A stretch of DNA of 64,000 nt from Asterochloris sp. CNOR1 (lineage: Eukaryota; Chlorophyta; Trebouxiophyceae; Trebouxiales; Trebouxiaceae), in NCBI GenBank assembly GCA_963969365.1, contig OZ017750.1, forward strand, positions 1,054,001-1,118,000, given 5' to 3'. The position numbers were made by a program, and so were the translations under genes. Below are positions 1 to 64,000 of the stretch, one piece after another; the stretch's first letter is position 1; the number at the start of each line of letters is the position of its first letter. The notes below the pieces were generated by a model. The model made no database searches, was not told the DNA's origin, and was given only the letters and a program-made list of their open reading frames with translations.

Positions 1-270
1 TCGACCCTGTCAAAGCTGGCCCATTGCAGACAGCTGCTGGTGGCCCTGGCACAAGCCACCTTTGCATTTTTGGGGTCCTAGGCCTGGCCTCCCATGCATC
101 TTTGAGATCGGCTGACTGCCTGCCTGGGTGGCCTTCTGATGCGTAACATGAGCCAACCAGCAAACCCCTGCAAGCATGTCGGTGGGCCAGGTGCGGCGCA
201 AGCAGCACATTGACATTGGCTATACACCTTACCACGTTTACACTCTACAACATCCATTTCTATCCTGCAG

Positions 271-1665
271 GCATGTCGCTGGGCATGGTGCAGCAGCTGC
301 CCAGCCAGGATGATGAGACCAGCGTGTCCCGGCGCCAGCTGCTGGCCAAGCTGGACGTCTGCATGGGGGGCCGAGTGGCAGAGGAGCTCATCTTTGGGGA
401 GAGCAACGTCACCACAGGTGGGGGGCCTGGTCGCTGGCAGGGCAGCTGGTTTGGTTTCCCTAAACATTAGCTGCTGTGACCTGCTTTCAGGGCAGGTGCT
501 TTGTCCTGCTGTGAGCCAGCAGCCTGAACATCCGTGGTGGTGATCATTCCGCAGTGGAGTTAGGGGTCAATGGATACAGAAGGGGCGCCCTGAACACTGC
601 CGCCACTGCAGTACTGCAGCTGCAGGGCGTCATGGCAGGGATGCCACGTGAGAGGTGCTGCAGCTGCAGGCTCCCTCAACAGGATGCTCCAGGATAAGCA
701 GAGCAGGCCATGTGCACCAGCCTCTGAAGCCTGCTGTGTCCTGAAGTGAAATTTTGCCCAGGATGCCCTGCAGGATTCCCATCCCACCTGCAGCCTCCCA
801 GCGCTGCTGCCTGCAGCTGCCTGCTGGAGGCCCCCCCAGCTTCGGGGAGCATGAGAGGAGCTTGACTGTGACTGCGGTGCCTGCAGGGGCCTCCTCTGAC
901 TTGCAGCAGGCCACCCGCCTGGCGCGCGCCATGGTGACCAAGTATGGCATGAGCGAGCTGCTGGGCAATGTGAGCATTGACTACGAGGACCAGGGCAGGA
1001 GCCTGTCCCCCGAGACACGAGCCGCGGTGGAGACGGAGGTGTGCAGCTGCAAGACTGGACGTGGCGGCATGCATTGCCATTTGCCTACAGCTGTGCATGC
1101 TCCATACTCCTCACTGCAGTGGTGCATGCTGCCGACCGCCATCACAGCCTGTGTCAGATTCGGCCCGCCCTGTGAGACATGAGGCATAGCAGAGACATAG
1201 GTTTGTAGTCACTTTCCAAGGACTGCATCAGCAAGCCAAACAGCCCATATGCAGTGTGGTGCATGGCTGTGGCCCATGTGCGACATGTGTCCCCTGAAGC
1301 TGGCTGCCTGCACATCTTCAGGCTCAAGCCCTTGACTGCAGCAGCTGCTTTGCTGCCAGCCAAGCGGCCATGGCTGGGCTCAGCCTGTGTTGCCTCCTGC
1401 AATCAGGCAGCACTTGGCAATCAGTGCGCTCATGCTGCAGGTGAAGCGGCTTGTGAACAGTGCATATGAGAATGCGCGAAAGGTCCTCAAACAGCATGAC
1501 AGGGACCTGCACAAGTTGGCGGCAGCGCTTCTTGAGCAGGAGACAATGTCTGGCCAGCAAATAAAGGACCTGCTCAGGATATCCTCCAAAGTGGTTGAGG
1601 CCCCAACCGGAGGCTCTGAAATGGTGGCCACCCCCAGTCAGCAACATACAGATCCCAGAGTTTGA
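271..1665 (+). CDS. FTSH4: FtsH-family i-AAA zinc metalloprotease, C-terminal part (5' end outside window)
   Basis: This is the 3' part of a gene for a membrane-anchored AAA+ protease that degrades misfolded inner-membrane proteins, in mitochondria if the YME1/FTSH4 assignment is right. Three exons are visible, 271-417, 887-1038 and 1441-1665 (TGA stop), and they join in one open frame. They encode the M41 peptidase domain after the zinc site: 'MSLGMVQQLP', 'LDVCMGGRVAEELIFG', 'GASSDLQQATRLARAMV', then the helical end 'LLEQETMSGQQIKDLL'. The segment between the peptidase helices ('YEDQGRSLSPETR') resembles FTSH4 more than FTSH11. The HEXXH exon, the AAA module and the targeting peptide lie upstream; I could not find a convincing exon in bases 1-270. 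The last 25 residues are polar and not conserved. The family is near certain; the exact paralogue is inferred. Confidence 0.9.
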
Positions 1666-1994
1666 GTTTGTTTAGCCAGTCTACTCCCTGACCATCAACG
1701 CCTGCTGCTTAGAGTCATTCCAGTGCTCAAGTGTCAACCAACTTCCACCACAGCAGCTTGAATTCATTGTTGAATTCAGATACTATGAATACGCATTGTG
1801 CCACCTGCAAAGTGGGAGCAGCTACAAAACAGGACTTATGAGTCGAGGTGGGGCCTTGCTTGTTGCATAGCAGATGTGAGAAAGGGGGGCGCAGCATGCA
1901 AGCACAAAGTTGTTATACAATGTCAGTGATATGGCCAGATCAATTGGGCTCTGTTCTACAGGTCAGAAAGAGGCCATTGCCAGCTGCAGTGTTG
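1666..1994. other. Convergent intergenic spacer
   Basis: This 329-bp spacer lies between the FtsH stop and the CapA-like stop on the other strand and must hold both 3' UTRs. It is less GC-rich than the flanking exons. I see no coding signal, RNA gene or clear TGTAA motif. Confidence 0.5.
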
Positions 1995-4008
1995 TCAACC
2001 TCCCAAAGGTACTAGAAGCCCGTCACCACCTGCTTGGTCCAAGACTTTGGTGCCAAATTGGGCACACAGCTCCTTCATTTTGGTGCACACCCAGGTCCTG
2101 TCTGCTCCAGACGCCTTCCCCACTGTGCTGACATAGAATAGAGGGGTGACCCAGTCGTGCTGGATGTGCAGAGGCAGCAGTTCCAGCTGGTGTGGCCTGC
2201 CATCCCTGAGCTCAACCTGGTAGAGGAAGCCACAGTCATTCCTGCAGGCAGGCATCGAACCACCTTTGTTCTGCAGGCAAGGGCAGCCACCACAGCACCA
2301 CCTTGTGGGCTGGTTAAAAAATTTGCAGGCAGGCACTTCCCAGCTGGGCAACACAAGGCAGACATCAGGAGCAGAGCCAGGAGCCCACCTGTAGTGTTCA
2401 TCCAGGGCGTAGTCATCAATGGCCCCACCTGTACAGTAGCACTGCAGATCTCAGGCAACTCATGCCCTGCACAAAGACTGCTCACTTGAGAAACCAATGC
2501 GTCAAGTTGAAGCACCAAGTGTAGCATATGAGACACAAGCTGCAGTGTCACGATGACATTGTGGCTTTCGAGAGGCTCGAGGGTGCGCAATCCGCCTGCT
2601 GACCTGCTCCATAGATGATGGGGCAGCCGCGATAAACCTCCACACCTTGTATGTGATGGCTGCAAGAAAGATTTCAGCTCGCAGCACGCAATTGGGCACC
2701 AACAGCATTGGTGCCGGCAGCATCTTCTGCTCAGGCACTTTCAGCACAAGCAGCTTCAGTGCAGCCGAGGTCAGACAGCATGAGTAGCTCAAGCTTGGCA
2801 AAAAGCTATGCAGAGCCCAGCAGACAGACCACGCCTCAGCATGCGACCACTGCACCTGCTGTGACCAAAAATGATGTCCACCCCTGAGTCAACAAGGCAG
2901 TGCCCCAGTTTCTGGATGTGGCTGCACAGCAACATAACTCTATATGAGACGCTGCTTCAGAGCTCCTGCCTTCCACCAATAGCTGCAGACACGCACATCA
3001 GATAAGTGGCGTACAAAGGCGTGCTACACTGCCCACCTGTCTGGCCTCCAGGCCCAGTTGGGCCCCCAGTGAATAAAGAAGACCACCAGATCGGCGAGTG
3101 CCTTTGCTGCTACAACTGCCTTGCTGAGAGCTGCTGCTGGAAAGGCTGCAGGGTCAACATACCAGATGCCAGGGACCTCATCTGTGGCAGCCCAGTCTGC
3201 ATAGTGGTCAGCCATGGACAAAAAGGCGACTTTCAGGCTGCCATGCTGGACGACAGCAGGCTTGATGGCATCTGCCTTCAGCCCTGACCCTGCGGGCAGA
3301 GTGAGCAGTGATGAGTTGTGAGGCCGCAGGTGCAGTGCAATCCCCAGGCCACCAGAAGCTGTCTTGTGGGCAGGAGTCTACAAGCCGTTGCAGCATGCAG
3401 ACAAATTTGCAAGCAAAACAGCACGTGCTTGGCACGCAGGAGCTGGCACCAAGTAACTGCTTGGCAGATTGCTAGAAGCACATGCCAGACTGCAGAGATA
3501 GCAACACCTGCCTGCGTGGGCAATGCCAGCCTCATCCAGGGCTTGCTGGGTCTCCAGCAGGCCAGCCTGGCCGTAGTCCAAGCAGTGGTTGTTAGCTAGA
3601 GAGACAAACTGCACATTGGCCTCCCTGCAGGCGATCCAGGCATATCCAGGGCAGTGTCAAGATATCAGCCATGCCTGTGCAGGGCCAGGATGTGTCTTGT
3701 GGGACCCACTTCAGCGCTGGTATGTTGCTGGGGCTCATCTTGAAGTTGAAGGCTTTGGGCAGCTTGCGTGTCTCTGTTGTTATGGCTGTCTCCAGATTTC
3801 CTGCCACCAGCGGGGCTTCTTGCAGGCAGGAGGCATCTGGCACATCCTGGCTGCCATTGAGAGTTGGCAGCAGGTTACCCCATACCCTCCTGCACCCCTC
3901 TGCGCCATGCGACAGGCCCTCATCCACCTTTCTGCCAAGCTGCATGTCCCCAAGCAATATCAGATGGCTGACTGCTTGACTGCCGCGCTGCCCGACCTGC
4001 GACACCAT
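1995..4008 (-). CDS. CapA/PgsA-type phosphoesterase (poly-gamma-glutamate capsule biosynthesis protein family)
   Basis: The predicted protein (369 aa) belongs to the CapA family, a calcineurin-like metallophosphoesterase fold that bacteria use in poly-gamma-glutamate capsule synthesis; its algal role is unknown. Eight exons join in phase: 4008-3710, 3624-3508, 3489-3458, 3289-3037, 2921-2856, 2659-2604, 2428-2389, 2241-1995. Motifs in order are 'GDMQLGRKVDE' (metal-site start), 'NLETAIT', 'FVSLANNHCLDYG', 'FFIHWGPNW', 'FGHSSHHIQGVEVY', 'GAIDDYALDEHY' and 'MKELCAQFGTKV'. All the family blocks are present, so it looks intact. The start is the first ATG of the open first exon; the frame stays open about 100 bp further upstream without an ATG, so a 5' exon is possible. 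No signal peptide or membrane segment is visible. The 32-bp exon 3 is the weakest piece, but the frame needs it. Confidence 0.87.
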
Positions 4009-4510
4009 ATTTGGGTGTATCTTGCATCCAGAGCAAGCAGAATGAAGCTTCAAGCTCCCGCAGGTCAGAGTGGTCAAACTCTCGGCGTTTTGTGTTCCAC
4101 GGAAGGCGTTTGTCAATCAGCTCTGCTGGAAGCAGCCTAAGAGAGGGCCTCTAGCAGGATCCTGGGGGGAGAGGCTTTCCTGTTGCACCCCGAAACGCTG
4201 GTGACTCTCTGCGGCAACTCTCGATTCGCATCTCGATCTTCGGTTCGAGAGCTGACTGTGGATGGTTGCTGGAGCTCCTGAAGCTCAAGGATTGCACTGC
4301 TCAGGCCAATCATTGTGCAATGGGCTCACGGCATTTTGGCAGCCTGCCTGCTGTCTAGATCAGCACCTCCTGCCTGCAATAACCGCCCCTGGTGTTGCCA
4401 TCTGCAGGCAGATGCCTTCCCTTGGCAGAGCTGACATGTGCCCAGTCAGCCGTGACGCCCCCAGAGTGACCTGCTGCCAGCTGCCTGCAGGCCCCTGAGC
4501 CATCAGTCTG
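4009..4510. promoter_or_regulatory. Divergent promoter region between CapA-like and PPR-SMR genes
   Basis: About 500 bp separate two ATGs pointing away from each other, so both promoters should lie here. The stretch near 4200-4260 is rich in TCGA and differs from the CTGCAG-dominated surroundings. I see no obvious TATA box. Confidence 0.4.
4218..4251. repeat. Short inverted repeat in the divergent promoter
   Basis: CTCTCGA at 4218-4224 is matched by TCGAGAG at 4245-4251, leaving a 20-nt centre, with partial pairing beyond the core. Its place in the divergent promoter makes a protein-binding palindrome conceivable, but nothing else supports that. Confidence 0.35.
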
Positions 4511-7500
4511 ATGCCTCCAGCTGGCCAATCAGGCCGCTGGGACACCCCCATGGGCGGCAGCCGGGACAGCTCACGTGCCAACAGCCCAAACAGCTGCCTC
4601 TCTGCCCACTCCCACCACTCAGCCCCGTCTGAGGAGCCTGGCGGCAGCGCCGTCCAGGCCCAGCAGCAGCCTGCAGTCGGCTGGGGCCAGGCCCCAGTCC
4701 AGCTGGATGCAGACTACCAGGAACCCTGCTTCGGGCGGCGGCCCAACCCCGCAAACAGGCGCGGCCATGGGCCGTCTCAGGGCCCAAGGGGGCCCAGCTC
4801 CGCTTTTGGCAGAAGCCCATCTCACTGGCAGGACAGGCAAGGCAGCTCAGGGGGTGGGCGGCCCCAGGGCCAGGTATGCTGTCAATGCTACACTACACTG
4901 GGCACCCAGCTCTGGGCTTGGCAACAGCCCATCTCCCTGCCTTTGAAAGGCTAGAAGGCCCATGGGGTGGCGCCCCCAGGGGCAGATGTGCCGTCAATGA
5001 CCAGCTGCCTGATGCCCATGTGCCACCTCTACCTCTGCTGGAGACTCTCCCTGATTGATGCCCCGGTCCTAGGCGCTTTCTCACTCAAGCTTTGACTGGC
5101 GTCCAGCAGCCCTGGCCTGTGTTCTGCAGGCTCAGCAAGCTGTTCACATCCTCCAAAGCCTGGCCCCTGGGCAGCCCCTGCCCAAGGCTGCCCTGCAGCA
5201 GGCCCTGCTGGGCTTTGACAGCCGCGCAGTGGCCCTGCTGCTCAAGGACCTCAACAAGAGCGGGCTGGGGCATCTCGCCGCTCAGCTGTTTGACTGGCTG
5301 CGCAGCCTCCCCTGCGCCCACCCCCTGGCAGCCCTGTGCGACGTCTATACCTGGACGGCCATGGTGTCCCTGTGCATGCACCAGCAGGACGCCGCCCGCG
5401 CTCAGGGGCTGGTGGGGGACATGCGCGCCAGGGGGGTGCCCCCCAACGTGCACACCTACACGGCGCTGATGAATGTTTGCATCAAGTGCGGCCGCCTGGA
5501 GGCTGCCCTGGAGACGTATCAGCGCATGAGGCAGGAGGGGTGCACCCCCAACGTTGGTGAGCGGCTGTCTGCTGCACCCAGTGCTGAGGGCATGCGCCGC
5601 AATGGCTGCCGCCTCGACGCCGCTGAGCTGTCAGCGCATGAGGCAGGAGAGTGGCCCCCCAGCATCGTGAGCACTGAAGGGGCCTGAGATAGCACATGCG
5701 CCAGCACCTCCGCTATTCCTTGTTGCAGTCAGCGCCTGTGTGGTGGTGTGGGTCATGGTCTGTGGAGACAAACTGGTTATGATGTTGCGTTCTACAGTCA
5801 GGGGCAGACAGTCGCGACGTCAAGGCTGGCCTTTGTACTGTTTGAGGATGTTACAAGCGTGATTCAGCAAGCTGCAACCTGGGCGGTCTGCCGTGTGTTG
5901 CCAAGTTCAGCCTCGTGCTGGGGCTTCTTCCCAATTGTTGATGGGTAGGGAGTGCAAGGCAGGTCGTGGTGCGGTGCTGCCTGCTGAACTGACAGCCATT
6001 TCTGCCTGCCTGCAGTCACATACAACACGCTCATCGATGTGCATGGCAAAATGGGGCGCTGGGAGCAGGCTCTTCAAGTGGTGGGCACGATGAGGCAGGA
6101 GGTGCGCCTCTCATGCCAGATGCACGTGTTCAAGCTTGCTGCCCAGCAGTGGGCCTGTGTACATGTGACTTGGGGTGCTGTACTCCGGCTGTCAAATGGT
6201 GGGCATTTTGAAGCAGGAGGTTGGCCTTCTATGCACCCACGTGCCAGATGCAGTTTCTGCATGCTTGCTCCACATTTGTGGGATTGGCTTGGCAACGCAC
6301 CTCCAGGAACTCACCCAGCAGCCAGACTTGCTGCACTTCAAGCCTGACTCTCCATTGCTTGCGCTGCCTCCCAATGTAGGGCGCTCGGCTGAACTGCTTC
6401 ATATGCCCAAGCTCAACAGTGGCATGGGCATAGCAGTCAGCCTGGTTGCTTTTCAGGTCTGACTGTTGTCCACCTGACGTGCCTGCAGCTGCAGGTTGTG
6501 GACCGTGCAGAAGCTGGCTAGCACTCCTGTCGTCCCAGCCTGACCTGAGCCCACCTCGTGGTACCTGCTGCAGGGCGTGGAGCCTGTGCTACGCACCTTT
6601 AACACCCTCATCATAGCCTGCAACATGTGCAACCAGCCGCGCGAGGCCATGGCTGTCCACCGCCGCATGATTGAGGAGGGGCTTGAGCCCAACGCCACGA
6701 GCTACAACGCCCTGATCAGCGCATATGGCAAGGCAGTGCAGCTGGACAACGTCATGGAGGTCTTCAGGGAGATGGTGGGCTCCGTTGACACATGCATCTG
6801 TCTTGCTCTGCAATAAAAGGGGCCTAGGCAGCCGCTGGCTTAAGGTTGGTGCAGGGCTGCTGATGGACTGAGCCAGCTAAATGGGGCTAGGGAGCTGACA
6901 CATGTTGTCAGCAGTGCATGGCGCAGAGGCCTGATGGAGTTGTGTTGCTGGCTTGGTGACTGCGCAAGCAAACACGTACTTGTGGCTGATGGCGTGCAAT
7001 CTATTGTTGGTGGCGTGCAGGGGACCAAGTGTCTCGTCTGCTTACGGGTTGCAGCTGCTGTCCCACTGTCCTGGTCCCGCCTACATGCAATCTGTGCTAC
7101 TGAGGCTTGTCCTGAGAGCTGCACACCAGCTGCTCCGACCGGACTTACACCACTGCAGCCTGGGCCAGCCTGCATGAGAGCAGCGCCCTCGTTTTCAGGT
7201 CTGGCGCGGCTGCGAGCGCAGCGTGATCACCTACAGCAGCCTGATCAGTGCCTGCGAGAAGGCCGGGGAGTGGCAGCTGGCCCTGGACCTGTTTGGCGAG
7301 ATGCATGCAGAGGGTGTGCAGCCGAACACTGTCACATACAATAGCTTGATCACAGCCTGCGCACAGGGTGAGCCAGCAGGGTCATGCATGATTGCTGCTG
7401 TGGCTGCTGCCTGCCTGGCAACCAGCATGTCTGGCTGGCAGCGCAGCAGGGGTTGCTGGAGCCAGGTCAGCCAGCTGTAGCTCAGATGATGAACCCAGCC

Positions 7501-9860
7501 TTTCTCGGCTGCTGGGATGCTGCGTGGGATGAGCAGTCTGCAGGCCTTCTTGCTGCATGTCCGCTGTGACTGTTTGGGGGTCTTCTGCTGCTGTGACCTG
7601 CGCTCGCAGCAGCCTGACCTGCAGCCATGTTTCCACATGCTTCAGAGCCACCCTGCAGGCTGGCACCCTGGCCAGCGTGTTGGCTGCATTGCGTTTCACT
7701 CCTCATTGTTTGCCGCAGGTGGCCAATGGACTTGCGCAGCAGAGCTGCTGCAGCACATGCAGGCGCAAGGCTGCCCCCCTGACGTGGTCACGTACACCGC
7801 TCTCATCAGTGCATGTGGGCGGGCAGGGGAGTGGCAGCGCGCCCTGGCCGCCTTTGGCAACATGGCACACCAGGGCTGCCGTCCAGATACGATTGTCTAC
7901 AATGCAATCATCGACACGCTGTGGGAGACCGGGGTATTCTGGGCTCAGCACCGGGTAAGTCGCTCTGTAGCTGGATGTTCGTCAAGTGCAGCTGCATGCC
8001 TCCAGAGGGCAACATACTGGGATGTAGCAAGACAGGGGCCCCTCCAGCTCAGCAACAGATGAGCTTTATTGCAGCAGCATCCCCATGAAGTGGATCCGAA
8101 GGTAATGGGCTATGAAGGTAACTGTGCTCATCAATTTTTCGGCGAGGACTGAGCACAGAGTGCAGTCAATTTCTGAGTCTGCAGCATGATGGGTGAATGT
8201 CTAAGCAGCAGCAGCTCCTTAAGTGTGCATGAATGGCCCTTCAAGGGGTTGAGCATCGCTTCCCTGCAGCAGTGTGCTTGCACTGATACTCTGGCACTCA
8301 AGCAAGCCATTGCATGCCTGTGCAAGCCAAACCAATGCCCACTGCTGTGCGCAGAGCAGCAGAACAGCCCAGAAAGGTGTATAAGCAGAGGTCACTGCCT
8401 TTGAGAAGGCAGCGACAAAGCCTGCAGCCGCCACTGTAATGGGCAGTCAGATGCTCTTTGAGGCTCCCACATGCTGTGCTATGAAGGCAGTGGCCCTGAT
8501 CAGAACATATGGCCACCAGATCTGGAACCTGACATGCTGACACTGACCTTGTCCAGGGAAGCTGTGGCCACCAGATGCCTGCAACAGCCAGTGTGTCCAG
8601 AGCTAACCCTGAGGCCCCGGCGTTGCTCAGTTGTGCAGGCATGGCACTTTCCAAAGAAGCTATGGCCAGCGTACCTGGAAGAGCTTCAGTTCCTCACATC
8701 CTCAACTTGACAAGCTTGCTGTCCTGTGCAGGGAATGGCCCTGTTCAAGGAGGCTGTGGCCAGCGGGTACCTGCAGCCCCCGGCCTCAAGCAAACTCCAC
8801 GCAAGCCTCAGCCTGCATGCTATGACTGCCGGGGTGGCCATGCTGACCCTGCACAGCTGGCTGCTGAGGCTACAGCAGGCAGCGCAGCGCGGCCAGGGGC
8901 TGCCCGCCACCCTGTCAATTGCGTGTGAGCGCCAGCCAGGCTCCCACCAACCGGTGAGCGGTCACCCTGGACAGCAAAATCAAGCAGCCAGCAGGAAGCA
9001 CCTCTCACATAGCCCCAAATGAGACTGGACCTCTGCTTGATGCGCAGTCCAGTCTGCGCAGCTGTGAACAGCGCCTTCAGGCCAGCGCTAGCAATTGTGG
9101 GCTCCTTCTGCAGTCAGACACAGCCCTTCTGCCACAAGTTTGCTATTGCAGCTCCTGACATCACATCTCAGCACCAGACGTCTAGCCTGACTGGCCTCTG
9201 CTTGAGGTACAATTCAATGTTGAACAGCTGGAGGCCCATACCTTGGCACTGGCTTCTATAGTCTGTTGGTGCATTCATGAAAACCCTTCCTGCCACACAT
9301 GAGCTGATGCAGAACACAGGATTACATCTGAGCACCTGGAACCTTACAAGGGTGCCCTTGCACTGCAGGGCAAATCAGGGCGCGACCAGGGCAACCTGGC
9401 GGTCAAGGAGGCATTGGGAGCAATGCTGCACGCCTGGGGCAGCCCCTTCAGGTGGGGCTCTGCACCCCACAGGAAGGTCTGTGGTCAATGCTGGCGAGAT
9501 GCCAACAGAGGTGCGAGCAGCGGCAGCAGAACCAGTCTCACGTCATCTGCTGATGGCTGCAGCGCCTCCCTGGCTGGACCAGTCCTGCTGGAGGCTGCGG
9601 GGCAGGATGTGGCTGCCTGGGTGTGCTCTGCAGACTTCCAGGACCACATGGCAGCCATGCTGCCGGCCCTGGGGAGCGTACAGCCTGCTGGCACTGCGGT
9701 GAGCCCAACCTGCACACTGCAGGCTTCGCACAGGCAGCGTGAGACTCTGTGTCAGCCTTGTTGTTACTGCCTGGCTGTGGTGCACCCTCCTGTGACCGTT
9801 TGTATGGCTGCACAACCTACGCTTAGGATAAATATCGAAGCCGATCCCACATGCAGCTGA
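4511..9860 (+). CDS. PPR-SMR protein (nine P-type pentatricopeptide repeats plus C-terminal SMR domain)
   Basis: The predicted protein (about 713 aa) is a sequence-specific RNA-binding PPR protein, most likely organellar. Nine exons join in phase: 4511-4873, 5073-5556, 6016-6101, 6574-6774, 7199-7367, 7719-7954, 8732-8953, 9369-9451, 9563-9860. After a low-complexity Ser/Pro/Gln N-terminus come nine tandem 35-residue motifs, for example 'TYTALMNVCIKCGRLEAAL', 'TYNTLIDVHGKMGRWEQAL' and 'TYSSLISACEKAGEWQLAL'. Then follows a Small MutS-Related domain beginning 'LSLHAMTAGVAMLTLHSWLL' and continuing through 'SGRDQGNLAVKEALGAML' to a final 'DVAAWVCSADFQDHMAAML'. The canonical SMR 'TGxG' loop is not obvious, so nuclease activity is doubtful. 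The last residues are uncertain because the frame stays open through a possible donor at 9699. No clear targeting peptide is visible. Confidence 0.88.
8480..8775 (+). repeat. Junction echoes of PPR-SMR exon 7 (3' splice site plus exon start)
   Basis: The true acceptor and exon start lie at 8725-8775. A decayed copy at 8632-8680 repeats the acceptor and the first 40 exon bases, including 'GAAGCTATGGCCAGCGTACC'. Shorter remnants lie near 8549-8582 and 8482-8515. Spacing is about 70-95 bp. The copies are in the intron and do not keep a useful frame. Confidence 0.65.
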
Positions 9861-10243
9861 GGCATGCACAGTCCTGCGCCACACTCCTAGGCCTTGCATC
9901 CCCGAGCTGAGGCATTCACAGTATAGCTGCCAACCCATGACCCGCTGTGGCTGATGCGGCCTGCACAGTCTGTGTCAGGCCTGCATGCTCAGCCTGAGGC
10001 AGTCTTATTGCAGCTTCAGTGGCTTGCAAAGCCTGAAGCTGCAACAAGACTGCCTCAGGCTTTGCCAGCCTGCCCGGCTCAGCTCAGGTCTGACATGATT
10101 GCAGCGCTACTTCTGCTGGCTGGTTACATTGTGCCTGGCCAAGCTGAGGCGGTTGCAGTGCTGCTGCAGGCCATACAGTTCCAGCCTGCAGCCGAAGCAG
10201 CGCAGCTTGACGAGTTTCATGCACACCTGTTGAGGCGGCTGAC
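9861..10243. other. Spacer between PPR-SMR and cyclin genes
   Basis: This 383-bp stretch holds the long hairpin at 9992-10060. It also holds GCTGAGGC/CTGCAG-rich fragments resembling the first cyclin exon, such as 10155-10215 compared with 10255-10300. A missing 5' cyclin exon could lie here. I see no RNA gene. Confidence 0.4.
9992..10060. repeat. Near-perfect 28-bp inverted repeat (long hairpin)
   Basis: Bases 9992-10019 and 10033-10060 are reverse complements at 27 of 28 positions, separated by 13 nt that can pair a little further. RNA from either strand would fold into a long stem. It sits between the PPR-SMR stop and the modelled cyclin start. It could be a small-RNA precursor, a 3'-end structure or a chance inverted duplication; the sequence does not decide. 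Confidence 0.75.
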
Positions 10244-13200
10244 ATGCTGTTGCAGGCTGTGCAAGCCCCTGCGGCCAAGCTGAGCTCTGAGGATGAACAC
10301 CGGGAGGCTCTGGAGGAGCAGCGCTGCAGCACAGCCTATGAGGCAGTGCAGGACTTTGAGCAGAGCCACTGCTTGGTTGTGCCCAGCATGGGCCAGCCGT
10401 ACTTTGAGGTGGAGTTGCTGTCTTCTCAGGCATGTCGCCACAGCCGCTGGCTGCCTGCCTGCACCCGCTTCCTGGTGGGGCCACAGGTGTTGCACACACA
10501 CAAGTGCAGGCTGCCTTGTCAAGCTGGGATGCTGGCTTGTCTGGTGCCATGGCAGGCTCGTCCCAGAAGCCTCGACTAATGCCGCACATATGACAAGAGG
10601 ACTGGCTGTCCAGGCTGGCAGCGAAGTACAGCCTGCAGCTGGTGGAGCAACCATTACACATGCTGCTCTGCTCCATCATGCAGCTGCAGCTGGTAAATCC
10701 CCCAATATACATGCTGCTCTGGTCCATCACTGCAGCTGTGGGATACTGCTGCAGGGGAGGGCCCACCTGGCCAGGACTCTGCTGCGCTGGGGGAAGGCCT
10801 TGGGCGCAAGGCCTGAGGTGGCCCATGACAGCGTGCTGGTGATGGACCGCGTCATGTCCACAGGAATTGAGGTGGGTGCTTTCTACTGCTGCCAAAGGTC
10901 TGATGCCCTTGGGGGTCACGTGGAAGCCGTGGTGGGTGGTCCCTCTACTGTCGCCCCAGGTCTGCAGCCTGTGGTCAGGAGGCCCTCTGTTGCTGCCCCA
11001 GAGGTGTTCATGTCTTTGGCGTCTGACCGGCTTGCCTGCAGGGCCTGCGTTCAGACCTGGCCGGCTGTTCATCCCATGAACCTAAGGATAAGGCTGGTGG
11101 CCATGCACAGGCCCATCTCCTTGATGCATGGATGTGCTACTACTGCTGCATCATGCAGTGGGTGCCTGGCTGGGCCCCTGGGTTGCTGCACCTCAGTGCG
11201 CGAGTTGTTTGACGCAGGCGGGGCTGTCGCAGCCTGCTGCAGCACTTCCATGCACCCCCTGCAGAGCTGATGTGCTGTGGGCAGCTGTGTCTGCCCAAAT
11301 GGGGTGCTGGCACAGGTTGCACTGCTGCAGTGCTGGCGCAGGTGGCATTGGCGCAATGCGTCTCTTTGACAGCGCTCGCCTGCGTAACACCCTAGCCTTT
11401 CAGGCGCCCAGCTGCTGCCTAAAGCCTCCAGATTTGCACATGCGTTGCAGTTCTTGGAACTGTCTGGTTAGCGCAGGCCATCAAATGCATGAGTGCCACC
11501 ATGCATGGCTGTGTTGCAGCCACAGCACGTTGAGGGGCGGAGTAGCGGGCCTGCTGCGCTGATCTCAACACAGTCACACCTTGTGTGAGCTGGACTCATG
11601 CGCATGCTGCCTGCTACAGATCCATGACAATTTGCTGGAGCTGCTTGCGGCGTCCTGCCTGGTGGTGGCCTGCCAGCAGGGTCAGGGCGCAGATGCTCAC
11701 CAACTGCAGCAGAGCGTAGAGCGTGTGACTGGGCTGCAGGTGGGCTCTGCTTTCATTTCTAAAATGACTGCTGCTCTGCCTGTATCCCAGTCCAGACATT
11801 AGCTGACCGCCAGCTTCAGCAGGATGAGGAGGATGTGACGCGCCAGCAGGTGAGGTTTCCGTTCAATCCTGGGGCTGACTACTGCTTTGCTACTACTGCT
11901 TTGCATCCCAAGCCAGACATGCTTTGCTCGCCAACTGCAGCAGGTCTTGGAGCGTGTGATGGGGCTGCAAGTGGGTGCTGCGGCACACACATGGTGTGCG
12001 CTTTGTATGTGCTGTAAATAAGGCTTCAAATGCTGCAGCGTCATGGTGAGGAGGCATGTGACAGGGCTGCAGGTAGGCGCTGCAGGGCACACATGCTGCT
12101 GTGCTTTGTGTGGTCGAGCTTCAAATGTGGGCACAGGTGGCTGCAGCTGGACTGCAGCAAGTGGCAGGGCCACAGGTCGGGCTTTTGCGCGCACATGTTT
12201 GTTGCTGTTGGATGGACGGGCTGCAGATGGGGACTCAGGATGCTGCCGCAACCTGAGCCTGCTTTGCAGCTCGTGTGCACGCAACACCCCCGCAGGCGGC
12301 TGCTCAGTGCTGATACCCTACGCAGGGCTCCAGGCTGCAGATGTACAGAGCTGCCCTGCCCTCCACTCATGTTGCTGTCACAGTGCCCCGCCCCTGCAGG
12401 CGGCTTCCACAATGCTCTATACATGAGCCTGTATGACAGCCCCTGCAGGAGGAGTGGAGTGTTCCCCAAAGTATCCTGTGCAGGGTTCTTCTGCTTTGTA
12501 CAGGCCATTGCTCTGCAGCAGGCGATTTGCAACCCACTTCACCAACCCGCTGCAGGCCGTTGCACTGCAGCAGATGGAGTGGAATGTGCGCCGCGCTCTG
12601 AGTGGGGACACCAGCGCCATCTCCACCCTGCGCGTGCTGCACCTGTACCTGGAGCGCCTGGGCAGCCGGCACCTGCCCAGCGCAGCCCTGCAGGTGCGCT
12701 GGACAACTGGCGCCAGCTGTGCGGCATCTTTTGTCTGGCAGGGTCCAGTGCAGCCCTGCAAGTGAGCCGGACAAGTGGCTCTAGGTGGCCCCCTCCACCC
12801 TGGCTGCACTCAAAGTGAGTAGATGCCACCAGCGCGACGCAGGCCTGTAGGTTGATGAGGGAGGGAGGTGAGCTCATGTATTGCAGACCTGTGAGGGCGA
12901 TCCGTCCTTAGGCATATGCTTGGCTGCTTATCAACAGCTACCAGGCTACGGCTGCTTTGCCCTTTCGTGAGGTGCAAAGGATGTTGTGTGCTGTGCCTGT
13001 GTGGGGGGCATTTGGCATTGACCTGCCTGGTGGACCTGCAGGTCGGCCAGGTGAACGGCATAAAGCATTGTCTGCACCCTCTAACTTTGTGATGATGTAT
13101 TGCAACCCAGAGGCATTGTGTTTGATGCAGGCAGCTGTGGCTGGCAGGACCTGTGCCCTGGTGGAGCAGAGCCTGCTGGACGTGGCTCTGATGAAGTGCC

Positions 13201-14209
13201 GCCCCTCTGTGGTGGCGGCCGCTGTGCTGTATGCGGACAGGCGCCGGCGGGGAGTCATCCCCTTCTGGCCAGTCATGCTGGCCAAGCTCACAGGATATGC
13301 TGACATGGGGAGCCCTGAGCTCAGCGCTGCCATCAAGGCTGCACTGAGGCTGGCAGGGCACCCTGCGGTGAGTGGCTGTGGGGGTGCCTGGACAACTCCG
13401 TGCTGGCCTGAGCTTAGCACACCTTGACATATCACATTGCGCATTTTTACAACCATAGATGACTCTGCACGCGCCCTGGCCGCTTGAGGGCTCAGCAAGA
13501 TTGAGTTGAATTAGGGGCAACTCAACAGGGCAGCCTTGACATCAGCGTTGCCTTGAAGACTATGCTCAGGCTGGAAGTCAAGCTGCAGTGAGTGGCTCTG
13601 CATGTGCCTGACCTGCGACACCTGCAGATGACTTTGCGGGTCCCAGCAGGGCAGGGGTTTGCTGCGGCAGATTGTGAGTGTCGCAGCCTCCGAGGTGTGG
13701 AAGGGCACTGATGGTGAAGCAGCAGTGATCTGCAGGCTGCGCATGCAAAGGGGTGCCGGCAGCATGTCAAACCTAAAAGCGTGCTATGCGCAAAGGCATC
13801 GTCCCAAAGCTGCAGTCCTTGTGTCTGGGCTTGATGTGGCTGTGCATTTGCCCTCCAGCTGCACTCCTTGTGTCCGGGCATATTCAACTGCGCGTCTGCC
13901 CTCCAGAGACAGCCTCGTGCCCCACATGTACCACTGCCCGGATGCCAGGCAGCCTTGGCTGACCTCTCCTCAGACTGTGCTGCCCTCCCGCTGCAGAGCC
14001 CGCTGCAGTCCCCCTCGGCGCCCCAGCTGCAGGCCCTGGATGCCCGCAGCAGCAGCCCTGTTGGGGGCCTCATCACCTCCCAGCTGAGCCCTGGTCCCCT
14101 GGGACCCACCACACCGCTTCTGGCACCTCCGCGACCCATGCAGCATGCCGCTGACCTGTACACTACCCCGGGGCTGCCCCACACAGGCAGCTCTGCCAGC
14201 CTGCCCTGA
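10244..14209 (+). CDS. Cyclin with N- and C-terminal cyclin boxes
   Basis: The product is a cyclin, the regulatory partner of a cyclin-dependent kinase. Firm, phase-matched exons are 10755-10871, 11620-11739, 11796-11849, 12556-12693 (or from 12571), 13131-13367 and 13997-14209. They give the N-box ('LARTLLRWGKAL', 'DSVLVMDRVMSTGIE', 'LAASCLVVACQQ', 'QMEWNVRRALSGD', 'LRVLHLYLERLGSRHLP') and C-box ('LLDVALMKCRPSVVAAAVLY', 'GVIPFWPVMLAKLTGY'). The C-terminal tail is Ser/Pro-rich with several SP/TP sites. The 5' part is uncertain: an open segment from ATG 10244 ('AYEAVQDFEQSHCLVVP') and a small exon near 10600-10634 ('DWLSRLAAKYSLQL') probably belong, but splice sites there are weak. The subclass (A, B, D or other) cannot be assigned, and no destruction box is visible. 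Confidence 0.8.
11718..12090 (+). repeat. Junction echoes of a cyclin exon end (5' splice site)
   Basis: The end of exon 11620-11739 with its donor ('GCGTGTGACTGGGCTGCAG' then GTGGGCTC) recurs in decayed form at about 11949-11985 and 12050-12085, each followed by GTGGGTGC or GTAGGCGC. The intervening exon 11796-11849 lies between the original and the copies. Confidence 0.6.
12670..12790 (+). repeat. Junction echo of cyclin exon 12556-12693 end
   Basis: The exon end and intron start at 12675-12720 (CAGCCCTGCAG, then GTGCGCTGGACAACTGGC) are repeated at 12748-12785 as CAGCCCTGCAA, then GTGAGCCGGACAAGTGGC. The offset is about 72 bp. The copy keeps a usable GT donor. Confidence 0.65.
13308..13615 (+). 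repeat. Junction echo of cyclin C-box exon end
   Basis: The last 55 bases of exon 13131-13367 and the following donor (GTGAGTGGCTGTG) are copied at about 13528-13612, which also ends in GTGAGTGGCTCTG. The offset is about 220 bp and divergence is moderate. Confidence 0.6.
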
Positions 14210-15141
14210 CTCAAGCAGGGCAGGCCGGCAGCAGCATGCTGCCCCATGCTGCCAGCCATCATGCCCAGCCACAGCAGGGCAGGCAGCTCAGATGTGGCAG
14301 TCCCTTTGGCTGCATGAGCCAAGGGTCTGCTGCGCAGAGATGTAGCTTCAGGCCCCTCCACAGCACGCACATGTATAGCAGCAGCAGTAGGCGACCTGAG
14401 TGGGTGCCAGATTGAAGTTTCATTGTAGTCACAGCACCTAGTCACATGGCAGTGTCCCATCACCGGCCTGAAGAATCATCACCTTCAGTGCAGGATGGGG
14501 CTGCGCACTTAGGTTGCCATCGGGCATGCATTGGGCAGGAAGCCATTGTTTTCATTGCTTTAGGCCCCATTTGAGCTGGCCCGAAGGGCCTGTCCCTAGG
14601 CCATTTGCAGGGCATGTCAGCTGCTAGGCAGCTGGCTTGCGTTGCCTGTGTCAGAATTGCTAGCGGTTTCATGATTTGTGTGTTTTGCTTTTCACCCGCC
14701 TGCATGATCCCTGCATGTTCCCCATTTGGCAACATTTGACAATTTGCTGCAGCACATGAGCAAGTGACCCTGGTCAATGCTCAGCTGCCAGCTGCAGACA
14801 GGCTGGCAGAATGAGTGTAGAGTTCCTGATGCATGACCTGCCCAAGATGCTGAAGCAGATGAGAGTTAGTCCCTTGAATCAATAAATCTGCAACGCATTT
14901 TCCTGAAATGTGTAAGTGCAGCATTAGGTCTGATCCATCCAGCTTCAATCTGCCGAACACAAGCAGCTCATCTGCATGAATACCAGTCTCTGACCTTTGA
15001 GCCTTAAGTTGTTGCCAAATTTCCCCTCCAGTCGCAGTGATCTGGCACCGCCACCTCAGGTGGGAGTCTGCTGTCGAGTTGTTGGAAAAGCTTCAGTCTG
15101 AGCCTGCTGACCTGAGCACACCACATGCAGGGCACAGCAGG
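14210..15141. other. Spacer between cyclin and FLU genes
   Basis: This 930-bp stretch has no convincing ORF on either strand. It becomes AT-richer after 14560. It contains AATAAA near 14881 and TGTAA at 14911-14915, a possible distal 3' end for the cyclin transcript. The FLU promoter and 5' UTR must lie in its last few hundred bases. Confidence 0.45.
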
Positions 15142-18100
15142 ATGTCAGTTCCGCTCACTGTGGCACACGGCATGCTGGCCAGCCCCAGCAGGCCAAAGCT
15201 GGCCAGGACAGCGCTGCAGCAGAGGGCAAGCAGATGCCCCCTGTGTTGCGAGGCAGCACAGGTGGGCCATCAGCAGCACTGCCCAAGGGACAAGCAACAC
15301 CATTTGCTGCCTAGTGACAGCTGGTGGCCTCTGCTGCTGCACAGTTGCCGTGTGCATGCAGGCATCAGAGGCCACCTCACATGAGCCAGCGACTAGCACC
15401 AGTGGGCGGGAGCACAGACTCGGTGTAACAGCCAGGCTCAGACAATGCGCACCAGGGCTGGCGGTCGCTGCTGGGCTTGCTCTTGCATCCCCTGCCTTTG
15501 CTGAAGTTGCAGAGGCTAACTTCTCAGACACCACTCCATTTCTGCAGTCGACAGGTGAGGCGGGCAGTTCTGCATCACAAGGCTGAAGGCACAGCCAGGG
15601 CGGTGGGTGCCACCGCCACACAATGCCCAAAGATCGAATTTGACGAGTTTGCTCTTCAACTGTTGGCAGGCAAGGGCTCGGTACAGACAAAACCACTGCT
15701 CTGGCTTGGGCTGCTGAGTGGACAGGAGACGTCTGTGTGGAACATGTAGCTAAGGCCCATTCCATCAGCTGGAGCAGCACCAATGCTCAGGCCCTGCGCC
15801 TTACCAGAGAGTGACAAGCTCCGCACCAACAGGTGCCTAGCCCAGGAGGTGAATGCCCACTGTCGCACAGGCTGGGTTGTGCCTTCCCAAGACCTGCCCT
15901 CAGCGCTGCAGGCGGCAAGGGCCCACTGGCCCAGGAGGAGGCGAGGTGGCTGCGCCTGCGCACAGAGAAGGAGGGGGAGGCTATTGAGGAGCTCAAGCGC
16001 CAGAGGAGTGTGCTGGAAGCTGAGGCCAGCAAGAGCCAGCGGGAGGGGCAGCTGTGCGCCACGCCCTTTGGGGTGGATGTTGTCGGCATCACTGAATTTA
16101 TTGCGCTCACTGGCGCCCTCGTGGGAGGTGATTTTCTCACAGCAGCTTTGTGCATGCCAGCTGCATGCAGGGAGCTGCATGGGCAGGCCTTGTGAGTTAA
16201 AGGGTGCCGCTTGCTGTGTGCTGGCAGCGGAAGACAGAAATATGCCGGTTGGGGGACCAGCGCTGGCTGGCGCCTGTTTGGGATAAGATGGGCAGCGCTC
16301 CTCCCCTGCACAGTGCAGCTTCTGGCTTTGGCAGATGGATATCAGCCTCCTTGCAGTGACATAGGCTGTCTTCCGAGGTGATGATGATACACGGGCAGCC
16401 TGAGGCCAAGCACAGCTAGAATGGAGCTCATGCCTGGATGGTGCCTGCCACATGTTGACACTCTCCAGTCTCATGCCGCATCTCCATCTGCAGGCTTCTC
16501 AGCTCGCCAGCGCAAGCAGGAGTTGGAGCGTCTAAACGAGCAGCTAAGAAAGATCAACATGGGGCTCAGGCAGCAGGCACGAGCAGGCACTGTGTACGCT
16601 CCTGGGCTGACTTATGCACCGCCCCCTTCAGATCAGGCACAGGTGCGACTGCACATGCAGCACCTGTCCTGTGCCGATGGAGCTCTGTTCAGTTTCAAAT
16701 GGAGCATTTTTGTGCAATGCCTGTCCTGCACCCAACACTGGATTCCGGTGGGGTTGACAGAGCCCTGCAAGACCTGCTGAAGATGGCATTCTGGAGTCAG
16801 GACTAGGCTGTGCTCAATCACAGAGCAGCTGTGAAGCTGCAACCCACATAGAAGGAGTACAACGACCACAGACACCACACAGAGCAGCAGCGCAGCTGGA
16901 AGCCAGAGGCTGCAGTGCCTGCTGCAGGTCAGCGGCTTTACCAGCGTGGGGGAGGGCGGCCCTGCAGGTGGGGCATTGCCCACCGGCCCCGCTGCAGCGT
17001 CTGCAACGCTGGCGACGCCAGCTCAGCAGACGGAAGGGGCCGTCAGCAGTGTGCTGCAGGTGGGTCCTGGCAAGCAGACCACCGGGGTGCTTAGCATGAT
17101 GATGTCCAGCCTGATACTGCAGCAAGGCGGAGGCATGCCGCACTCTCTACCAGCAGCTGATTGACTGCCATCCAGCTGGCTCGCTGAGCAGCTTGCCACC
17201 CGTGCTAGCTCTGCAGCTTGTCTGTGCCTGCTGCGTTTGCTCAAGTCACTACATGCAGCTTTGTTGGCGGGCCACTGCGAGCCACTTGAGCTGACTTGCC
17301 TGGCGCAGAGGCTGACTAATGCGGTGCTGCCCTGCCTTGGGGGCATGTTGCCCCATCATGTGGCTGCCCCTGCAAGCCCATCAGACTGTCTGCTTGCGAA
17401 CTGCTCTGCTGATGTTCACCTGCCGCAGAAGCTGAATGATGCTGTGGACGCTGCCGAGGAGGCCGCCGCGGTGCGGCCACCACTCCCCGCCGGCGCAGCC
17501 ACCTCCAGCGTGATGGCCAGCATGGACGAGGACGACATGACCACGGAGGCAAAACAGTGCCTGCTTGCGCTGCGGGAGGGCAAGCGGTGAGCTTCGTGCC
17601 ATTAGAAGCCGCCCTGGGGGCCTCATGCAAGCAGCATCCCTGCAGGTGCTGTTGCGTGCTGCCTGAGCCGCACCTTGCCGCCAATTCCTGACACAGATCC
17701 TAAAAGCCTGCTGATGCTGATGAAGGGCGGACAGAGAGCGCAGTGCCACCACCAGCAGCTCTGGGTACCGGATCCTGCACTTTGCTGTCTGGTAGACAAG
17801 TTGGCTGCTGATGTTTGCGACATGGGCCATGCAGTGCCTGCCTGCGCTGAGGAAGGGCAGGCAGTGGGGAAGGCACCCTACAACCAGCCTGTGGCACCCT
17901 TGCACAAGCAAACGCCGCTGTGCGTGCCAGGCTCCCAGGTGGACACAGGCCTTTCGCTGCAGTCTGCAAGGAACCCTTCCCAGCAGCATGGTAGCTGGGC
18001 AGCCCGAGCTACGTGCAGTCAGCATCGCCACTTCGTGCTGTGGTCTGCCCAGAGAGGCAGCAGAGGCCCACAGCTGTCCTGCATGCCTTGCCGGCTACTG

Positions 18101-19203
18101 AAGGACTGCAACACCTCTGCTGGCCTGCACAGCATGCAGCTGGGCCCACTGATGTCCTGCATGCCGTGCAGGTTGCTGAGGGCTCCTCGGTCATGGCTGG
18201 CTTGCACGACATGCTACATGCTGAAGTCTTGGCCATGGCCTGCCTGCCCAAGATGCAGCATCACATGCCACGTCTTCTGGTGTGTAGTTTGCCCTGCAGG
18301 GTGCCAAAACCCCTCAGCCATGGCCTGCCTGCACAGCATCAGCCCACCATGCCTGACGGTCCCTGCCTGCCCTGCAGGACGCTGAAGGTGCGCAAAGTGC
18401 TCCGCCACCATGGTGGGCTTGCGTCAAAGCCACTTGCTGGCCCTCATACATGCCCTGCAGGGTGCTGAAGGAGGGCAATGGCTTCTAGCCATGGCTGGTC
18501 TAGGCGCGGCTGGATGTGCTGGTGTCTCAATGCCCTGAAAGGAGCGTGGGCCCCTCAGCCATGGCCTGCATGCACAACAGGCCGAGCCTAGTGCTAAGCT
18601 GGGCGCCCTGCAGGGTGCTGAAGGAGCGCAACGACTCCACCGCTGCGGTCGGCTTGGACAAGCTGGCCGTCAGCCTTCATGTTACATGCTCTGCAGGATG
18701 CTGAAGGAGCGCAATGGATCCTCGGCCATGGTGCGCTTCGAGAAGGCCCACATGCTGGCAAGGTACACGGGCGACAAGGTGCAGCAGCGGCGAGCGGTGC
18801 GTGGCCTGGCAGCTGCGGCCAGGCTGCAGGGGCAGCACAAGTCGGCCATCGAGCACTTGAAGCAGGTGCTGAAGCTGTCGAAGCAGATGGACGACCACGT
18901 GGGGGATGCAGATGCCTACGGCACCATCGCAGACTCGTACACAGACCTTGGCGAGTTTGAGAAGGTGTGGCTGCAATGCAACCTGCACCAGTGCGTGACT
19001 GTCCTGCATGCAGCCTGACTGCCACGGGAACAAAGTGGCTGCTCTCAGAAGCAGTGTGTGTTCGTCCTGCAGAGAGCGCAATGCAATCTGCTCCCATGAG
19101 ATCACGTTTTGCAAGAGGGCTGACGAGGCTCCGTCTATTGCTGCAGGCCGCACGTTTCTATGACAAATACATCGAAATGATGGCAACAGATGGTCCTGTT
19201 TGA
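15142..19203 (+). CDS. FLU: FLU-like negative regulator of tetrapyrrole (chlorophyll) biosynthesis
   Basis: The predicted protein (430 aa) matches FLU, a plastid membrane protein that binds glutamyl-tRNA reductase through C-terminal TPRs and restrains 5-aminolevulinate synthesis. Eight exons join in phase: 15142-15261, 15362-15554, 15912-16127, 16494-16642, 16928-17059, 17429-17586, 18697-18964, 19147-19203. Residues 1-70 look like a plastid transit peptide; 73-87 ('LAVAAGLALASPAFA') look like a thylakoid-transfer signal. A charged coiled coil covers about 111-148, followed by the hydrophobic 'GITEFIALTGALVGGFSARQ' and 'KQELERLNEQLRKINMGLRQ', a FLU hallmark. The TPR end has 'HKSAIEHLKQVLKLSKQM', 'GDADAYGTIADSYTDLGEFE' and 'AARFYDKYIEMM'. 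The start is the only in-frame ATG of exon 1. The 1.1-kb intron before exon 7 holds a large echo array. Confidence 0.93.
18070..18760 (+). repeat. Junction-echo array of FLU exon 7 (3' splice site plus exon start)
   Basis: The true acceptor and exon start at 18687-18760 (CTGCAG then GATGCTGAAGGAGCGCAATG) are preceded by about seven decayed copies starting near 18083, 18155, 18290, 18365, 18450, 18525 and 18603. Most retain CCTGCAGG, GCTGAAGG and a CATGGCCTGC-like block. Period is about 65-135 bp. The copies at 18450 and 18603 are closest to the true exon; the rest fade with distance. Several keep an intact AG acceptor. Confidence 0.8.
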
Positions 19204-19343
19204 GGACCTTTGCTGACTACCATATCGGCAGGCAGAATTTGCCTGCAAGCCTCTTTGCCAGCTGCTTGGAAGTTTGAATCTCCCCCTCTCCCCCGACATC
19301 AAAAAAATGGCCTCCCATCCTTGGTGATTTGACAGGCAGGAAA

Positions 19344-19348
19344 TGTAA
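19344..19348 (+). terminator. Candidate TGTAA polyadenylation signal of FLU
   Basis: TGTAA is the usual green-algal polyadenylation signal; this copy lies 141 nt after the FLU stop codon, a typical distance. The cleavage site is not identifiable from sequence alone. Confidence 0.55.
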
Positions 19349-19363
19349 CAACAGAATTGCTCT

Positions 19364-19400
19364 GCCAGATTCCCGTTGAACGGGATTCCTGGCTTTTTTT
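19364..19400 (+). other. Hairpin followed by seven T residues
   Basis: GCCAG (19364) pairs with CTGGC (ending 19393), enclosing an inner CCCG/CGGG stem with a TTGAA loop. Seven T follow at once. It resembles a structured 3' end or a Pol III stop, but no box A or box B partner was found. Confidence 0.35.
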
Positions 19401-19803
19401 CCTCCACAGTTCTTTGCCCGCCGTACATGCCCGCTTATAGTTTCTGAGACGTAGTTTTGAGTCCACGGTGCGTTGAGCACCCGGTCACCCATACAGTTTT
19501 TTGCAAGCTTGTGCAAACCCCCACCCATCCCTGCACGCTTTATCGAGTCATGCTAGCCCCGTGACTTCATGGAGCATAAAGCAGGTCCATCTACTTACCA
19601 GTGACATCAACCTCATCAACCTTCAAGCCCTGTGCTGCAGTCCTCCTGATGGCATGTTCGTTTTGAGGGCCCAAGGTCGCCCTCAACATCCACTGGCCAC
19701 AAGGACAAGGCAACTTGGACACCTTCCGCAGGTAGATCTTCCCACCAGCGGTTACCCTCAACAACCACTGTGCACATGCTGTTTGGCAGGTTGTCTATGA
19801 ACC

Positions 19804-22800
19804 ATGGTATCCATCAGTTTGGCTGCAGCAATGCATGCAAAATGGCAACACTATCTGAAGTTCTGGCGCTTTCCACGATGCAGGTCACTGCCACAGACCC
19901 TTCTGCACCCTGAACAGCAACAGATGGCAGCTCTGGAGCAGCTACACCACCTACAGACAGCACTAGCAGGCTCAGATGCTGGGCTTCCAGACTTGGAAGA
20001 GCTTCTACTGCCAGACATTGACACCCTGCTTGACAACAGAACAGATGAACAGCCTGGCTCAGCATGCCACCCCGTCTTAGACACAGACACAGCCAGACTT
20101 CGGTACAGTGAGGTGCCACAGGCCAGTCAGTGGCCAGGCTCCTTTGAACGCGGAGACTCTGCGGGCTCAAGCCTCACCTCTGTTGTGCGTGGCATCTCAA
20201 CTGCACAGGTCAGTCCAGTCAATGAGAGCTGCACGTGCAGTGCAAGCCAGACAGCGCTTGGGCAATTGCATTCATCTGCATGAGATGGGCTAGCGTACCT
20301 CCGTTCACGTGAAGTTGTGCCTTTCCGCTCATCCTCGTGCATGGTGTCAGGGGCAGAAACGCTCTGCTGTGTTTGAGTGCGCTGCTCCCTTTTGGATTGC
20401 ACTGCTGCCGTGCAGGAGGAGCAGGACGGCCCGCAGAGGCTGGTCAACCTGAGCTTCCTACCACGGACTGGACCGGCAGCTGGAGCGGACAGCAGAGAAA
20501 TGACACGCTGGCACTCAGAGCCTAACCTGGATGCCATCCTGTGAGTCTGGGCTGCACTTTCTTGGGCAAGCCTCCGGCTGCACACTGTGTGGTGATCCTA
20601 TAAGAGCTGCAGCGATCATATGTTTGACGCCAAGCGTCGCCAAAACCCTGCCGAGCTCGTTCCCAGAGGTTCCTGCAGCAGAGGTCTCAGTGCAGTGCTG
20701 TGTTAAGTATGACGTGTTCATCTGGCTGGAGGGAGAAAAACTCGCCATGTGTTCATACGTTTCATCTTGCCCCTTGAGTTTCATGGTAGTCAACCGTAAA
20801 AGAGATGTTGCCATGTCATGGTGAGTGCAGTCAGAGCTTGAAGCCCCTGCTGCAGGGGCGCCGCGCTGCTCAATACCTCCCCGGAGCTGACCTCTGCCTT
20901 GAGGAGACCCCAGCAGGAGACCCTCCCCCCGAGCTGCACAACCCCATGGGCTGCCTCACATCCATTGCCAAGCGCACAGCGCGCTGTCCGCCATTTGGAG
21001 GTGCGCCAAGGTGGCCTGCCCCGTCCCTCCTGGAGCGCCCTGCAGCAGCCCCCGCACCAGCCTGGCGTGCCTCGCGCAAGGGGTTCGCCTGCCGGCGCGC
21101 AGCTGCTTAGCACCCCCTTTGCAGGGGTTGCAGCAGGGCAGCAGCAGGCCGCACCCTCCCCTTTTGCTGGCATGACGTGGGGCCCGCAGCAGGTGGCACG
21201 GCAGCAGGCGCTGGCCACGCCTTGTGCAGGCCCGCAGGCCCGGGCGCAGGCCCGTCCCCGCCGCATGGCAGGCCGGCCCTCGGCTGTGGTGTCTGGCCGC
21301 GCAGGGGAGCCCCACAGGTCGGAGCAGCACCCGCCTGCCCTGCCGGTGCCCGAGCAGCCTGCTGCGCCCCAGGCAGGGGCGGTCTCCCTGCGGAGGCGCC
21401 ACTCCGCGCAGCTGCCCATGGCCGCCAGCCAGGCACCGCCCCTGGCAAGCGCTGCTGATATGCTTGTGCAGTGGCACAGTCACCAGCAGCTGGGCGGGCA
21501 GGTGGCACAGCCGCCTGCTGAGCTGCAGCAACAGTTGGGTGCAGAGCTGCCTGCTGCGCAGCCTCAGGAGCCAGATGGGGCACCCACACAGGCTGCAGCG
21601 TCGTCGCCGCAGAAGCGCCCCCTTGACCTGGGGCATGCCTTTTCGCTGGACTCTCAGCTGCTGGCAGCAGGAGGGCGAGGTGCGTCATTCCAGCAGACAG
21701 CTGCCCTCCGTCGCAGCTGTCTGCACTTCTGCTTTTTGTACTGTGCCTGTCAGTGGGACTGCCAGCAGCAGGCGGCAAGGTGCGTCTGGGAGGCCGGTGC
21801 AGCTCTCTGCGAATTCCAAATGTGGGAATGCCAGTGGGGCTGCTTGCATGCAGTGCATTGCTGAAAGGCTTGCATGTCAGTACATTTCTGGGAAGGGCCT
21901 GTCTTGACTTCTGCATGTCTGTCAGGCCGGAAGATGGCTGGCCGGCGCCGCAGCTTCTGGTCAGCCCGTACCAGGTGCACCTCAAAGGGGCTGCTGTTCA
22001 GACACACCAATGCCTTTGTCAGCTGAATGCAGGCTGGTCAAGCGCTTTGGCCCTGTTTGTCATGGAACTCCCACCCTCAATGCCCTGCTTGTTGCTGCCT
22101 CACACACAAGTGGTTGTGGCCCTGGCTGCAGGGAAGAGCAAGCTGGGCAAGGCAAGGTGGGTCAAGGTGGACCCCAAGAGGAAGCGCGATGAGGACATGA
22201 ACGCCCTGAGGGCAGCCCGCCTGCGACAGAGGTCAGTGAGCACGTTTGCTGTCTGCAGCAGTCTCTGTCAGGCATTTGCTGTTGGGCGGTGGCACAGCCG
22301 CCCTCCAGTGTCGCCGTGCTCAGCAACAAGTGGCTTGTGCCATTGCATGCCGCCGCACTGCAGCTGAATGCTGGTGTCCAACAAGCTGCACCCCTTACAG
22401 AGTTCAGTGCTCAGCAGTGTCAACCCTGTGCCACTGCGTAGAGCCGCCCAGGTGGTCATCAGTTCTGAGCAGGCTGCCTGCCCCACAGGTACGAGCAGGA
22501 CCTGGCTCAGATGGAGCTCATGCAGCGCCAGGGCGCATCGGGCCGCCAGGATGCGGCTGCCGCAGCCACTGCTGAGCCGGGCAGGAGCCCCCCTCGCGAG
22601 GACAGCCAGGCTTCAGATGCCTCTGCAGCAGGTGTGAGCTTCGCTGCTGCGCTTCTGCACACGCTTGTCTGAAGGCCTGGGGTACGCTAAGGCTGCCTGT
22701 GTCGAAGCCTGATGACTGCACAGCAGCCTGCAGAGTGTGCCCTGTGAGGATGGCCAGGCCTGAGATGCCTTGGCGGCAGGTATGGCCATGAGTGCTGCAG

Positions 22801-23472
22801 CTCTGCACATGCAAAGTTGTGTCCCACAGCATATGACACATAAGGCACAGGATCCTCTGGAGTTCCTTCGTCAAAGCTTGGTGCCTGCTCAGCAGTCTGG
22901 GATGTTTGCCGGGTGCAAATTTCAGTCAAGACAGACGGCAGGCTGCACTGGGCTGCCATGTGCTGGGCTGGGTGGTTGCACAGCACCCCCTGCTGGACGC
23001 CATATCAGCAGCAGCAGCAGCGGATCCCACCCCTGTCAATGGCTCTGAAACATCTGGCTTGCTGTTTGCGGTGTGTCAAACCAGGTCCTGCTGTGCAGGC
23101 AGCATCTGGCAGCAGCGGCGGCTATCGGAGGACCTGGCACCCTGCTGCTGTGCTCTTCAACAATATCTGCACACCCCAGTCTGTTGCTATGCAGGCAGCA
23201 CCTCGCAGCAGCGCCAGCTGGGCCCACCCCTGTCAGAAACACTGGAGGCGTCAGTCAGCACAGCCATGCTGGCAACCTTTCGGTCCCACAATAATGGAGG
23301 CATTAGTCAGCCCAGCCTGAACACTTTGGAGTCAGAGACACAAGCCCTGCTGGCCCAATGCTCAGCCCAGGGGCCCCACGATTGGGGCGTGGCCCCCTCT
23401 GTCTCCTTAAACGACAGTCTGCTGGATGATTTGCTGGTGCCCGGCCTGAACATGGGACAGTTCGACTTCTAG
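19804..23472 (+). CDS. Unrecognised, mostly disordered protein with acidic ends (possible nuclear coactivator)
   Basis: I do not recognise the family. Six exons join in phase to about 624 aa: 19804-20208, 20416-20540, 20856-21679, 22132-22231, 22489-22631, 23195-23472. The ATG follows an in-frame TGA six bases upstream. The N-terminus is acidic and hydrophobic ('DLEELLLPDIDTLLD'), followed by the short basic-aromatic 'EMTRWHSEPNLDAIL'. The large third exon is Gln/Ala/Pro-rich and looks disordered. A basic block 'KARWVKVDPKRKRDEDMN' leads into a short coiled-coil-like 'ALRAARLRQRYEQDLAQMEL'. The C-terminus returns to acidic-hydrophobic ('SLNDSLLDDLLVPGLNMGQF'). This layout suits a transcriptional coactivator, but that is inference from composition. 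An alternative exon at 21929 (Arg-rich) could be included. Confidence 0.7.
22984..23245 (+). repeat. Junction echoes of the last exon of the disordered-protein gene
   Basis: The true acceptor and exon start (23186-23245; GCTATGCAG then GCAGCACCTCGCAGCAGCG) are copied at 23088-23130 (GCTGTGCAG then GCAGCATCTGGCAGCAGCG), about 100 bp upstream. A fainter copy at 22984-23055 matches the more distal exon part (CCCACCCCTGTCA). Confidence 0.65.
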
Positions 23473-24881
23473 GGTTTCCCGTCATCAGCTCTCTTGCCTG
23501 GCAGCTCCCCACCGGCCGTTTGCTCCTGCTCTGGCTGTTCTTTATCCAGATGGTGTCTTCTTTTAGGCTGGTGGCAGCTCCATTGGAATTCCACACGGCT
23601 AGCTGCCACCATGCTGTCCAATGTCCCAGCCAGATGCTGCGCTTGATTCACAGCCGCACCATCTGGTTTACCAGACTGCGTCACATTGACTGCATCTTCG
23701 ATCAAGCCCCCGCCTCAGTCATCATGAAGAGAACGTGTGGGATGTGCAGTATTAGCAGCAGCAAGTCTGTCCCTGCAGTGAAGCATGGACCATGGTCCTA
23801 TGATCCCATTAAAAGTCCCCTGCATGAAGGGCCCTCCATAGTGTAGAGAGCTTGAGAACAGGATTGTTGATTCACTTGCACAACCACCCATAACCAGTTG
23901 TGTTTGAATGCTGTTGCTTGCTGCCCGGCCATGTAACGACGAACAGCTATATAGCTCACTTCTAGCTCTGCAGGCGCTGGAATTGTGCCTGTGGCTCATG
24001 CAAAGGTGGTGCTGGGACTGTAAGCAAAAGTGCTGTCACCCAGAACATCAATGGGAGTGCGGCAGACAGCAAGGGTGCCTGCCCTGATGCAGCTCATGCG
24101 GATGTGAGTAAAGCAGTGTCGTGCCAACCTTGCTGCTTCAGCACTTCCCAGCCACCTCCCTTCCCACACTCTGTGCTGCCTGCAGGCTAGTTATCCACTG
24201 ATTCAATCTCAAGCCTGACAGTCCTCCCCCGTCTTGATTTACTTCCCCTATGCTGTGCTGCGGCGGTCTGCCTGGCCTGAACGCACAATCAGCTTATACT
24301 TGCCCCCTTGAGAAGCCCTGTGTTAGTGCCATCTGTAACATCAACATCTGAAGAAGACATCACCAAGCAGCCATTGCAGCACATGAAGGGCAAACTGAGC
24401 TGGACCTCAAGCCAGCTGACATTTTGGTGGCAGACTCCTGTGCTCAGCTGTGGCACCTTGCTGTGCTCTCCAGCCAACAACTGACTGGTTCAGTACGAGG
24501 CCAGGCATGTTAAAAGGCCCATACGCAAACACTAGGGCGCCATGCAACAGCAAGCGAGGACCAGCAGTGACGCCTGCAGCAGTGAAGCTCCCAAAGCTGG
24601 GGGGTCATAAATCCATTACAAAGAAGGTTAGGGGTTAGATGGTGACAATCGCCCTTGAGTGCATTTCTGGGGCCACCGGCGCAGCACTGCTGGGCCTGTC
24701 TGGCAGCTGCTCAACGTATGCACTTGACAGGTAGAGGTGATTCCATGAGTCAGAACAGGATCGATTCATTCGTCAGATAGGCCCGCCCGTAGGCTGCAGT
24801 CTCGTGCAGGGTCGTGGCGACATCCTTTCAGCGAGAGCATTCACAAGGAGATCACAGGATGCGCGCAGTGAGGCAGTTGCC
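23473..24881. other. Spacer of 1.4 kb
   Basis: No supported gene lies here. The first part should be the 3' UTR of the preceding gene (candidate TGTAA at 23932-23936). The rest is moderately AT-rich, with only short ORFs on both strands and no recognised domain. The end must hold the promoter of the next gene. Confidence 0.45.
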
Positions 24882-25796
24882 ATGGTCTGCGCCATCGCAG
24901 CTTCCAGCCAAATTCAGCAGAACCACCAGCACCCGCAGAGCTTCAGAGCTAAGATACCACAGGAGGCTGTTCAGGTGACAAGAGAAAGGTCGTCAGTGGC
25001 ATCATCTTGGCAGCTTCTGCGCTGTGTGCAGCCACACGCCGAGCAACTGCACATCAAGCTTGCTTACTGGGGGGTATTCCAGCACAATAGAGCTCACTCT
25101 CTCCCTTTTCGCTGCAGCCCTACTGTCTTCCCAGGAGATGAGTCTCCATACAGTGGCCTGAGGCACCCTCCTGAGTTGCCTGAGGAGCTGCAGGAAGACA
25201 CTCAATCACAGGATATCATGGAGAAAGAGCTGCATGCCTTTGCCTTCAAGACCTCCCGAGAGGCGAGTCCTCAATGTGCTGCTTTTGGCACTCCACCCCC
25301 CCACTCTCAAGCATGAGCCAGGCCTGGCCTGTTCTGGTGGCTGCCACATTGGGCGCTGCGTCCGCTGGGCGCCTGCAGCCGTTGCATGTTCCGCTGCAGT
25401 CCCGCTCCTTGACATTTCCCGAGCCACAGGCACAATGACAACCCCGTCCTGCCCTGCAGATGTACGAGCAGTTCCCTGAGCTTGTGCGCGCCAGCTCGCC
25501 GCTGCTTTTGGACAAGCCTGGGGAGCCGGCAGGCTCAGCGGCGCTCAGGGTCGCTGACGGCGGACCTCTAACAGGTGCGCTGCTTCATGTGTTCTGCCTG
25601 TGAGGCCTTGCCCTTGAGCTCTCAGTGCTGAGCAGCTGCAGTGACCAGTTCAGTCATTTGCTTCTTTGCAGCAGGGAAGGCAGCGCTGGCTGCTGAGCGG
25701 ATGCGCTCCAACCAAGTGGAGTCCTGCTGCAGGTCACAGAACAAGGCCACCGGCAGTGGCTCCAACATCATGGCACAGGCCGCGCCTGCACCATGA
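24882..25796 (+). CDS. Small orphan protein (about 206 aa)
   Basis: I do not recognise this protein and treat it as tentative. A three-exon model closes in phase: 24882-25262, 25460-25574, 25672-25796. The first intron would use a GC donor (GAG|GCGAGT) and the third exon has a GCAGCAG tandem acceptor. The middle is acidic ('PELPEELQEDTQSQD'), followed by 'MYEQFPELVRASSPLLLDKP' and a basic 'ALAAERMRSNQVESC'. No signal peptide, membrane segment or known motif is visible. A candidate TGTAA lies at 26020-26024. It is separate from the downstream SMP-C2 gene because an in-frame stop ends it. Confidence 0.4.
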
Positions 25797-26167
25797 ACCC
25801 TCTCCTGAAGCACTTTTGAGGGAGGTGCAGCTCCGCAGAGGCCCCTGATCCCTCTGTAGCCTGCCTGACATCAGCCTGTACATCATGTTGCCCTGTACAC
25901 TTCCTGCCTTCTGTCCTCCTGCCCAACTCCCTTTTTTAATGAGGTTTGATGCACATTATATGTCATGCTTGCATGGCCAGTGTGAGCGTTGTTATAACAA
26001 CGAGAGGAGACAAATTTGCTGTAAATTGACAGCCTGCAGGATTACTTAGTCATGGCATCAAGTGCAGTAGTCTCACTACCGCCTTCAGGAAGCTATGCGA
26101 CGGCATAGCTCAGGCTGGCGAATATGAGTACATGAGTGCAGCCATGCGCCACACTGATTGCTAGCAA
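25797..26167. other. Spacer upstream of the SMP-C2 gene
   Basis: This AT-richer 370-bp stretch has a TGTAA at 26020-26024 that could end the small upstream gene. An in-frame TAG lies at 26162-26164, just before the next ATG. No other feature is seen. Confidence 0.45.
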
Positions 26168-29100
26168 ATGCCTGAAGCTAATGCCACTGATGTCCTGGCT
26201 GAGCTGCACAAGCTGCAGAAGCAGGTACCTCGTCGCTCTGACACACAGACACTGTCTCTGTCAATCCTGACTCCTCCCACCAAAAACCCCTTCCACGCTC
26301 CAGGTTGAGCAGCTCAGCACCCAGACAGCATTTTTCCAGATTGCCAAGGCATGGAAGCGGCATCCTGTGGGCAGGACCTGGATCCTGCTGCAGGGGGCAC
26401 TGCTCACGCTGGCCGTGCTGGCAGCTCTTTGCTACTGCTTCTGGGTGCGGATGCAAGCCGTTCGGGACTACCTCACGCGGGACAAGATTGCCAAGGAGGT
26501 GACTTATGCATGCTATGCATCACAAGCGGGGCGCCTGTGGCCTGCCAGGGGCCCAAGGAGTCATAGGGGCACCGCAGATTGCTCTGCTGAGCCAGTCTGA
26601 TCTCCAGCAGCCAGGCTGGCAATTTCTGTGCTGCCAGTGCGACCTCCTGCAGAACTCTTGGGCGCAGAAGGAGCCTGAGCTGAAACTGTCCAGGAGGGGC
26701 AGATGCGCCTTCCTCCGCATGCAGCCCTCCCATGCTGTGTGTGGAGCCGACATTGTCCAGCTGCCAGCTGTGCAGTGCACTATGAGGGGAGGCGTCTGTG
26801 GCCATGGCCTTTCACCTTTCTGCGCACTGCCTTCAGACATTGCCCTTCAGGTGTCAGAGATGAGCAAAGAGGAGCTGCTTAAAGTCCTGGGGCCAGGCAA
26901 CCTGCCCGCCTGGATTGGCAGCCCCGACTGCATGCGGGTGTCATGGGTCAATGATCTGCTCGGTAAGAGTGTTCTCTCGGGCCCCAGAGTGCTTTGGTAC
27001 TGTTGAATTGACGTGGCTTGTGCATTTTCTTGTGAGGCCCAGCAAGTGTCATCTGCCTTGCTCATCAGGCCCTGCCACCAGCGCGTCTGGTGTCGGGCAT
27101 CAGCACTGCCTGCAGGCAGGCATCGCTGCAGCGGTGTAGGGACACAGTTTAGTGGGTACTGGACAGAGATGCTGTGCATCAGCTGTGGGTGCAGACAAGA
27201 GCTCCCTGCAGCAAGGCGGGAGCCGACGCTCAATGGCTTCAAGTGCTGTCCCCTGCAGAGCAGCTCTGGCCCAGGCTGCAGGACGTGTTCAACCTGAGGT
27301 ACAAGGAGGTGGTGGAGCCGCTGATCCAGCAGAGCAAGCCGCGCTGGGTGTTTGAGACCAGGGTGCTCAGCTTTGAGATAGGGGACGTGCCCCCAGCCAT
27401 CACGGGGGTGAAGGCCTTCAAGGAGTCCAGCTCACCCAATCACGTGAGCTCCCTTCTGCAGTACTGCCTGCCGTGGCTGCTGCAGCTTTGACTTGCCTGC
27501 ATGCGGGCAGCACCACAAAGGGTGCAGCATCCCCTTCTGGGGAGGGCAGAGTGGGGTCTTGCCCACGCAAGCAGCTCTGCTTCAAGCGCACCGACTGGCA
27601 CAGTGGAGTCATGCGGCTGCCACACGGAGGCATGCTCTGTGTCCTGCAACTCACATTCTGTGGTGCTCAAAAGCCAATCTGTCATGCTGCACCTGCAGCA
27701 GGCCCCTTCAGCACGCTGAATCAGCTCTGGGCGCCTGCAGGTGGTAATGGAGTTCAGCTTCCGCTGGGCAGGTACACAGCGGGTGAAGCTGCTCATCAAA
27801 CCCTGCCCGCCCTCCTGGGGCAGGTTTGCGCCGCCTGGTTTCGCCCATGCAGTGTCCAACCTCCTGTCCTGCAAGGTGCGCCACTGGGCAGTGCAAGGTG
27901 CTTGCAGCGCAGACTGGCCTGCAGCAGCATACCCATGCACCGCGAGGCGCGGCATGCGCAGCCAGCATTACAGAGCACCATCGTCACTGGTGGAGGCTGT
28001 ACCTGGGCAGCCATGTCTTGCTCTGGGCACACAGGCTTGGCTGTGGACAGTGCATGAGATCAGGCTATGCACCCCGGCCAATGCAGTGCAGAGTGCTGCA
28101 GGCCATCACATGAGGTCAGGCTGAATCAGCCTAAATTACTCTGCTGGTCAAAGTGCGGCCACAAGGCACCTGCTTTTCTTCTTAGCTGGCTATTGAGTGT
28201 GCCATTGCATCTGGAACAAGACTGAATCCCACTGATGGTCAGTGTGCCTGCCCTGCGGGGCCAGAAGGCGCTCATTTTCATGTGCAGGTGGCCATTGAGG
28301 ATGTGCAGGCAGAAGGACGCCTGCGAGTAGCAGCTCAGCCCCTGTTAGGGGTGGATCGGCTGGCCACGGTCCTCCAGGTCAGTTCACCATAATTCTGCTG
28401 TCTGGGTTTGGGCAGCTGGCCAGGTTGCTCTGAAAGAGCAATGCCTGCAGAGGCCTGCTGCCATGATCGGCAGGCCTCCTCACGGCCCTAGGAGGGCGTA
28501 CCGCCAGGGGCTTGGCATGGTGGCTGGCTTTGTGTGCAACTCAGTGGATCTGCTGTGGGCTGGCACCCATACAGCTGCTCTGCATTGGCATGTGTCTCAG
28601 GAGAGCCCCTTGCTGGCATGCGGTAGCCACAGTGGCCCTCTCAAGGCGTGGCCATGAAGCTAGCTGGAGTGCTTGTGCTGTTTGGCCTGGCAACCTCAGC
28701 CTAGGCAAGTTGTGCTGCTCTTTAAAGCATGTCCCTGACTACGCAACTTCCCTGCCTGCAGCTGTCGCTGGTGGACATGCCGCAGTACGACTTTGCACTT
28801 GAGGTGTATGGAGGTAAGGCTGGCCTTTATTTGTAGTGCACAGGTGGGGTGCACCAAGAATCATGTTTCAATTTCTGGGGTGACGAGTCTTGTCGGGGGG
28901 GTCCGCAGATTGACATGATCCCAATTCCCTGTTGCTGCAGCTTGTGTGTGCCCTTTTGCTCTTGCCCGCCTGAAGCCACAGTCCCTGATGGCTGCCTGCA
29001 TCGAGTGCAGGTGACATCACCTTCATGCCCGGCCTGCGCAGCTGGATCACGTGGTTCGTGCATGCCAAGGTGCTGCGGCCCTACGTGCTGCCGGAGCGTC

Positions 29101-32100
29101 TCAGCGTGCCCATCAACTTCCTGTATGACACAGACCTCAATGTAAGCTACCCTCTGTGAGATCGGGCTCTCTCCTCAAGCTGGTGGTTTTGGCTGTGCTC
29201 CTTCACTGGCGTGCTCACATTGAGCTGCGCACTGGGGAGGCGTTTGTCCTAAGCAGGCAGGCTGCACTCTCTGTGCGTCCCAGTTTGCCAGGCATGCTGG
29301 CTGCTGACAGTTGTGCTCTTCAATACCCCCCTCAGCATGCACGACTCTTTGTGGGGCGCCACACCTGGCAGGCAGTGGGTTTTCTGCTCCTCAGACCTCT
29401 GATGCATGCAGACTGTGTGCTGTGCTGTCTGAGCACCCTGGATGGGGCTGCCCTCAGCAGGGGAGGCTGGCAGCCAGGCATGGAGGTATGTTTGTAAGGA
29501 CTGGCCACCAGCTGCTGTACCTTTGTGGGCCTGTCAACTCATCTGCTGGACTCAGCGACGCACAGCAACAGCCACGCAAAGCTGCTCATGTGCAGCTTCT
29601 GCAGTGGTGTGTGGCTGTGCCTGCAGAGGGCGACAGGGGCGTCCTGGATGCGGGACCCTAAGGGCATGCTCTTCCTGCGCCTCATTGAGGCCGTCAATGG
29701 TGAGGCCTGCCTTGCATGTGTGCCACACCAACAGATCTTGACAGTTTTGGAGGTATGGTGCATCACACTCAAGGAAATGCTTGCTGTGCTGTTCTACCAA
29801 AGTTGGTGGGTGTGAATTTCATGCTCTCCAGCTGAGGACTGCATCAGACACACAGTTGGCTTGGTCCTGCAGCCTATCTGGCATGGGGCTCTCAGTGGCA
29901 GTGCTGCCGTGCAGCCTCCTGCAGCCTTCACGTCAAGGCTGGTAGTGCTGTTGCGCAGCCTCCTGCAGGCTTCACGTCAAGGCTGGTAGTGCTGTGCTGT
30001 CAGAGCCCATGCACCTGCAGCAGGGTGTGAGCTTTCTGAGACCCATTCTTTCTGCCTGCAGTGCCAAGGATGGACCTGTTCTCGAACTCTGACCCCTTTG
30101 TGAAGCTGTGGACTCGAGAGAGCGTGAAGCAGCAGAGCCAGTCCAGAAGATCAACCAGCCACCCTGGCAAGCCCCCACTCTGCTGTGTCCCAGATGTTGT
30201 CGCTGCTTCTTTTGGCCTGATTTGAGAAGAGTAGGCCAGCTGCAGCGTGCCAGCTGCCTGCTGTCTGCACAGCCTTCTTGGGCAGGGATCCTCTGGCAGC
30301 TGTGGTGCACTTCCCATTCATTCCTAGTGAGAATTGTGGCGGCTGTCGAGCCCTTCCTATCTGTAGATTTAGTCCCTCTGTCTTCACTGCATTGCAGTGT
30401 GGAATGAGGACTTTGTTTTCTTGATACATGTGCCTGACAGCCAGACCCTGACAGGCGTCCTGTATGACGCTGACCCGATTGGCGCTGACCGCATTGGCAA
30501 GTGAGTTGTCCATCCACACCCACGCAAGAGAGCACCCTGGCCCCCCACACGGGGCACCTTATTGGCTCCCATTTGCAGGCCTGACTGCACTGTCCAAGCT
30601 GCACCTCATGCCTCAGCACTGCAAATCCTGAGTGTCTGCTGGCTCACTCATGCCTCTTGCGTGAGGCTGCAGTCCACAGCGTCCCTGCTGTGACAGAGTG
30701 CACCTTGTGAGCACTGCTCAATGTGCCATGCAACAGGCCAGCACCAACCCTGCCTCTCTCCAGACCACCAGGCGGGGGCCAGGGTGTATCTCAGCTCCGT
30801 CAGGGTGCTGGGTACAAGATGGCCATGCTTCAGGACTTGCCACCACCAGCGAACAGGGGCCCCTGCCCGCAGAGAGCAAAGACATCAGCAAGCTGCAGCA
30901 AGTTGAGTTCACCCTCAGAGATGTGGCCATGCCCTCTGCAGGTTTACAGTGCCCATCTGCACCCTGCTCCCTGGGGGTGGGGCGCCACATGCGGCTCCCC
31001 TGGGAGGCCACTGACACCCTGCTCGCTGACACAGACTCACTGCCAGCACCTGCCCACAGTGCCTGCAGGTTGCATCTATACCTTCCACCCTGCTCCCTGG
31101 AGCGCCGCAGGGCGTGTTGCTTGCCCTGGGAGGTCTGTGAGCCTGACTGCTGACGATCAGCTCACTGGCCCCAGCCTGCAAGATGGACCTCTTCGTCGCC
31201 ACCCTTCTCCCTGAGCAGGGGGGCTGATGAATGCTCCCTAGGAGACACAGTCACCCTGCCCAGTGACCATCACTGACTGGTGCTCCTGCCTGCAGGTTCC
31301 ACCTGCCCATCTCCAGCCTGCTCCCTGGGGAGGAGCAGGACATGTGGCTTCCCATCGAGGCCACCGCCAAGGAGGGGCGCAAGCTGGAGCGGGAGCACCT
31401 GCGCAACGCCAGGTCCTTCGGCACCCAGCAAGCTGAGGAGCGGGAGGCTCAGGAAAAGCATGCAGCCAGGCTGAATCGGGTGCTAGACGAGGCCAAGTCG
31501 CGGGCCAAGACGGGGCTCAAGACGCTCGGCATTGGAGAGGGGGAGTGCCGTGTGCGCGTCAAGGTGGGCTGGGTATGGGGGAAAGGGGTGGGGGGGCTGC
31601 CATGGGCTGGGCCAAGGGGTGGGGGGGTGCCGCATGCATGTCAGGGTGAGGGGCTGGGCTGGGCGTCTGCTGGGCTCTTGTGGGTACAGGCTATGGGTTG
31701 GGGATGCATGCAGTTCAGGGTGGGCTGGCAATGGGCGGTGTGCACTTCAGGATGAGCCCGGCGAACAAGAGGGGGACTGTGGCAGGCACCACCAGGGGCG
31801 GCTTGACTTTGTGGGGGGCATGTGTTGTTGACATCTGGATGGCCAGGCACTGGGGGACGGGCCCGGGGGGCAGGGACAGGTGGCATGCGCGCCAAGGTGG
31901 GCTGACGCAGGGGTTGTGCGGTGCTGAGGCAGGTCTCACGGGCAGGAGTCGCCAGTGCGCATTGAAGTGAGCAGGGCGCCGTCATGTGGTTGTCAAAGAC
32001 ATCTGCCTGCCTGTTCTGCTTAAGACCTGCCCAGGCAGTGTGCAGGCCCTGCTTCCCGCATCTAGAGGGGCGGTTGAGTGCCTGTCAGGGGTGGGCCACG

Positions 32101-33964
32101 TGTTCGGGTGTGTGAGGGTGGCGTACGCCACAAGATGGGCTGGCAGATGGCTTGTGGGGAGGGTCAGAGGTGTGCAGGCGTGACGCCGGGCATTGGGCAG
32201 GGCGATGGCCGCATGCACATCAAGGTGGGCCCGGGCGTTGCTCTGCCAAGCGTTGGAATTGGCTCATATGTAAGCTGCCTCGAGATCAGCGACTTGCTCT
32301 GTTGCTGTCGGTCTACCACTCATTTGATTGGCCTGGCTTGACATCACCGCCCATGCTCAAAGTGTGGGCCACGTGAAACCTTTGGCTCTTGCGCGAGCTT
32401 TTACTCAACTGTGTGGCCCTGTGCTGCAGGCAGTCTACCACTCCTTTGGGTCGCGCGAGCTCAAGGAGGTCATGAAGCAGCAGCATGGACGGCCCCACGA
32501 GCAGGCTGCTGCCCAGAGATCCGGCGATGCCCCACCCTCCTCAGACATCCTGACCAGCAACCGCAACCTCATCGAGAATTACCTCAGGTGGGCCCTGCCA
32601 GCCTGCGCTGCTCTTCAGGAAGCCAAGGGCCGGTGCAGCGGCACTGAGGGGGACTGCATGCTCATGTGCCTACCTGCACCTCTGGGCCAGGCGATCTGCT
32701 GGGGCATTGTGGCCTGCAGGCAGTGCACTCTGCAGACAGCTGTCTGGTTGTGCTGCCTCCTCTGTGTGACCCTTGTCAACCCTGTGGCTTCGGCCTGTGA
32801 ACAGCCGGCTGCTGCATGTAAGATGCATGCTGCCGGTGGCCCTGAACTGAACCTAGCAGCAGCTAGAATCCAGGCCAGTCAAGCTCTCTAATTGCATAGT
32901 GGCAGTGACAGACTTGTCTCTGCCAGCACCAGCAATCAAGATGTAGGCTATGTATCTGCCTCTGCAGGGGCGGCGTGGTGTACATTCACCTCAAGAAAGC
33001 AACAGACCTGGATCGCAAGTCCTTCCTCAAGTCTGCTGGGCTCAGGCCACACCTGTAAGTCGGCGGCTTTGCACGATGTGCATCTCTGCCTATCTTGCTC
33101 TTGGCAGTTACACAAGTAATCGTCTGCAAGGGTCTTTGGCTCCCCTTGGGTGCTGGCTGTGCACGCAAGCCCCTTGCTCTTGGCATCTCAGATAGTTGAG
33201 GCTTCCAGGGCCCGAGCCATACAGGTGCATTTCATTGGCAGCTGGCTGCTTTCACAATTGTGCCTCAAACATGTGAGCGTGCAGGGCGGCAAAAATCCTC
33301 TTGGGCGACCGCAAGAAGCTCACAAATAAGGCCAACATGAGTGGCAGGTCGGCCACCTGGGATGAGAATGTCGAGTTTGTTATCACTGGAGGTGAGAGGC
33401 GGGTGCAGTGGCTGCAAGTGCTGCAATGCAACGCATGCCGCTCTGTTCTTCAGGCTGTGGTCCTTCAGGGCATCATGCTGCTGCAGCAGACTCAGATCAT
33501 ACTGAAGGCTGTTATGCACCGCTGGAATGACCCCTTTCCAAGAGCAGGCTGTTGTGTTGTGCAGATGAGGCTGGAGCAGATCTCAAGCTGATTGTGGAGC
33601 TGTGGGATTTCAGGCTCATCAATCGCTGCATGGTGATCGCGATGGTTGCTTGATGCTTGTGACGCTCACCATGCAAACATGTATGTGACCTGTGCATGCA
33701 CAGCCTCTTCCATCCTGCCCTGGCCTATCTGCGCTGCACCTCCTGTACGCTCACGCTGGCCGTCTCACCTGCATGTATACCATCCTTTGCAGCAACAGCT
33801 TGTCATGCACACCTGCCACTACATACCTGCAGGGCATTGTCACCGTGCCTCTTTCAGACCTCATGAGCAAGAACAGCATACGAGAGACCTACAAGCTGGA
33901 GGGGGCCAAGAATGGCCATCTTGCCCTGGATCTAAAGTTTGTGTCTGTTCTCCATGGCTCCTGA
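26168..33964 (+). CDS. Extended-synaptotagmin/tricalbin-like SMP and C2-domain protein
   Basis: The predicted protein (685 aa) is a lipid-transfer tether of ER-membrane contact sites. Seventeen phase-matched exons: 26168-26224, 26304-26498, 26851-26962, 27259-27443, 27741-27875, 28288-28377, 28762-28813, 29011-29141, 29627-29699, 30062-30166, 30398-30500, 31296-31563, 32430-32587, 32968-33054, 33285-33391, 33565-33632, 33833-33964. Residues 44-67 form a membrane segment. The SMP domain (about 122-319) shows 'LWPRLQDVFNLRYKEVVEPL', 'IGDVPPAITGVKAF' and 'LSLVDMPQYDFALEVYGG'. C2A (about 330-440) has 'VPRMDLFSNSDPFVKLW' and 'LYDADPIGADRIG'. After a charged linker, C2B (about 556-685) has 'LDRKSFLKSAGLRPHL', 'WDENVEFVITG' and 'LIVELWDF'. 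C2A keeps acidic calcium-site residues; C2B has few. An in-frame TAG six bases before the ATG fixes the start. Exon 5's end is the least certain junction. Confidence 0.92.
29901..29988 (+). repeat. Tandem repeat, two copies of a 44-bp unit
   Basis: Bases 29901-29944 and 29945-29988 differ at only a few positions and are followed by a partial third copy (GTGCTGTGCTG). The repeat lies in the intron just before SMP-C2 exon 30062-30166. I see no clear match to the exon edge. Confidence 0.75.
30930..31390 (+). repeat. Four-copy junction-echo array of SMP-C2 exon 12 (3' splice site plus exon start)
   Basis: Copies begin with acceptors near 30941, 31068, 31180 (CTGCAAG) and the true site 31295, a 113-127 bp period. 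Each repeats about 90 bases: the acceptor, a CCCATCT..CCTGCTCCCTGG block and, later, CTGGGAGGCCAC or its relatives. Only the last copy keeps the long open frame. Confidence 0.8.
31550..32235 (+). repeat. Junction-echo array of SMP-C2 exon 12 end (5' splice site)
   Basis: The true exon end and donor, GTGCGCGTCAAG then GTGGGCTGG at 31552-31572, recurs about six more times at 31631, 31704, 31740, 31883, 31953 and 32211. Each has the form GCATGCNNNTCAAGG followed by TGGGC or TGAGC. The intervening DNA is G-rich. Several copies keep a plausible GT donor. Confidence 0.7.
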
Positions 33965-34179
33965 TGTTGAGCCCGCTGCAGAGGAGCCTGCCATTGAGTC
34001 TAAAATTTGTGCTGTGCCCGAACCCAAAATAATCTGACACCCCCTTGTGACCAGTTTTTGATAGTAGTGTGCTCCATATTGAGGCTCATGCCCTGGAATT
34101 TCTGCACTTGGACCATTTGTCCGGCCCCCTGAAAATGAATACATCTATCAGCACAAATGCATGCTGCAAGACCTGGAAA

Positions 34180-34184
34180 TGTAA
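34180..34184 (+). terminator. Candidate TGTAA polyadenylation signal of the SMP-C2 gene
   Basis: TGTAA lies 216 nt after the SMP-C2 stop and only 50 nt short of the convergent Ddl stop, so the two 3' UTRs may overlap. Confidence 0.45.
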
Positions 34185-34233
34185 ATGCTTTCCAGGCCAC
34201 TGGGAGGAGGGGACATACATTGGGTTCATGTGT

Positions 34234-37200
34234 TTAAATGTTGTCATAAGCTTCACCCTGGTTGGCATCAATCAGGGAGAAGTTGGAGGCCAGGGCAACG
34301 TCATCCTGGTCATCCCCCTCCAAGTCCAAATCGTCAAAGTCTGCAAGGTCATCATTGTCTACAGCCGCGCTGGGACCCTTGCGGGTGCTGCGGCCCCCAC
34401 CTCGGCCTCTGGGCCCCCTGCCTCTGCTGCCTTTCCTGATGTCGTCTGCGTGCTCCTCATCCTGCCACATCTGGGGGGAGCTGCTCTGCCAGTTGGCCCC
34501 GGGGCTGCCCCTCTGCCATGCTGCTGGCGCTGCCTTCTTAGGCCCGGCTGTGTGCCAACCGCGGACCTCGCCTGCTGGGTTGCCTCCACCGCTGCCGTCC
34601 TCTGGAGGGGGGTCGCCGCTCCCGCCAAAGGCGTCGCTTGCTGCCTCGCTCTCAGGACCAATCAGATGCGCCAGGCTGACCATCTCGGCAAAGAGTGCGG
34701 CGGGGGACATCCCTGCTGCTGCAGCCTGCTTGTGCAGGCGCTTCAATCAGCAAGCAGACCGACAGGCATGCAGCTGTCTCTCTGTGGGCAAAGGCCAAGG
34801 ACTGATGCTCAAAGGTGCTTCACCCCGTGAGCCTGTTGGCAGATGCTAAGCAAGTGCAGGCAAGGCCAGAGCATGGGGATCAGTGCTGCAAGGATTGAAA
34901 GCGTCCATGCTCAGCATATGTATACATCTTGCTCAGCATCCCACACTTGCCTGCTGCAGCATGACAGAGCCCTCGGACAGGTCGGGCACCAGGTTGACAT
35001 CAGTCACAATGATCTCCCCATTGTCCGCATGCATGAGCACATCCACCTGCACCAGGGAACAGAGTTGCAGTTGTTGTTGCAGCGGCCCTCCCTTGCAGGG
35101 CAGCTGCGCTGACACGTGGACATGCGCTGCCCCGTTGTCACCCCTGCACCAGTGTCACTTGCTGTCTCCTTTGTTGATCAGCCTATCCCATAAGCACAGA
35201 TTGATTGCCTGCCGCAAGCATATTGGCGCAACACAGGTGGGACCAGAGATAGCAAGCAGGCACAGCCACCTGCGCAAGGCCAGCCAGCCCTAGGCGGTCG
35301 GCCACGGTGAGGATGAGTGTCTGCATGAACTGCAGGCGGTCAGGGAAGATCAAGTCCACAGGCGGGGGACAGAGTGTCATCGTTTCGGCGGCCTGCAGCA
35401 GCAGACGGGGATGATCAGGCGGAGGGAAATGCAGAGAGAAGAGCAAGCGCTGAGGATGAGCAACCTGAGGCAACAGGCTGGTGTCCCTTTCACAGGGGCA
35501 GCTGCAGAGGTGCTTAGACAGCTGGAGCCTGGCGATGTGGCTAAGGTAGCATGCGCATGACCTGAGGGTGTGCAGGCATCTCCACAGGCAACCTGGCAAA
35601 TGGAGCCGCACCTGGTAGGAGCTCGTGCTGCTGCAGCTGGGATTCTAGCACGTGCTGTGAATTGCGCAGCCAAGCAGCCCCATGCCCATGCAGGCAGCCT
35701 GCCTGGCAGGCGCGTACCTGGATGGAGGGCAGCTGCACGGCATCGCGGTCGCGGCGCTTGTGGGCACGGATGGAGGGGGGCAGGCAGTGGGTGCGACCAG
35801 CCTCCCCCAGGACGCCCACAGTGGTCTCGATCCAGCGGCTCTCCCCCTCCCAGGTCAGGGTCATCCCTCCGTCCTCCTGGGGGTCTGCCACAATCCTGCA
35901 GCCAGGCAGGTGTTTTGATGCAGCCTGCAACCGCTGTTGGGCAGACTGCACACCACCACTCTCTGGCACTTAAGTCTGCAGCACTGACGGCAGCACAGGC
36001 CAGCGCTGTTCAGCACCGCCATGTGCAGCTGCGACAGCCCACGCCGTCAGGCAATGTCAGCATGGCACCCACCTGCCGGTCTCGATGAAGGGCTCCACAA
36101 GGAGGTCCCAGCTGTGAATGCCGTTCATGGGGATGTCGCCATGGGGGTAGCTCAGAGCATTACGGGGGATGAAGGGCCACAGGCCCCGGCAGGCTGTTGC
36201 GTACAGCAGCAGGTCATCCTGATTGCGCAGGCGGGCGCGGCCGATGCCGTTGGAGCCCACAATGGGACGGATGACCAGGTCCTGAGGGGTGTCAGGGGAC
36301 AGGTCTGCAGGGCAGCAGAGGCACACTTGTCTTCAGCCCAGGGCTGTGGGGCAAAGGCTCCTGCCGTCTCATGCTGCAGGACGGCAGAGACATGCTGTGG
36401 CGATGCCTGAGCTGCAGGCCAGGGGCAGCTGCAGCATAGTGCTGAGCAATAGCAGACACCAGGGGAGTGTGGCCTGGGGCTGCAGATTGGCTGATCGTCA
36501 GGGCGGGAAGGTACAGAGGGAATGCTGCCCACAGGCCTGCAATCCCAACAGAGGCACGGTGTGAGCAAGGGCTGGTTATGCAAGTAGAGCTGCCTGTGCT
36601 CCATGCTGCTGGCAATGATTCAAGTCAGCATGGCACACTTCCTGATTCCAGGTGACTTGAACATGCGCAATGACCTTGAGGAATGTCAGGCAGGGCTGCT
36701 GGACTGCAACTGTTGGTGTCACCATGGCGGTTTTGCAGGATGTGGCTCTGCCCACAATCCCCCCATGCCTTCTCAAGGCACGTGATAGCACGGCAGGGAC
36801 AGTCAAACAGCGAACGCTGGAGAAGCACTAAATGAGCTGTCAGAGCATGCCTCATGGGAGGACTGACTTGTCTGAGCACCACAGCCTGCGACTGACAGCT
36901 CAGGGCCCAGCCGGCGCTGACAAGACAAAGGCTCCTGCAAGTTGATGAGACCTGCACTGACAGATGCCAGACAGCAGCACTCACTGGGCTCACATACACA
37001 TGTCACAGCGCATATTTCACAATGGCACCTGCCAGTGACTGCTCAGGGTGGCTGAGCTCCTGGACAGCAGAGGGGCCCTGCTTGTGCACCACGCCTGCAC
37101 TGGCAGCATAGCAGGGCCAGGCCAGGCACCAGCACTCACTGAGCTCCTCACAGAACATGCCCCACAGGAGGGCTGGGGACTCCTCCTCGTCCTCCACTGC

Positions 37201-40200
37201 CAGCTGCAGCAGGGTCTCCTTCAGCACAAAGTGTGGCGGCGTCAGGATGCGGTTGACCTCCAAAGGGCGCAGCATCTCTGCCAGCTTGGCCTGCAGGGGG
37301 GCCAGGGGAACCCTGTCACACGTTGCGTGACATGAATCTCTGGGACGCTGCAAGCTCAGACCCACTGCACAGCAGCAGCCACCTGCTCAAGCTTGGCCTG
37401 CCAGGGGGAGGCCAGGGTCGTGGTGCCATGGTGTGGAAGTGCTGTTCAGAGCCTGGTAGATGCTTGTGTAACCTTTGCATCTGCTGCAAAGCAGCAGCCA
37501 GCCCCGAGAGCTTGGCCTGAAGATATGGGCTGAGCCCACAAGAGCGACTGGCCTCCGTCATTGTGGCACTCAGGGGTGGTGAACACTCTGTGAGGCTTCT
37601 GCCAGGCTGGAGGTTGTGGGCTGCTCAGGGGCGATGACCTTTGGGCCCTCGATGATGGCCAGACAGAGCTTTGCACCAGGCAGACATGCCCCAAGTGAGC
37701 TTCCTTGCCCACAACAAGGCCAGAGCTTCCTCCGGGAGGCTGCTTGATGCGTGTTGCACAGGTCAGGCTGCACTCAGGCAGACACAGGTGCGCTGGCATC
37801 TACCTTTTCTTTGGGAGATTGAGTGGCAGTTGCACAGGCACTGTTGCTGCAGGCAACATGCTGGCAAGAGAATATACTGATGTTCTCAGCGCAGTGAGTA
37901 TGCCGCAGCTCATAGACCACAACAGGGCATGATTGTTCAACTGAGTGTTCCTGTGGCACCAGATTTGACAGCATGGGGCATGAAGGGGGCCGCATGCTGC
38001 TTCGAGAGGTGCAGCTGCGCGAGGTGAAGCCCAGCCTCCACCCTTGCCTGACACACCCCACCTTTGCCCGCTGTGAAGGCCCCACGCCTCACCTCGACCC
38101 CGCACAATGCTGGAGCCGTCTGGCCCGGTGCATGCTGCATTGTAGCGCTGCATGGTTGCTGCACTCTGTGACGGTAGAGCCCCTGGGCCCACCTTGTCCT
38201 ACTTCAGCTGCCGCCACCTGGCCCAACGCCTGGTGCCCAGCCCCACTCTTGGCCTGGCTGCACTCTGACTGCACAGGCCGCGCCGCTCACCTTGTCCCAG
38301 CACAGGCGCATCGCCTCCTCGCCACTCCCAGTGGCCAGGGCTGGCCACCCCCCCTCGCCGGGGGAGCGTGCCCAGGCCTGCATCACGCCACTGGCGCCCT
38401 GCTCGTCTGGCACTGTGTTCAGGATGACTGCCCAGTTCTGCCAAGCCTCGCAGGTGAACGTCTCGTAGTCCATCAGCCTGCAGGCGCACGCTGCACTGAG
38501 CCAACGGGGATGCAGTGGTGCAGCAGTGCATGGTCACCATGTTGTGAGGTGCCATGCTGATGGTGCTGGTCCTGCCTGCTGGTGCTACTGCCTCCTGGAG
38601 CCGTCCTGTCAATCAGGCAGGCAGTTGCATGCACAGCACCGCCTGTGCACCTTGTCTGGCACCCACAAACCACCAAATGCCAGTATCTGAGGCCGACCAG
38701 GACCAAGCACAGGTCACCAACCACTTGCTGCAGTGCAGTGCTGCAGCTTGCCTGGGGGCAGGTAGTTCAGTCTCCCCATCCACCTTCACGTCCCAAAGGT
38801 CCCCCAGCCCTGGGACCCCCGCATATTCCAGTTCCCGCAGCACCTGCAGGGTCACAGCGTACATTGGAAGAGCACGGACAAGGCTTGCCAGGGCCCAGGT
38901 TGCATAGGAAGCACCTTGGCCACAGCTGCAGAGTCATGCTTTGCCACTGTCTCTTAAGGACTCCAATGCGTGCAGCACTGCAGAGGGTGAGCAGCGTACA
39001 GATCAAGTCCAGGAGCCTCCAGCAGGTGGGCCCTTGCCAGTCATGGGTAGGCACTGCTGCAGTGATTAGGTGCCGCAACATGTGCTGCTGCAGGGCCCAA
39101 GCCACTGCTGCACAGGGGTGTGCCACTTTGCACTTCTGAGCACCCCACCAACAGGCTGCTGCCGAGGGGTGCATGGCATCACCTGCTGCTGCAGGGGCCC
39201 AGCCCCTTGCTGCTCAGGGGTCTGCAGGCGGGTGATGGTGTTGGCTGCTGCAAGACTGTGCTCGCAGGCAGCCATGATGCCCTCTGCTGACTCGCCCAGC
39301 ATCTGCTTGCGAGGCATAGCGTAGACCAGGCGATCAGCTAGCTCAAAAATGATGGGCTGGGGATTCCTGCAGCAGGCAGGGTCCAGATCAGGTTCTGGGG
39401 GACCACAATGCCCAGTTGAGCGCGCCAGCAGACGAGGTACAGTTGCAGGCAGTATGCCGAGGACGGGTTGCGTTGCACAGCAGGATGATGTCTGGCTGCC
39501 ACTGCGTGCATACTCTTTGCTGAGGGCTTTTGTTCGGCTGTGAGCTGATGGGAGCAAAATCCCTGTGTTGTACTACACAACCTGCATGGTTATGCTTCAC
39601 CAGATTGTTCCAGGTTTTCATTCTTTGCCACATGAAGCAGCGCTCACCTGATGCACTGTATCTGCAGCTCTGTCTCCATCTCCTCTTCATCAGCTCCCAA
39701 TCTGAGCAGCTCATTGCGTTTACGCAGCATGCGCTTCCGCCGGTTTTGCTCGCGCAGGCCGGCATTGGCAGGCGCCAGCAAGAAGGCCTCAACCTGCACA
39801 TTGAGGGCAGGCCTGGTGGCAGGCCCGGGACCAGCTGTAAAGCATGCTCAGCAAGCTAGGCACCAGTACTTGTGCTGGTGAGGACAGCAGCGCCAGCGGA
39901 GGTGCTCGCCCACCTGCAGAGGCAGCATGCAGCCCAAGTCTGGCTCAAAGTTTGGCTGTGCCCTGCAGGCTGAAGGGGCAGAGGAAACAGGCCACAGCTC
40001 TGCAAGACCGTGCTGGACGCAGGCCAGTGAAGTCACAGGTCCTGCTGTGCTGCCCTATGGGTGTCACTGCCGCCCAGGGCCGACTGCCTGCACGCCAAGA
40101 GACCACCAGCAAGGTGGCTGGCCAAAGCAATGCAACAAAAGCATAGATGGTGCTGCTCCCTGCAGGTGTTGCTGCTGCCCAGGTCCACTATTTTGCAGGC

Positions 40201-43200
40201 TAAAGGACCAAAAGCAGAGGTGGCTGGCCACAGAAGGCAAGGCAGAAAGGGCAATATGGAGCGCAAGCACAGGGCCTGCTGCTGCCTGCAGGTCTTGCCG
40301 CTGCTGAGGACCAGGCCCCAAGGCTGTCACCTGGTACCCCTCTAAGGAGTCCAGAGCCAGGAAAGCATTGATCCCAGAGGCGATGCTGCGGTCCCGCTCA
40401 GCCCCCGCGCCTCCCATCAAGATGTACACCCGCCGTGGCCAGGGTGCGCTGTGCTCCAAGCTCAACGGCGGCTGCCCTTGCTGCTCCTCCCCATCAAGCT
40501 GCCCATCCCAGGCACCTCCACTGTCAGTGACGCCTACGGCCTGCAGGCACAAGGGAGGCAGAGTTGCAACATCAGACATTCTGCTGCCAGCCATGCAAGG
40601 TCCATGGCACACGTTCACAAGTCCTTGGCGACAGGCATATGCAGCACTGCAGCAGCAGATAGCTTGCCGTCTGGGCCACAGCAGATACTGTCTGGAACGC
40701 ATTGCCTGGCGGGAAGGCAACATGAAGCCGGGTCCTGGCGGGGTATGGAGGAATGCCAGCACTGCGTGCTTGGCTGTGTGCGCCAGTGGGCATCTGCACG
40801 CTGCAGCAGTCAGATATGTGTGCTTGCTGGCCGCTTGCTTCTCACCTCGTCCTCAAAGGGCTCAAAGCCCCTGCCAAACTCGGGCCATGGGCTGCGAAGG
40901 TCCTGCCCAGGCTCAACATAGTCAAAATCCCCCGGCTGGGGCTTGGCTGGCTCAAACAGCGCCCCATGCTCCTTGGCTGAGTCCAGAGCCTTTTCTTCAT
41001 CAGCATCCTCCATGAGCCACTCTGCATTGTGGCCCCGCCGCGCCACTGGAGGCCACTGCAGGCTTGCACGCTTGCTTGTGAGACAGCTGGCATCACAGGT
41101 GGCGGGAGCAGCCAGCAGACTGCACATGCATGAACTTGCCCCAAAGCAGCTGGCCTCGCAGGTCAGCGGCAGACCAGTAAAGTCGACACCAAAACAGAGG
41201 ACGGCCTCTCCAGTGGAGAGCAGGGTGCAGACCGCTCCTCCAGCAACAGAAGGCTGTCTGAAGAAAGCATCCTTTCATGACAGTTTTGTGCAGCAGGGCA
41301 AGCAGGCAACTGCCTGTCCAGCAGGGATATGCCCATAATCTGGGCTCACTTCCAGGCCCTTTCTTCAACACTACTGGGCTTTTCAGACAGGCTCAGCTGT
41401 GTGAGAGACTGGCAGCTGCATCATGCCCACATGGCAGAGGCAGGCAAGCCTCCTGACTCACCACGGCGGTTGCATCCAGGTAGATGGGCAGCACGATCCA
41501 AATCTGCCCACCTAGTATGAAAGATGGCCGCCGAAATGTATGAGATAAGTGACCCCACCTACATTTGTGACACCACCCGGCACATTGTGCCCCCAGACTC
41601 ACCACTGCAGGCGCGTTGAGGTAGGCGGGTGGCATGATGTAGTGCTGCCTCATGTCGACCTCCACCTTCTGCCCCAGGATCTCGGCAGTGGCGATCTGGT
41701 TGTCGCTGCTGTCGTCCACCAGGAACTTCTTGGCAGGCTTGAGCAGGGGGTACAGCTGCTCCCCACGGCTGGGGGTGGGCAGCGCGGGCAGGCCGGCACG
41801 CTCGGCAGCCTGGGACAGGGCGTACAGCAGCAAGGCCTGGTGGGACAGGCCAGCCTGGGCTGCCTGCTGGTAGACAGTGCTGGCAGGGTGCAGGGTTGGG
41901 CAGGGGTTTATGTCCGTGAAGACGATGACGCCATCCTCCTGCCTGCAGGAAAGAGCCCAGCTCTCAATTGATCTGCAGGGTGACAAAGGCTGACCTGAGC
42001 TGAGATCGAGAGTGTTGTGAAGCGTGTGCCACCTGTGCAGAAGGAAGCGACCCTCCTGCAGGCAACGAGGAGCAGGCAAATGCAGGTTGGGGCAGGCGGT
42101 GATGTCTGTCTGTGAAAATCAAAGACGTCAACCTCTTGCCTTCAGCAACTGCACTGTCAACGTGACATTTGTTTGTGCACCATGGTGTCACCAGGATGTC
42201 GACTTCCTGAGATCAAACTGTGGACACCAGGCAGAGGCGGCATATTGTTCTGGGGCTGCAGCTGCTGCTGCTGCTGCTGCTGCTGCCCAGCACAACCCCC
42301 AGGCCACAAACCCTCCATCTATTGCTTCAGAATACAGGCGTTCACATGGGCAGGCTAGCAAGGTCATACAGCTCGCGCTTGTCCCCTGTGAAGTCATTCT
42401 GCTACAGCGCCAGGTCCTCAGCAAGCATCGCTAGACATCCATATGGCCCCCTCCCTTGCTCCTTGAGGGGGCCTTGCTAGATCAGGCAGGCTAAGGAGTG
42501 GCTGGCCAGGTGGTGCACACACCAGCACAGGCGCTCAGATGGCAGGCTGGCCAGGTCCTGCAGCACGCCCTCGTCCCCTGTGAAGTCATCCAGGACTGCA
42601 TCAGCGGCTGCCACCTCCTGCTCGGCCTCCCACTCCTCCCACTCCAGCTCCCTCTGGGCGTCAGCCTCAGCCTCCGCCTCCGCCAGCGTCTGCAGGCCCA
42701 GCTCCTCAGGCGGGGTGTCCAGCCAGGGCCACAGGCTGCCTGTAACCAGTTGCGGGTTGGAGCTCAGCAAATTCTGCAAACAGAGAAGCGATGCTCACCG
42801 CCTGCGCTGCGAGTGCAGGCAGAGCTACAGACTGGCTTGGCCCGCAACCACTGGTGATAGCACACCAGATTCTACACATGAAAACAAGCAGTGTTCGGTG
42901 TCTCAGCTGAATGTTCAGCCTGGCCCACAGGCTGCCCCTAGCTGCGGCTGCATTGTAGCAAACTTTGCACACTGGAGCACTGTTTTGCAATCTCAGCTGG
43001 GAGTGCAGCCAGGGCTACAGCTTGCCCTCAGCTGGCGTAAGGGCCGCGGCCGTGTTCAGCTACATGGAACGCAGCTTCTTGAGCATTACAGGCATCAGGC
43101 TGGCTGAGGCGATGCGCAGCCAGGCCCACATGGCGCAGCCCTTCTTGGAAGCTGGTATGCCGTGCATGTAGAAAAATAGATCTGCAGCATCACAAGCTTT

Positions 43201-46200
43201 TATGTGGCTGAACAGGTGGCGGTTCAGCCGTGTAACAAATGCAGAGCAGGGCTGCAGCCGCTGAACGGCGCTTAACAGTACCCGCCAGAATGCAACACTC
43301 ACCCTCTCCCTCCTCCCCTGCTTCAGCCTTGGCCTGGGTCTGCAGGCCAGCCTCTCCTGCCTCCCCTGCTGTCTCTTCTGCCTCTGCCTCTGCCTCTGCC
43401 TGAAGCTGCATGTTACGCTCCTCGGGCGTCTGCATGTCAAGCTCTGCAGGGGCGTCCTCAGGCCAAGCCGCAGCCTCTTGGGGGTCAGTCTCACCACCCT
43501 CTGCACAAACAAGCGCTGTTGTCCCAGACAGAGTAGCATGATGCAAGGGTGCCACAGGTGATGCAGCTCTGACATTGGCCTTCATGCATTAAACTTCAAG
43601 CGCCTGTCATATGAGCAGCATGTCTGCTCTGCGACTTTGCTTGTGTCAGTGTGGCTGGGTGCAGAAGTACAGGTGCAGGGTCACCCTGCTCGCACAAGTG
43701 CAGTACCCAGAACTGGATCAGAGGCTGCTACCTCACAGATTTTGAAGACTACTAACTGGGTAGAGGGCCTTCGCACACCTGAGAGCAGCCCAATCTGGCA
43801 GGCGCCAACCCAGCCTGAGTGCGAGAGGCATGAGCATAATCACAAGCGCACCTCACCTCAGGCAGCAGAGACAAACAGTAGGCGCCTGCATGCACTGCCC
43901 CCACACGTCTGTAGGCATTCATCATTGGGGCAGCTTCCGGCTGTAGCCCTGTCAAAATAAGTTTTGCCCCCATGTGATGCCTGGCTACAGCCGACTGCAG
44001 CAGGCAACCCACCTAGCCTGTGAACGGGGGGCATGGGCGTGCTCTCCCACTCCTGGAACCAGGACAGCTGCAGATCATAGTCAAATTCGTTCAAGTCGTC
44101 CTCCATGGGCAAGCGCCCCGGCACCTGCACGGCCACCGTGATGCATGAGAGGCTGCTGCAGGCTGACAGCAAGGCCCGCACGCTGCTGCAGGCAGCAACT
44201 GCGTGACACACTGCTCCACCCCGCATGAGCCAGCTCATTGCCTGATGTTGGTTGTAGCAGATGTTATAGAACCGTCAGCAGATATAGCCAAGACTTGGTG
44301 CACTGCCAGGCACATGTTCACAGCTAACAGCAAGGCCCGCCCAGGCGGTAAGGTGCTTGCTGACAAGCCTCTGCATCGCCAGGCAATCGCAAGGTGCTTG
44401 TGTAGAAGGTCTTGCAGGTTGGCGCTACCCTGCCCCAAGCTGCACCTGAGGGTTGAACATGTCGTAGTCCTGGGTGACGCGATCAACCACCTGCTCCCTG
44501 CGGGACGAAAGAGCACCCTCTATGACCGTGTCCATGGGCTGGGCCCCAGGGTCTGCAGGGCAATGGAAAGGGGGACTCAGCCCCATGCATGGCTTGACCT
44601 GGGCACGAGCTTACAGCAGCAGTGGCGTGCCATGTACAAGCAGCAGTTGAACACCAACAGGTTCACTGTTGTGGCCAGGCAGAGGGCTCGTCAAGCAACT
44701 CTGCTGACAAGGTGCTGTTTGCAGCCACAAAGAGGTTCACCATGGGGCACAGCAGCTGTCACCCGGCACAGGACAGGAGCTCACCATCAGGAGCGGCAAT
44801 ATTGGCGCGTGTCAGGATGTGCTGCACGTCCTGGTCATCCCCAATCACGTTCTTCACGCCAGAAGTGATGTCCGCAGTGCGGGCGACAGCTGCAGCAGCT
44901 CCCTCAGGCTGAGGGCGTGCCACAGCGGCTGTGCGGGAGTTCGGGGCAGAAAACTCAATGTACATCTCTTGTTCTTCTCGCATATGCCCCTGCTGCTGCT
45001 CTTCTGCCGCCTCTGCTGCCTGTGCAGCATCTGCCAGGCTGCCGCCTGCGGCTGCTGCCTGCTCCGAGCCCTGCGCCGCCTCTGCTAGTGCACCCGCGGC
45101 GCCGCTTCGCGCCCTGGCAGCCTCTGCTGGCTGCTCTGCTGGAGCATCCTGTGCCTGCGCTGCTGGTCCCTCCTCCTGCTGCAGGGAGTCTGCCCCTGCC
45201 ACAGACTCCTGCAGGGCAGCGTCCGCCTGGGCCAGCCAATCCCCCTGGGCAGCACCTGACTCCGCTGCCTGCCGCGCTCCAGAGGGACCCTCCGGCCCTG
45301 GCTCATGGCTGTCTAAATGTGAGGGCTTGATCTCCAGCATGAGAGGCTGGAGGTTGGCCATGGCAGCAGTGACAGCAGAGGAGCGGGGTGTGGCGCCTCC
45401 GTCCAGGGGGCTGAGCATGCTGCCGGCCAGAGCAGCAGTCCTGCTGCCGGCGTTGACAGGCTCGCCCTGCTCGTTCAGCTCTGCCAGAGGCAAGTCCTCC
45501 AGCTCTGCTATCCCTGGGACGTGCCTGACCCAGCCATCAAACTTGGCTATGCCTGACAGGCCCATTTCCTGCAGGCAGCCAGGCATGGTGCGCTGCCTCA
45601 GGGCAGGCATGCATCAAGGTATAGCACTGCTTCACTGAGTGTCGCACAGCCAGAAGACGGTGCCCTGGGAAAGTCTGGATGCAGGCAAGGCAGCAGGGCT
45701 TACTGCTCATCCTGTTTGCTGGGCAGCCCTGCTGTATGTTGTGTAGCTCACTGAATGACCCACCACCCCTTGAGCAAAGAGCAAAGAAGAGAACACTATC
45801 TTGCACAGCTTGGTGATCCCAGCGAACCAAGCACACCTTGAACAGCTTGGCAGCCCCATGCCTGATGCTCTGGATGATGGCTGAGCTGAAGCGGGGCGGT
45901 GTATGGTAGACAGTGCGCTGAGAATATGGGCGCCGGTCACTCCAGGGGGTGTCGGCGTCCAGGGCTAGGTCCACCGGGGTGCCCACCTCCGCTGCGATCT
46001 GAGCCTGGGTGGTGATCTCCGCAATGTCATCTGCAGGCATGCCCTGCAGTCAAGATGAATTGTAGCTCGACCTTGCTGTCACAGCCAAGCACGTTTCTTC
46101 GCTGAGGGGTAAGCCTGGGTGGTGACCTCCTCAACAAGGCTGCATCCATGCCCTGCACATATAATGTGGCTTCAACGATGCCTGTCACGGCCAGGCACCT

Positions 46201-49200
46201 CTGATGACAAGCGTCAGCGGTGGCAGGCCAAGCCCTGCTGCCTGGAGGAGACGCCCAGTGTCGGTGACTTCGACCACGCCGGAGTTGTGGCCAGGTATCT
46301 CTGCAGAGGAATACTTTTGAGTCGCCACCCTCCTTTACACGGACATCACATGTCCTCTTCTGAGACTCAGCACTGGCGGCCAGAGCGGGACAAGCTTGAC
46401 AACTCACAGCCGGCGTCAGGCCTGTCCCTACTTCTGAGGTACCAGAGATGGCAGAACGTTGTCACCTCCTGCAGCATCCTGTGCTTGTTGGCAGGACGCA
46501 CCCTGCTGCTGTATGATCCTGAATCAATTACGAGGCATCCAAGCAGACTCTAAGTAGTGCCACAACCCAGCTGCAGCTTGCTGCAAGTCAAGGGTGGAAC
46601 GGCACCTACCTTCAGCCGCATGGTGTCCTCCTGGTTCTCGAGCTCTGAGTCATGGATGTCGAGGTTGTAGTCAAACACCTCCAACTCAGTGGGCATCAGG
46701 GCCACAGGGCCCCTGTAGGGGGGCACACACGTCTCAACAACCTGCCAAGATGAGGAACAGCCGCGGCAGGTCAGAAACCCAGCACAGCGGTCACCAGGGC
46801 CAAAAGGGCGCCTCAGGTAGTAGGCACAGACTCTGAAAATCACGGCCACAGCAGCCATCTGGTCTGGAGAGGTTTGTGGTTGCCAGGGCTTCAGCTTGCA
46901 GCAGGGCTGGCGCATCTGTTTGGCCACTCAGGTAGAATATCGCCTCTTTTCTGTCTCATGGCAAAGGACAGCGCTGGCTGAGGCAAGAATCGTGTGCCAT
47001 GAGACAGGCAATGCAAAGGGCCTGGTGGCTGTCTGCTATAGCAACTTACTTGGGACTCTCAAACACCGCGACGCTGTACTCAGACCAACCCCTGCGTGTG
47101 AGCCAGGGCTCCACAATGAGGGAATCATCCACACCCTGCAGCCACGATAGTTTTGTGCTTCAGCAGTGCTGGGCAGAGCCCATGGGTTGCTGCCCAGCCT
47201 CCCGCTGATAGATTGGGTCCCTGCGATGCATGTTCCAGTGTGACCCTGTTGCAGCACCTGTGACATGTAGCCCAGGCACAGTGGCAGGTTGCAGAGGCAC
47301 AGTGTCAGCCACTGCGGTGTTGAGTTGCAGCAGGAGCCTGCCAGGCACCCCAGGCAAATTGCAGCACAAGCAGCCCAGGCACCAGGACAGGTAACATGAT
47401 GAGGTTTGCTGGCTACCTGCGTAGAGAGCTGCCTGCTCCCTGCTAGAGTGCACGCCCCAGCAGCAGGGTGCAGGCAGCTCTCCGAGTATGAAGCCAGCCC
47501 TGTACCGCACTCTGAAGCAGCCAATGCTGCATTGAGCAGGCCAGGTGGTGCACCCTTGGAGCCAATCAAAGTGGAGCAGCAGGACAGCATGGCCCCAGTC
47601 TGCCAGCATGACGCCATCCAACCATGCTATTGCTTTTGTAGTGTGCCAGCACACAACGATCCTCGCATCAGGAAATGGGAGTTTAGCACTCACAGGTGCA
47701 AAGAGAGCTCCTTGGCAGCACAGCCTGTCCCCAGGGTGCCAGCGTGGAGCTATCAGCCGCCACTGCGCTGTCCATTGTGTGGCAGACGAAGCACTCACCG
47801 TGGCAAACAAGTCCATGGCAGCATGGCCAACAGCCAAAGCCCCCCGCACAGGCTGCACCCCCACGCCGGCATAGCCACTAGCAGGCTTGATCATCAAAGG
47901 GTCTCCCTCTGGATCCATTCCAGTTGCACGCATCCAATCCACCAGGGGGTCCATCCAGTTGGCCTGACCCTCCTCCGTGAACCACTCAACTTTCAGCTCA
48001 AACATGGGCAGCGTGGCAAAGTTAAGGTTGCTCATGAGCTCGTTGCACCTGCACTGCCACAGCATGAGTCTCTCACATGGGCAGCCACCTTGACATGAGA
48101 ATGCCAGGCCACAGGCACATTGTGATGAAACAGGCCTGAGACAGCGTACTGCCTGCAGTATCCAACTGCCAGATCCTCCAGGTCATGGCGGACGGGCGTG
48201 CGCGGCTTCTGCCCTTGCCGCCCACGAGCTGGGCTCAATCAAATCACGTGCATGCGTCACCTGGCCTTGTGCTGAGCACTGACCAGTATGGCAAAGCGAG
48301 GAGCTGTGCAAAAGCAGCAGTTGGCAAGGACTCAGGCAGGGCTTCCTGTAAGATGCCAATGATAGTGCGTCAAGAGTAGGACATGGCAAAAGTCGGGCTG
48401 GGCTTGCATCGTGCCTGCAGGCAAAGAGCCTGCAACCCTTCAGCTTTGGGTTTCAAAAGCAAAAGGCAGCTCACCTGGCTTTGTGCTGAGCATTGGCCAG
48501 GACGGCAGCGTTGGGAGCCGCACAGGGCACGCCTGCTTCCTCAAGCGCCTGCTGCAGCATGACCAACAGCCGGGAGTCTGCCATCGCTGGCAGCACCATC
48601 TCAATGCCCTGCTCCTTCAGCTGGTTTGACAGTGCCTGCAGGCAGGCCACGCAGCTGAGGGTCAGGCAGCTGAGGCTGCATGCCTGCTGCCATTGCAGCT
48701 GCACCAGGCTCTGCTGTCGACGTGTCCAGTGCAGCTGAGGACTTGCAGTGGCTTGCAAGGGCATTGCAGGCTGCCTACTTGTCATTGATCAGCATGCACA
48801 GTCAAGCTTAATACTTGGGATCAGCTGAATGCAGCACCTCCTGAAAGCCGTGCCCATGAGCATTGTCATGCACAACACTCACTCGCGCCCTACAAGCAGC
48901 CATTGGGTCAAAGACCACCACAGCCACACTTTATCTCCCCTCCAAGGCACGGAACACATCATGTTGCTACTGTTCTGCACAAGGCATGTTGCTACTGTTG
49001 TGCACAAGGCATGTTGCTACTGTTCTGCACAAGGCAGTCCAGGTCCACCATGTCCAAGGCCGCCCACCTCCAGATCGTCGAAGCGCTGCTCCCCCTCGGG
49101 TCGCTGGGCGGCCAGCAGCTCCAGGTCCGACAGATTGCAGCCATGCACCTGTGTGGGGCTGACCATGATCATTCGCCCTGTGCTGGCCAGGTAGTAAGCA

Positions 49201-52200
49201 GCAATGCCAAAGCCGATGCTGGGGGCCGGGTCAGCGTAGTGGGGCAGGTCCACATCCTGCACGAGTACAAAGCGATGACAGACAGTTTTGTGTCACACAG
49301 TCAGAGACACACACAAACACACACAGAGGCTTCTGGCCATTTGCCCTTGAGTATGCCTGCAGGCTGCCCAGATGGGAGCTTCAAGGGGCTGCAGGTGATG
49401 CATGAGCCAGTGGCCTGCACAACCTCGCGCCGGTTGCACTGCCAGCATGCACCAATGGTGTCTGTGGAGGGACACAACATGCAGCAAGGCAGCAGGCCCA
49501 TCGGCTGCCGAAGGCTCTGCAACGCTGGATCCCAGCCAGGCAGGGGCAAGGTATGCCTGTAAGCACTGCACTGCAAGGTGTACTGCCTTCTGGCAAAGCA
49601 TGACAGAGCATGCTGCAGTGAGTGACACAGGCAAGCATGCAGCAAGGCAGGAGCCCACTAGCTGCCGGCTGAGCCCCTCCATGCTCTGCAGCCACATGCG
49701 GGTCTGCGACAGTGCGCTGAGCCCCGCGGAGGTAACGGCCCCCCCAAAAATGAGCGCCACGTTGAGCGTGGGGACGCCCTCAGGCAGCTCAGGTCTGCGC
49801 ACGAGCTCCGGTGTGAGGGCCTGCTGCTGCGCCTCCTCCACCTCGTCAACCACTGCTGCCACACGCTGGTCTGGAGTCTCCTGCAGGGGCAGCATGAAGG
49901 GCTTGAGACAACAGCAACCCCTGAGTTGTTGCTGGTCAAGGGTCGAAGCCCAAGTCCTGCTGCCGGGCCTCCTCTGCCTCGTTGACCACTCGCCCTGTGC
50001 TGCTCTGGTGTCACGTTCGGGATCATCAGGAGGGTTGTCCCTGTGAACAAGGGTGGCAACTTCAACATGCATGGCTGTGAGCTGAGGCACTGGATCCAGG
50101 CCTGGTGGGCCTGGCCGTGGCAGCAGGAGGGACACAGCACGAGCAACATGAGGCAGCGCTGGTCTTGGCCAGGTCTTCTGCTGTTGGAGCAGGCACAATG
50201 TGAGACATCTGCAGGATAAGTTGAGCATGCAGCACCTCCAAGGCATATGCTCCAGAACATCTTGACAGCGGCTGCAGGGCAGCCTGAGCATGCACGGCCT
50301 TGAGCAGGTTGAGGCTTAACGGCCCTTGACATCACACCAGCTGCGTGGCCACTCGAGAATGCAGTGCCTTCAGGACACATGCCCTCCAGCATCTTGCCAC
50401 GACAGTAGCTGAGGGACAAGTTGAGCATGCAGATCCTTGAAGGCACTTGATCCACAGGATGTACCCATGACAGCATATATGGGGCAGCTTGGGCAGCCTG
50501 TATATGGTTAGCAATACTGCAGTGACTCACCAGTTCCTCTGCCTCCTTCTGGGCCTTGAGATATGACTGCTGCGCCTGCTTCTCCGCTTTGTACTCAACA
50601 TTGAGAGCCTTGACAAGACGCTCCTGCTTCTGTACAGTGCGCAGCTGCTCGTTGGGCGCAATCCCCCTGACATCACACCATGCCTGGAGTTCATCCCGCT
50701 TCAGGTTCTGCACCTGCAGGCAATTTGGCAGCAAGCTGCACATATAGTGTGGCTGGGCAGGCGTCAGCGCCTGTTGTCAGACATATGGGCTGGCTTAGTG
50801 TGGGGCAGCACACCCTTTAGCAAGTCACATGGCACACTCAACAGGCATACACAAGCTGCTTGAATTGTGTCCCCCCCTGAAGGTGGTGTCCTGCACACGA
50901 TCTCAGATGGTGCTGCTCTGCGTTGTGCTGCTGTGGCAAGGCATGTGGCCCACAGGAGCCATTCCCCAAGCGACACGGGTTGCAGGCACAGCATGTGCAC
51001 CTAGAGAATACATGAGCAGTGCCCATCCTTGACAGTGCTTGAGCCAGTGCTTCTGCTGCTGACCGCTCAGACCAGGTCATGCGCAGTGATATGGACATGC
51101 TAGGAAGGCAGGCACATCATGTGCATTGAGAGCAAGTCTGCACTGTGCATCTCACAAGTCCTCTGATGGTGCCACTTCTGGTGCTGATGGCAAGGCTGGC
51201 TGCCCATGCAAGCCCAGTGGCAGCTCATACAAGTGTGCAAGAAGGGCAGGTGCAGAGCATGCGCACCCAGAGGATCATGTCTCCCATGGACTTGAACTCT
51301 GGGAAGGTCATTTGTCCGCGCAGCTTGCGCTCAACAGCGGCGGTGGCCAGAGGCCTCAACACCTGCAGGGCACCCATATGAGCTTGATGAATGGAGGTGG
51401 CAAGAGCCGCAGAGTCTGGCAGCAATATGCCTGGAACATTGGGCAAAAGGGGCATGGTCTGGCTTGCTGGCTGCTCAAGCCCCTTCACCTCGCGGTAGGG
51501 GAGAGGGATTGGCCCACACTGGTTCTCCATGTATTCGACCATGTCCTGCTTACGACGAGACTTGCCCCCAGGGAACTGGTTGCAGTAGGCCCTGCAAGGC
51601 AGCGTAACATGATTGGAACTCTTGTTGCAGATGAACATGTCAGCTGAGGAGTGATCTGCCCCTTGGCATTGCGAGGCAGTGGGTCGGTCCTATGCAGCAG
51701 ACACTACACCTCATCCCAAGACAACCACCACTCATCCTGGATGGCAGGATGGCAGTTGGCCCTGCAGAACGCACAACATGCAATCCATCTTTCACCCACT
51801 CTCAATGTTGGCACATCAACCTCCCCAGACATCTGCTGGCAGCCATCAGCCTGGTCTGCGCAACTCTGCCACAGCCATGTGCTGAACAGGAGCTCCAGCT
51901 GAAGGTCTGCTGGCTTGTGATGCTGCTCGCACACTCGCACATGTTGCAGTGCAACCGTGATCCCTAAGCTTGCTGGACCTGGCGCTGGCCGACCCCACCT
52001 GAGGTTGGTCTGGTCCATGGCTGCCCAGGATGACGGCAGATCGCTGCCCAGCTGGGACGTGGGCGCCAGCCCAAGCAAATCATGAACCTCCAGCAGTAGG
52101 TCCATCTCCTGCTCCACAGCCTCAGGCGGCACCTCGACGGGCTCTTCTTCCTGCAGTAAAAGATTGTTTTTGAATGACTTTCTGGTGTCACTTACACAAG

Positions 52201-54956
52201 AGCCATCTCTGGCTTCACGGTCTGGGGGTGGCACCTCAATGGGGTCCTCCCCCTGCAAGAGCGTCAGAGGCCTGGTCATGACTGAAGTGTGGCTGTGTGT
52301 TGCAAATTGTCCACCACCTGCTGCACAGCCTTGAATGGAATGGCGCGACAGTAGGGCCCTCCCTCTGCAGCAGCAGACGAGATGATGGCTTGTAATTGTC
52401 TCTTGGGTGCAGTCACCCCACAGCTGCTGACCATGACCATGCCTCCCTGAGCCTGTCCCTGAGCTTGCCTTTGTGCAGGTCTGGCCGTGTAACAGCCAGC
52501 AGCTGCAGGCAACTCTGCAGCTAGTCACAGGCTTGATAAGGCTAGACCGCTTCAAACTGTGCCGTCTCCGCCTTCAGGCCTGCAGGGTCCATGCACAACA
52601 TCCATCTGGCCATAGGTGGCCTGGCAGCACAACGACAACTGCTAGAAACCCCAACCGGCTTGCAGGCCAGCCAGCCCCGACCTGCACCTGCTGTCCTCAG
52701 TGCTCAGGCTGTAGTCCACAGCCCTTGATCATGCCGCAAAGGTGCTCATGCATGCCATAGTGGAACTGGTGAGGAGGTGGCCATCTGGAACTGCAGACAG
52801 CCTGCTCCCACCCCTGTCAAAGAGCCCCAAGCACTTCAAAAGTGCGTGCTGTGAGGTGCACACTCTGTTGAAATGTTGCTGATTGACTGCAGGCGGCCCA
52901 TCCTAAGCCTCTGCTGCCCCACCCTATGGTGCCCCATGAACCTCGGAGCTTCCTTCTGTCAGGTGCACATCCCACTGAGCAGTGCTGTTCTGCCCGGTGC
53001 TCTGGACCTCCCTTTGGGCCTCACTGTCGACGATGGCGCCGCCCCTTACTTGAGTGTTGCGCGTGCACATCCCACAGTGGGATGCTTTGCAGCTGCCAGC
53101 TGCTGTCCCTGCCTGTAGGTGGCCCCACCCCAGCCTCTCTGCCCCTATGCGTCATATGTTGAGAGTACATAACGGTGCAAGGTCTTTGGCAGATGCTGAT
53201 CATCGCCACACCTTCTGGCATCTCAAATTGTTTCACGCCCAAATGTTGTGCTTCTGGACGACGAGCTTCAGCTCGCTCCTCAGCCCCTGAGCCCGCGCTC
53301 AGGCCCACGAGCATCATATCTGTCCATAACCTGCCTTGTGCTGGGGGGTGCTGTGTGCACCTGAGCCTGGAACCCACTGAGGCACCCCACTGGTCCCCCT
53401 GCCTGCTGCTGTCCTACCTGCAGGTGGTCCACCCCCAGCCTCTCCACCCCGTCATCCTGCTCCACATACTCCAAGTCTGCCCAACCCTCCATGCCATGCT
53501 GCAATTCTGCTGCGTCCGGCGTTGCTGACTCCAGCTTCCCCTGAGGGCCTGCCAGCTCTGGCACTTCGTCCAGGGGCCTGATGCCTGGCCCCAGAATACC
53601 CTCGACCTGCTCCAGGATCTTCGTTTTGAGACGCCTCTCGTTGATGCCCAGCCGTACCAGGTAGGGCCGCAGCTCGGTCACCGTCAGGTTGGCCCAGGGC
53701 TGCTCAGGGATGTCGATTTGCTGTAGCTCCTCCTCTGTGGGCTCGGGGGGGAGACCTTGAGCAATACGCTCGTTCTCATAGTCTGCCATGCGCTGGGCCA
53801 GAACATTGGTGGAGCCTGCATGACAGCCAGTTGCAGCAATGCCTGATGAGCCTGCATAACAGCCACTGATGCCTGATGAGCCCTTGCCCAGTGCTCGGCT
53901 GAATGGCCTTCAGCAGCATGCCCAATAGATGCGCGCCAGGAAGCTGTTGGAGGCCGTTCTTTCCCTTTCATGTGATGGGCTTTCTTCATCCCAGTCCGCC
54001 ATAAGAGGTCTAAAGACGTCCTGGAGCATGCAACACAGTCAATGTATTGCAGCTTGCCTTGTGAGCACCGCATGTCCTGCCTCTTATGGGAAGGCACAGC
54101 GGCAGGCAGGGGAGGATTGGGGGACATGCTGTGCAGGGGAAGAGCGCAGTCCATTAGCCAGGCAGCTGACTCCACTGCAGCTTCACACTTGACAGCGAGG
54201 ATTGCTGTTGCCGCGACACTACGCTCCACATGCCAGCCTCCCCAGGTGCTGCCTCACAGTGCTGCGCTGCACTGATGATTAGTATGGCCGCAATGAGGGA
54301 AGAGACATGCAATTGTGGCATCAGCCTGTCTGTCATGCTTGGCAGCCCTGCCGCTGCTGAGTAGACATCTGTGCTCACCTGTGGGATCCAGGCCCCTCTG
54401 CCGTACTTTCTCCCTCAGCTCTGGCAGACGGTAACGCACAAAGTCGGTGGCTGTCCGTGTGTAGCGCTCGGCCTGACCGATCGTGCTGCGCCTGTGCAGG
54501 AGGCGATTGATGAGCTGACTCTTGACACCTGCACTCGGCAGCCCAGACGCTGGCACACAGGCTGGACCAGTGTAGGACAGGACGCTGTCACCAGTCTCAA
54601 GCACAGGTGCTGCCACCAGCTCCAGGCAACACATGCTTGCAATTGATCCAGCAGGGGGATGTGCAGGCACACGGCTTGGCCAGCGCCCACAAAGCCACTA
54701 GTTCATGCCCGAGCTTCAGGCCTGGACATGGCCTCCATCTTCCTGAGAACTCACCTACAGCGGAGAGGCCATGCATCTTGCAGAGCTTCTTGATCTCTGT
54801 GACATTCATGGTCTCCAATTCTGCTGTACTGGTCCTGTTGAAGTCAATGTCCTCAGCCGCTGGGGGTGCAGCCATGGGCACCAGAAGGCTACGCCATCTG
54901 CCTTGCTGCCGCCACGGCCCACAGCGCAGCAGCTGATTCCCAAGCGTGGGTTGCAT
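34234..54956 (-). CDS. Giant fusion: SAP-like repeats plus tandem D-Ala-D-Ala-ligase-like (ATP-grasp) protein
   Basis: One gene of 33 exons, all junctions phase-compatible, predicts about 2,217 aa. Residues 1-35 are Arg-rich and transit-peptide-like. Five SAP-like motifs fill about 20-430 ('NVTEIKKLCKMHGLSAVG', 'LPELREKVRQRGLDPTG', 'LTVTELRPYLVRLGINERR', 'GGKSRRKQDMVEYMENQC', 'LKRDELQAWCDVRGIAPN'). Ddl unit 1 spans about 445-840 and 1338-1420 ('VALIFGGAVTSAGLSAL', 'DPLMIKPASGYAGVGVQPV', 'YHTPPRFSSAIIQSIRHGAA', 'FDGWV', 'VIVFTDINP'), split by an acidic insertion. Unit 2 spans about 1565-2075 ('VYILMGGAGAERDRSIASG', 'DLVIRPIVGSNGIGRARL', 'RWIETTVGVLGEAGR', 'EIIVTDVNLVPDLSEGS'). Exon ends, 5' to 3': 54956-54755, 54528-54379, 53815-53418, 52150-51999, 51591-51489, 51362-51267, 50713-50531, 49880-49659, 49256-49068, 48635-48475, 48048-47799, 47135-47067, 46741-46610, 46004-45837, 45568-44785, 44552-44446, 44124-44013, 43500-43303, 43181-43090, 42773-42529, 41942-41603, 41055-40846, 40540-40331, 39793-39648, 39366-39183, 38843-38752, 38477-38291, 37290-37140, 36304-36073, 35895-35718, 35392-35270, 35046-34951, 34725-34234. 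Land-plant plastid DDL is also a two-unit fusion. Activity is doubtful. Confidence 0.85.
37255..37520 (-). repeat. Junction echoes of Ddl-fusion exon 37290-37140 start
   Basis: The acceptor and exon start (reading GCCAAGCTGGCAGAG on the minus strand, ending at 37290) recur weakly near 37385-37410 and 37505-37520, each with an AAGCTTGGCCTG-like core on the plus strand. Confidence 0.45.
41450..41640 (-). repeat. Junction echo of Ddl-fusion exon 41942-41603 end (5' splice site)
   Basis: On the minus strand the exon end TACCTCAACGCGCCTGCAGTG with donor GTGAGTC is copied about 142 bp into the intron as TACCTGGATGCAACCGCCGTG with donor GTGAGTC (41454-41493). The copy even preserves a readable Tyr-Leu-x-Ala-x-Ala-Val sequence before the donor. 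Confidence 0.7.
42261..42286. repeat. CTG/CAG microsatellite
   Basis: An uninterrupted (GCT)8 run lies in an intron of the minus-strand Ddl-fusion gene, where it reads as CAG repeats and contributes many potential AG acceptors. Confidence 0.95.
42349..42602 (-). repeat. Junction echo of Ddl-fusion exon 42773-42529
   Basis: Bases 42349-42410 repeat exon bases 42541-42600 with about 80-85% identity by eye, including the shared CGTCCCCTGTGAAGTCAT-like core, at an offset of about 190 bp. Here the copied piece is exon body close to its 3' end. Confidence 0.7.
46004..46310 (-). repeat. Junction echoes of Ddl-fusion exon 46004-45837 start
   Basis: The plus-strand sequence CCTGGGTGGTGATCTCCGC around the exon's acceptor (46004-46040) is copied at 46112-46168 (CCTGGGTGGTGACCTCCTC), with a fainter copy near 46255-46305. 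The offset is about 108-145 bp. Confidence 0.65.
48961..49035. repeat. Tandem repeat, three copies of a 25-bp unit
   Basis: Three head-to-tail 25-bp units (ATGTTGCTACTGTT then CTGCACAAGGC), the middle one with a single base difference, lie in a Ddl-fusion intron 32 bp from an exon end. They look recent because they are almost identical. Confidence 0.95.
52101..52260 (-). repeat. Junction echo of Ddl-fusion exon 52150-51999 start
   Basis: The acceptor and exon start (minus strand GAAGAAGAGCCCGTCGAGG) are copied about 102 bp upstream at 52201-52260 as GGAGGACCCCATTGAGG. The copy still has an upstream TTGCAG acceptor on the minus strand. Confidence 0.7.
53095..53456 (-). repeat. Junction echo of Ddl-fusion exon 53815-53418 end
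   Basis: Plus-strand bases 53396-53454, spanning the exon end and donor (TACCTGCAGGTGGTCCACC), are repeated at 53097-53153 (TGCCTGTAGGTGGCCCCACC) with the same CCCAGCCTCTC tail, about 300 bp into the intron. Confidence 0.65.
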
Positions 54957-55393
54957 TGGCCTGCACGGTTTCAAAAGGGTTCAGTGCAGTCTCTTGAAGC
55001 TCTGAATGGCCCTGGCAGCAACCATATTGTGGGAGGCCAAGTCCTGAGGCAGCAGCCTGAGTCTGACCTGCTTCTTGAGTGCCTGGGGGCCTGCTGTGTC
55101 CGCAGCATTGGTCTGCCGCAGCCGCAGTGTAGAGGTCTGCCATTGCAACCCACCCAGGACCTCATGGCACGGTATTCAGCCCTTGCCTCTCAAGGCACTG
55201 TCGCACATTCAGATCGCGCGGAAGGCACCATGCTGTGCAGTCAAACCCTTTGAGACGCAAGACCCCACCTGACTTTGTGTTTCGATCCCATCATAATGAA
55301 CAAGACAAAAATCTGTGATGGGTAGATGTGTCTAAGCCATATGCTGTGGGAAAGGTGTTGGAACTACGTGATGTGATTGCATCTCTGTGCAGC
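54957..55393. promoter_or_regulatory. Divergent promoter region between Ddl-fusion and amidase genes
   Basis: About 440 bp separate two divergent starts. The stretch near 55270-55340 is AT-richer (CATCATAATGAACAAGAC). No clear TATA box. A non-coding 5' exon of either gene could also lie here. Confidence 0.4.
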
Positions 55394-57832
55394 ATGAATG
55401 AGCCTCTCTGGGCAGTGTCAGCCTGCCAGGCTGTTCAGCTGCTGAAAAGCAGGCAGGTGTGCAGCACCTGCTTGCTGCATTGTGTCTGCATTCTTTCTCT
55501 GCCAGCCAAAGGCCCTGCGTGCAGGTCACACCTCTGCAGCTGATTGATGTGGCAGAAGCAAGGATCAAGGTGTGCTGCATCCCTGCCACCATGCTGCCTC
55601 ATGGGCTTCCAGCGTTGCAACAGGTTTCAGCCTGCTGTGCAGGAGACTGAGCCAGCAATCAATGCCACCCCTATCACATGCTATGATCGTGCACGGGAGC
55701 GGGCAAGAGCTCTCATGGCAAACCCAGTGGCCGCCCCACCACCAGGTTTCTTGTACGGTGAACATCTGCTTTCAGCACGCCTGTATGGCACGCTGCAGCC
55801 TGTAGCAGGGCATGACACGCGATACATCACTCTGCAGGCCTGCCCATACTCATCAAGGTGGGTTTGTGCAAAATAGCTTGCGTAAAAAGCAGCCTCCTGC
55901 CGACCCCACTGCATCATCTCCCGTGCTGCAGGATGCCACTGCAGTCAAAGGAGTTCGCTTCACAAGGGTGAGAGGATTGCACCGGAACCTGTCTGGCCCC
56001 CAGGGGTCGGGCCTGTCACTAAGAACGGCTTTGCTGACTTCTGCTTGCAGCTGACTACCTTCATCTCAGCACAACTGCAAGGTGCCTGCTGCAGGGCAGC
56101 CTTGTGCATAAGGATGACATTGCTGACTTTAATGATCCTCTGGTAGAGGTGCTGGAGAGCAGGGGAGCCATCATCATTGGTAAAACCAACATCCCTGAGT
56201 TTTCAGCAGGTAAGTCGAATGGGTGACCCTGCTAGTTCAGATGACTGGTAGCTGCTGTGCTGCTGAGCCAGAGATGTCTGTGCTTTCTGCATGGCGCCAG
56301 ACAGCAGCATGCATGCTTGCAGGGGCTAACACGTTTAATGCTTGCTTTGGGAGCACGCGAAATCCATGGAACACCCAGCTTTCGGCTGGAGGTTCATCAG
56401 GCGGCTCAGCAGCCGCCTTGGCTGCAGGACAGGTGAACATCCTGGGTGCCTGGGCTGAGTGCTGTGTGACAAGAAAACTGCTGTTGCAGCAGCCCTGAGT
56501 CTGCACTCATCATCTGCAGATCTGGCTTGCCTCTGGGGCAGATCTGGGTGGGTCGCTTCGCATCCCAGCATCTTACTGTGGCGTTGTTGGGCTGCGACCA
56601 ACTGCAGGGCTGGTTCCTTGCATCCACCCCAGCTCTGCAGAAGGCGCTGATCCTGACAGGCCCCAGCTGCGGGGGCTAAGTGGACCGATGGCCCGCAGCG
56701 TTTCTGACTTGGCGCTGTTCTTGGACGCAATGGCAGCAAAGCACCCCAGGTCTGCGCCTGCTTTGGGTCATGCTTGCATTGTACAGCTTCGTCTGGTGCT
56801 GCCAAGGTGGAGACAGCCCTGCTGATGCTGCTGTCCTGAATTTGCATCTGCCTGCAGGGACCTGCTGAGCCGGGTGCCTCCTGTTGTGCCCTTCAGTCAG
56901 GCCATTCAGCCCGGCGCTACACCACTGCCCCGCCGAATCGCATGGTCTGCAACCTTGGGCGGCCTGTCTCCTGTTGAGCCTGAGGTTGCTAGGATCTGTG
57001 GGCAAGCTGCAGCCTGGTTCAGTAGCCTTGCAGAGCTCACTGACGCGTGGCCAGACATGCACGACGCTTCTCAGCTCTTCCAGGTCAGCTCTCTGGTCGA
57101 TTTGCAAGTACTGCAAGCTGCTTTTGCTCGTGTGCAAGCTCTTGCTGGTGGTACACAAATGTCCCCTGCAGACACCTCATGCAGCTCAAACTTGTCCTGA
57201 ACCGCTTGCACAGACAGTGAGGGCAGAGGTATACCAGTCCATAAGCCACTTGGTCAGACAGCCGGCTCGCAGCTTGATCAAGCCTGAGCTTGTTTGGCAG
57301 ATTGAGCGCGGCCTGCAGCTCACGAAAGAGGAGGTGACTGTGCAGCTTGGAATGACCTGCATAAGCTGCTATGTACAAGCGTGACTCGCTGCAGGTAGCC
57401 AGAGCTGAGAAGGCACATGTTGCCTACACACAGAGATTCACAGCATTTATGGAGGACTTTGACCTGCTGTGCTGCCCCTGTGTGATGCTGGCACCCTTTG
57501 ATGTTGCTGTGCGGTAGGTCTCCCTGCTTGCTGCTGCGCTCTCTGCATTGCCTGTCTACATATGTCATGCTGACGCTTGTTGCAGGTGGGTTCCAGAGGT
57601 GGAGGGCACCCTCTTTGACAACTATGTGGAATGGCTAAGGAACACGTATGCTCTATCGCTTCTGGATGTACCCAGCATGAGCCTGCCGTGTGGGCAGACC
57701 AAGGATGGCCGGCCAGTGGGCCTGCAGCTTGTGGGCAAGAGATACGGAGAGGCTGCCCTGCTTGCTGCGGCGGCTGCTTATGAAAGAGCCCATGACTGGG
57801 CAGCCCTTGTGCCCTTAAGAGCAATGTCATAG
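55394..57832 (+). CDS. Amidase-signature enzyme (Ser-cisSer-Lys amidohydrolase)
   Basis: The predicted protein (481 aa) hydrolyses an amide bond; substrate unknown (candidates are amide hormones, fatty-acid amides or other small amides). Twelve exons join in phase: 55394-55456, 55525-55569, 55643-55757, 55838-55857, 55932-55967, 56095-56209, 56323-56432, 56520-56749, 56858-57083, 57214-57333, 57395-57513, 57586-57832. The catalytic lysine is in '[17 protein letters not shown]', the cis-serine in '[17 protein letters not shown]' and the nucleophile in '[19 protein letters not shown]'; '[16 protein letters not shown]' and the C-terminal '[20 protein letters not shown]' are also typical. The triad is complete, so the enzyme should be active. 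Exons 4 and 5 are only 20 and 36 bp. The start is the first ATG of an open first exon; an upstream exon is possible. No GatA-specific context is visible. Confidence 0.92.
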
Positions 57833-57973
57833 AATGCACATGGAGGTCATCCACACGCTGGAAAGGTAAGCTCAGAAAAAGGGGAAATTCTATGCTATTA
57901 CACAGCGGCCGGCCCTGCCAAAGCTGGCGTCCGGGCTGCTGCACATGCCCGACAACACAGCACCGCTCTGAGG

Positions 57974-60900
57974 ATGGCGGAGCAGCTGAACTGGACAGAT
58001 CTGGAGTTCTGGTCTGAAAAAGAGTTCAAAATGAACAACAACAGCCTGTGGCTGCCAGGGGGTAGCAGCCAAGCCAGTAGGGGCACTCAGCACAAGGAGC
58101 TGCAGAAGCAAGGCAGTGGCTTCATGCCACAGCCTGGCTTGGAGGACACCCACCTGGGGCTTGAAGAGCTCTCAGCAGAGGTCAGTGCAGACAAAAGTTA
58201 ACGTGACCTTCTTAGCAGGTGTCTACCAATGCAGAGGCTCACTGCGCCCCTAACAGGAGTGCTGTATAGTTGACCTGGAGTTTCTGCCTGCTGCATCTCA
58301 AGCCCTGGCGCTTGCGTCCCTGCAAGAATTGCGCACTGCCCTGCAGGATGTGATGGATGCAGCTGCGGCGGTGGGTGGTCACCTGGACGATCACAGACCT
58401 CCCATCCGCAGGGCAGACCAGCAGATACCAGGCACGGCGCCTCCCAGCCCTGGCAGCCTGCCAGGTGCACACCTGCCAGACAATGCCAGGGTGAACCTCT
58501 TAGCAGCAGGCCTCGGCCTGACTCTCGCCCCACTGCCGCAAGTGGGCTCAGTGGAGGCTTCTGCAGAGCAGCAGCTGCCCCCTGAAGAGGTGCAGGGGAA
58601 TGGGCTAGATAGTCCCCGCCCTGCCCAGGCGGCTGCGGCCCGCAGCACGCAGGCTGCGGCAAGTGCTGGAGCAACCACCAGCGGCCGAGCAAGTGAGGCT
58701 GGTGTCGTGCACATGTTGTGAGCGCATCCTTCACGAAGGCTGCATGCCTTCAGGGCTGCACGCGCTGGCGTGTTCCGCGCAATGGGTGTCATTTGCACCT
58801 TCTGAGGCTTGTGAGATGGTCTGTAGCATGATGGGTCGAAGCTGAGTGCTGAGCTTCAAGCCCCGCAAGCAGAGCACTGGCAATGCTGCAAGCCAGCTGG
58901 AACAGACGGCCCTGCTCGCTGTCTGCAGCATCCGGCCCAGCACCTTCCGGCTTCAACAGCAGCAAGCCGCGGTTGCGGTGGACGCCGGAACTGCACAGCC
59001 GCTTTGTGAGCTGCGTCAACGAGCTGGGGGGCTCCGACAAGGCCACGCCCAAGGGAATCATGAAGCTCATGTCTGTCGAGGGCCTGACTATCTACCACGT
59101 GAAGAGCCACCTTCAAAAGTATCGGCTTAACATCAGGTGGGGCTTGCAGCCTCTCTGCGACCCTTCACTGGCTCCACAGCAACAGGCCCTGCCCATCACC
59201 AGGAGCAGCTCTGGCGGCGACAGCCAACTTCCAGACCTACACAGCAGAGTGCAGCCGCACTTGGGGATGCCTGCCCACATGGGCCCCCCATGGGGGTCCA
59301 ATGCCACGCTGGAGAGCATCTTGAGGCAGTCACATTATTGCTGCTGCAGCAGCCGCCAAGCGGCCTAGGCCTGTGCCTGCTGGCCCCAACAGAGCAGGCA
59401 AAGCTGACAGCAACGAGTGCCAGAGCCTGTGCCCTACTGGCTCCACAGACATGGCAAATGGGGGCGACGGAAAGCAGCCAAAGCCTGTGCGTGCCGGCTG
59501 CAGAGCCACAGGTGATGGCAGTTGCTGCCAGGCAGCCTGGGGCCCCAATCTAGGCTGCTGGGTCAAGCCTGAGGCTGACGGCGCCAAAGGGCACATTCGC
59601 GCAGCTGCCAAGCAGCCCCAGCCTGCCATTCAGGCCGCAGCAGACAAGGCAGCGCTCTGAGAAGCTCTCTTGGTGCAGGCCAACGGATGACGAGACAGCG
59701 CGCAGCGACGCGGACTCTGGAGAGCAGGAGGAGCGCCGCGCCAAGCAGAAACAGGCGCCGAAGCGCAAGGGCAGCCGGCAGAGGAAACAGCGGAAGCGTT
59801 CAGGTAGCGCTGGGAAGCGCAAGGCTGGCACAGGTGGGCGTCGGCCAACTGTGGCAGAAAGTCTGACTTGCTGGATTTCTGTGAAAGAGTTCAGCGAGTC
59901 TGCATGCAGCTGCACGCAGTGACTACGACTTAGTGCTGAGGCTATTTAGGCATCACTGCTGACTGAGCAAGGTAGTGCAACTATGCCTTTTGCAGCAAAG
60001 TCCGGGCATGTTTGTAGAGCCCAGCTGGTCGTATGCATGCTGCCAGTGCTCTGGCCACCAGCACTGTGCTGTCAGGGAGCTGCTCATCTATAGAAACATG
60101 CCATGCTCTGCAGCTGGCAAGCCCATATCTGAGCCTGAGCTTGACCGTCCTCATCTCAAGCTGCTCCCCGCAGATGCAGACAGCAACACCAGCGAGACGT
60201 GGCGGCCGACATAGATGCCAGCAATTGCACTTGCCTTGCCCGCTTTGGCAGCAGGTCACAGGCTTCACAGAAGGAGCTCACTGTTGGAGCTGTTGCCTGC
60301 AGACGTCGACAGCGATGCGGAGGAGACTGCCGCCGCCGACATGGACGACATAGATGCCGGCAGCGGGGACGAAGGCGCAGCCGACAACCTTATGGAGGGC
60401 GACAATGCGCATGCGTCAGCGGCCAGCGTGCCCAGCGCGCCCACCTTCAGCATGGCTCCGCCTGGAGCGCCTCCCGGGGAGCACTTGGGCGACGTCGCCC
60501 GTCTGCACCGGCAGAAGAACCTGGAGCAGGCGCTCATCATCCAGATGGACATGCAGAAGAAGCTGCATGAACAGCTGGAGGTGGGTCAGGGGCCAGGACT
60601 CGGGTGTCTGCGCCGGGAAAGTTGAGGCTGCGGCTGTGCAGGTGGATGTGCAGCAGGAGCAGCCGGAAATGGCTGGCTGGTGTCAGGGTTGCACCCTGGT
60701 ACATGCCATTGTTGAGCTTGGGCTGCGTATGGGGCTATGCATGAGCAACTGGTAGACAGGATCATGCAGAGCTGTTTCTGGGGCCAGAGACTCTGGGGCC
60801 ATGAAGCCTCAGTCTCTTTTGGGGCTGAAGCTGGGGTGCAGGGCCGTAAGGCAGTACGAGGTGCACAGCACCTGCCTCACTTCGCGCGGACATTGGCCCA

Positions 60901-62707
60901 CCAACTGACGGCACCAACTGACACCCAGGCCAGCATGGGGGCTTGCTCATCTTCCTCACCTTTGCTGCTGCAAGTAGCTGGAGCCCCCACCACATCTCAC
61001 CTGTGGGCTCAGAACTAGCAGCAGTTGATTGCTTTCCCCCAAGTCTGGGGAGAGGATACTGAATGGCAGCCCCCGCGAAATCCCTAAGACAAGCACCTCA
61101 GCCTCTGCAGCCCTGTCAAAATCTGCTCACCTCCCCAGGCTGCCCTCAACCCCAGTACAGCAGGGAAGCAGCCATTGCTCTGCACTGCTGCCCTCAGTCT
61201 ACACTGCTGCGCTAGCAGCATGTCATTCCCCTTGCCTGCAGTCGCAGCGCAAGCTGCAGCTGAGCCTGGAGGCGCATGGGCGCTACATCACCAGCCTGAT
61301 TGAGCAGGAGGGCCTGAAGGACAAGCTGCCCACCATGGCTCCCCTTCAGAGCAGTGGTGGCATGCAGCAGCAGCCGCATGGTGAGGCCCCAGAGGTTGCA
61401 CGTCTCGTGAACAGCCTGCCTGATGGCATGCTGACATCTCTCAGGGGGGACAGACTGGTGTCCCACAGCAAGCACTTCAATGTGGCGCTGAGACCAGCTT
61501 CCTCCATTTGGTGACTTTTAGGACTCACACACTGCAGCAGGCTGGCCATCTATCTGCTGTGTCATACATTTTGGCATGTGGGCAGCATGGCGGTTTTATA
61601 AAATGGAGCTGCATCAAGCTCACCTCCCCCTTGGTGCCTATGCAGGCAGCCAACCCTACTCGGCAGGCCAGACCTCCCAGCTGACGCGGTTTGTACCCAA
61701 TGCCACGTCCACATCGGAAATGGGGTCCATGTCCCTGCTGGGCGGCTTCACTGTCCCCATGCCGCCAGCAAGTGAGCTGCCTCATCGCAAGGCAATGCTG
61801 TTAAATTCATGAGCCACAATGCTGTTTTTGCTCATAGGCCATCCGATCCCGCTGCTCCTCCCCGCCTGTGCCTCTGTCGTCCGCAAGTGAGCATGCCCGC
61901 CCCCGCCAAGCGCTGGGCCCCCCCTCTTGTCTGATGCTGCCCTGGCAGGGAGGTGCTGCCTGTGTGGCCTGTGCCCATGCTGCCAGCATGTAAGCATGCC
62001 CATTCATGCCCTCTGGGCCCCCACACTGCAGGCACCTGGCAGAGCGGTCTGGACCTGGCTGACCCTCTCAACGTGGAGCTGCCAGATGACGGCCTGCCCA
62101 CAGGCCTGCCTGACCTAGACCTGCCTCCAGCCGACCCCTTGGGGCAGGATCATCGCGAGCGCAGCAGCCATCTTCTGCAGTTTCCTGGCATGGGCGACCT
62201 CACCTCACCAGGGGCGCTGCTGCCCGGCGCACAGGTGAGGGGCATGGCCAGCAAGGTAGCATCTGCCACTGCCACTGCTGCTGGGGTATGCCTGCGGGCG
62301 CCTGAAGGCCCTGTGCATGTTTGAGCCAGTCATGATCCAGGGCTGCAGCGGCGCCCCAAGTCTGGCTGGTGCATGCACAGTAGCTTATGCATACCAGATG
62401 TCTAGCCACATCTTTTCGGCAGAATCAGTGCAAGCAATGCGGCGCCCCACAGTTCCGCCTGAGCGGTGCTGGGTGCATACAGGGCCTGGCAGACGCCCCA
62501 GGAGCGGGGCGGCCAGGCGACTGGGACCAGGCGCAGGGGCATCGTAGTCTGCTGGAGGCTGCAGGGCCTCAGTCCCCTGCGCAGCTGGCGGCCCGCAGCT
62601 TCACCATGGAGGGCAGGTCTCCTGCGTACCCCTTCAACTGGAGCCAGTTGGAGAGCCAGGGGCAGCATCGAGACCAGCAGCCCAATGGTGGTGCCAAGCA
62701 GCTGTGA
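57974..62707 (+). CDS. PSR1: PSR1/PHR1-type GARP MYB-CC transcription factor
   Basis: The predicted protein (678 aa) is a nuclear regulator of phosphate-starvation genes by homology to algal PSR1 and plant PHR1. Nine exons join in phase: 57974-58180, 58257-58692, 58929-59136, 59679-59833, 60303-60580, 61242-61380, 61646-61771, 62032-62234, 62423-62707. The GARP/MYB domain sits across exon 3 ('[20 protein letters not shown]', '[20 protein letters not shown]', '[12 protein letters not shown]'), with the SHLQKY signature. A Lys/Arg-rich NLS-like block follows in exon 4 ('[13 protein letters not shown]'). The MYB-CC (LHEQLE) coiled coil spans exons 5-6 ('[16 protein letters not shown]', then '[15 protein letters not shown]'). 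The rest is Gln/Ala/Ser-rich and probably activating. The start lies only 142 bp after the amidase stop; a GT-AG 5' UTR intron is possible (donor 57867, acceptor 57905). Confidence 0.93.
60159..60362 (+). repeat. Junction echo of PSR1 exon 5 (3' splice site plus exon start)
   Basis: The true acceptor and exon start at 60288-60362 are copied about 129 bp upstream at 60159-60223. The shared landmarks are AGCTG, the GCAG acceptor, GACAGC, GAGAC, the CCGACAT core and ATAGATGCC. The copy has lost a block of Gly/Ala codons and the frame. Confidence 0.75.
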
Positions 62708-63151
62708 GCCTAGCGCCCCACGCCCCTCCTTCTGCCCGTCAGATTCAGTTCCGCACCGCTTCAGTCCAGACATACTCTTACAAACCCCCTTTCAGCTAGC
62801 CAGCATGCACGTCCATGGGAGCAGAGTCACGCTCGCTGCTTTCAAGCACCGGCCAGGAAACAACAAATTCATGTAGTGATGGACGACAGAGCTCCCCCGT
62901 CCAGCTGGCCGGGTTCGTCCTGTAGGCAACTCTGTAGCTAATGCCTATGCCTTCCACTTTGTACGACAATTCTAAGAGTGCATGCTGTCTGCATGGACCT
63001 GCTATCTCATGAGGTGTCACAATTTTTGACCCAGGCTCAAATGACTAGTTGGACCTGTTTTCCGTCAGTGTTTGTAAGGTGACCTTCAAGGTGCTGTTCT
63101 GACAGCACAGCTGCCGCTACAGCAATGTCCATGTCCAAGCAGACAACGCCT
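62708..63151. other. Convergent 3' spacer
   Basis: This 444-bp stretch between two convergent stop codons holds both 3' UTRs. A TGTAA on the plus strand lies at 63073-63077, a possible distal signal for PSR1. No other feature is seen. Confidence 0.45.
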
Positions 63152-63955
63152 TTACTTGTGTTTCAACTTGGCTTTGTTAGCCTGCTCCGCAAACTCTGCC
63201 ACCTGCTCGAGGTTTGGCCAGTCGCCCTTGCACCCAAATTTCATGTAGGTGCCTTTCTTTCCACACAAGTACGGCTCCTTGGTTAACAGCTTGCCCAGTG
63301 CATCCTGCACCTGCTCCAGGATAGAGGCTGCAAGCTGTTCAGAGGAGATGGAGCCTGTGCTTCGCGTCACTTGGATATGCAGCTCTGCCTGCTCATAGGC
63401 TTCTCTCTGAGGTGCATCTTCCTGCGTCTGTGCCGCTTCATCTGCAGCAGGGCGCATGCAGGTGGGACAGTGAGCCAACTGGTGCTGGTTCCTGAAGACA
63501 AAGCATAGCCTGGATTGGCACTGGCGGATAGGCAGGCGGCAACAAAAGCCTGCAGACTAGATAGGACTTGAGACTGAAGCTAACTGATCGACAACCTTAC
63601 AGGCAAAACAGCCCAGCACAAGATGCACTCTTTTGAGCTTGTGAAGGGCAGGCTGCTGGCTTTAGGGCCTCAGCTGTCTTGCTCTCACCAGTCCAGACGG
63701 TGAGCTGCCCAAAGAGGTATTGCATACAATCTGCGGCATGGCAACAGGAGTGCTGCGTTGCACAGGCAATGCTCACCAATCCAGATGGTCAGCTGCCCAA
63801 ACAGGTATCTCCATGCGTTGCCACGGGCAGCGGCGCCTCCCCCTCCCCCGCAGGTGCCGATGCAGGCACGGACCTGGGTAGACAGCTTCTCCAGGACCAG
63901 CACTTCAGCTGCACCCAGGGCTGCCAGCCCTTCTGAAGCCACCAGGCCGTCTATG
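63152..63955 (-). CDS. Unrecognised conserved-looking protein, C-terminal part (5' end outside window)
   Basis: I do not recognise the family. Two exons on the minus strand, 63955-63777 and 63441-63152, join in phase and end the gene; the acceptor at 63955 shows that more exons lie beyond the window edge. The first encodes 'IDGLVASEGLAALGAAEVLV', 'LEKLSTQVRACIGTC', a Gly/Ala run and 'NAWRYLFGQLTIW'. The second starts with an acidic linker and continues with 'ELHIQVTRSTGSISSEQLAA', 'LEQVQDALGKLLTKEPYLCG' and 'GCKGDWPNLEQVAEFAEQAN'. The helical, leucine-rich pattern and non-repetitive composition look like a genuine conserved domain. The Lys-rich end 'KAKLKHK' carries no obvious targeting motif. 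Confidence 0.75.
63681..63822 (-). repeat. Junction echo of the last gene's exon end (5' splice site)
   Basis: The exon end and donor at 63771-63822 (minus strand GGGCAGCTGACCATCTGGATTG then GTGAG) are copied 90 bp into the intron at 63681-63740 as GGGCAGCTCACCGTCTGGACTG then GTGAG. The copy preserves an equally good donor and a readable frame (LFGQLTVWTG). Confidence 0.8.
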
Positions 63956-64000
63956 CTGCAGGGCACAGCCAGGTGCGGGGCCAGGCAGGGAGCAGCATAC

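Follow-up and report, generated by a model that had tools for sequence, protein, structure and literature searches.

The question raised by this locus is whether a SAP-type head and a doubled Ddl, the fold of the D-Ala-D-Ala ligases, belong to one gene and, if so, what the resulting protein would do. A tandem Ddl is already known: land-plant DDL is a two-unit fusion, and the function of the Arabidopsis protein, AtDDL, is in doubt (excerpt of PMC9954125). No description of a fusion of SAP and Ddl was found in the open-licence PubMed Central literature; the sole match for SAP domain, Ddl and plastid together, PMC12681378, describes no such fusion in the excerpted text. As far as the literature searched shows, SAP motifs, Ddl units and an RG-rich tail in one gene would be a new combination.

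Exon chain and surroundings of the gene

The gene is genuine. A chain of coding exons runs along the minus strand of the window (the whole stretch of 64,000 nt that was analysed), from an ATG at 54956 to a stop codon at 34234. The exons were defined by a Viterbi search that combines codon log-odds with donor and acceptor tables. As these tables were trained on peptides from the same gene (31 of 32 typed anchors were recovered) and as neither stops nor phase conflicts are allowed in the search, the exon model serves as a consistency check. The freedom from stops and phase conflicts pointed out in the initial annotation is therefore found again in the model, but as a property imposed by the exon search itself. 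The number of exons depended on the intron penalty: a moderate one gave 32, a heavier one 31 (exon 51362-51267 was dropped), and the weakest one 47, many of them tiny and with a different 3' end. The 32-exon model was adopted for all exon numbering. From ATG 54956 it encodes 2,192 aa; when the last junction is set as GC-AG (exon 31 ending at 34951, exon 32 starting at 34725) the product has 2,195 aa. This GC-AG intron (CAG/GCAAGT) is the best fit and restores the spacing of the Ddl C-terminus. The 33 exons and 2,217 aa proposed initially are close to these figures. The coding frames of the 32 exons scored between +0.02 and +0.50 per codon, and in 31 of 31 introns all three frames scored below zero. 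The features are as follows.

Exon 1, 54755..54956, minus strand: leader (MQPTLGNQLLRCGPWRQQGRWRSLLVP), then the opening half of SAP motif 1
Exon 2, 54379..54528, minus strand: second half of SAP motif 1 (motif at aa 46-82), then the opening half of SAP motif 2 (motif at aa 96-133)
Exon 3, 53418..53815, minus strand: remaining part of SAP motif 2, followed by the borderline candidate motif 3 (approximately aa 157-193)
Exons 4-6, 51267..52150 (52150-51999, 51591-51489 and 51362-51267), minus strand: linker and candidate motif 4 (without SAP match)
Exon 7, 50531..50713, minus strand: candidate motif 5 (without SAP match) and a long helix, with a strong donor at its end
Intron 7, 49881..50530, minus strand: disputed junction between SAP and Ddl exons; codon scores non-coding and intron-like whichever of the three frames is read
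Exon 8, 49659..49880, minus strand: charged linker, after which Ddl unit 1 begins (NVALIFGG)
Exons 9-20, 41603..49256, minus strand: remainder of Ddl unit 1, including an acidic insert
Exons 21-22, 40331..41055, minus strand: linker, after which Ddl unit 2 begins (RRVYILMGGAGAERD)
Exons 23-31, 34951..39793, minus strand: Ddl unit 2
Exon 32, 34234..34725, minus strand: last Ddl helix, RG-rich basic tract and acidic tail in a single ORF, the stop codon of which ends at 34234

The leader of 27 aa contains 4 K/R, Arg among them, and no D/E, a composition that would suit a transit peptide. A second in-frame ATG is present within exon 1, at 54875. At the sensitivity used, a second copy of the SAP half or of the Ddl half was not found in the 56.4-Mb genome. 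Relatives of exon 14 and exon 3 were not found in viral contigs, and Rfam gave no match in the 64,000-nt window.

The gene is flanked by genes on the plus strand. Positions 139-33964 carry genes for an FtsH-type M41 peptidase and for PPR, TPR and SMP/C2-domain proteins. The C2 gene is convergent, its stop at 33964 being 270 bases from that of the SAP-Ddl gene, and a TGTAA is present at 34180. Positions 55600-62707 carry amidase and Myb-domain genes, the amidase gene being divergent to the SAP-Ddl gene.

The junction between SAP and Ddl exons

The two halves of the protein meet at the exon 7/exon 8 junction (50531/49880), which has a donor score of 7.2, an acceptor score of 8.7 and phases 0/0. 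The frame of exon 7 stays open beyond its donor and reaches its first stop only at 49660. Another copy of intron 7 was not found in the genome. The reading that we favour, and consider very likely, is that the SAP and Ddl exons lie in one gene in which 50531 is spliced to 49880.

The alternative is that two genes are adjacent here: a gene for a SAP protein (exons 1-7), followed by a separate tandem DDL gene that starts in intron 7 or at 49895. We regard this arrangement as unlikely. Five in-frame ATGs are indeed present upstream of exon 8 (50291, 50246, 50228, 50072 and 49895), the first of them opening an in-frame stretch of 137 codons, and an Arg-rich stretch found there is a possible transit peptide. 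However, the stretch from the four farther ATGs scored -0.16 to -0.24 per codon, as introns do; the 145 codons from 50315 scored -0.271 per codon, and a positive score was obtained for the five codons from 49895 only. A DDL starting at 49895 would be without a leader. When a split into two genes at intron 7 was forced, the cost was 14.5 nats at 4/4 intron penalties, and the best split model needed a final exon of 7 codons, stop included. The same operation cost 7.6-32.1 nats at 9 of 30 other introns of the gene, and 9.8 and 6.1 nats at two true gene boundaries (at the second of these, the model did not recognize the amidase part as a separate gene); as the calibration comprises these two true boundaries only, and the costs overlap those of true introns, the split cost is at most suggestive.

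The exon finder itself was rejected as proof of the fusion. Its splice tables include the disputed 50531/49880 sites, and on the plus strand it joined unrelated genes: the FtsH-, PPR-, TPR- and SMP/C2-type genes were merged into one 48-exon model, and another model, of 17 exons, combined the amidase and Myb genes. Its one-gene verdict at the SAP-Ddl gene therefore counts little, and such mergers of true neighbours, FtsH and PPR for example, speak for the two-gene arrangement.

TGTAA serves as a poly(A) signal in green algae. Intron 7 has no TGTAA, which is of little weight against two genes since about 0.15 would be expected there by chance. On both strands of the window, 46 occurrences were counted versus 30.14 expected. 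Four other introns of the gene contain the motif and the next one after the gene lies at 33112, about 1.1 kb beyond its stop, so that TGTAA is too weak a criterion of gene ends to decide the case. The initial reading of a SAP head on a tandem Ddl can be retained, most likely as one gene: the SAP and Ddl homologies both hold, and no second copy of either half was found in the genome.

The two Ddl units and their active sites

By sequence, both units are homologous to Ddl and the two stand in one gene, as first described. Unit 1 matched PF07478 with 27.8 bits, above the cut-off of 24, and with 40.3 bits once its acidic insert was removed; unit 2 reached 18 bits, under the cut-off. The NCBIfam Ddl model gave E values of 4.2e-14 for unit 1 (insert removed) and 1.4e-10 for unit 2. 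For the Ddl N-terminal family PF01820, unit 1 was absent from the list and unit 2 gave a weak match (15.7 bits versus a cut-off of 34.6); this region was aligned by forced global mode and by MAFFT only, and the GG motif is present in both units. With TIGR01205, scores of 46.1 bits (unit 1) and 40.7 bits (unit 2) were far below the cut-off of 245.65. Profile comparison with 12 bacterial Ddls, in which each E value is that of a single pair, gave 2.7e-7 (unit 1) and 1.4e-5 (unit 2) in local mode over the C-terminal two thirds, and 1.3e-8 and 3.1e-7, respectively, in forced global mode over the whole length. When unit 1 without its insert was compared by sequence with solved structures, 8 matches were obtained at E ≤ 10, all of them Ddl-type ligases; none reached E 0.001, the best being at 0.007. 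Between the two units, 87 of 369 residues aligned by MAFFT are the same, and a local alignment of their last 60 residues shows 38% identity. Compared with DdlB, unit 1 is identical at 67 of 292 aligned residues and unit 2 at 69 of 294. The acidic, low-complexity insert of about 455 aa (aa 853-1307; 94 D/E, 21 K/R) lies inside unit 1; it is Glu/Ala-rich, is encoded by exons 15-19 (window 42523-45514) and precedes the last (TDIN) segment of unit 1.

The residues of the active sites were compared in a MAFFT alignment with the same 12 Ddls, numbered as in E. coli DdlB. The set comprises E. coli DdlA and DdlB together with 10 of 80 loci, which were the best 80 of 519 relatives; as most of the 80 are enterobacterial DdlA copies, the conserved columns lean to that group. 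Residues common to all 12 Ddls occupy 76 columns, of which 33 are conserved in unit 1 and 32 in unit 2. Both units retain K97, E180, E187, D257, N272 and S281, and in both E270 is replaced by D; D69 is also retained in unit 1, and G67 in unit 2. Unit 1 bears the changes E15S, E68A, S150A and R255K and has no HG at 63-64. The changes in unit 2 are HG63-64PD, E68A, K144R, S150N and R255Q. The substrate and catalytic set made up of E15, H63-G64, E68, S150 and R255 is thus changed at 5 of 5 sites in unit 1, and E15 alone is intact in unit 2. We take the retained residues to be mainly those that bind ATP and metal, and the changed ones those concerned with D-alanine, catalysis and the transition state. 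The order of the ATP-grasp fold and the ATP/metal residues are common to these units and to E. coli DdlA and DdlB, whereas catalytic and substrate residues are changed in both units here. Because the D-alanine and catalytic residues are changed while the ATP/metal side is largely kept, synthesis of D-Ala-D-Ala is in doubt, and the protein is probably not a working D-Ala-D-Ala ligase.

Seven peptidoglycan families besides Ddl were searched in the genome. MurE gave three exon matches on contig C5. Two weak MurG-like matches and one weak MraY-like match were found, which may belong to other families. Transpeptidase, MurF, MurB and MurC were not found in the genome, whereas the same searches were positive in 10-13 of 14 control genomes. 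As the Pfam Ddl model missed the SAP-Ddl gene itself when the genome was searched exon by exon, these absences are weak evidence.

These results bear on a further alternative, namely that a genuine fusion protein has remained active as a ligase of D-Ala-D-Ala, or of another D-amino acid, for which the SAP motifs would be only a tether. The retention of K97, E180, E187, D257 and N272 in both units, and of E15 in unit 2, is consistent with activity, as is the appearance of giant chloroplasts in a moss Ddl knock-out (excerpt of PMC9434261). However, neither unit preserves H63-G64, E68, S150 or R255, the TIGR01205 scores fall well short of the cut-off, and the missing detection of MurB, MurC, MurF and a penicillin-binding transpeptidase points, weakly, the same way. 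We consider an active ligase improbable, and the idea of a working peptidoglycan-type enzyme put forward in the initial annotation is not borne out by the substitutions in the two units.

The protein ends and a proposed plastid role

Residues 1-428 (exons 1-7) matched the Pfam SAP family (PF02037) in two stretches, with 60.6 bits (E 1e-16) against a cut-off of 23.9. Taken alone, SAP motif 1 scored 39.9 bits and SAP motif 2 scored 19.4 bits (E 8e-4), the latter under the cut-off; candidate motifs 3, 4 and 5, each taken alone, gave no match to Pfam SAP. Against a genome-specific SAP profile, built from 8 other sites of the same genome plus motifs 1 and 2, motif 3 scored 2.0 bits (7 of 1,000 shuffled decoys did as well or better); neither motif 4 nor motif 5 was reported. 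These data support two SAP motifs and leave a third as borderline but possible, the remainder being predicted helical linkers. Two of the five SAP/HeH-like motifs seen initially are thus recovered, whereas motifs 4 and 5 are recognized by neither profile.

Exon 7 gave weak matches to LETM1_RBD and Ish1, both below cut-off. The N-terminal region as a whole scored 25.7 bits against LETM1_RBD, for which the cut-off is 25.3; the LETM1_RBD family has SAP-like helices. The predicted model of exon 7 alone is confident (mean pLDDT 87.7) and consists of a short helix, a turn and a long helix; a fold search of this model against the PDB gave no match at E ≤ 0.001 and 46 at E ≤ 10. For exon 3 alone, the single-sequence AlphaFold model was poor (mean pLDDT 53.3). 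Residues 1-428 are acidic overall (67 D/E, 53 K/R), and residues 45-140, which hold the SAP pair, are basic (17 K/R, 11 D/E).

Elsewhere in the same genome, at least 11 SAP sites were found at E ≤ 0.001. None of them lies within this window, where motif 1 is split by an intron. The other SAP proteins have canonical SAP motifs, as here; no paralogue of the N-terminus described here was found. Paired SAP motifs lie close together at G000:C3:1038521-1039379 and at C13:698991-699757, and are candidates for such other SAP proteins.

At the opposite end of the protein, the frame of exon 32 is unbroken between the last Ddl helix and the stop codon. It encodes an RG-rich basic tract (aa 2129-2152; 9 K/R, no D/E and 4 RG in 24 residues), followed by an acidic tail with 15 D/E in 43 aa. 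Shuffling the whole protein 1,000 times never gave as many as four RG in 24 residues, and shuffling the tail 1,000 times did so twice; this test was picked post hoc, with the tract already known. The tract is absent from the initial annotation. Since exon 32 is one ORF, no splice is needed to join the RG tract to Ddl; whatever the status of the exon 7/exon 8 junction, sequence of nucleic-acid type is attached to the Ddl fold here, and such sequence appears to stand on both sides of the fold. Another reading accepts the fusion but sees in the SAP pair a module for protein-protein or membrane contact rather than a nucleic-acid binder; we find it quite improbable. The LETM1_RBD score just above cut-off and the overall acidity of aa 1-428 speak for it, whereas the score of SAP motif 1 alone, the basic character of aa 45-140 and the RG tract, which also points to nucleic acid, speak against it.

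Our preferred explanation, to which we give somewhat less than an even chance, is that of an exapted tandem DDL that carries a SAP head and an RG tail, acts in the plastid nucleoid or in plastid transcription and does not make D-Ala-D-Ala. The product of one gene, of about 2,195 aa, would consist of the leader, two SAP motifs, helical and charged linkers, two ATP-grasp Ddl units, the RG tract and the acidic tail. The leader would direct import into the plastid, and the SAP pair and the RG tract would hold the protein on DNA or RNA. The Ddl units might then serve for ATP binding or ATP sensing, or as a structural scaffold, in the nucleoid or the transcription machinery.

The parallel that we propose is with MurE and its role as PAP11 of the plastid RNA polymerase. 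PAP1, another protein of that case, is also called pTAC3. PAP11 contacts the SAP motif of PAP1 (excerpt of PMC12681378, citing others), so that there, as proposed here, an enzyme of the peptidoglycan pathway is placed beside a SAP domain and DNA. MurE and SAP belong to two proteins in that case, whereas here the Ddl fold and SAP would share one polypeptide. A more far-reaching version is rather doubtful: in this lineage, a doubled D-Ala-D-Ala ligase would have lost its D-alanine chemistry and gained a SAP head and an RG tail to become a scaffold of the plastid nucleoid or RNA polymerase. Besides MurE/PAP11, it would be the second peptidoglycan enzyme to have been recruited, independently, for plastid transcription, here with SAP built in. 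The tandem DDLs of Arabidopsis and Physcomitrium have two Ddl units per polypeptide, as here (excerpt of PMC9954125). Beyond the two units that it has in common with land-plant DDL, which was compared by description only, the protein encoded here has a likely SAP head, an acidic insert of 455 aa, an RG tail and changed residues at the D-alanine site.

In three Ostreococcus and in Bathycoccus, only DDL and MURE of this pathway are reported, and vascular seed plants without the full pathway are reported to have four genes, DDL and MURE included (van Baren et al., excerpt of PMC4815162). The more far-reaching version, if true, would give a reason for the retention of DDL and MurE in algae without the rest of the pathway. 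A DDL with changed substrate residues and ends of nucleic-acid type offers a direct test case for one such reason, exaptation towards the expression of plastid genes, as with MurE/PAP11. The MurE-like exons mentioned above, at G000:C5:3262436-3264353 (loci L010 and L011), are on the same contig as the SAP-Ddl gene, about 2.2 Mb off, and represent a PAP11-like candidate.
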